Program-made: the position numbers and the translations under genes
Shown here: piece by piece, positions 1 through 22,108 of the stretch
How positions within the stretch are numbered: position 1 is the first letter of the stretch
Layout of the letters: the number at the start of each line of letters is the position of its first letter
Notes under the pieces: generated by a model
Databases searched by the model: none
What the model saw: only the letters and a program-made list of their open reading frames with translations
What the model was told of the DNA's origin: nothing
Source: a virus
Direction: 5' to 3' (one strand)
Length of the DNA stretch: 22,108 nucleotides
IMG/VR virus record: IMGVR_UViG_3300042402_005139
Coordinates: 1 to 22,108 of that record

Positions 1-93
1 TTTAGCAACTCTGCCAATCATAAGTTGATTGGCCTGAGGAAAGGCCACATAGTCATCTATTTCTATATTTCTACCAAGAGCGTCAATATGCAT
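1..93 (-). CDS. Partial small phage protein, cut by left window edge
   Basis: An ATG at 93 opens a frame that runs 31 codons off the window edge without a stop, beginning MHIDALGRNIEIDDYVAF and containing QLMIGRV. It starts one base after the stop codon of the preceding gene, so it continues the same minus-strand run of tiny genes. The phrase 'DALGR-x-I-x-x-x-DYVAF' reminds me of small conserved proteins of marine T4-like phages that have a short SH3-like beta fold, but this is memory and not a search. The C-terminus is missing, so no function is offered. Confidence 0.6.
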   Translation of the reverse strand, partial: MHIDALGRNIEIDDYVAFPQANQLMIGRVAK

Positions 94-94
94 A

Positions 95-265
95 TCAATA
101 TGATTTAGTAAGATTATGATATACTATAAATTCTTTAAAAGCGTTATAGATTTGATTAGCTTCGTCGGTATCCGGAGCGACCTGTCGTCCTTTTACATAG
201 AATCCACTAGAATCCATGCGGATCATTTCTTCGTGATCAATAACAAATTTAATTGAATCTTCCAT
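95..265 (-). CDS. Conserved small phage protein (56 aa), unknown function
   Basis: The product starts MEDSIKFVIDHEEMIRMDSS and is acidic, with a predicted beta-hairpin followed by a C-terminal helix (EANQIYNAFKEFIVYHN). I chose the ATG at 265 over an in-frame ATG at 283 because the six extra residues (MLLYSS) look non-coding and overlap a possible promoter at 274-302. Neither start has a Shine-Dalgarno sequence. The 42-base gap upstream is the longest in this operon, which fits an internal promoter. I do not recognise a function; similar short proteins occur, as far as I recall, in T4-like marine phages. Confidence 0.7.
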   Translation of the reverse strand: MEDSIKFVIDHEEMIRMDSSGFYVKGRQVAPDTDEANQIYNAFKEFIVYHNLTKSY

Positions 266-273
266 AGAACTAT

Positions 274-302
274 ATAGTAGCATCAGAGTGAATAAAGGTC
301 AA
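274..302 (-). promoter_or_regulatory. Possible sigma-70-like promoter, leaderless layout
   Basis: On the minus strand TTGACC (297-302) lies 17 bases before TACTAT (274-279), and the ATG at 265 follows eight bases later. The -35 box matches consensus at five of six bases and the -10 box at four of six. The geometry repeats that of the stronger promoters at 3573-3601 and 17194-17222, and it falls in the only sizeable gap of this operon. Taken alone it would be weak evidence. Confidence 0.4.
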
Positions 303-307
303 TTGGT

Positions 308-571
308 TCATAAAAATCTTAATGCGAATTCGGTAGCTACTCGTTCATCTTTAAAAATATAAACAGTATACGCAAGCTCCAAAGTGGCATGCTCGCTCAT
401 ATCATATTGAATGTAATACAACCAATCATCACCATTTAACCAATGACGAATTTCACCTTCGCGGCCGCCGTATCTAACCGAACCTACGCCGGCATTGGTC
501 CTAAGCCATTCGTCAACTCGATCGGCTTGTGTTTCCATTTTTGAATATGGTATTCTTATTTCACTTGGCAT
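308..571 (-). CDS. Tiny phage protein with FALRFL tail (87 aa)
   Basis: No named family is recognised. The protein begins MPSEIRIPYSKMETQADRVD, has a helix with 'VDEWL' (an alpha segment also seen in the neighbouring protein as 'IIAWLEEN'), a Trp/Tyr-rich beta region (HWLNGDDWLYYIQY) and ends VYIFKDERVATEFALRFL. That tail matches the pattern seen in at least five other proteins of this operon: a beta strand, an acidic turn, Ala/Thr, then F-x-L-(R/K)-aromatic at the extreme C-terminus. It overlaps the next gene by 11 bases, which implies coupled translation. It is probably an early accessory protein, but no role can be assigned. Confidence 0.75.
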   Translation of the reverse strand: MPSEIRIPYSKMETQADRVDEWLRTNAGVGSVRYGGREGEIRHWLNGDDWLYYIQYDMSEHATLELAYTVYIFKDERVATEFALRFL

Positions 572-839
572 ACGAATATTTTAATGCAAACTTAACTGTC
601 ATTTTAGGGTCCATAATTTCCACGACCTTTTTAAGTTGCGGTCCTCTTATCTCAAGTTGCCATAAACTAGTCTTCCCAGCATATTTTGCTATTTGACTGG
701 TAGCACTACCGTAATAAGGAATAGGATCATTATTACTATTACGTTTATTGGCAAGTTCGATATTTTCTTCTAACCAAGCAATTATTTGTTTATGATCGCC
801 TTGAACATTTTCAAATCTGATACGTGTGTGCAAATTCAT
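561..839 (-). CDS. Tiny phage protein with FALKYSYAK tail (92 aa)
   Basis: The product (MNLHTRIRFENVQGDHKQII...) has a predicted strand, a helix containing AWLEEN, a basic and polar middle, and a C-terminal strand-helix ending VKFALKY followed by five extra residues. The N-terminal strand-helix layout resembles that of the adjacent 87-residue protein, so the two may be diverged duplicates. Its ATG overlaps the stop codon of the upstream oxygenase-like gene as TAATG, and its 3' end overlaps the next gene by 11 bases. Function unknown. Confidence 0.75.
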   Translation of the reverse strand: MNLHTRIRFENVQGDHKQIIAWLEENIELANKRNSNNDPIPYYGSATSQIAKYAGKTSLWQLEIRGPQLKKVVEIMDPKMTVKFALKYSYAK

Positions 840-1249
840 TATAGACTCATTGAAATACCCACCCTGGGGCCTAAAGGTGTTACATTATGATAAGTGTGTT
901 TTGGAACAATTATAAGATCACCTGGTTCAAGCAAGTACTCGGTATTATCATCAAAACTCCAAATAGTTTGTCCTTGTGCCTGCCAAAAGAACACATTGTC
1001 GCTGTCCTGATGTCTACCAAAGCTTCCACCGTGTACAGTTATATTCATATATAAGTGGGCCACTCTAAGTTGCAAATCACTTAATACATGTTGCACTTCG
1101 GATATAAGATGTGCTCGGTGTGATACAAAAAATCCAAAACATTTATGTTTGATAATGTCGTTATCAATTACAGATTGATTAAAATTACTTAAACAACTAT
1201 CCCATGTTGGAACGTTGGTATTATAGGATTTTTTAAATTCTATATTCAC
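839..1249 (-). CDS. Miniature JmjC/cupin 2-oxoglutarate oxygenase, ribosomal-oxygenase-like
   Basis: With a GTG start at 1249 the protein has 136 residues. Its second half matches the core of Fe(II)/2-oxoglutarate JmjC (Cupin_4) enzymes of the RoxA/YcfD and MINA53/NO66 type: a GGSFGRHQDSDNVFFWQAQG segment with the H-x-D metal pair at His80 and Asp82, then YLLEPGDLIIVPKHTYHNV with the third metal ligand at His121. YcfD hydroxylates an arginine of ribosomal protein uL16, so ribosomal or peptidyl hydroxylation is a reasonable guess. The usual dimerisation and winged-helix domains are absent, and the whole protein is about a third of YcfD length. I chose GTG because it overlaps the upstream stop as GTGA; a longer frame would start at 1300. 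Substrate and activity are inference. Confidence 0.72.
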   Translation of the reverse strand: MNIEFKKSYNTNVPTWDSCLSNFNQSVIDNDIIKHKCFGFFVSHRAHLISEVQHVLSDLQLRVAHLYMNITVHGGSFGRHQDSDNVFFWQAQGQTIWSFDDNTEYLLEPGDLIIVPKHTYHNVTPLGPRVGISMSL

Positions 1250-1443
1250 CCGCCCCACCGTAACAAAAAAATTGTCGCATCTTCCTGTCGCTTGAAACAA
1301 AAATACAATCCATTATTACGCCAGTTGCCGCTTTTAAAATTATTATAACAATACGCTTCTAATCGACATGTTTGTTCCCAAGCATCAGGCTCGGGCAACA
1401 TTCTAAACTGATGTGGCCAGTACTTTTTGTTATAGGTCTGCAT
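1246..1443 (-). CDS. Tiny phage protein with FLLRWGG tail (65 aa)
   Basis: This short protein begins MQTYNKKYWPHQFRMLPEPD. It is rich in aromatic residues, has Cys26 and Cys32 (TCRLEAYCY), a glycine turn (NWRNNGLYFCF) and ends KRQEDATIFLLRWGG. The end is the clearest example of the shared operon tail E-D-A-x-x-F-L-L-R-W-G. It overlaps the upstream gene by 14 bases and the downstream oxygenase by GTGA. Function unknown; the tail suggests a small alpha/beta fold in which the final aromatic strand completes the core. Confidence 0.75.
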   Translation of the reverse strand: MQTYNKKYWPHQFRMLPEPDAWEQTCRLEAYCYNNFKSGNWRNNGLYFCFKRQEDATIFLLRWGG

Positions 1444-1708
1444 AGTCAGCTGACAAGTTGATTAGGCATGCATGTTTTTCTTCTTGCCATCGAGTCAGCC
1501 AAGGAGTACGATCACATTCGACAATGTGTTGCAATACTGCATTACGGCTAGACGATTCAATGGCCTCACCCAAAAATAAACTCATAACTGGTTGGCTCCA
1601 ATGATATATTACGATACTCATTGAGTTGGTAGGATGAATATTCCATGCCCACTCGTGGGGATGATCTACTAGTGGAGGTATGTCTTCTAGGTGTTTAGGT
1701 TTTGTCAT
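1430..1708 (-). CDS. Hypothetical phage protein (92 aa)
   Basis: The product starts MTKPKHLEDIPPLVDHPHEW and carries several Trp and His residues (HEWAWNIHP, HWSQPV, TPWLTRW). Unlike its neighbours it does not end in the F-x-L-R-W tail; its end is INLSADYADL. A purine-rich AGAGG lies eight bases before the ATG, so this is one of the few genes here with a visible ribosome binding site. It overlaps both neighbours by 14 bases. I do not recognise the family. Confidence 0.7.
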   Translation of the reverse strand: MTKPKHLEDIPPLVDHPHEWAWNIHPTNSMSIVIYHWSQPVMSLFLGEAIESSSRNAVLQHIVECDRTPWLTRWQEEKHACLINLSADYADL

Positions 1709-2090
1709 GATAATCCTCTATTACAACCCAACCAAGTTGTTTAAGGTCCTGCCTAATTTCATCTGTGATGATACTTTCGGGCACATATTTTGCTGGATTA
1801 AATCCTTGTGCTTCGGCAGCAGCATAATCAATTTCTTTAGGATCACCATGTATGCCTGAACAATACCAGTCCATATAATCACCTTCGCAACGAATATCTG
1901 CAACAACACCGCCGGCATAACGCCAAGTACACGACCATGCTTCGTCTTTTAAGATAGGCATTACGTCTAATTTTTGAAAAGCATTATTACACAGTGCCGC
2001 ATAAAGATTTTGTGCATAAGAATCGCTGTCTCGTACTTTATGTACAAACCAGGCTGCATCTTTCATATCTCGTTCAAGATCAGCGTCCAT
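1695..2090 (-). CDS. Conserved hypothetical protein of T4-like marine phages (131 aa)
   Basis: The protein MDADLERDMKDAAWFVHKVR... contains YAALCNNAFQKLDVMPILKD, a Trp-rich core (EAWSCTWRYAGGVVADIR), GDYMDWYCSGI and a C-terminal TDEIRQDLKQLGWVVIED. From memory, the 'CSWRYAGGIIADMR...GDYIDWYCSG...DLKKLGW' pattern is widely conserved in cyanophage and pelagiphage T4-like genomes, always as a protein of unknown function. I chose the ATG at 2090 because it overlaps the upstream stop codon as TAATG; an in-frame ATG four codons earlier lies inside the previous gene. It is one of the strongest markers that this is a T4-like aquatic phage. Confidence 0.78.
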   Translation of the reverse strand: MDADLERDMKDAAWFVHKVRDSDSYAQNLYAALCNNAFQKLDVMPILKDEAWSCTWRYAGGVVADIRCEGDYMDWYCSGIHGDPKEIDYAAAEAQGFNPAKYVPESIITDEIRQDLKQLGWVVIEDYHDKT

Positions 2091-2329
2091 TATGCATCCC
2101 ATCTTAATAAAAAATTACTAGCATCGGATTCGTTTTCAATTACAACCACCATACCTTGTTGATGATCGCGACCACGAGGCAAGCACTGATCCATCCAGGC
2201 ATAAATTTCCTTTTCGTTGTCGGTCCACCATCTAAAGTCTGTTATTAGTATATAATGATAGGGCATCTCCTCGTCAAACGGACCGGTGGCAATAAATCTA
2301 CCTTTTTCAGCCGGAAACACTACACTCAC
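2090..2329 (-). CDS. Tiny phage protein with FLLRWDA tail (79 aa)
   Basis: I place the start at a GTG at 2329 that overlaps the upstream stop as GTGA; a longer frame would begin at a GTG inside the previous gene. The product begins MSVVFPAEKGRFIATGPFDE, has a Tyr/Trp-rich middle (YHYILITDFRWW), a helix with AWMDQCLP and the tail MVVVIENESDASNFLLRWDA. The helix A/E-W-(L/M)-x followed by a strand and the D-A-x-x-F-L-L-R-W ending is shared with its neighbours. Function unknown. Confidence 0.72.
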   Translation of the reverse strand: MSVVFPAEKGRFIATGPFDEEMPYHYILITDFRWWTDNEKEIYAWMDQCLPRGRDHQQGMVVVIENESDASNFLLRWDA

Positions 2330-2517
2330 GGTTTTTGATCCGATTCTTTGAGTGCTTTTACTGAACACAAGGCAACAAAGCCTTTGTTATCCCATTCTTT
2401 TCTAGCCGTCATACACTCTTGGTAATTGGGATATTCTTTTTTGTAAATAAACTTCATCTTGGGTGGTGGATCGCTCCAAAGTTGTACAACCAATATCCAA
2501 GGCATCAAATCTAACAT
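2326..2517 (-). CDS. Small protein with hydrophobic N-terminus (63 aa)
   Basis: The N-terminus MLDLMPWILVVQLW is hydrophobic and short, followed by DPPPKMKFIYKKEYPNYQE. It is compatible with a membrane anchor or a signal-like segment, but is too short to be sure. Two cysteines (residues 35 and 51) in a predicted helix-strand region (CMTARKEWDNKGFVALC) could pair if this part is exported. The in-frame ATG at residue 5 is an alternative start. It ends with GTGA overlap onto the next gene. From memory, similar short membrane-leader proteins occur in cyanophages. Function unknown. Confidence 0.62.
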   Translation of the reverse strand: MLDLMPWILVVQLWSDPPPKMKFIYKKEYPNYQECMTARKEWDNKGFVALCSVKALKESDQKP

Positions 2518-2518
2518 A

Positions 2519-2770
2519 TCAATTCCTTAATATTTCAAAAGTCCATTTAGGACTATTGGAGTCTACATCAAACCATAAGTGATTCTCTTCATCTAACCAA
2601 ACAGTAAAACCTTTATTGCTAAAATAATCCAATGCTATTTCTTTAAACACTAGATCCGTGTAATTGGGTGTAGTTTTTATTTGCATGTGAATATCATGCA
2701 GTTCATCGATATAATGTTTATATATAACATTACAAAACCATTCGGGTGCGTTTTTCATACGAAATTGCAT
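2519..2770 (-). CDS. Hypothetical phage protein (83 aa)
   Basis: The protein starts MQFRMKNAPEWFCNVIYKHY, with a helical first third, then ALDYFSNKGFTVWLDEENHLWFDVD, which looks like a helix followed by a beta-hairpin. The end (PKWTFEILRN) replaces the F-x-L-R-W tail of its neighbours but keeps an aromatic strand plus L-R. It may be a divergent member of the local family. It sits one base from each neighbour. Function unknown. Confidence 0.7.
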   Translation of the reverse strand: MQFRMKNAPEWFCNVIYKHYIDELHDIHMQIKTTPNYTDLVFKEIALDYFSNKGFTVWLDEENHLWFDVDSNSPKWTFEILRN

Positions 2771-2771
2771 A

Positions 2772-2993
2772 TCATCCCCACTTTAACAAAAACATTGTTA
2801 GTTCTTCTTGATTGCGAAATCGAAACATTTCAAAACTGGTTCTACGACCACAATTGTTTTGAGCACACCATAACTGAACAGGATCTAGATCATGATCTCT
2901 AAGACCGGTTTGTGTGATTGGTCCGTGATCGTAAGCTATCCTGGCATACAATGTAAGTTCCCGATTGGGATGCTTTTCCCACACTATTTTCAT
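2772..2993 (-). CDS. Tiny phage protein with FLLKWG tail (73 aa)
   Basis: The product MKIVWEKHPNRELTLYARIA... has an N-terminal strand, then LWCAQNNCGRRTSFEMFRF with two cysteines five residues apart, and ends RNQEELTMFLLKWG. The order (strand, W-C helix, C-G turn, F-x-F strand, acidic turn, F-L-L-K-W-G) is close to that of the proteins at 1246-1443 and 2090-2329, which supports a paralogous origin. It overlaps the upstream gene by four bases. Function unknown. Confidence 0.75.
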   Translation of the reverse strand: MKIVWEKHPNRELTLYARIAYDHGPITQTGLRDHDLDPVQLWCAQNNCGRRTSFEMFRFRNQEELTMFLLKWG

Positions 2994-3340
2994 GCGATTC
3001 GTACACGATTCTTTTCAGCACGAGCACTGTACAGTCGATGGCCGCGGCTTCTAAACAAATCTGCTGCTGTTTGTGGATCCGTCTCAAACATTTGCTCTAT
3101 ATCTGTTTTGTTGATGCTATGGTCACAATCTACGGCATACAGTTCGTAATGTCTCTGCTCATTGAACTTGGCCCTAAGGATCATGTTTTGTATCAACTGG
3201 TTAAGTGGATTACGGACCGTCTCTTGATTATTTAACACTCTGAATGTGTTGTCTCTATCCCACTGTTCATATTCAGTAATTGGAACCACACTCTCCAATC
3301 CTTCTTCGCACCAGTAAACAAGATATGCATTGGTAGTCAT
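2990..3340 (-). CDS. Conserved hypothetical protein of T4-like phages (116 aa)
   Basis: The protein begins MTTNAYLVYWCEEGLESVVP and continues with ITEYEQWDRDN, a central ILRAKFNEQRHYELYAVDCD, and a C-terminal MFETDPQTAADLFRSRGHRLYSAR. From memory, 'YLVYWCNEGLE...MLRARFN-QRHYEIY...MFE-DPQ-AAD-IR-RG' is a recurrent protein in marine T4-like genomes with no assigned function. It sits as the second gene of the promoter-proximal operon and overlaps both neighbours by four bases (ATGA type). No catalytic motif is visible. Confidence 0.78.
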   Translation of the reverse strand: MTTNAYLVYWCEEGLESVVPITEYEQWDRDNTFRVLNNQETVRNPLNQLIQNMILRAKFNEQRHYELYAVDCDHSINKTDIEQMFETDPQTAADLFRSRGHRLYSARAEKNRVRIA

Positions 3341-3567
3341 AGATATTTCAATCTAAAAAAAGTAGCAGCATCTTCGTCAACAAAGTCCAGTCGTGTATCG
3401 TGTACCCAATGACCATTGATTGGATTATGATCCTGGTGATGACGCACAGTAAATCCCAATGTTTCGCGAAGGCGCCAAGATATCATGGTCGTGATTTTAC
3501 CATAGTCCGAATCAATTTTTGGACGGATTTTATTCCATTCGCGATTGTCAAGAACTATAGTTGTCAT
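3337..3567 (-). CDS. First gene of small-gene operon, FRLKYL tail (76 aa)
   Basis: The protein MTTIVLDNREWNKIRPKIDS... has a helix, ISWRLRETLGF, a His-rich turn (RHHQDHNP) and the tail TRLDFVDEDAATFFRLKYL, a variant of the shared D-A-x-x-F-x-L-(R/K)-aromatic ending. Its ATG lies only five bases after a perfect -10 box, so its transcript should start at or within one or two bases of the start codon and have no leader. No Shine-Dalgarno sequence is possible there. It is probably expressed immediately on infection by host RNA polymerase; its role is unknown. Confidence 0.75.
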   Translation of the reverse strand: MTTIVLDNREWNKIRPKIDSDYGKITTMISWRLRETLGFTVRHHQDHNPINGHWVHDTRLDFVDEDAATFFRLKYL

Positions 3568-3572
3568 ACCGC

Positions 3573-3601
3573 ATTATAGCAGCGTATTTAGATTATGTCA
3601 A
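3573..3601 (-). promoter_or_regulatory. Perfect-consensus sigma-70 promoter for the small-gene operon
   Basis: Reading the minus strand, TTGACA (3596-3601) is followed by exactly 17 bases and then TATAAT (3573-3578). Both hexamers match the bacterial housekeeping consensus completely. The -35 box overlaps the stop codon of the upstream gene (TGA at 3598-3600), and the -10 box lies five bases before the ATG at 3567, so initiation six to eight bases downstream of the -10 falls on the start codon. This is what a strong phage early promoter read by unmodified host polymerase should look like. Confidence 0.88.
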
Positions 3602-4059
3602 GGTTCGTACAACCAACCCAGATTTTCTAATCGATGTATCCAGGTAAAAATGGGTGTAGTAAACGAAAGTTGCCATCGCCCGTTCCAACCTAAATATTCG
3701 GCTGATGGAACAACTTCTGGTTGATTTGGATTATCGGCGATCCAATCTTTGGGATATTTTGGTATGTATTTTGCTGCCCATTTAAAACGATAAAGTCTCA
3801 TTCCCTCAATTTCAACGTTGACAATTTTGATTGCCATGTCTTTATCTTCTAAACAGTCTTGGTTAGTCTTATTGAAAAAATCAATCCAAATTGTGTGTTC
3901 ACCTTTGGTATAGTCGGCAGAAAAATCTAATATTTTGGTATCATCTACTTTTATAACTTTATTTTTGATGTTGTTACACCCATATGCTATCATAGGAACG
4001 TTTTTCCAATAAACTGGTTCCACCACGACTCTAATGGATGTATTATAAGTTATATCCAT
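3598..4059 (-). CDS. Beta-sandwich, carbohydrate-binding-like protein (153 aa)
   Basis: I chose the ATG at 4059 (MDITYNTSIRVVVEPVYWKN); an upstream in-frame ATG at 4107 lies deep in the radical SAM gene. The middle, DFSADYTKGEHTIWIDFFNK followed by TNQDC and KDMAIKIVNVEIEGM, has alternating strands with an acidic cluster, like the calcium-dependent carbohydrate-binding modules found in phage tail and host-interaction proteins. The C-terminal third (GWNGRWQLSFTTPIFTWIHR) is Trp-rich. It overlaps the radical SAM gene by 17 bases and follows the tail-fibre-like gene in the same run, so a virion adhesin role is possible. The fold call is inference. Confidence 0.65.
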   Translation of the reverse strand: MDITYNTSIRVVVEPVYWKNVPMIAYGCNNIKNKVIKVDDTKILDFSADYTKGEHTIWIDFFNKTNQDCLEDKDMAIKIVNVEIEGMRLYRFKWAAKYIPKYPKDWIADNPNQPEVVPSAEYLGWNGRWQLSFTTPIFTWIHRLENLGWLYEP

Positions 4060-5323
4060 GACTTTCAAAAAATTCTTTGTACTCTGGGTAAAATGTTCTA
4101 GCATCAAAGTTGAACTCTCTGTCCCAACGAATTAGGTAATTAACCATTTCGTTACGCAGACTGTGGATGTTGTTTGACTCCGGTTCGGACAAAAGATGAG
4201 CTATTGTTTTACATTCTCTAATCAATTGATTTGGTAATCTGCTTATGTCCCGGCCGGTTGATATAGTTTCAAACGTATGTTCCATTTTAGATTCTATATA
4301 ACTCATAGTATCTAAAATATCTTTTTTATATTTTTCCTTAAGATATTGTGGTAGCACATTTATTTGCAGGCACTCCGGGTAAAATAAAGGAATACTTTGT
4401 AAACTTAAATTTTGATCAAACGCCCATCTTATAAATTTAGCATATGTGTTAACGCTCAACAATTGCGGAACTGTACGAAGAACTATTTGAAAATTTGTAT
4501 TGTTTCTGTACCAAGAGATATTCTCTAACACTTTTTCAACATTACTACCTTGCCTAATATAATCGTTGTTTAAGTCTATGGACTCTATACTAATTTCAAT
4601 ATTGACTGAATCAAAGTTTTTTAATAAATCAATTAATTCTGTGTTTAATATAGTACCGTTACTAACAAAACTTAGACTTAATTTGGTTCGATCAGCATTG
4701 ACTAATTTTTGAACTAGCTCTAGAAACTTTTTACTAATAGTGGGCTCACCACCCATGACATGGAGTCTAAACAATTTTTCACTTTTATCAATGTTTTCTA
4801 AAAATTGATTCCATTGTACTGGGTCGTTGGTCCAATTATCTTGTTTTGTGTATGGCAAATTCCATTTGTCATAATATGATGCAATACGAGAACTAGCATT
4901 AGGGGCACACATTTTACATGCCAAATTACACTCATTCCCAAAATCAACGTGCCAATCAGGCGGGTCTACATCCTTACTTGTAGCACAAGTCTTGGCCCAT
5001 GGGCTGTAGTCAAAACTTTTATCAAAGGCCTGTTCAGTGAAAATAGCGCCTTTAAAGTTTTCTTTTATTCTTCTACTTTCGTGGCCGTGTCTTTCTTCAT
5101 TGTAACAAAATTGACACTCAGGCAGAGGCTTATCGCCCATTATCCTCTGCCTAAAGTTTTTCATTGTTTCGCTGTTACGCCATTCACTTAGTGAATGAGA
5201 TTTAAGAGTGTAAACATCGCCTATGGGTGGTTGTGCTTCGTAGCAACAAGCGCCGTATTGACCGTGCCAATACAAATGTGTATTAGTCCACGGAACAATA
5301 CAAAAAACTTTGTTATTAGGCAT
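4043..5323 (-). CDS. Radical SAM protein with auxiliary cysteine motif (426 aa)
   Basis: The core has the radical SAM signature C-x3-C-x2-C at Cys132, Cys136 and Cys139 (GNECNLACKMC), which binds the [4Fe-4S] cluster, and MGGEP for SAM binding. Ahead of it lies an extra cysteine set (Cys8 in FCIVPW, Cys26-Cys27 in GACCYE, Cys70 and Cys73 in ECQFCYNEE), the usual SPASM/twitch-like auxiliary-cluster pattern but N-terminal to the radical domain. Such proteins modify peptides or small molecules by radical chemistry. The gene starts in TAATG overlap with the tail-fibre-like gene, so the fibre or another virion protein may be its substrate. Similar genes occur in marine phages. The reaction is unknown. 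Confidence 0.85.
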   Translation of the reverse strand: MPNNKVFCIVPWTNTHLYWHGQYGACCYEAQPPIGDVYTLKSHSLSEWRNSETMKNFRQRIMGDKPLPECQFCYNEERHGHESRRIKENFKGAIFTEQAFDKSFDYSPWAKTCATSKDVDPPDWHVDFGNECNLACKMCAPNASSRIASYYDKWNLPYTKQDNWTNDPVQWNQFLENIDKSEKLFRLHVMGGEPTISKKFLELVQKLVNADRTKLSLSFVSNGTILNTELIDLLKNFDSVNIEISIESIDLNNDYIRQGSNVEKVLENISWYRNNTNFQIVLRTVPQLLSVNTYAKFIRWAFDQNLSLQSIPLFYPECLQINVLPQYLKEKYKKDILDTMSYIESKMEHTFETISTGRDISRLPNQLIRECKTIAHLLSEPESNNIHSLRNEMVNYLIRWDREFNFDARTFYPEYKEFFESHGYNL

Positions 5324-6579
5324 TACTCAATGATGCCAAACTTTGCCCAACGGGCTCCGCCTAGACTCACCCAGCCAATTGGATTGCCAATGACAGGAGA
5401 TTGATTCCAAACAATGGTGCCAATTGAACGATCATCGTTTGGGATAGAATTGGAACTGGTCATGGTGACCGATCCTACTTGAAGTGTGTTAATGTGTACA
5501 GATCCATCTGGTTTACAAATTAAATTATTTTTATTGTTACTGGTAACTAGTAAATCTTGATTTCTCACTGTGCCAATCATACCTACGTCTTGGCTGCGTT
5601 TGCCAGTTACTATCTCTACTTCCTGATCCCATACACTCAGTGCGTGTCCTGGGTCGATGGTATTAACACCTACACGACGATTACTGATGTACAAACTTTC
5701 GCTTAGAAAAGTTTCGCCACTGGTTTGTAATTCTCGAACTACACCTAATTTTTGTAAATTACTTTCTGTTATTCGGATACCAATCTTATTACCAGTGATT
5801 GCAGCTTCACCATCCATGGTAATTTGATTTAAATCTATTCCTTCATTTTTAATTTTAGTAAAAATAGTATTAGAGAAAGAGTCAAACAATTCTTCGTTTA
5901 AACTATTTTTTACCGTAATTGATGCATTTTCTACAATATTCTTGAAAGCTAAACTTTCGCTAGGTATCGTTCCTTTGAGCAGTAGGTCACCATCTATAGT
6001 TACATCGCCTTTAATGTCAGCCGACGTGGTTATTATACCATTTTCTATTATGGTAGATTCGTCTAATATAGTTACTTTACAATCTGTGGCTCTGTCGTCA
6101 ATACCAGTACTACTAAAACTTTTAATAATACCACCACTAACAGCATCACCTGTAATTTTTATTTCATTTTGTTTAATAGCAGAAAAATTTATAGAATCTG
6201 CAGGCCAGGATGTACGTCCTATATGAGCTTCAAACTGCTGTGCTACTGCGTTGGTAACACTTTGTGTAAAATCAATAGTGTCAATTCGTCTAGCAATATC
6301 TGACACAATTTGAGATTTAGCTTGTTTATCCAATGATGCAATAATAGCGTCGGCCGATAAGCGTAATTTTTCTTCAACATCAATTGGCCTGATTTCAAAT
6401 TCAGAGATTTTGTTATCAAGTTTTAAACTTGCCAGAAGATTAATTTTACCTTCGTAATCGTAGTTGTCTAAAACTTTTTTGACGTGATTAATTATGCCTA
6501 ATTCTATACGCTCATTAAGCCCTTCTTGCACATCTACGATAAGTTTTTTAAGTACTGATTCTAGTTGAGTATCATCCAT
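5323..6579 (-). CDS. Tail-fibre-like structural protein (418 aa)
   Basis: The first ~110 residues are predicted helical and acidic (MDDTQLESVLKKLIVDVQEG...), suggesting a coiled-coil or attachment part. The middle has fibre-like beta repeats, for example DIKGDVTIDGDLLLKGTIPS. The C-terminal part contains ISNRRVGVNTIDPGHALSVW, the 'VGIGTTNPTHKLSV'-type phrase common in phage tail fibres and fibre-tip peptidase regions. It ends with a Gly/Trp-rich segment (IGWVSLGGARWAKFGIIE). It is likely a virion protein contacting the host surface. It overlaps both neighbours by TAATG, in one unit with the methyltransferase-like gene and the radical SAM gene. Exact position in the tail is not clear. Confidence 0.75.
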   Translation of the reverse strand: MDDTQLESVLKKLIVDVQEGLNERIELGIINHVKKVLDNYDYEGKINLLASLKLDNKISEFEIRPIDVEEKLRLSADAIIASLDKQAKSQIVSDIARRIDTIDFTQSVTNAVAQQFEAHIGRTSWPADSINFSAIKQNEIKITGDAVSGGIIKSFSSTGIDDRATDCKVTILDESTIIENGIITTSADIKGDVTIDGDLLLKGTIPSESLAFKNIVENASITVKNSLNEELFDSFSNTIFTKIKNEGIDLNQITMDGEAAITGNKIGIRITESNLQKLGVVRELQTSGETFLSESLYISNRRVGVNTIDPGHALSVWDQEVEIVTGKRSQDVGMIGTVRNQDLLVTSNNKNNLICKPDGSVHINTLQVGSVTMTSSNSIPNDDRSIGTIVWNQSPVIGNPIGWVSLGGARWAKFGIIE

Positions 6580-7313
6580 TATTCAAATATAATTGAAATT
6601 ACATGTTCATAATTTTTCTTGATTAAACTTTTATACATTAAATTTTTATGAACCTGGAAATGCGTAGATCCTGCATCCGAACTAAATTTTGCTAATTGTT
6701 TGAAGTACATGGTTCTACGCACAAATGTTCCATGATTTTTTAAGTTACCAGCTGGATAATCTATAGCATATACCGAAGTTTCCCAACTAGCTCTATCCTT
6801 TTGATTCCAATCGTGATATTCTAAAAATATTTGATTTACAGAACTTCCTTTTATTATTGACGGGGTAGAAAATTCTTTTTCTTTAAAATCTTGATTTTTA
6901 TAATCACGTACTGTACTTATAACTATTTGATTAGCCAAAGAACAAATTAATTGAATCAGTTTTTGTTGGTCTGCATCACTTGCGGCAAAAGTAAAAAATT
7001 CATCAAACGCTATAACACTATCAAATTTTTTATAATGCTTGTCTAGGTCATTGGGATTAATATAAACAATTTTAGGATTTCGTTGTTTCAAATAATCTAA
7101 AGTATCAGCGTCAATACAGGTTACACTTACCTTAGAAGTCACTCCTAGTATAGCAGGGTTGAAACCTATAAACAAAGTGCTTTTTGGGGCTATATTATGA
7201 AAATCATAAACTGATGTTATAATTTCTAACTTTTTGTTTACAACTTCATTTGCTTTAAGATTAGTTATTAAGGCCGATAAAAGTGTTTTTGTGTAATTAG
7301 CAAAATCTGTCAT
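6579..7313 (-). CDS. Methyltransferase-like Rossmann protein conserved in T4-like phages (244 aa)
   Basis: The protein shows a Rossmann pattern: STLFIGFNPAI (glycine loop at the end of strand 1), VTCIDAD (acid at the end of strand 2) and FDSVIAFDEFFTF (strand 4 region), which together resemble class I SAM-dependent methyltransferases. The C-terminal AKFSSDAGSTHFQVHKNLMY followed by KSLIKKNYEHVISI is, from memory, highly conserved in marine T4-like phages, next to tail-fibre genes. Catalysis is unproven and a structural role is possible. A short AT-rich gap precedes the ATG and no clear ribosome binding site is visible. Confidence 0.68.
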   Translation of the reverse strand: MTDFANYTKTLLSALITNLKANEVVNKKLEIITSVYDFHNIAPKSTLFIGFNPAILGVTSKVSVTCIDADTLDYLKQRNPKIVYINPNDLDKHYKKFDSVIAFDEFFTFAASDADQQKLIQLICSLANQIVISTVRDYKNQDFKEKEFSTPSIIKGSSVNQIFLEYHDWNQKDRASWETSVYAIDYPAGNLKNHGTFVRRTMYFKQLAKFSSDAGSTHFQVHKNLMYKSLIKKNYEHVISIIFE

Positions 7314-7338
7314 TTTTTATTATTTTAAACATCGTCTA

Positions 7339-8256
7339 TTATTTATCGGTTCTAACCAGATCTAGGGTAACGCAATGAAATCCGCCTCCTAATGTTCTGC
7401 TATGACGCAATTCAAGCGGAATAACTGTAAATTTATTTTCTTCTAATATTTTTATCAACTTAGATTGATGTTTATCTACAATTACAGTATCAGGATCTAC
7501 AACAAGCATGTTTAATGCTATCCATTTACTTGCATACGGATATTGATAGAAACCTTGTTCTACTACATCATCTATCCAAATTACTTCCCAGTTGTGAAAA
7601 ATTCCGGGTAGATTTTCCATGTTTACTCTACTGGCATTAACCATAACTAGGCCTTCACGTAAAGGCACTATGGTACTATCAATGTGTACCCCAGAGTAAA
7701 AATTACAAACTTCGACCTTGACATCGGGAAATTTATATTGTAACCATTGTGCAGCTTTACGATTACCACTGGCACTTTCTAAATATAGCATGGTATCATT
7801 GAGACGTAATACGTTTGCAGCATCTAGTATCATGCCCGCATCTCTGGGCATACGATACACGGTGTCGGCACGATAGATAACATCGTCCAATGCTTCTATT
7901 TCCATGTCTCTGCAAGGATACATCATGGTAGGATCAACTATGGTACTACCGTGTATTAGTAATCTATCTCTAGGACAATACCCGTACATGCCTCCTAGTT
8001 CTTGATAATCAAGTGCTTTGGGTCTGTGTACTGTTGCACCACACTTTTCAAGAACTAGTGCCAACATGTCTAGATCTTCATTGGTTTCATCAATGATCCA
8101 GTCCGGTACAGGGCCACTAGGAACAGGAGTTGCTGTCCAAGTTGTTTTTTCACTCTCATTTGAGAACACCGGATCATCACTGGGCCAGTTAGCAAAGCAA
8201 GCACGACCTACAACTACCTCCTCGAGTGTATCCCATTCATTATAACTATGAATCAT
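7339..8256 (-). CDS. Glycine/inosamine amidinotransferase-like enzyme (305 aa)
   Basis: This is a guanidino-group-modifying (GME) superfamily enzyme, which moves an amidino group from arginine to an amine or hydrolyses it. The catalytic triad is readable: Asp145 (MILDAANVLR), His191 (SGVHIDST) and nucleophile Cys295 in TLGGGFHCVTLDL, the hallmark end of the amidinotransferase family. The N-terminus (YNEWDTLEEVVVGRA) is also typical. Family members make creatine and streptomycin precursors; amidinotransferases also occur in marine phages. Here it is coupled by ATGA to a 2-oxoglutarate oxygenase and lies near a UDP-sugar dehydrogenase, so it could take part in modifying a small molecule or surface sugar. 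The amine acceptor cannot be read from the sequence. Confidence 0.88.
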   Translation of the reverse strand: MIHSYNEWDTLEEVVVGRACFANWPSDDPVFSNESEKTTWTATPVPSGPVPDWIIDETNEDLDMLALVLEKCGATVHRPKALDYQELGGMYGYCPRDRLLIHGSTIVDPTMMYPCRDMEIEALDDVIYRADTVYRMPRDAGMILDAANVLRLNDTMLYLESASGNRKAAQWLQYKFPDVKVEVCNFYSGVHIDSTIVPLREGLVMVNASRVNMENLPGIFHNWEVIWIDDVVEQGFYQYPYASKWIALNMLVVDPDTVIVDKHQSKLIKILEENKFTVIPLELRHSRTLGGGFHCVTLDLVRTDK

Positions 8257-8765
8257 ACGTGTCCTGTTATTTGTACGGTATATCTTGGCGTCATGCCCAT
8301 ATTAGTTGCAATGTGCGGAGCATTCCACCTCCAAATCAAAGTAAATCCTGCGATCCAATCAGTGTAAGGCACCCTATCGCATTCGGCATAATGTCCCGAA
8401 TGCCATGGTTCTAGAAAAACAACTGCTCTGCGTATTGTGCTTTCATGTCCTTTAAGATCAAATAATTCAATATATTTTTTATAAGTATCAACATGTTCCG
8501 GTAGAGAGCTTCCGGGATCCATGCGGTAATAACTTGTACCTATATTCTGCCAGCCAAGTGTAGTAAAGAAATCTATAAATTGTGTATTCCAACTTGGCTG
8601 TGTATTACGCATATCACACATCCAGCCGCCAAACGGACCTCTAAAGCCGGCATCCTGCCAGGCTATCTCTGTAACAGGATCATTAAACTTTTCTTTTGTA
8701 TAAGTTAAATGTTTATATTCGTCGTCCCAAAAAGGAGCGATATTAAACCATTCGTGTGTTGCCAT
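8253..8765 (-). CDS. 2-oxoglutarate/Fe(II) oxygenase, Asp/Asn-hydroxylase-like (170 aa)
   Basis: The iron triad is His91-x-Asp93 (LPEHVDTY) and His151 (NAPHIATN), followed by Arg161 (TPRYTVQITG), the usual 2-oxoglutarate salt-bridge residue. The spacing and the STIRRAVVFLEPWHSGHY strand resemble aspartyl/asparaginyl beta-hydroxylase-type enzymes. The length suits a single double-stranded beta-helix domain. Phage relatives are common in aquatic T4-like genomes; substrates are mostly unknown. It overlaps the UDP-sugar dehydrogenase gene by 23 bases and the amidinotransferase gene by four, so the three products are probably made together. Confidence 0.85.
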   Translation of the reverse strand: MATHEWFNIAPFWDDEYKHLTYTKEKFNDPVTEIAWQDAGFRGPFGGWMCDMRNTQPSWNTQFIDFFTTLGWQNIGTSYYRMDPGSSLPEHVDTYKKYIELFDLKGHESTIRRAVVFLEPWHSGHYAECDRVPYTDWIAGFTLIWRWNAPHIATNMGMTPRYTVQITGHV

Positions 8766-9975
8766 AATGTATGACTTCGTATAAGTGATTGTCTTTTGGA
8801 TATTTGCGCCATGGATCTACCACCGTGCTTCCGGGTTCTAGATCACAATAAAATTCCTGCAGACTTTGCTCTCCGGTATATCCATAGGTCACTTCTCTAT
8901 TATGCGCTAAAAATGCAATTACAGGCACGCCATCAAATGGAGGTTGATCGTTGGTTAGTGGATCCACATAAAAATATTTTGCTTGAATTTCGTCTAAGTA
9001 ATGTCCTATTAATAAACTATAACTGCCGTCACAATAGTCTACATCTGGCTTGTATGCCTTTCCCATGATGAAAATAGGTAAGTTTTTTTCTATTTGTATT
9101 CGTTTTAAAAATTTAGCTAGATTTTTTGCCTGCTGTTCTCTGGCATGCATCACAGTATCAAATATATCATATCCAAGATTTAAATTTTCTGCCAACCAAC
9201 GTAAGGCAATGTTATCTCTTGGGTGACACGGGCCAGCGTCACCCATTCCCGCAGTCATGTATTTTGAACTTATTATTCTTATAGTGCTGTTAGCAAGAGC
9301 ATCAGTAACTACATCAACATTGATATTTCCGTTCTTCATTGCAACGTCTTGAATCATGTTAACTAATCCAACTTTGGTGCTTATAAATGTATTATAAAAT
9401 ATTTTAATACTCTCTGCTTCATCCCATGTGCCTACTACATAACGTGGGCTGTTTTGCATCAACGGTTTATAAAAATCTATCAGTTGTTTAGCATCGCCAG
9501 TCTCGTTACCGTCTTCGGTTCCAATTATTACCATTTCGGGATTAATCATATCCCATTCCACACTTCCCATTGCAATTAGATAAGGATTGTAAATAAAACG
9601 TGCATCAGTAATGCATGGGCGTAGTTCTCGTCTGACTGTTCCGGGAAGAACAGTAGAAATAAGAACAACCAACTGATCCGGACTTGCCCACACATCAATT
9701 TCTTTTAGTACTTCTTTTACTGTGGTATAATCAAAATCTTTGTTTGGTAAGTGCGTAATTGGCTTAGATCCGTCATAGTCAGGATCATGCGGAGTTTGTA
9801 CTGCCACAAATACAATATCTTTTCCGGTTACTGCTCCACGTAGATTATCTGAAATTTTAATTACATCGCTATGTTTTGGGTAAATATCATAACCAGTAAC
9901 TTCGTAATGTATTGCCATTGCTTCTGCACAAGGCATACCCAATTTACCAATTCCAATAAATCCAACTTTTTTCAT
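8743..9975 (-). CDS. UDP-glucose/GDP-mannose 6-dehydrogenase family enzyme
   Basis: The N-terminus KKVGFIGIGKLGMPCAEAM is a Rossmann NAD-binding motif (G-x-G-x-x-G). Lys191 in AESIKIFYNTF and the thiohemiacetal nucleophile Cys250 in GMGDAGPCHPRDN are the family catalytic residues. A C-terminal UDP-binding-like domain follows (IMGKAYKPDVDYCDGSY). The enzyme oxidises a nucleotide sugar C6 alcohol to the uronate. At 410 residues it is of usual length. GGAG lies six bases before the ATG, and a TATAAAAA element lies about 20 bases further up, which could be a T4-type late promoter. In context it may supply an uronic acid for glycosylation of phage DNA, virion or host surface. Sugar specificity is not determined. 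Confidence 0.88.
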   Translation of the reverse strand: MKKVGFIGIGKLGMPCAEAMAIHYEVTGYDIYPKHSDVIKISDNLRGAVTGKDIVFVAVQTPHDPDYDGSKPITHLPNKDFDYTTVKEVLKEIDVWASPDQLVVLISTVLPGTVRRELRPCITDARFIYNPYLIAMGSVEWDMINPEMVIIGTEDGNETGDAKQLIDFYKPLMQNSPRYVVGTWDEAESIKIFYNTFISTKVGLVNMIQDVAMKNGNINVDVVTDALANSTIRIISSKYMTAGMGDAGPCHPRDNIALRWLAENLNLGYDIFDTVMHAREQQAKNLAKFLKRIQIEKNLPIFIMGKAYKPDVDYCDGSYSLLIGHYLDEIQAKYFYVDPLTNDQPPFDGVPVIAFLAHNREVTYGYTGEQSLQEFYCDLEPGSTVVDPWRKYPKDNHLYEVIHYGNTRMV

Positions 9976-11127
9976 ATGTTCTCCGTCGATAATTTTTATA
10001 ATGTATTAGCCAGTAATTTACTTAATCCGTTAAAGATGCATTATAGCTATTTTTATCCGTTTGGCACTTTTAATTTACAGTCCATAAGTCTAAACTCTCG
10101 TACCAATTATATTGATGGTTCGTTGGGCGTACTTTTCTGGGATCAAGAGCCATTCAATGCAAATCTTTTCAATAAAGTAATATGCAACTCTACAGAAATA
10201 TTTCATCCTCAAAACTTAATTATAGCAAATAGCGATACCTGCATCGAGGCAGGTAAAATTTCAAACTACAACTGGAATTATTTTTTCCACGGATTTGCCG
10301 CATTAGATTGGTATAGAGATCTTTACTACTTGAACGAAAAAAGTAACAATTTTGATAAAGTATTTATCACGGTTAATAGACTAATTACACAAGAAAGATC
10401 GTACAGGTTGTCACTTGTTGCTAAATTAATAAAAAATAATTTACAAGAAAACGGATTAATTTCTTGTAAATTACAAGATACTATAAAAGGTTCTTGGAAA
10501 AACGAATTATTAGATCCAGAAAGTAAACTTACAAAAAAACAAAAAATTGAAATATTTGAAACATTTTCCAAAATAGATAATGATTTGATTTTAGATAATT
10601 CAGATGTACCAGGTGCAAGTAGTGCTATAATCAATCACGACCAGCGTGTGCTTTTCCGAAAAGCTTTCTGCCACATTGTTACTGAAACAATGTTTTATCC
10701 AGATAAATTACATTTGACCGAAAAAATTTTTAGACCGATAGTTTTTCAACGACCATTTATTTTAGCTGGTTGCAAGCATAATTTAAAATATTTTAAAAAA
10801 TATGGATTCGAAACTTTTAGTAATTGGTGGGATGAAAGTTATGATGAAGTTGAGAATCACGAGACTCGGCTAGAAATGGTTGTATCAATTGTTAAAAAAT
10901 TAAATCAATATAATTTAAATGATTTACAAGACATGTATAACGAAATGCTGCCTGTGTTAGAACATAACTATGAACATTTTTTTGGAAATTTTAAAAAAAT
11001 AATAGTTGAGGAAATGATTGATAACTTTAAATTAAATTTAGATAAGTGGAACGACACCAATAAAATTAAATATAACTATACAAACATATTGAATTTTAAC
11101 GAAATAAAACAACGATTAAGTAACTAA
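9976..11127 (+). CDS. Glycosyltransferase-like protein, plus-strand (383 aa)
   Basis: One of only two plus-strand genes. I propose the ATG at 9976, which forms the palindrome CATATG with the ATG of the divergent dehydrogenase; an ATG at 10036 is possible, and neither has a strong ribosome binding site. The frame is open upstream to 9871 but that part is antisense to the dehydrogenase. The C-terminal core KLHLTEKIFRPIVFQRPFIL followed by AGCKHNLKYFKKYGFETFSN matches the plus-strand gene at 20266-21243 and resembles the donor-site T-E-K region of GT-B glycosyltransferases of the fucosyltransferase (GT10) type. The gene is very AT-rich. It is convergent with the peptidase gene, sharing overlapping stop codons. 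Substrate unknown. Confidence 0.7.
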   Translation: MFSVDNFYNVLASNLLNPLKMHYSYFYPFGTFNLQSISLNSRTNYIDGSLGVLFWDQEPFNANLFNKVICNSTEIFHPQNLIIANSDTCIEAGKISNYNWNYFFHGFAALDWYRDLYYLNEKSNNFDKVFITVNRLITQERSYRLSLVAKLIKNNLQENGLISCKLQDTIKGSWKNELLDPESKLTKKQKIEIFETFSKIDNDLILDNSDVPGASSAIINHDQRVLFRKAFCHIVTETMFYPDKLHLTEKIFRPIVFQRPFILAGCKHNLKYFKKYGFETFSNWWDESYDEVENHETRLEMVVSIVKKLNQYNLNDLQDMYNEMLPVLEHNYEHFFGNFKKIIVEEMIDNFKLNLDKWNDTNKIKYNYTNILNFNEIKQRLSN

Positions 11128-11879
11128 GATTTGTCTATATGCGAAATTATTAGTTGTTCCATATCTCTTATTCTTGTTCTTGTGGTAGTGCTGTTTAATA
11201 CCACAAAAAGTTTTTTCTTTCCATCTATCATCACACTCATTACCAAGCAGCCGCCGCTGGCACGTACATAACCAGTTTTGCTAACTACTACATTATATTT
11301 TGACACAAGAGGATTGGTATTACTGTATCGCCACTTCAAGATCTTTTTCTTCTTAGATCTCAATATTTCACCCACGCTTTGGTTGCTGGCATGAACTATT
11401 TCTGGATACCGTTCGGCTGCGAGTAGTAATTTGATTAAATCTCTAGGTGTACTTACATTTCCATTGTCAAGCCCGCTGCTGTCGGCAAATTTTGTTTCGT
11501 ACATACCTAATACTTGTGCTTTGTGATTCATATCATCTATACAAGTTTTGTAACCTCTATGATAATATTCGCACAACATTTTAGCGGCCTGATTGTCTGA
11601 TTTTATGATTGCTAAATTTATTAGTTGACCTCTAGTAACCGGTAATCCTCTTAATTTTTTGTCTAGTGTGGTTGTTAGATTTGGATGAGCATCAAGAACA
11701 ACCATTGCTGTCATTAATTTTGTAATACTGGCAATAGGTTGTTGTATTTCAATATTTTCTGATTCGATGACATTACCATCGCTGTCGGCTATTAACCAAG
11801 ATTTAGCTAATATATTTGTAGAGGAAACAGGATAACTTACAATCACAAGGATTGTCCAAAGTAATAAATTTTTTATCAT
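11124..11879 (-). CDS. Secreted D-alanyl-D-alanine peptidase, S11/PBP7-like (251 aa)
   Basis: All three penicillin-recognising motifs of S11 peptidases are present: Ser51-Ile-Thr-Lys54 (IASITKLMTAM), Ser94-Asp-Asn96 (IIKSDNQAAK) and Lys201-Thr-Gly203 (VSKTGYVRASGG). The N-terminus MIKNLLLWTILVIVSYPVSS is a hydrophobic signal peptide, so the enzyme acts in the periplasm on peptidoglycan stem peptides or cross-bridges. The length and lack of a C-terminal amphipathic anchor fit the PBP7 (D,D-endopeptidase) group. It is coupled by ATGA to a 53-residue membrane protein, suggesting a cell-wall or lysis role. The gene ends in stop-codon overlap with the convergent glycosyltransferase gene. Confidence 0.88.
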   Translation of the reverse strand: MIKNLLLWTILVIVSYPVSSTNILAKSWLIADSDGNVIESENIEIQQPIASITKLMTAMVVLDAHPNLTTTLDKKLRGLPVTRGQLINLAIIKSDNQAAKMLCEYYHRGYKTCIDDMNHKAQVLGMYETKFADSSGLDNGNVSTPRDLIKLLLAAERYPEIVHASNQSVGEILRSKKKKILKWRYSNTNPLVSKYNVVVSKTGYVRASGGCLVMSVMIDGKKKLFVVLNSTTTRTRIRDMEQLIISHIDKS

Positions 11880-12037
11880 CGCGATGAATCTTCTAGATCC
11901 TCAATAAAATACTCCATTAGAAGGAATATTGTAGCACACAATATTACAGCAAACAAGCTTCCTTGTCTAAGGGCCATAGTCATTGCTGCCCAAAAGAACA
12001 ATCGCAATCCCCATTTTAAATATTCAAGTGTATCCAT
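11876..12037 (-). CDS. Small single-span membrane protein (53 aa)
   Basis: The frame starts with ATG at 12037 and gives MDTLEYLKWGLRLFFWAAMT, continuing MALRQGSLFAVILCATIFLL and ending MEYFIEDLEDSSR. There are one or two hydrophobic segments (roughly residues 11-23 and 27-43) separated by an Arg-Gln-Gly turn, and an acidic tail. The stop overlaps the peptidase ATG as ATGA, and the start overlaps the upstream mini-gene by 14 bases, both typical of real genes here. Size, hydropathy and position before a cell-wall enzyme are compatible with a holin-like or peptidase-partner protein, but that is inference. Confidence 0.65.
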   Translation of the reverse strand: MDTLEYLKWGLRLFFWAAMTMALRQGSLFAVILCATIFLLMEYFIEDLEDSSR

Positions 12038-12155
12038 TAATTATATTTACTACTTCTTCTATGTATAGATTTAAAGTTTTAGCAATTGCAACTACAGAAC
12101 ACCCTTGTCTGTGCAACTCTAATACAGCTTTAATAACGCCAGGATTTTTCGCCAT
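12024..12155 (-). CDS. Helix-turn-helix mini-protein (43 aa), second of a tandem pair
   Basis: The product is MAKNPGVIKAVLELHRQGCS then VVAIAKTLNLYIEEVVNIIN and GYT. The segment GVIKAVLELHRQGCSVVAIA followed by KTLNLYIEEVVNII fits a helix, helix, turn, recognition-helix pattern like resolvase or sigma region 4 helix-turn-helix units. It aligns with the 58-residue protein just upstream (LVSRMFQEHGYTAEEICLRL, RYPEPMVEELIKRY), so the two look like duplicates. It overlaps that gene by 26 bases and the membrane-protein gene by 14. A DNA-binding regulator role is inference. Confidence 0.6.
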   Translation of the reverse strand: MAKNPGVIKAVLELHRQGCSVVAIAKTLNLYIEEVVNIINGYT

Positions 12156-12306
12156 GTTTTAAATCATATCTCTTTATAAGTTCCTCTACCATTGGTTCAG
12201 GATATCTCAATCTTAAACATATCTCCTCTGCTGTGTAACCATGCTCCTGAAACATACGGGAAACAAGATCAAGATTGACCGTTACTTCAAACTGATATTT
12301 ACTCAT
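12130..12306 (-). CDS. Helix-turn-helix mini-protein (58 aa), first of a tandem pair
   Basis: I chose the ATG at 12306, which overlaps the upstream stop as ATGA; a longer frame begins at 12330 inside the previous gene. The protein MSKYQFEVTVNLDLVSRMFQ... contains EHGYTAEEICLRLRYPEPMV followed by EELIKRY, a plausible helix-turn-helix with a Y/F-T-A-E-E-I second helix. The first ~10 residues look like a beta strand, as in ribbon-type or small phage regulators. It may regulate the cassette in which it lies. Family not recognised. Confidence 0.65.
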   Translation of the reverse strand: MSKYQFEVTVNLDLVSRMFQEHGYTAEEICLRLRYPEPMVEELIKRYDLKHGEKSWRY

Positions 12307-13076
12307 TGTTTTAATTCGCAATCTACCCATTTTAAATTATTGTAGTGTTCGTAAGGCCATGTACCTTTGGGTATCAGGCATCGACCTAATTCTGGATTAT
12401 TATCAATTCTTATTTGAACAACTGCCCAACCTAACCAAATTGCATACACAGTGCAAACAATAGCTATGCCGTATTTGTAAGCATTACATTTGATATGTTC
12501 TATTCTTTTTCGCTTTTTCCTCGCTGCGATTGCGTCGCGCCCGCGCTTTAAGGTTAGGGCAATAGTTTGTTCTTTTTGAATACGTTCCATCATGGCTTCG
12601 GTTCTGGTATACAAATCTCCTAATTCTGGAGGGCATTGATATACCATGATTTCACGCAATTCTGTTTGCATGGCCTGCAGTCGACTAAGCATTAACACAC
12701 GCTGCAAGGCACGCTTACCAATGCTGGTAGTTCCGGTATAAACTTCTAATGCATGTTTTTCTTCTTCTTCAAATATTGCTTTACAGTAGGCATAATTTTC
12801 AAAGTAAGTGCCCAGTTCTTCGCCAATTTGTGTATAGATATCGTCAGGTTGTTTTTTGCTAAGTTCAATAATACGATTTTTTTCTTCGATGTATTGATTC
12901 TTCTCAGCCACCGTAGGTCTACGGTCTCTAAATTTTTCTCCGAACTGGTCGTCAAGATCCTTTAATACGCTTTTGACGTCTCCGGCTACGCTGGCCATTT
13001 CTTTGTATAATTCGCAGCCTTTTTTTACAGCTTGAACGGCGCCATTAGCAAGGGCAAAGAGGGTTAACGGATCCAT
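12303..13076 (-). CDS. Coiled-coil protein with C-terminal membrane span (257 aa)
   Basis: The N-terminus MDPLTLFALANGAVQAVKKG then CELYKEMASVAGDVKSVLKD is amphipathic and small-residue rich. Residues ~40-200 are long charged helices (for example AEKNQYIEEKNRIIELSKKQ), with a basic patch RDAIAARKKRKRIEHIKC before a hydrophobic span IAIVCTVYAIWLGWAVVQI at about 208-226. About 30 residues follow, with two cysteines (GRCLIP, WVDCELKQ). Positive residues before the span suggest the N-terminal bulk is cytoplasmic and the tail periplasmic. From memory, similarly built proteins beginning 'MDP-(I/L)-x-L' occur in T4-like cyanophages, with unknown role. GGAG precedes the ATG. Possible spanin-, holin- or virion-related protein. 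Confidence 0.72.
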   Translation of the reverse strand: MDPLTLFALANGAVQAVKKGCELYKEMASVAGDVKSVLKDLDDQFGEKFRDRRPTVAEKNQYIEEKNRIIELSKKQPDDIYTQIGEELGTYFENYAYCKAIFEEEEKHALEVYTGTTSIGKRALQRVLMLSRLQAMQTELREIMVYQCPPELGDLYTRTEAMMERIQKEQTIALTLKRGRDAIAARKKRKRIEHIKCNAYKYGIAIVCTVYAIWLGWAVVQIRIDNNPELGRCLIPKGTWPYEHYNNLKWVDCELKQ

Positions 13077-13129
13077 GATCTCCGTTGCCCGTTTGAAATT
13101 ATTATAACCCGATATATTGGGCTAAACAT
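13064..13129 (-). CDS. Possible 21-residue leader peptide
   Basis: An ATG at 13129 preceded by AAAGGATC at good spacing opens a 21-codon frame (MFSPIYRVIIISNGQRRSWI plus one Arg) that ends 10 bases inside the next gene. Placement upstream of and overlapping the coiled-coil gene fits a translational-coupling leader. A near-palindrome, CCCAATATATCGGG, lies at 13109-13122 inside it. Evidence is limited to the ribosome binding site and position. Confidence 0.25.
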   Translation of the reverse strand: MFSPIYRVIIISNGQRRSWIR

Positions 13130-13204
13130 TGTTGATCCTTTATAATTGTTTTTTGATGGACCAATAGTAATCGAACTTATTAGTACTTATTTGCTCTAGA
13201 ATAA

Positions 13205-13228
13205 AAAAAGCCCCTTGCGGGGCTTTTT
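13205..13228. terminator. Strong bidirectional intrinsic terminator
   Basis: AAAAAGCCCC, TTGC, GGGGCTTTTT forms a perfect 10-bp stem with a four-base loop; on the minus-strand RNA the loop reads GCAA, a stable GNRA tetraloop, and the stem is followed by a U-tract. It lies nine bases after the stop of the autotransporter-like gene and should end that transcript, separating it from the coiled-coil gene cassette. Confidence 0.92.
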
Positions 13229-13236
13229 ATACTAGT

Positions 13237-15255
13237 TTAAAAGCCTATTCGCAACATTATGCTGGCTGCTGTGCTTGCTATACTGTCTTTTTTAAGATGT
13301 GTAGCTCCTACAACGACAGCAACTTTATCTGTCAGCTGTTTACCAACACCCATACGCGATACTAAAACACTATCAGAATTTTGACTTGCTTCGGCATAAA
13401 AATTAAAAGAATTTACTTGACGATCAAATCTTAAGCCATAGTGTGTGGTATTGGTTGTAGTATTCACTGCGTCATAGCTCATTGCAGTCAATACACTTCC
13501 AGCTTCCGTTACTGCGTCCCTACGGTTATTTTCTACTCGAGCACCCACAAATGGTCTTAGTCCACGAAAATCTGGAGTATACAGTCTGGCTGTAAACCAG
13601 TAATCATCACCATCTGTGCGAGAGTTGTTTGAATAACCAAGTGCAGGTAAACTGTGTGTGGAATCTACGGCATTACGTGAGTACCCTAACTGCGAACTTA
13701 GGATCCAATTTTTAACGATCGTGGTACTGTTCAGAGCAATCATATCTTTATAAAGATTACCAGAGGAATCGTTGCCGCTCATGCTTGAACTTGAACGACT
13801 GACATTTAGGCCAACAACCCAATTGTTTCTAACCAGTTTATCTAAACCAAAACCATAACGACTAGTTGAAATCGTATAACCATCGTTAGCATATTCTCCA
13901 GCTCGTTCTCCCAAGGTGTAGAAACTAATGCTTCTGCCTGCATCTACATTTCCACGGAACACAAGATCACCATCAACAATCTTGTGACGATTTAACACAT
14001 CGTTGGAATTCAGTAGATTAGCGAACGAGTTAGTTTGTGCTAACACTGTATATTGATCAACTCTGGTTGTGTAATCTTGATTGGCGCTTGTTGTCGCTAC
14101 CTGATTAAAAGTTGTAGTGGTAGTCACAACTTGATCTGTAGTTGAGGTAGTGGTCACCGGAGTGCCGTTGGTGGTAGTAGTAGATCCATCACTATAAGTA
14201 GTTACCGTAGTCGGTGTTGTGACTGTGGTCGTTGTTACCGGTGTAGTATCAGTGACTACTCTGGTGACAGGTGTAGTAGCAACCACAGTTGTATTTCTTG
14301 TGATTGTGAGAGTCTTATTGTTTGCAGAGCCTCTGGTGTCAGTCACTGTTTCTACCACTGTGGTTGATCCTGGTGTGTCCACAACACTGGTTGTTGTAGT
14401 ACCATTGGAAGAACTGCTTGTTACAGTAGGTGTACCTGGTGCAGTTGATACCACCGTAAGAGATCCACTTCCTGATCCGCTGCTGCTGCCGCTGAAGGAT
14501 GTAACCGACAATGTACCGGTGTATCCACCTGGTGTTGCTGCTGTAGTACCACCATTGGCATCATAGCCGCCACCGCTCATGTTTGCTGTGACGCCGGCTG
14601 CTGTGGTTGTACACATTACAGATCCACTGGTTGTACCGCAAGCACCCCAGCTGGAAGAACTGGTCCAACCTTGTGCAAATACACCCGATGAATCAAGACC
14701 AAACTCTGGATTGTACAATATGTTGCTGCCTGCAGAACCACCTGTTGGCGTGAATGTCACTGTTGGTACACGCCATTGTGGACCATAGTTACCTGCCCAC
14801 CATGATGTATCTGTACCAATCATGATAACTTTCACATGAGTGACACTGGCACAACTGCCTGCAGTACCACAATCAGTAGAAGTCAATGATAGTGTACTCC
14901 AGGCCTCGCTGTTGTCACCAGGACCAGAACTCCAGGCATCCATTTGTAGTAGATTACCGGTGGCGTAACTGGTAGTACTAGAACCCAATAAGGTTCCGCC
15001 ATTATAGTATTCTAATTTTAATTGACCAGTGTCGTGTTGCAATGGTCTTCCGCCGCCTGCATGTGCCTCAACGGTAAATGTTAATGTACCTCCATTTTGC
15101 ATGTTTGAATCAAAAACTACTATTTGACTAATAGTACTGTTGGCAGTATAAGACATGTTTGCACTATTGTAATCGGTGCCTGACTCGAACGCATTTACTA
15201 CTGAATTGAAACACACGGCGGCCACGATCGCAATGATCTTGCCCCAAGATTTCAT
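13237..15255 (-). CDS. Phage-encoded autotransporter-like outer-membrane protein (672 aa)
   Basis: Residues 1-22 form a signal peptide (MKSWGKIIAIVAAVCFNSVV, cleavage likely after VNA). Residues ~23-255 are a beta-rich Gly/Ser/Thr passenger with two Cys pairs (DCGTAGSC, CGTTSGSVMC). Residues ~265-410 are a low-complexity Thr/Val/Ser region (TTTTVTTPTTVTTYSDGSTT). From ~residue 430 to the end the sequence alternates as amphipathic strands (YGFGLDKLVRNNWVVGLNVS, FRGLRPFVGARVENN) and stops with MLRIGF, a C-terminal phenylalanine as in BAM-inserted beta-barrels. This is the plan of a type V autotransporter or outer-membrane adhesin. In a phage it could alter the host surface, for example to block other phages. 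AAGGAG precedes the ATG. Function is inference. Confidence 0.8.
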   Translation of the reverse strand: MKSWGKIIAIVAAVCFNSVVNAFESGTDYNSANMSYTANSTISQIVVFDSNMQNGGTLTFTVEAHAGGGRPLQHDTGQLKLEYYNGGTLLGSSTTSYATGNLLQMDAWSSGPGDNSEAWSTLSLTSTDCGTAGSCASVTHVKVIMIGTDTSWWAGNYGPQWRVPTVTFTPTGGSAGSNILYNPEFGLDSSGVFAQGWTSSSSWGACGTTSGSVMCTTTAAGVTANMSGGGYDANGGTTAATPGGYTGTLSVTSFSGSSSGSGSGSLTVVSTAPGTPTVTSSSSNGTTTTSVVDTPGSTTVVETVTDTRGSANNKTLTITRNTTVVATTPVTRVVTDTTPVTTTTVTTPTTVTTYSDGSTTTTNGTPVTTTSTTDQVVTTTTTFNQVATTSANQDYTTRVDQYTVLAQTNSFANLLNSNDVLNRHKIVDGDLVFRGNVDAGRSISFYTLGERAGEYANDGYTISTSRYGFGLDKLVRNNWVVGLNVSRSSSSMSGNDSSGNLYKDMIALNSTTIVKNWILSSQLGYSRNAVDSTHSLPALGYSNNSRTDGDDYWFTARLYTPDFRGLRPFVGARVENNRRDAVTEAGSVLTAMSYDAVNTTTNTTHYGLRFDRQVNSFNFYAEASQNSDSVLVSRMGVGKQLTDKVAVVVGATHLKKDSIASTAASIMLRIGF

Positions 15256-15270
15256 TTTGTTAGCTCCTTT

Positions 15271-15308
15271 AAGGTAGACTCTTATTATTTTTATTTGATG
15301 TCTACTTT
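15271..15308 (-). promoter_or_regulatory. Leader stem-loop directly upstream of autotransporter ribosome binding site
   Basis: AAGGTAGAC (15271-15279) and GTCTACTTT (15300-15308) are inverted, pairing over nine positions with one G-U, around a 20-base AT-rich loop. In the minus-strand RNA the 3' arm abuts the AAAGGAG Shine-Dalgarno sequence (about 15266-15272), so the hairpin could change ribosome access or mark a processing site. Confidence 0.5.
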
Positions 15309-15344
15309 AATATTTACGCCAAAAAATCTAGTAATTATGTGGCC

Positions 15345-15419
15345 TTACATTCTATGTGGTGGTGTTACTGGTACCGGTTGCGGTGGGTTTTTTGCGGGGC
15401 GGTGTGCAAACCAACTCAT
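15345..15419 (-). CDS. 24-residue proline-rich micro-protein
   Basis: The ATG at 15419 has an excellent AAGGAG five to seven bases upstream, as good as any in the window. The peptide begins MSWFAHRPAKNPP, has the repeated Pro-x pattern QPVPVTPPH and ends HRM. A longer in-frame ATG at 15437 overlaps the ribosome binding site and is less likely. It lies between a terminator and the autotransporter gene, with 89 bases before the latter, so it would share that transcript. No signal sequence or membrane segment is visible. It may be a leader peptide or a tiny functional protein; no family is recognised. Confidence 0.5.
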   Translation of the reverse strand: MSWFAHRPAKNPPQPVPVTPPHRM

Positions 15420-15437
15420 GGCATTCTCCTTGGTCAT

Positions 15438-15461
15438 AAAAAAACCTGGATTAACCAGGTT
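15438..15461 (-). terminator. Intrinsic terminator after small secreted protein gene
   Basis: AACCTGG (15443-15449) and CCAGGTT (15455-15461) form a perfect seven-base stem with a five-base loop; on the minus strand it is followed by seven U residues (15438-15444). The 5' arm overlaps the stop codon of the secreted protein gene, so it should end that transcript. Confidence 0.85.
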
Positions 15462-15801
15462 ATTTGTAAATAATTCTTGTTCCTATTCCAGTTCCTTGTT
15501 TAATAGGACTATCATTGGGTATATAAATTGCTTTTCCTACTCCTAGCATACAATACTCATCAGTTTGTAAATCATGTATAAACCAGCTGGTAGTTTGGGT
15601 TTCAAAATTGGCGTAAACCAAATTAACAGTTTGCTCGTTAGGGCTTTGGGTGGCCATAACTAACTTCTCACCATATTTTTCCATGGTGATTTCTACGTCT
15701 TCAAAAGTACCACACATAAACCTAATCTGCCTTGATCTAGGTTCGGCTGTAGCTACTAGGGCAGTAGTGACCAGTAAGATGGCAGCTAAAAATTTGTTCA
15801 T
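15460..15801 (-). CDS. Small exported protein (113 aa)
   Basis: The N-terminus MNKFLAAILLVTTALVATA is a classic signal peptide with cleavage after ATA, giving a mature protein of about 94 residues beginning EPRSRQIRF. Two cysteines (MCGTF and EYCMLG) could form a disulfide in the periplasm. The rest is predicted beta-rich and ends GIGTRIIYK. The start codon sits inside a 12-bp inverted repeat and has no Shine-Dalgarno sequence, so translation may be controlled. It ends directly on a terminator, forming its own transcription unit. Family and function unknown; periplasmic or envelope-associated phage protein. Confidence 0.75.
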   Translation of the reverse strand: MNKFLAAILLVTTALVATAEPRSRQIRFMCGTFEDVEITMEKYGEKLVMATQSPNEQTVNLVYANFETQTTSWFIHDLQTDEYCMLGVGKAIYIPNDSPIKQGTGIGTRIIYK

Positions 15802-15819
15802 ATAGTATATATGAACAAA
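15793..15819. repeat. Perfect inverted repeat over a start codon
   Basis: TTTGTTCATATA, GTA, TATATGAACAAA is a perfect 12-bp inverted repeat with a three-base spacer. The right arm on the minus strand holds the first three codons (ATG AAC AAA) of the exported protein, so in its RNA the start codon would be sequestered in a hairpin, or in DNA the site could be a dimeric-repressor operator. Confidence 0.75.
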
Positions 15820-15842
15820 AAATTTGGAATTAACGTATGTTT

Positions 15843-16160
15843 TTAAATCGAATGAGCCAGTTTAGCTCTTTCTTGAATAATGGTATAAAAACTATCAAGT
15901 TCACCACCAAATTTACCTAGTAAATGATCTATTGCATCTAGGCAAAATTTGTAGTTTTCTTTTTTTAGCTCTTCGATTAAATTCTCATGCAATCTGATAT
16001 CAGATTCAAGATTAGGTAAATGTGCTAGATTCATTTTGTCTGCTGGTACTACACAAAACGTTTCTAATTGTTGTCCTTCTACATCAAAAGTTTCTAGCTC
16101 AAGTACAGTATACCGTGAACGCAATTCATCAGCCGATTGTCTGTTAAAAATTATTTGCAT
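15843..16160 (-). CDS. Conserved hypothetical protein of T4-like phages (105 aa)
   Basis: The product MQIIFNRQSADELRSRYTVL... continues with ELETFDVEG, ETFCVVPADKMNL, and a helical second half with HLLGKFGGELDSFYTIIQER. From memory, 'LRQRYTVLELET...FCVVPAEK...H-MGRFGGELD-FY' is a repeated small protein in cyanophage-like T4 relatives, function unknown. It overlaps the exonuclease stop as TAATG and closes the operon. Confidence 0.75.
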   Translation of the reverse strand: MQIIFNRQSADELRSRYTVLELETFDVEGQQLETFCVVPADKMNLAHLPNLESDIRLHENLIEELKKENYKFCLDAIDHLLGKFGGELDSFYTIIQERAKLAHSI

Positions 16161-16714
16161 TATTTTGCACTTTCATATGTACGTTTTTTAATACCAACAT
16201 CTTTATAAATTTGTTGTACTGCTCTAGCTTGATAATAACAATCAATCAATGCGTTGTGAGCACCGTGTCTATCCTTCTTTCTGGGATCACCGTGTACGCT
16301 AAACAGGGTACGACTGTCTCTAATTTGCCAAAATTGCCATGGCGTAGGGCGACCAACTTGCCTATAAAGATCTTCTAAAATAACAATGTCAAAAGCAGGA
16401 CCTTGACACCAGATATTATCTACACCAACTAGAAATCTATTAAGTTGATCTAGCATTGCATTGATACTGACCCGACCGTCTGTGCCCAATGCTTCTTCTC
16501 TGACTTCTTCGGGTTGAGTACCCCACCATGCAACAGTTTCATCCTGCACATGTCTATCTAAGGCCAATTGTTCATCAACATCGGGACGAATATACAATCC
16601 AGATTCTGTATCAACATCCTCATCCCATGGACTGAATTTAACTGCGCCAAGAGTAAGTATCACTGACCAAGGTCTAGTGCTTAGTGTTTCAATATCGAGC
16701 ATTACATCCATCAT
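16160..16714 (-). CDS. dexA: DexA-like 3'-5' DEDDh exonuclease (184 aa)
   Basis: The DEDDh exonuclease residues are readable: Asp7 and Glu9 (VMLDIETLS), Asp109 (CQGPAFDIVIL), His153 and Asp158 (RHGAHNALIDC). The phrases FWQIRDSRTL and CQGPAFD resemble T4 exonuclease A (DexA), which degrades single-stranded DNA 3' to 5'. It is somewhat shorter than T4 DexA (about 227 residues). In T4-like phages it helps process or recycle DNA. It overlaps the nucleotidyltransferase gene upstream by ATGA and the small gene downstream by TAATG. Confidence 0.87.
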   Translation of the reverse strand: MMDVMLDIETLSTRPWSVILTLGAVKFSPWDEDVDTESGLYIRPDVDEQLALDRHVQDETVAWWGTQPEEVREEALGTDGRVSINAMLDQLNRFLVGVDNIWCQGPAFDIVILEDLYRQVGRPTPWQFWQIRDSRTLFSVHGDPRKKDRHGAHNALIDCYYQARAVQQIYKDVGIKKRTYESAK

Positions 16715-17187
16715 TGATCCTTGAGTATTTTTTCTGCCTCGGATGCCGCTACTCGGCGCCGCAGACTGCTTGAACTGAACGAGTGATCACGGCTGTTGAA
16801 TATAAGTTCTATACCTTTTTTAGCACAGGCAGCATCTCCGGTAAATTCCTTACCTTTATATTCAACACCTAGTATACGCACATCAATTGGTAATGTCAAT
16901 AATATATCTACCAAATCTTGCTCGGTTTGATATACAACAACTTCATCAACGTAACGGCATGCTGCCAGTTGAATTTGTCTTTCCACAATACTTTGGACAG
17001 GTCGATTTTTTGTATCTGGACGGTCAATTGTTGGGTCCGTCTGGAGCCCGGCGATAAGATAATCGCAGTGATTTTTAGCCTCTGCCAACATCGCAACATG
17101 TCCGGCGTGAAGCATATCAAAAGTCGAAAAAGTAATTCCAATCTTAAGTCCTTTGTCCTTAAGTTCTCTAATTTTATTGAATATCAT
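16711..17187 (-). CDS. Cytidylyltransferase-like nucleotidyltransferase, TagD/HldE-like (158 aa)
   Basis: The signature T-F-S-T-F-D-M-L-H-A-G-H (His27 and His30, the HxGH nucleotide-binding motif) and the C-terminal FSSSSLRRRVA (the I-S-S-T-x-I-R-x-R-type motif) identify a class I nucleotidyltransferase of the glycerol-3-phosphate cytidylyltransferase or ADP-heptose synthase type. It activates a phosphorylated polyol or sugar with CTP or ATP. The ATG is six bases after a -10-like box, so the transcript from the promoter at 17194-17222 should be leaderless. Extra C-terminal residues form a helix. In a phage it could serve glycan or NAD-type metabolism; the substrate is not known. Confidence 0.85.
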   Translation of the reverse strand: MIFNKIRELKDKGLKIGITFSTFDMLHAGHVAMLAEAKNHCDYLIAGLQTDPTIDRPDTKNRPVQSIVERQIQLAACRYVDEVVVYQTEQDLVDILLTLPIDVRILGVEYKGKEFTGDAACAKKGIELIFNSRDHSFSSSSLRRRVAASEAEKILKDQ

Positions 17188-17193
17188 TGATAT

Positions 17194-17222
17194 ATTTTAG
17201 TCGGTTAATACGCAATTGTCAA
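17194..17222 (-). promoter_or_regulatory. Sigma-70 promoter with leaderless layout
   Basis: On the minus strand TTGACA (17217-17222) is followed by exactly 17 bases and TAAAAT (17194-17199), one mismatch from consensus. The ATG at 17187 comes six bases after the -10 box, so initiation should fall on or beside it. The -10 box contains the stop codon (TAA, 17197-17199) of the upstream gene. This copies the design at 3573-3601. Confidence 0.78.
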
Positions 17223-17409
17223 CCATGTCGCAAAGAACTTGTTTAATAAATTCCTTGCTCATGCATTCGTTATCACAATAGATAACATCATCTTTGATAT
17301 AAAATTTGAATAATCCAAATCCTATGTTTGTTGATGTCCATTCTACTGTAAACTCATTGGACAAGTTTGTAGAGTTTGGTATTTTGTCTAGTAAAGATTC
17401 GACAGTCAT
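17197..17409 (-). CDS. Hypothetical phage protein (70 aa)
   Basis: The protein begins MTVESLLDKIPNSTNLSNEF, then has a beta-rich middle (TVEWTSTNIGFGLFKFYIKD) and a C-terminal helix with three cysteines (YCDNECMSKEFIKQVLCDMV, plus a final Cys). The start overlaps the clpS stop as ATGA. No family is recognised. The downstream end of the gene doubles as the next promoter. The cysteine set (four in about 25 residues) could bind metal, but the spacing is not a standard zinc finger. Confidence 0.68.
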   Translation of the reverse strand: MTVESLLDKIPNSTNLSNEFTVEWTSTNIGFGLFKFYIKDDVIYCDNECMSKEFIKQVLCDMVDNCVLTD

Positions 17410-17714
17410 TGTGCTGCTTCTAATTTAACGTTTAGCGGGAATCCATTGTTACGTGCTAGTAGTGTAACTTCTATACCTTTTTGTTCAGCCATTTCATATG
17501 GTAGTGTTGCTACCACAGCCGATCCTTCTTCGTGAATCTTTATTGTTACATTCGTAGCATCTTCTTCGGCATAGTTGAATACAATCTTTAAACTTTCTAC
17601 TACAAATTCCATAGTTGTCTGTTCGTCGTTTATATAGATTACGTTGTACAAACTAGGTTCTGGAATATTTGTCTTGGGAGCAATCTTAGGGCGTACAATA
17701 GTTTCAGTAGTCAT
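17406..17714 (-). CDS. clpS: ClpS-like adaptor of the Clp protease (102 aa)
   Basis: After a 22-residue tail (MTTETIVRPKIAPKTNIPEP) the domain reads YNVIYINDEQTTMEFVVESL, then NVTIKIHEEGSAVVATLPYE, MAEQKGIEV and NGFPLNVKLEAAQ. This aligns with ClpS: Y-x-V-x-L-x-N-D-D-x-T-P-M-E-F-V, V-H-x-x-G-x-A-V, and P-L-x-(C/V)-x-x-E. The N-D pair and the M-E-F-V helix form the N-degron pocket. ClpS delivers N-end-rule substrates to ClpAP; a phage copy could redirect host proteolysis or act with the chaperones upstream. Note D-E rather than D-D after the Asn, and V instead of C near the end. It follows hsp20 after a 9-bp hairpin. Confidence 0.87.
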   Translation of the reverse strand: MTTETIVRPKIAPKTNIPEPSLYNVIYINDEQTTMEFVVESLKIVFNYAEEDATNVTIKIHEEGSAVVATLPYEMAEQKGIEVTLLARNNGFPLNVKLEAAQ

Positions 17715-17730
17715 AATATCTGTTTGAAGA

Positions 17731-17752
17731 AGCAGGGGAGGTCTCCCCTGCT
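17731..17752 (-). promoter_or_regulatory. Perfect stem-loop between hsp20 and clpS
   Basis: AGCAGGGGA, GGTC, TCCCCTGCT pairs over nine bases with a four-base loop. There is no U-tract after it on the minus strand (TCTTCAAAC), so it is not a textbook terminator; it may be a partial attenuator, an RNase processing site or a 3' protective hairpin for hsp20 mRNA. The clpS start codon follows about 18 bases later. Confidence 0.75.
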
Positions 17753-17766
17753 GTTGTTACATTATA

Positions 17767-18204
17767 TTACTTAGCGAAGGTAATTGCAATCTTCTTAGGT
17801 TGTTTTTCCTCGGGAATAACTTGTTCTAAGTTAATTGACAAAATACCGTCTCTAACTGTAGCGCCACGCACTTCAATACTTTCGCCTAGCGGAAAAGTTT
17901 TGTTGAAGTTGCGTGAGCTAATACCTCTGTGTAGGTATTGTCTTTCTTCGTCTTTCTTGGCTTTATCGCCGCGAATTATTAGAAGATTTTCTTTTAATTC
18001 AACGTCAAGTTCGTTTTCTGCAAAACCTGCCACAGCCACTTCGATTACATATTTGTTTTCTTCTACTTGAATTACATTGTGTGGTGGATAATTATCGCCT
18101 TTGCTGTTTGCAAAAGTTCTATTGAGTTCACCAATAATGCGGTCAAACCCAATAGCGTGACGGTGAATAGTTGGTAAATCAAAAGTTGTGATATAGGTTG
18201 TCAT
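17767..18204 (-). CDS. hsp20: Small heat-shock protein, IbpA/Hsp20 class A (145 aa)
   Basis: The N-terminus (HRHAIGFDRIIGELNRTF) matches the start of E. coli IbpA, and YPPHNVIQVEENKYVIEVAV followed by AGFAENELDVELKENLLIIRG is the alpha-crystallin domain (about residues 38-130). The dimer-loop region YLHRGISSRNFNKTFPLGES and the C-terminal KKIAI (I-x-I anchor) are present. It holds unfolded protein as an ATP-independent chaperone for DnaK to refold. T4-like cyanophages also carry Hsp20. Its leader shares with dnaK the motif TAACTTGCTTA, four bases, AAGGAG. It lies 76 bases after dnaK. Confidence 0.93.
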   Translation of the reverse strand: MTTYITTFDLPTIHRHAIGFDRIIGELNRTFANSKGDNYPPHNVIQVEENKYVIEVAVAGFAENELDVELKENLLIIRGDKAKKDEERQYLHRGISSRNFNKTFPLGESIEVRGATVRDGILSINLEQVIPEEKQPKKIAITFAK

Positions 18205-18210
18205 AGTCGT

Positions 18211-18231
18211 CTCCTTTCATTAAGCAAGTTA
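18211..18231 (-). promoter_or_regulatory. hsp20 leader motif shared with dnaK
   Basis: On the minus strand TAACTTGCTTA (18221-18231), four bases, then AAGGAG (18211-18216) and the ATG after six bases. The same 11-mer and the same four-base gap to the Shine-Dalgarno sequence occur before dnaK at 20170-20190. Confidence 0.7.
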
Positions 18232-18243
18232 TGACATATATGA

Positions 18244-18270
18244 GGGTAGGCCCCAACCGGGCACCTACCC
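18244..18270 (-). promoter_or_regulatory. Stem-loop between dnaK and hsp20
   Basis: GGGTAGG (18244-18250) pairs with CCTACCC (18264-18270); an inner CCC/GGG pairing around AACC extends it beyond a small internal loop. It starts 10 bases after the dnaK stop. No U-tract follows on the minus strand, so it is more likely an attenuator, processing or stabilising hairpin than a full terminator. Confidence 0.65.
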
Positions 18271-18280
18271 CGCATATTCT

Positions 18281-20164
18281 TTACTTCTTTTCTGTAAATT
18301 CAGCATCAACTACAGTGTCATCGGCTTTGGGCGTTGCAGACTCCTCTGTAGTCGGTTGCTTTACTTCGTTAATTGCATTGGCGGCAACAAACAATTCTGA
18401 CAATTTGGTTGTAATTGCTTCTTTGTCTGTGCCTGTTACTGTTTCTTCTAGTTCATGTATTTTATCGTTAATTTGCTTCGTCTGATCCTCTGACAGTTTG
18501 CCCTCAACTTCTTTTAGATCAGTGCGAACCTTGTGGATTACAGAATCCGCTTGGTTACGTACTTCAATTAATTCGCGTTGCTTTTGGTCAGCGTCGGCAT
18601 TGGCTTCGGCATCGCGAATCATCTCCTCAATCTGCTCTTTGCTAAGACCAGAATCGGACTTGATAGTAATCTTGTTTTCTTTGCCAGTCTTTTTATCCCG
18701 AGCACTTACTTTAAGAATACCGTTTGCATCTACATCAAGCGTGACTTCAATTTGTGGCATGCCTCTTGGTGCAGGGTCAATACCTTCTAAATTAAATTCA
18801 CCTAGTAGTTTATTATATTGCACAAGTTCGCGTTCACCTTGATAGACTTTGATAGTAACTGCAGGCTGATTATCCTCAGCTGTGCTGAACACCTGACTAT
18901 TTTTAGTTGGTATTGTAGTGTTCTTTTGTATTAGTTTTGTCATCACTCCGCCCATGGTTTCGATACCTAGGCTTAGTGGGGTCACATCAAGTAGTAGAAC
19001 GTCTTTACGGTCGCCACCTAGAACAGCACCTTGTACTGCTGCTCCTACCGCTACTGCTTCATCCGGATTGACATCACGACGTGGTGCCTTACCAAACAAT
19101 TGTTCAACTGCTTCTTGTACCTTAGGCATGCGTGTCTGGCCACCAACCAAGATAACTTCGTCAATATCAGCAGCAGTTACGCCTGCGTCCTTCATGGCAA
19201 TCCGGCAAGGATCAATCGAGCGTTGAATAAGATCTTCTACTAGACTTTCAAATTTGGCTCTAGTAATTTTGATATTTAGATGTTTAGGTCCTGTAGCATC
19301 AGCGGTGATATAAGGTAAATTAACATCTGTTTGTGTGTTATTGGATAGTTCGATCTTGGTACGTTCGGCAGCTTCTTTTAGTCGCTGTAGTGCCATGACA
19401 TCTTTAGATAGATCAACACCGGATTCCTTTTTGAATTCAGTGATCAGATAGTCCATTATTCTTTGGTCAAAGTCCTCACCTCCAAGGAATGTATCCCCAT
19501 TGGTACTAAGTACTTCGAATTGTTTATCACCATCCACAACAGCGATGTCGATAATAGATATATCAAAGGTACCACCACCAAGATCATAAACAGCAATTTT
19601 ACGATCCGTTTTTTCATTTTTGTCTACTCCATAAGCCAGGGCCGCTGCGGTCGGCTCATTGATAATACGCAGGACTTCTAGTCCAGCAATTTGCCCTGCG
19701 TCCTTAGTAGCCTGGCGCTGACTGTCATTAAAATATGCTGGGACAGTAATAACTGCCTGAGTTACTTCATGACCAAGATAGTCTTCGGCAGTTTTTTTCA
19801 TTTTGCGAAGAACTTCTGCACTAATTTGTGGAGGTGCCAATTCTTTGTCATTCGCCCGAACCCATGCATCACCATTTGTGGCTTCCATAATAGTATATGG
19901 CATTAGGTCAATATCTTTTTGAACTGCTTGTTCTTTGAATTTACGACCAATTAGTCGTTTAGCAGCATAGACGGTATTTCGTGGATTGGTTACAGCTTGA
20001 CGTTTAGCACTAGCGCCAACAAGAATTTCGTCAGAAGCATATGCTACAATGCTAGGTGTAGTTCTAGCACCTTCTGAATTTTCAATTACTTTTGGGATTC
20101 CGTTTTCGACCACTGCTACGCAGCTATTGGTGGTACCTAGATCGATACCGATGATTGTACTCAT
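18281..20164 (-). CDS. dnaK: Hsp70 chaperone DnaK (627 aa)
   Basis: Full-length DnaK. The nucleotide-binding domain has [14 protein letters not shown], the [16 protein letters not shown] and [13 protein letters not shown] segments, [12 protein letters not shown] and [13 protein letters not shown]; the linker is [13 protein letters not shown] near residue 390; the substrate domain has [20 protein letters not shown] and ends in a helical lid and the tail [10 protein letters not shown]. All motifs for ATP use are intact. It prevents aggregation and folds proteins with DnaJ and GrpE; neither is encoded here, so host partners are implied. The sequence is close, from memory, to betaproteobacterial DnaK, suggesting host acquisition. 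A stem-loop and the TAACTTGCTTA motif precede AAGGAG and the ATG. Confidence 0.97.
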
Positions 20165-20169
20165 AGTTT

Positions 20170-20190
20170 CTCCTTAAAATAAGCAAGTTA
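20170..20190 (-). promoter_or_regulatory. dnaK leader motif shared with hsp20
   Basis: Minus strand: TAACTTGCTTA (20180-20190), TTTT, AAGGAG (20170-20175), five bases, ATG. It matches the hsp20 leader in both sequence and spacing. Confidence 0.7.
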
Positions 20191-20192
20191 GT

Positions 20193-20215
20193 GTAAGACC
20201 CTATTGGCGTCTTAC
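20193..20215 (-). promoter_or_regulatory. dnaK leader stem-loop
   Basis: GTAAGAC (20193-20199) and GTCTTAC (20209-20215) pair perfectly over seven bases, with two further CC/GG pairs across a one-base bulge around TATT. In the dnaK mRNA this hairpin sits three bases before the TAACTTGCTTA motif. Confidence 0.65.
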
Positions 20216-20265
20216 TAATTTATTTATCAAGTAAATATAATACATTATATAATTGAGGAAGTCAA
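20216..20265. promoter_or_regulatory. Divergent AT-rich promoter region between dnaK and glycosyltransferase
   Basis: Toward dnaK the minus strand has GATAAATA (20221-20228), close to the T4 late promoter core TATAAATA. Toward the plus-strand gene there are two TATAAT hexamers (20236-20241 and 20248-20253), but no good -35 box. GAGGA precedes the plus-strand ATG at suitable spacing. Promoter use is inference from these matches. Confidence 0.45.
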
Positions 20266-21243
20266 ATGAATCATGAAGAATGGATGGTGAGAAAAGCCAT
20301 TAACAACCAAAATTCCAATCTATTTTTCCTTCATGACTGTTTGCAGGAAGAACAAAACTTAGATTACCCAAAAGATAAACTGTTAATAATTCAGCACTCA
20401 CATGGTAACAATCACACTCAAGAACAATATTCACTGTATTCAAAAGTGTTGGGGTTAAAGTTTCTATATGCAACATCTAACTATAGCTACTTCAGAAGTA
20501 ACCACGATAATATAGTTTATTATCCTTACTATTTTTTTGATTTTCTTTATGTACCCGGCCTGACCAAGTACGATATCAAATCTAAACGTCCATACAAATT
20601 GCAATGCTTGAATCTCAATCCATGGGTACATCGTACTATCAATTATTTAGAAATGAGTAAAAAATCATGGTTCTCTGAATGTAAATTTAGTTTTAATTGG
20701 ACTCTTAAATTGGACAATGTTGATACTACAGTCATAGGAGCAAACACGCTGCATGATCTACCCGAACCAGAATCAGACGAAATAAAAAGGCGTTTAGCTA
20801 ATAACACTATTCCTATATTTTTAGAGGATTGGAAGCATACGAATAATCCTATTACCAGTAATCAATGTTTTGTGCATAGAGATTGTTACATTGACTATGT
20901 TACAGAAAATTCAGTCAATCAAGAATTTATAACAGAGAAAACCTGGAAACCTATTTTTTCAGGTCAACTATTTTTAATATTAGGTAGTAAGGGTATAATT
21001 GTGTATCTTAGAAAAATTGGCATTGATACTTTTGATGATATCATTGATCACAGTTACGATCAAGTAGAGGATTTGCGTACAAAAATTTCAATGATTCATC
21101 AACAATTAGATCGTTTAATGACCAGTGATTTGGATACGATTTGGGATAACACGTATGAACGCAGGAAAAAGAATTTGGAATTAGTATATGATCCAGAATT
21201 CCATAATTTTTTACTAGAAGAATTTGTTAAAAAAGTTTCTTAG
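20266..21243 (+). CDS. Glycosyltransferase-like protein, plus-strand (325 aa)
   Basis: The protein (MNHEEWMVRKAINNQNSNLF...) has an N-terminal alpha/beta region (KLLIIQHSHGNN, IVYYPYYFFDFLYVPG) and a C-terminal core NQEFITEKTWKPIFSGQLFL followed by ILGSKGIIVYLRKIGIDTFD, which aligns with the plus-strand gene at 9976-11127 (T-E-K-x-x-x-P-I, then L/F-G-F/I-x-T-F). The T-E-K-x-(W/F)-(K/R)-P-I motif resembles the donor-binding region of GT10-like or related GT-B enzymes. It has a GAGGA ribosome binding site, is AT-rich, and is convergent with bS21, overlapping it by 17 bases. It probably glycosylates DNA, virion or host glycan; substrate unknown. Confidence 0.7.
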   Translation: MNHEEWMVRKAINNQNSNLFFLHDCLQEEQNLDYPKDKLLIIQHSHGNNHTQEQYSLYSKVLGLKFLYATSNYSYFRSNHDNIVYYPYYFFDFLYVPGLTKYDIKSKRPYKLQCLNLNPWVHRTINYLEMSKKSWFSECKFSFNWTLKLDNVDTTVIGANTLHDLPEPESDEIKRRLANNTIPIFLEDWKHTNNPITSNQCFVHRDCYIDYVTENSVNQEFITEKTWKPIFSGQLFLILGSKGIIVYLRKIGIDTFDDIIDHSYDQVEDLRTKISMIHQQLDRLMTSDLDTIWDNTYERRKKNLELVYDPEFHNFLLEEFVKKVS

Positions 21244-21472
21244 GCAACTGTTCGGATTCTAGCTTTTTGGTCCACCGACGTCGGGCAGCACTTTTGGCTT
21301 GCTTGCGTCGAGTAGTAGGTTTTACGTAGTGTTCACGTTCACGTAGGTTTTGTAGTAGTCCTGATTCTGCTACTTTCTTTTTAAACTTACGTAGTGCTTT
21401 TTCAACTTGATCGTTAGTTACTATAACCAGATTGCCTGGTGCTAGTGGTTTAGGTTTCCATTCATCTCTCAT
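21227..21472 (-). CDS. rpsU: Ribosomal protein bS21 homologue (81 aa)
   Basis: Residues ~16-70 match bS21: VIVTNDQVEKALRKFKKKVA, then ESGLLQNLREREHYVKPTTR and RKQAKSAARRRWTKKL, with the typical A-L-R-x-F-K-(R/K), L-R-x-R-E-x-Y-x-K-P-T and basic tail. bS21 lies near the anti-Shine-Dalgarno end of 16S rRNA and affects initiation. Phage copies are known in large aquatic phages and are thought to favour phage mRNAs. It has an N-terminal extension of about 14 residues (MRDEWKPKPLAPGN) and a longer C-terminus than the usual ~70 residues. No Shine-Dalgarno sequence precedes its ATG, which is notable for a protein linked to that interaction. Confidence 0.9.
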   Translation of the reverse strand: MRDEWKPKPLAPGNLVIVTNDQVEKALRKFKKKVAESGLLQNLREREHYVKPTTRRKQAKSAARRRWTKKLESEQLPKKLF

Positions 21473-21476
21473 ATTG

Positions 21477-21854
21477 TTATTTAAGTTTAGAGTTATAATC
21501 TATAAAAAAATCAACAGGACTTTTTATTGAGTTCTTATTCTTTAGGAATTTTTTCTTCCCGTAGTAGTATGCATTTGGTAGTTCTGCTAGTATATCTTTG
21601 ATAGTACTAAAAGTGTTTTTCTTAGTATTAATTATAAAAGCGTCAGCACGATTCCTGGCATTAGCAAACCAATCCTCATCACCCATTTCGCTGTGATATA
21701 GATATATGTTAAAATAATTGTCAGAATTTTTTAAAAATAGTCCTAAATTTTGTATATCATTTGACTCTGCATCAATTATTAAAACAGTAAATTTGTTTTC
21801 GTCAACAAAATCTGGTGGGGTAATTATATTCGAATAATCAAGTTGTTCTTCCAT
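21477..21854 (-). CDS. Conserved small phage protein (125 aa), flavodoxin/receiver-like fold
   Basis: The N-terminal part MEEQLDYSNIITPPDFVDEN leads into FTVLIIDAESNDIQNLGLFL, then NIYLYHSEMGDEDWFANARN and RADAFIINT, an alternating strand-helix pattern with an acidic residue after strand 1, like a receiver or TIR-like alpha/beta fold. The C-terminal part (AYYYGKKKFLKNKNSIKSPV) is basic. From memory, similar proteins are found in cyanophage T4 relatives near head or tail genes, without function. It overlaps the preceding gene by 17 bases and bS21 follows four bases later. Confidence 0.7.
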   Translation of the reverse strand: MEEQLDYSNIITPPDFVDENKFTVLIIDAESNDIQNLGLFLKNSDNYFNIYLYHSEMGDEDWFANARNRADAFIINTKKNTFSTIKDILAELPNAYYYGKKKFLKNKNSIKSPVDFFIDYNSKLK

Positions 21855-22108
21855 TTTTTTCCTGTAAGTATTGTGCCATTTGTTCTTGTTCTACTTCATT
21901 AAGATCTTCAGGGCTATATTCACCTGTGCGTAATTTATCTATCAAGTACTCAATGTATTGATCATTATAAGCATAGGTATCAGTGCGAGTTTTATCTGCT
22001 TCAATCCAGCGATTTCCGTTGTACTTGAAAAGCTTAGTAGGAAGATAATCTGTTCTCAAAAACAAATCGCCTTTTCCTGGATTTGCAGGAAATTCAATAC
22101 CAAAACTT
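21838..22108 (-). CDS. C-terminal part of a probable virion protein, cut by right edge
   Basis: The frame is open through the right edge of the window: FGIEFPANPGKGDLFLRTDY, then LPTKLFKYNGNRWIEADKTR and YAYNDQYIEYLIDKLRTGEY, ending LQEKNGRTT. A TTG at 22065 could be mistaken for a start, but the coding pattern clearly continues upstream. 'P-x-x-P-x-x-G-D-x-F-L-R-T-D-x-x-P-x-(K/R)-L-F-(K/R)-(Y/F)-N-G-x-(R/K)-W' is a phrase I associate with the C-terminal parts of structural proteins in marine T4-like phages. The product cannot be named from this fragment. Confidence 0.65.
   Translation of the reverse strand, partial: SFGIEFPANPGKGDLFLRTDYLPTKLFKYNGNRWIEADKTRTDTYAYNDQYIEYLIDKLRTGEYSPEDLNEVEQEQMAQYLQEKNGRTT

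Follow-up and report, generated by a model that had tools for sequence, protein, structure and literature searches.

The window that we analysed, a freshwater phage sequence of 22,108 nucleotides (positions 1-22,108 of IMG/VR record IMGVR_UViG_3300042402_005139), encodes a probable surface adhesin whose head is mounted, in related phages, on an unrelated anchor made of curlin repeats and encoded in the same genomic slot. The family, fold and architecture of the 672-aa product all identify it, with good support, as a complete classical type Va autotransporter. Judging from sequence comparisons, the adhesin is modular, and its head moves between phages as a cassette. A phage autotransporter as such is not new, since public records contain annotated examples; what would be new, within the papers and databases at hand, is the modular link between the adhesin and the curli operons of phages.

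The adhesin gene is a single open frame whose product matches the Pfam family PF03797 (Autotransporter beta-domain) over aa 446-625 with a score of 52.1 bits (cut-off 26, E 1e-13). In a full-length AlphaFold2 model built on an alignment of 13 sequences, we observed a hydrophobic N-terminal helix at aa 5-15, a beta-rich head (of low confidence between about aa 174 and aa 276), a beta stalk at 277-398 followed by a helix at 401-415, and a barrel formed by twelve strands of one chain (aa 443-671, pLDDT about 77-92). The best Foldseek match is the translocator of NalP (E 3e-11, TM 0.80 on target), and the translocators of EstA, Hbp, AIDA-I and EspP were matched as well. A Sec signal peptide can be read from the sequence, with VNA ahead of F23. 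Thr makes up 40%, Val 15% and Ser 10% of the linker at aa 263-400. The protein ends in ...SIMLRIGF, and a terminal Phe is likewise found in the fully read barrel-bearing relatives, except for L005, which ends in FN. An aromatic C-terminal residue is a feature by which type Va autotransporters are recognised by BAM. A sequence-only reading of this DNA had described a complete outer-membrane protein composed of a signal peptide, a beta-rich passenger, a Thr/Val/Ser stretch, a barrel and a terminal Phe. All of these parts were found, and the barrel prediction and strand count that it had proposed as a check gave twelve NalP-like strands.

Table 1. Features of the adhesin gene and of its genomic slot, in window coordinates.
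Feature	Position	Strand	Basis or remark
Autotransporter adhesin gene	13237..15255	-	Frame, Pfam, AlphaFold2, Foldseek
Signal peptide, aa 1-22 (MKSWGKIIAIVAAVCFNSVVNA)	15190..15255	-	Read from sequence; AlphaFold2 helix 5-15
Head (passenger), ~aa 23-262	14470..15189	-	Putative FBA-like beta-sandwich in first half; motif GTDTSWWAGNYGPQW at aa 147-161
Thr/Val/Ser-rich stalk, aa 263-400	14056..14469	-	AlphaFold2 (long beta strands); composition
Pore helix, aa 401-415	14011..14055	-	AlphaFold2; conserved R-[VI]-D-Q just before
12-strand outer-membrane barrel, aa 443-672	13240..13929	-	Pfam, AlphaFold2, Foldseek
Shine-Dalgarno AAAGGAG	15264..15270	-	8 nt ahead of ATG; conserved in L002, L008, L010, L012
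Terminator hairpin 3' of adhesin gene	13205..13228	-	10 pairs, then T
Terminator hairpin upstream, after preceding gene	15443..15461	-	Conserved in relatives
Upstream flank of slot: DnaK, Hsp20, ClpS genes	17406..20164	-	Common to curli-bearing relatives
Downstream flank of slot: D-Ala-D-Ala carboxypeptidase-like gene	11124..11879	-	Common to curli-bearing relatives

Trimeric autotransporters of type Vc, which are YadA-like, have a four-strand anchor and YadA head repeats. This identity was ruled out, with 12 strands present in one chain and a YadA Pfam match absent. A tail-associated adhesin, similar to the YadA-like structural proteins known from some cyanophages (PMC9146016), would instead be a component of the virion, and adhesive beta-rich heads do occur in phage tails too. 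However, a signal peptide, a 12-strand barrel and a terminal Phe would be useless in a virion, and the same head is found alongside CsgG/CsgF secretion genes, so that we regard a virion protein as very improbable and take the product to be an outer-membrane autotransporter.

The terminator and strong ribosome binding site that had been ascribed to the gene are both present, and an upstream terminator separates the adhesin unit from the preceding gene (Table 1). Ahead of the adhesin gene, at 15274-15316 (-), lie a TAAATA box, an inverted repeat and the Shine-Dalgarno sequence, a layout that is conserved in relatives and has a similar counterpart ahead of dnaK at about 20170-20230 (-). Both TAAATA-linked inverted repeats show weak to moderate hairpin folding (z -1 to -4), and the box and leader at the two genes are possibly a shared late promoter and leader. 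The T4-type late promoter TATAAATA has zero exact copies, its one-mismatch copies are not clearly enriched (79 versus 65 expected), and sigma-70 promoters are not above chance. Directly upstream of the adhesin gene, at 15345-15419 (-), a Pro-rich micro-ORF of 24 aa (MSWFAHRPAKNPPQPVPVTPPHRM) has a Shine-Dalgarno sequence to itself. It is conserved in L002, L008, L010 and L012; L006 and L007 carry a longer MSWF peptide at this position, and another such peptide adjoins csgG in L029.

The local richness in G+C that the sequence-only reading had pointed to is real (0.441 for the adhesin gene versus 0.372 for the window), but it makes a weak argument. Third-position G+C of the head, at 0.354, is near that of other genes (0.18-0.35), and the excess comes from codon positions 1 and 2, indicating that it mostly follows amino-acid composition. 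With ordinary third positions, a foreign origin by base composition is unsupported.

The nearest relatives that we found for the adhesin are phage proteins. One relative, 42% identical, is encoded in L013, a T4-like contig of 157 kb with capsid, portal, sheath and terminase genes; together with the IMG/VR virus record, this agrees with the earlier statement that the gene is carried by a phage. The hallmark genes gp23, terminase, portal and sheath are absent from the window record, and among the records tested only L013 has them. No tRNAs were found in the window, and the adhesin matches no family in PHROGs. Two complete genomes of Synechococcus phages, DSL-LC02 and DSL-LC03, which come from a lake metagenome, encode more distant relatives, and the Synechococcus-phage type of autotransporter is represented by 79 loci in IMG/VR. 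In the Synechococcus phages L016 (10873-12522) and L018 (10789-12648), the autotransporter gene comes directly after a lysozyme or endolysin gene and sits between glycosyltransferase genes and psbA. Since numerous independent phage contigs carry homologues and the head has a dN/dS of about 0.1, the adhesin gene is not a chance presence. We found no literature on phage-encoded autotransporter adhesins, or on their link to curli, in a search that covered few subscription journals.

The DnaK encoded by the phage dnaK-hsp20-clpS cluster of the window is 65-69% identical to the closest phage-collection matches, and the hosts listed for these are Gammaproteobacteria. Small genes follow one another at 95-3567 (-); several of them share a similar C-terminal motif, F-x-L-[RK]-[WYF], and they are perhaps a paralogous family. 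Two isolated genes on the plus strand, at 9871-11127 (+) and 20266-21243 (+), are low in G+C and lie among minus-strand genes; each resembles relatives of the other in L010 and L008.

The head is encoded by a DNA cassette (window 14453-15210) with 88-91% DNA identity to L006 and L007. Elsewhere, dnaK of these two contigs is 73-74% identical to that of the window, and most of their remaining DNA is unalignable. The dS of the head is 0.32 relative to L006 and 0.46 relative to L007, that of the barrel is about 2, and dnaK is saturated or nearly so; the head is under purifying selection, with dN/dS of 0.08-0.10. By contrast, L008, L009, L010 and L012 retain the stalk, the barrel and most of the flanks, with DNA identities of roughly 70-87%, and differ only in the head, which is replaced by an unrelated second one (ADITDG...). 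L039 and L043 have an F5/8 type C domain added behind this second head.

Combinations of this kind could be produced artificially if assemblies were joined through the repetitive Thr-rich linker. The adhesin of L005 (at about 11195) has this appearance, being the same as that of L002 through aa 398 with a different barrel thereafter, on a contig that stops 17 bases past the stop codon. L005 represents either a within-population barrel swap or an assembly chimera, and we place no weight on it. The other combinations recur in mutually differing contigs (L006 and L007; L008/L009, L010 and L012), and the curli forms have whole operons on the same contig, which makes chimeric assembly a highly unlikely source of the head and anchor combinations.

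L011, L027, L029 and the fragment L015 carry the window's head on curlin repeats rather than on a barrel; the Pfam Curlin_rpt match exceeds its cut-off in L015 and falls slightly short of it in L029. The genes ahead of the head-curlin adhesin gene of L011 are csgF (PF10614), csgG (PF03783), curlin (PF07012) and FecR (PF04773), and the csgG match has E 5e-49 in L011 and 5e-51 in L029. This csgF-csgG-curlin-FecR operon, which stands ahead of the head-curlin gene in L011, L027 and L029, is the one described in pelagiphages and Melnitz (PMC7029224, PMC9004378, PMC9599517). It comes after the genes for DnaK, Hsp20 and ClpS, and in L027 and L029 it precedes a D-Ala-D-Ala carboxypeptidase gene; the autotransporter gene of the window, L002, L006, L007 and L008 occupies the same slot between ClpS and the carboxypeptidase. 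Neither CsgG nor curlin repeats were found in the window record, and a barrel (by Pfam) and curlin or CsgG never occur together in the tested records, which are mostly fragments and include four complete genomes.

An F5/8 type C head is also present on both anchors, with about 51% identity between barrel proteins and curlin proteins. At the sequence level, heads of the FBA-like, second unrelated, F5/8 type C and PA14 kinds are mounted on an autotransporter barrel or on curlin repeats with phage CsgG/CsgF. The PA14 case is gp018 of the cultured Pelagibacter phage HTVC008M (L133; 9067-10392 of NC_020484.1, annotated as 'hypothetical protein'), in which a PA14 domain (E 2.7e-6) is followed by curlin repeats and whose gene comes after a FecR-like gene in the curli operon. 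A search of INPHARED with the curlin adhesin of L029 gave zero matches. The phage curli papers PMC7029224, PMC9004378 and PMC9599517 contain no mention of autotransporters, and the two of them searched for PA14 or lectins mention neither.

The roles proposed for phage curli are uptake, lysis control, superinfection defence and 'sibling capture' (PMC7029224, PMC9004378, PMC9599517). If the barrel served to open the outer membrane late in infection, the adjacent lysozyme or endolysin gene in two Synechococcus phages would be readily understood, and a role in lysis has been proposed for phage CsgG (PMC9004378). However, a lysis function for the barrel or for CsgG leaves the conservation of the same head on both unexplained, and none of the neighbours tested in the window is a lysis gene, with the possible exception of the carboxypeptidase gene 1.4 kb off. 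We consider outer-membrane disruption improbable. Because two unrelated secretion routes share the head, display of an adhesin is a better explanation of both systems than a pore serving uptake or lysis.

Copies of the head were also found beyond these two anchors. DSL-LC01, which is assigned to the actinophages by host prediction (PMC10611076), encodes a distant copy of the head together with Thr-rich linkers and hydrophobic stretches near the C-terminus. A pattern search, limited in its reach, through 84,980 genomes of bacteria and archaea gave a sole confirmed head match, in Mycolicibacterium sphagni. The protein concerned (L031, 5325-8774) has 1149 aa and cadherin-like and Ig-like repeats, and carries the phage head at 46% identity. 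These two copies indicate that the head turns up repeatedly in proteins made for the cell surface.

We compared the head with known structures by two lines. A profile of eleven heads searched against the PDB returned only three sequences at E <10, all of them FBA F-box proteins (FBXO6, FBXO2 and FBXO44), with E values of 0.2-0.3 that are not significant; the alignment spans a shared motif, G-x-D-x-x-[WFY]-W-A-G-x-Y-G. A Foldseek search with the AlphaFold2 head, a low-confidence model, ranked the FBA group first (E 3e-5 to 6e-4), with low aligned TM-scores of about 0.35-0.5. The head-only AlphaFold2 model is poor (mean pLDDT 54), and the head has no FBA family match in Pfam. The sequence line and the structure line are each weak to moderate alone; with both combined, our best guess is that the head may be a glycan-binding beta-sandwich.

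On balance, we think that the adhesin is probably made by the infected cell and displayed on its surface as a single-protein system. The signal peptide and the barrel, together with the way in which barrel and curli alternate, lead us to infer, soundly in our view, that display would take place on the infected cell. The protein would be exported through Sec by its signal peptide, and the host BAM complex would insert the barrel into the outer membrane, as the 12-strand fold and the terminal Phe suggest. As is standard for type Va, the head and the Thr-rich stalk would traverse the barrel, leaving the helix in the pore and the head standing off the cell. With moderate confidence, we propose that the FBA-like head may bind a glycan on neighbouring cells, on particles or on the host's own envelope.

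The sequence-only reading, which did not cover the head exchange or the curli link, had suggested that display could block competitors, mask receptors or alter adhesion. As to the most likely effect of display, we lean towards adhesion or aggregation of infected cells, with superinfection exclusion ranked second. In the latter case, the same protein would bring another benefit, the displayed head covering or occupying the host glycan receptor so that other phages fail to adsorb. This fits a surface-displayed and probably sugar-binding head, and a defence of this kind has also been proposed for phage curli (PMC9599517). We nevertheless consider exclusion unlikely, since the head is nearly constant in diverged phages whereas their host receptors should differ, and it is this near constancy that leads us to favour adhesion or aggregation. 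Cultures infected with the curli-bearing Melnitz did not clump (PMC9004378), which speaks against aggregation, although the second curlin gene of Melnitz shows no head domain recognised by Pfam.

More broadly, phages of planktonic bacteria may draw on one pool of glycan-binding heads and mount them on unrelated anchors, namely a barrel, curlin with CsgG/CsgF and perhaps an actinophage membrane anchor, so that head display, and not the pore or the amyloid as such, would be the selected function of phage curli operons. We judge the chances of this to be evenly balanced. The occurrence of one head on unrelated anchors in a shared slot suggests which component is important and opens the curli question to experiment. 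For the curli of aquatic phages, the link to the barrel favours a role in displaying an adhesin over one as a pore, in uptake or in lysis. The window gene could serve as a one-gene surrogate for a multi-gene curli system whose hosts are hard to work with.

Among known systems, the window protein resembles NalP and EstA (PF03797) in its above-cut-off Pfam match and in its helix and 12-strand barrel. It differs from them in being phage-encoded, in its very Thr-rich stalk, and in a head that is not a beta-helix, a protease or an esterase. The FBA domains of FBXO2, FBXO6 and FBXO44 belong to eukaryotic cytosolic proteins, unlike the phage surface head. The autotransporters of uncultured Caudovirales (UniProt A0A6J5L9T3 and A0A6J5R861) have the same barrel type as the window protein, as do those of the Synechococcus phages DSL-LC02 and DSL-LC03, in which the stalk and barrel are homologous and the head is different. 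The phage curli operon is a multi-gene system, whereas the window phage has one gene instead, without CsgG or curlin. Compared with the phage curli (type VIII) of pelagiphages and Melnitz, the operons in relatives of the window phage likewise have FecR followed by a curlin adhesin gene, and they carry the same head as the window protein in the same slot.

Follow-up and report, generated by a model that had tools for sequence, protein, structure and literature searches.

A phage-encoded bS21 gene with a T4-type late-promoter-like box, in place of a Shine–Dalgarno sequence, at its start codon

The bS21 gene and its surroundings

The window, that is, the whole stretch of DNA analysed here, is a 22,108-base IMG/VR virus fragment whose minus strand carries a phage bS21 gene at 21227–21472 (81 aa, ATG start, stop included). 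The Pfam profile PF01165 matches this ORF over profile positions 2–53 of 55 (E = 6.9e-17; 61.3 bits against a cut-off of 27), and the ORF also matches phrog_21469 and bS21 chains of the PDB, among which the Flavobacterium johnsoniae chain is a far weaker match than the best ones. Apart from the ATG at 21472, the 5′ part of the ORF has no ATG, GTG or TTG, and 10 codons further upstream the frame is closed by a TAG, so the N-terminal extension described below is part of the bS21 reading frame. The nearest relative (L002) shares 85% protein identity, with a dN of 0.10 and a dS of 0.92 (dN/dS of approximately 0.1), and by this measure the gene is under strong purifying selection. An AlphaFold2 model places helices at residues 23–37, 39–47 and 52–74 (mean pLDDT 76; pTM 0.36, the protein being small and elongated), and this model, together with the invariant core in the alignment of relatives, corresponds to the helical bS21 fold with its conserved basic core. 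The profile match, the single possible start and the purifying selection all bear out the identity given in the initial annotation.

The bacterial proteins nearest to the window bS21, in a search that used short peptide patterns, are all from Burkholderiaceae and align from residue 14 or 20 (among 80 of 240 matches listed), and the ending QLPKKL is common to both. These two features suggest a betaproteobacterial host for the phage, which is taken to be a large phage of freshwater-type members of that class; on the same sequence comparisons, its protein belongs to the host (Burkholderiales-like) type of bS21. Its core, A-L/I-R-K/R-F, starts at residue 26, and at residue 15 in E. coli and in Burkholderiaceae. 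The N-terminal extension noted initially is thus real, but it amounts to about 11 residues and not 14 (MRDEWKPKPLA, codons at 21440–21472, minus strand). It is a low-confidence coil in the model, with a pLDDT of approximately 57–68 over residues 1–20 and helices that begin at residue 23; among relatives its sequence changes and its length varies up to about 14 residues, the extension being absent at L024 and L034. The longer basic tail that had also been described is an error, because the part that follows the core start (56 residues) equals that of the 70-aa Burkholderiaceae proteins (56) and is one residue under that of E. coli (57). The C-terminus reads QLPKKLF in the window and QLPKKLH in Burkholderiaceae, and the net charge of the last 20 residues is +5, versus +7 for the corresponding 21 residues of E. 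coli.

The bS21 gene comes third in a structural operon. The first is a virion-protein-like gene, of which the window holds the C-terminal part (21838–22107, minus strand) and cuts off the start; its product has approximately 505–600 aa in relatives. The second is an ORF of 125 aa (21477–21854, minus strand), conserved before bS21 in near relatives, which has an AGGA Shine–Dalgarno (SD) sequence at 21860–21863 (minus strand), gives no Pfam or PHROG match, and stops 4 nt short of the ATG of bS21. Downstream of bS21 lie proteostasis genes (17406–20164, minus strand): DnaK (18281–20164), Hsp20 (17767–18204) and ClpS (17406–17714). GroEL- and GroES-like ORFs are found between DnaK and bS21 in a related contig (G002, 97109–99095; L060 and neighbours), Hsp20 or Clp genes are close to bS21 in phages HTVC008M and SCTP-2, and in Vibrio phage 2.275.O (L348) genes annotated as IF-3, RpsU and L7/L12- or ClpS-like adjoin.

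Strong SDs precede the DnaK and Hsp20 genes of the window, as well as a gene at 13237–15255 (minus strand) whose product, of 672 aa, combines an autotransporter beta-barrel domain (PF03797) with Ser/Thr/Gly-rich repeats and is unusual in a phage. The Hsp20 and DnaK genes (minus strand) have in common a leader motif, AACTTGCTTA, before a strong AAGGAG; it is seen again in relatives, possibly as a regulatory element common to these genes. Two further observations concern the minus strand: a D-Ala-D-Ala carboxypeptidase family protein (PF00768) is encoded at 11124–11879 and is also present in relatives, and a run of about 13 small overlapping look-alike ORFs at 95–3567, many ending in F-L-L-R/K-W or similar, is possibly a diverged, tandem-expanded gene family.

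Start signals of bS21 and of the phage group

As is expected of a leaderless mRNA, no SD precedes the bS21 start: an anti-SD match of at least 4 nt was not found at −18 to −5 of the ATG. The sequence upstream reads AACTCTAAACTTAAATAACAAT-ATG and includes the hexamer TAAATA at −11 to −6 (21478–21483, minus strand), followed by the 5-nt spacer ACAAT (21473–21477, minus strand). The late box of T4 is TATAAATA, located at −13 to −6 of the transcription start and variable in its first letter, and the variant CTAAATA occurs in Aeh1 (PMC1524935); in S-PM2 the late box is NATAAATA (PMC2984593). The window hexamer is of this T4 type, in which (N)ATAAATA or CTAAATA replaces the −10 element, although the complete box, CTTAAATA at −13 to −6, deviates from ATAAATA in its first letters (CT) and is therefore less typical; in near relatives the same site reads GATAAATA-ATTCT-ATG and similar. 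Given the position of TAAATA and the T4 rule, transcription is predicted to start on the A of the bS21 ATG, which would give a leaderless message, and a message that begins at the ATG would account for the absence of an SD.

Among 36 distinct related bS21 loci, TAAATA stands just before the ATG in 21, mostly at a spacing of 5 nt, with no SD in 20 of them; an SD without the box is found at 13 loci, and neither at two. The opposition between box and SD gives a Fisher p of 6e-7, which overstates the significance since the sequences are related. In the poorly resolved bS21 tree, box and SD interchange in clusters, with at least two changes forced and five counted by parsimony. At two loci (L012, L015) a pair of ATGs follows the box, one after 1 nt and the other after 4 nt.

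The wider group set comprised 15 related contigs and the window (1,810 genes in 875 families), with ORFs and start codons taken from a simple heuristic ORF picker and not from a trained gene caller; the related contigs are not independent, so the p-values are too small. The initial annotation had stated that many genes of the window lack an SD, and indeed 27 of the 38 picked ORFs have no match of at least 4 nt. The statement is nevertheless overstated, since 25 of the 38 overlap or abut the preceding gene and SDs are strongly used across the group, where 44% of genes have such a match, versus 22% in shuffled sequence, with a sharp peak at −12 to −9. A general absence of SDs is rejected on these figures and on the strong SDs of the DnaK, Hsp20 and autotransporter genes; likewise, the genome without SD use that goes with a Bacteroidota-type, anti-SD-sequestering bS21 is not what is found here.

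Across the 16 contigs, TAAATA occurs at −13 to −10 of 101 of the 1,810 genes, with 11.5 expected, so that about one gene in twenty seems to have its putative promoter set on the ATG. The enrichment holds for the 880 genes that are separated from the preceding gene of the same strand by 25 nt or more (65 boxes against 9.5 expected, in 37 families); the spacer is 5 nt, the modal value, in 16 of the 37 families and 4–7 nt in all. The clearest family is that of the virion-protein-like gene, whose start in relatives reads CTATAAATA-N5/6-ATG and in which 13 of 15 members carry the box. Other orders of these six letters are for the most part enriched little or not at all; ATAATA is raised, and the enrichment of ATAAAT and AAATAT comes from overlapping shifts of the TAAATA box. 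Start-like codons that follow the box are ATG in 92% of cases, versus 58% overall. A second TAAATA peak is found at −34 to −20, with an SD between box and start, and for this reason a promoter fits better than a translation signal. SD frequency is 3% in the leaderless-spaced class, 61% in genes with the box at −34 to −20 and 45% in other genes. Upstream of the box there is no −35 signal (score 2.89, versus 2.93 shuffled; 57 families), and sigma70 was rejected as its reader on that account. The SD-less start noted initially for bS21 is thus real; the near clade has it in common, and the class of apparently leaderless genes into which it falls has strong statistical backing.

The same procedure found no TAAATA at −13 to −10 in T4, Aeh1, KVP40 (200 kb), S-PM2, Cr30 or phiM12, and three in P-SSM2 (200 kb), with 2.0 expected; a leadered peak is seen in T4, Aeh1 and P-SSM2, and weakly in S-PM2. 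None of these seven phages gave a bS21 match, which is present in HTVC008M, Mosig, Melnitz, SCTP-2 and Vibrio 2.275.O. In the pelagiphage HTVC008M (L126), TAAATA stands at leaderless spacing before 14 genes (1.2 expected), and in Mosig before six (2.0 expected), while the class is not significant in Melnitz (three; 2.0 expected), SCTP-2 (five; 3.2 expected) and Vibrio 2.275.O (none). Among the phages of this panel, only those that carry bS21, or their close kin, show the leaderless late class at a significant level; a general rule that phages with bS21 have leaderless genes failed on Vibrio 2.275.O, SCTP-2 and Melnitz. The bS21 gene of HTVC008M, a culturable phage, is itself without a box at leaderless spacing.

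The late sigma factor gp55 (phrog_234, phrog_12791) is encoded in a 338-kb relative (G011), in which bS21 lies approximately 159 kb away; a search of the window and its nearest relatives, all of them fragments that cover part of a genome, did not find it. Independent loci fetched by gp55 repeated the box peak (38 against 6.3 expected), and one contig fetched in this way (G027, 354 kb) also encodes a bS21, 66% identical to that of the window. A tblastn search of the first contigs with T4 gp23, gp20, gp21, gp45 and gp55 gave no match, and only gp44 and uvsW matched weakly; a gp45 profile gave no match, and neither did its control. PHROG scans assigned the phage to no named genus.

A second leaderless class appears to be sigma70-like. 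Among promoters of the form TTGAC-N16-18-TATAAT in the group, with one mismatch allowed at the third base of the −10 box, this box lies at −13 to −11 of an ATG in 23 of 65 cases. Two are found on the minus strand of the window: TTGACA-17-TATAAT at 3568–3601, before the gene at 3337–3567 (ATG at 3567), and TTGACA with a TAAAAT −10 box at 17188–17222, before the gene at 16711–17187 (ATG at 17187). Both end 5–6 nt before the ATG and are conserved in relatives, and such putative promoters placed against the ATG supply a sequence basis for the leaderless cases that had been noted earlier.

Proposed origin and use of the bS21 message

The reading that we consider probable is that bS21 is expressed late from a T4-type promoter set on its ATG, on a message that is leaderless and hence SD-less. 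The TAAATA box, 5 nt before the start, would make the message begin on the ATG or within a nucleotide or two of it, and a leaderless start would allow bS21 synthesis without SD pairing and therefore even on ribosomes short of bS21. Some bS21 may also come from read-through mRNA of the structural operon, by coupling to the ORF that ends 4 nt upstream. The substitution of the box for an SD across relatives, the group-wide enrichment, its repetition at gp55-bearing loci, the missing −35 signal and the joint presence of gp55 and bS21 in G011 and G027 speak for this reading; the less typical box of the window, the failure to find gp55 in the window and the nearest fragments, and the 4-nt gap speak against it. 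The product would most likely be exchanged into host 30S subunits late in infection; it is known that the bS21 of HTVC008M enters E. coli ribosomes (PMC6375957).

A plainer account, which falls somewhat short of an even chance, is that the phage protein tops up or replaces host bS21 with no choice among messages, and that the gene structure sets timing only. In length and in the QLPKKL ending, the core and tail are like those of Burkholderiaceae bS21, purifying selection is strong, and late timing is consistent with the late bS21 expression reported in other phages (Chen et al., 2022; PMC9723584). Against this, a severe impairment of in vitro E. coli translation by the bS21 of HTVC008M (PMC6375957) suggests that phage versions are perhaps not neutral, although a mismatch with the host is possible in that experiment.

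It is rather unlikely that coupling is the only route, with ribosomes that finish the SD-bearing upstream ORF reinitiating at the bS21 ATG and TAAATA being a mere lysine codon plus stop. The 4-nt gap between stop and start is found in the window and most near relatives, the upstream ORF bears its AGGA, most SD-less genes of the window abut or overlap another gene, and the box does overlap the end of the upstream ORF (..AAA TAA) in the window and most relatives. Only 2.0% of the 1,810 group genes, however, end in TAAATAR, and yet nearly all bS21 genes of the near clade have the box; a chance lysine-stop is thus inadequate as its source and was rejected. The box also survives a stop in another register (AAATAAATATTTGACTATG, at L031) and a different gene directly upstream of bS21 (the structural gene itself, at G006/L014), and the same box precedes genes with long intergenic gaps. 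Coupling and a late promoter are not mutually exclusive, and both routes may operate.

A more elaborate proposal, which we regard as improbable, is that of a second translation channel, in which early and late genes, bS21 included, have promoters fused to the ATG and leaderless messages translated on ribosomes without host bS21. Leaderless bS21 would be favoured on such ribosomes, forming a feedback, and phage bS21 would then restore the translation of phage SD messages.

The initial annotation had linked the extended protein to the SD-less genes, by supposing that ribosomes are retargeted by it to phage messages that are SD-less or leaderless; a preference of phage bS21 for phage mRNAs is an idea already published (PMC9723584). 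The ability of the HTVC008M protein to enter ribosomes and the distribution of the leaderless late class in the panel are in its favour, but the link fails on the 36 related loci, where the extension accompanies SD-bearing and SD-less genes alike: both extension and SD are present at L018, L025, L038–L040 and L045–L050, and L024 has the box with neither SD nor extension. In these sequences, then, the extension is not tied to the SD-less start. SDs are, moreover, widely used in the group, and three phages with bS21 do not have the class at a significant level. SD-led mRNAs depend on bS21 in E. coli, where leaderless mRNA is selected by 61S ribosomes that lack bS1, uS2 and bS21 (PMC4929434); a preference of bS21 for leaderless messages would therefore be the reverse of what is known. 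Retargeting is for these reasons highly doubtful.

A+T-rich, unstructured stretches upstream of a gene can support SD-less initiation. That the stretch before bS21 is such an enhancer (unstructured and bS1-binding) and not a promoter is very improbable, the window sequence being merely compatible with it, since the exact order TAAATA is enriched and most permutations of its letters are not, and the box also peaks at −34 to −20 with an SD in between.

Comparison with known systems

Phage-encoded bS21 is already known, and in the phages described by Mizuno et al. (2019; PMC6375957) and Chen et al. (2022; PMC9723584) it is, as here, small and located in a late or structural neighbourhood with Hsp20 and Clp nearby; replacement of host bS21 has been proposed for them, as it is here. 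Unlike those phages, of which Chen's infect Bacteroidetes, the window has a betaproteobacterial-type bS21 with an N-terminal extension and a putative promoter on the ATG. Why so many phages carry bS21 is a question that the divergent start signal found here addresses in a testable way: a leaderless late message would encode a protein that E. coli needs for SD-led initiation.

T4 late promoters (TATAAATA, gp55; PMC1524935, PMC2984593) are likewise a single box with no −35 element, with NATAAATA and CTAAATA as variants, and leadered late genes with an SD, as in T4, are also present in the window's group. The difference lies in the leaderless spacing of the box, which is found in many genes here and in HTVC008M, unlike T4, Aeh1, KVP40, S-PM2, Cr30 and phiM12. 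A limited search of the open-access literature found no earlier report of T4-type late genes that are leaderless or have the promoter on the ATG. TAAATA-N5-ATG or TATAAT-N5/6-ATG would offer a simple rule by which leaderless phage genes could be predicted from environmental genomes.

The 61S ribosomes of E. coli (PMC4929434) offer a parallel in that a message starting with AUG is translated by ribosomes without bS21, but that system is induced by kasugamycin and is not a class of phage gene expression. In F. johnsoniae, ribosomes that lack bS21 prefer the SD-bearing rpsU message, which leads to autoregulation (McNutt et al., 2023; PMC9976891). The likeness is that of a bS21 start signal that differs from the rest of the genome and is possibly better read by ribosomes lacking bS21; by analogy, a leaderless bS21 start could serve autoregulation of this kind by the opposite sign, and the feedback of a second translation channel, if true, would be its mirror image in the same sense. 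The difference is that the rpsU of F. johnsoniae is an SD exception in an SD-less genome, whereas the bS21 of the window would be leaderless in a genome that uses SDs.
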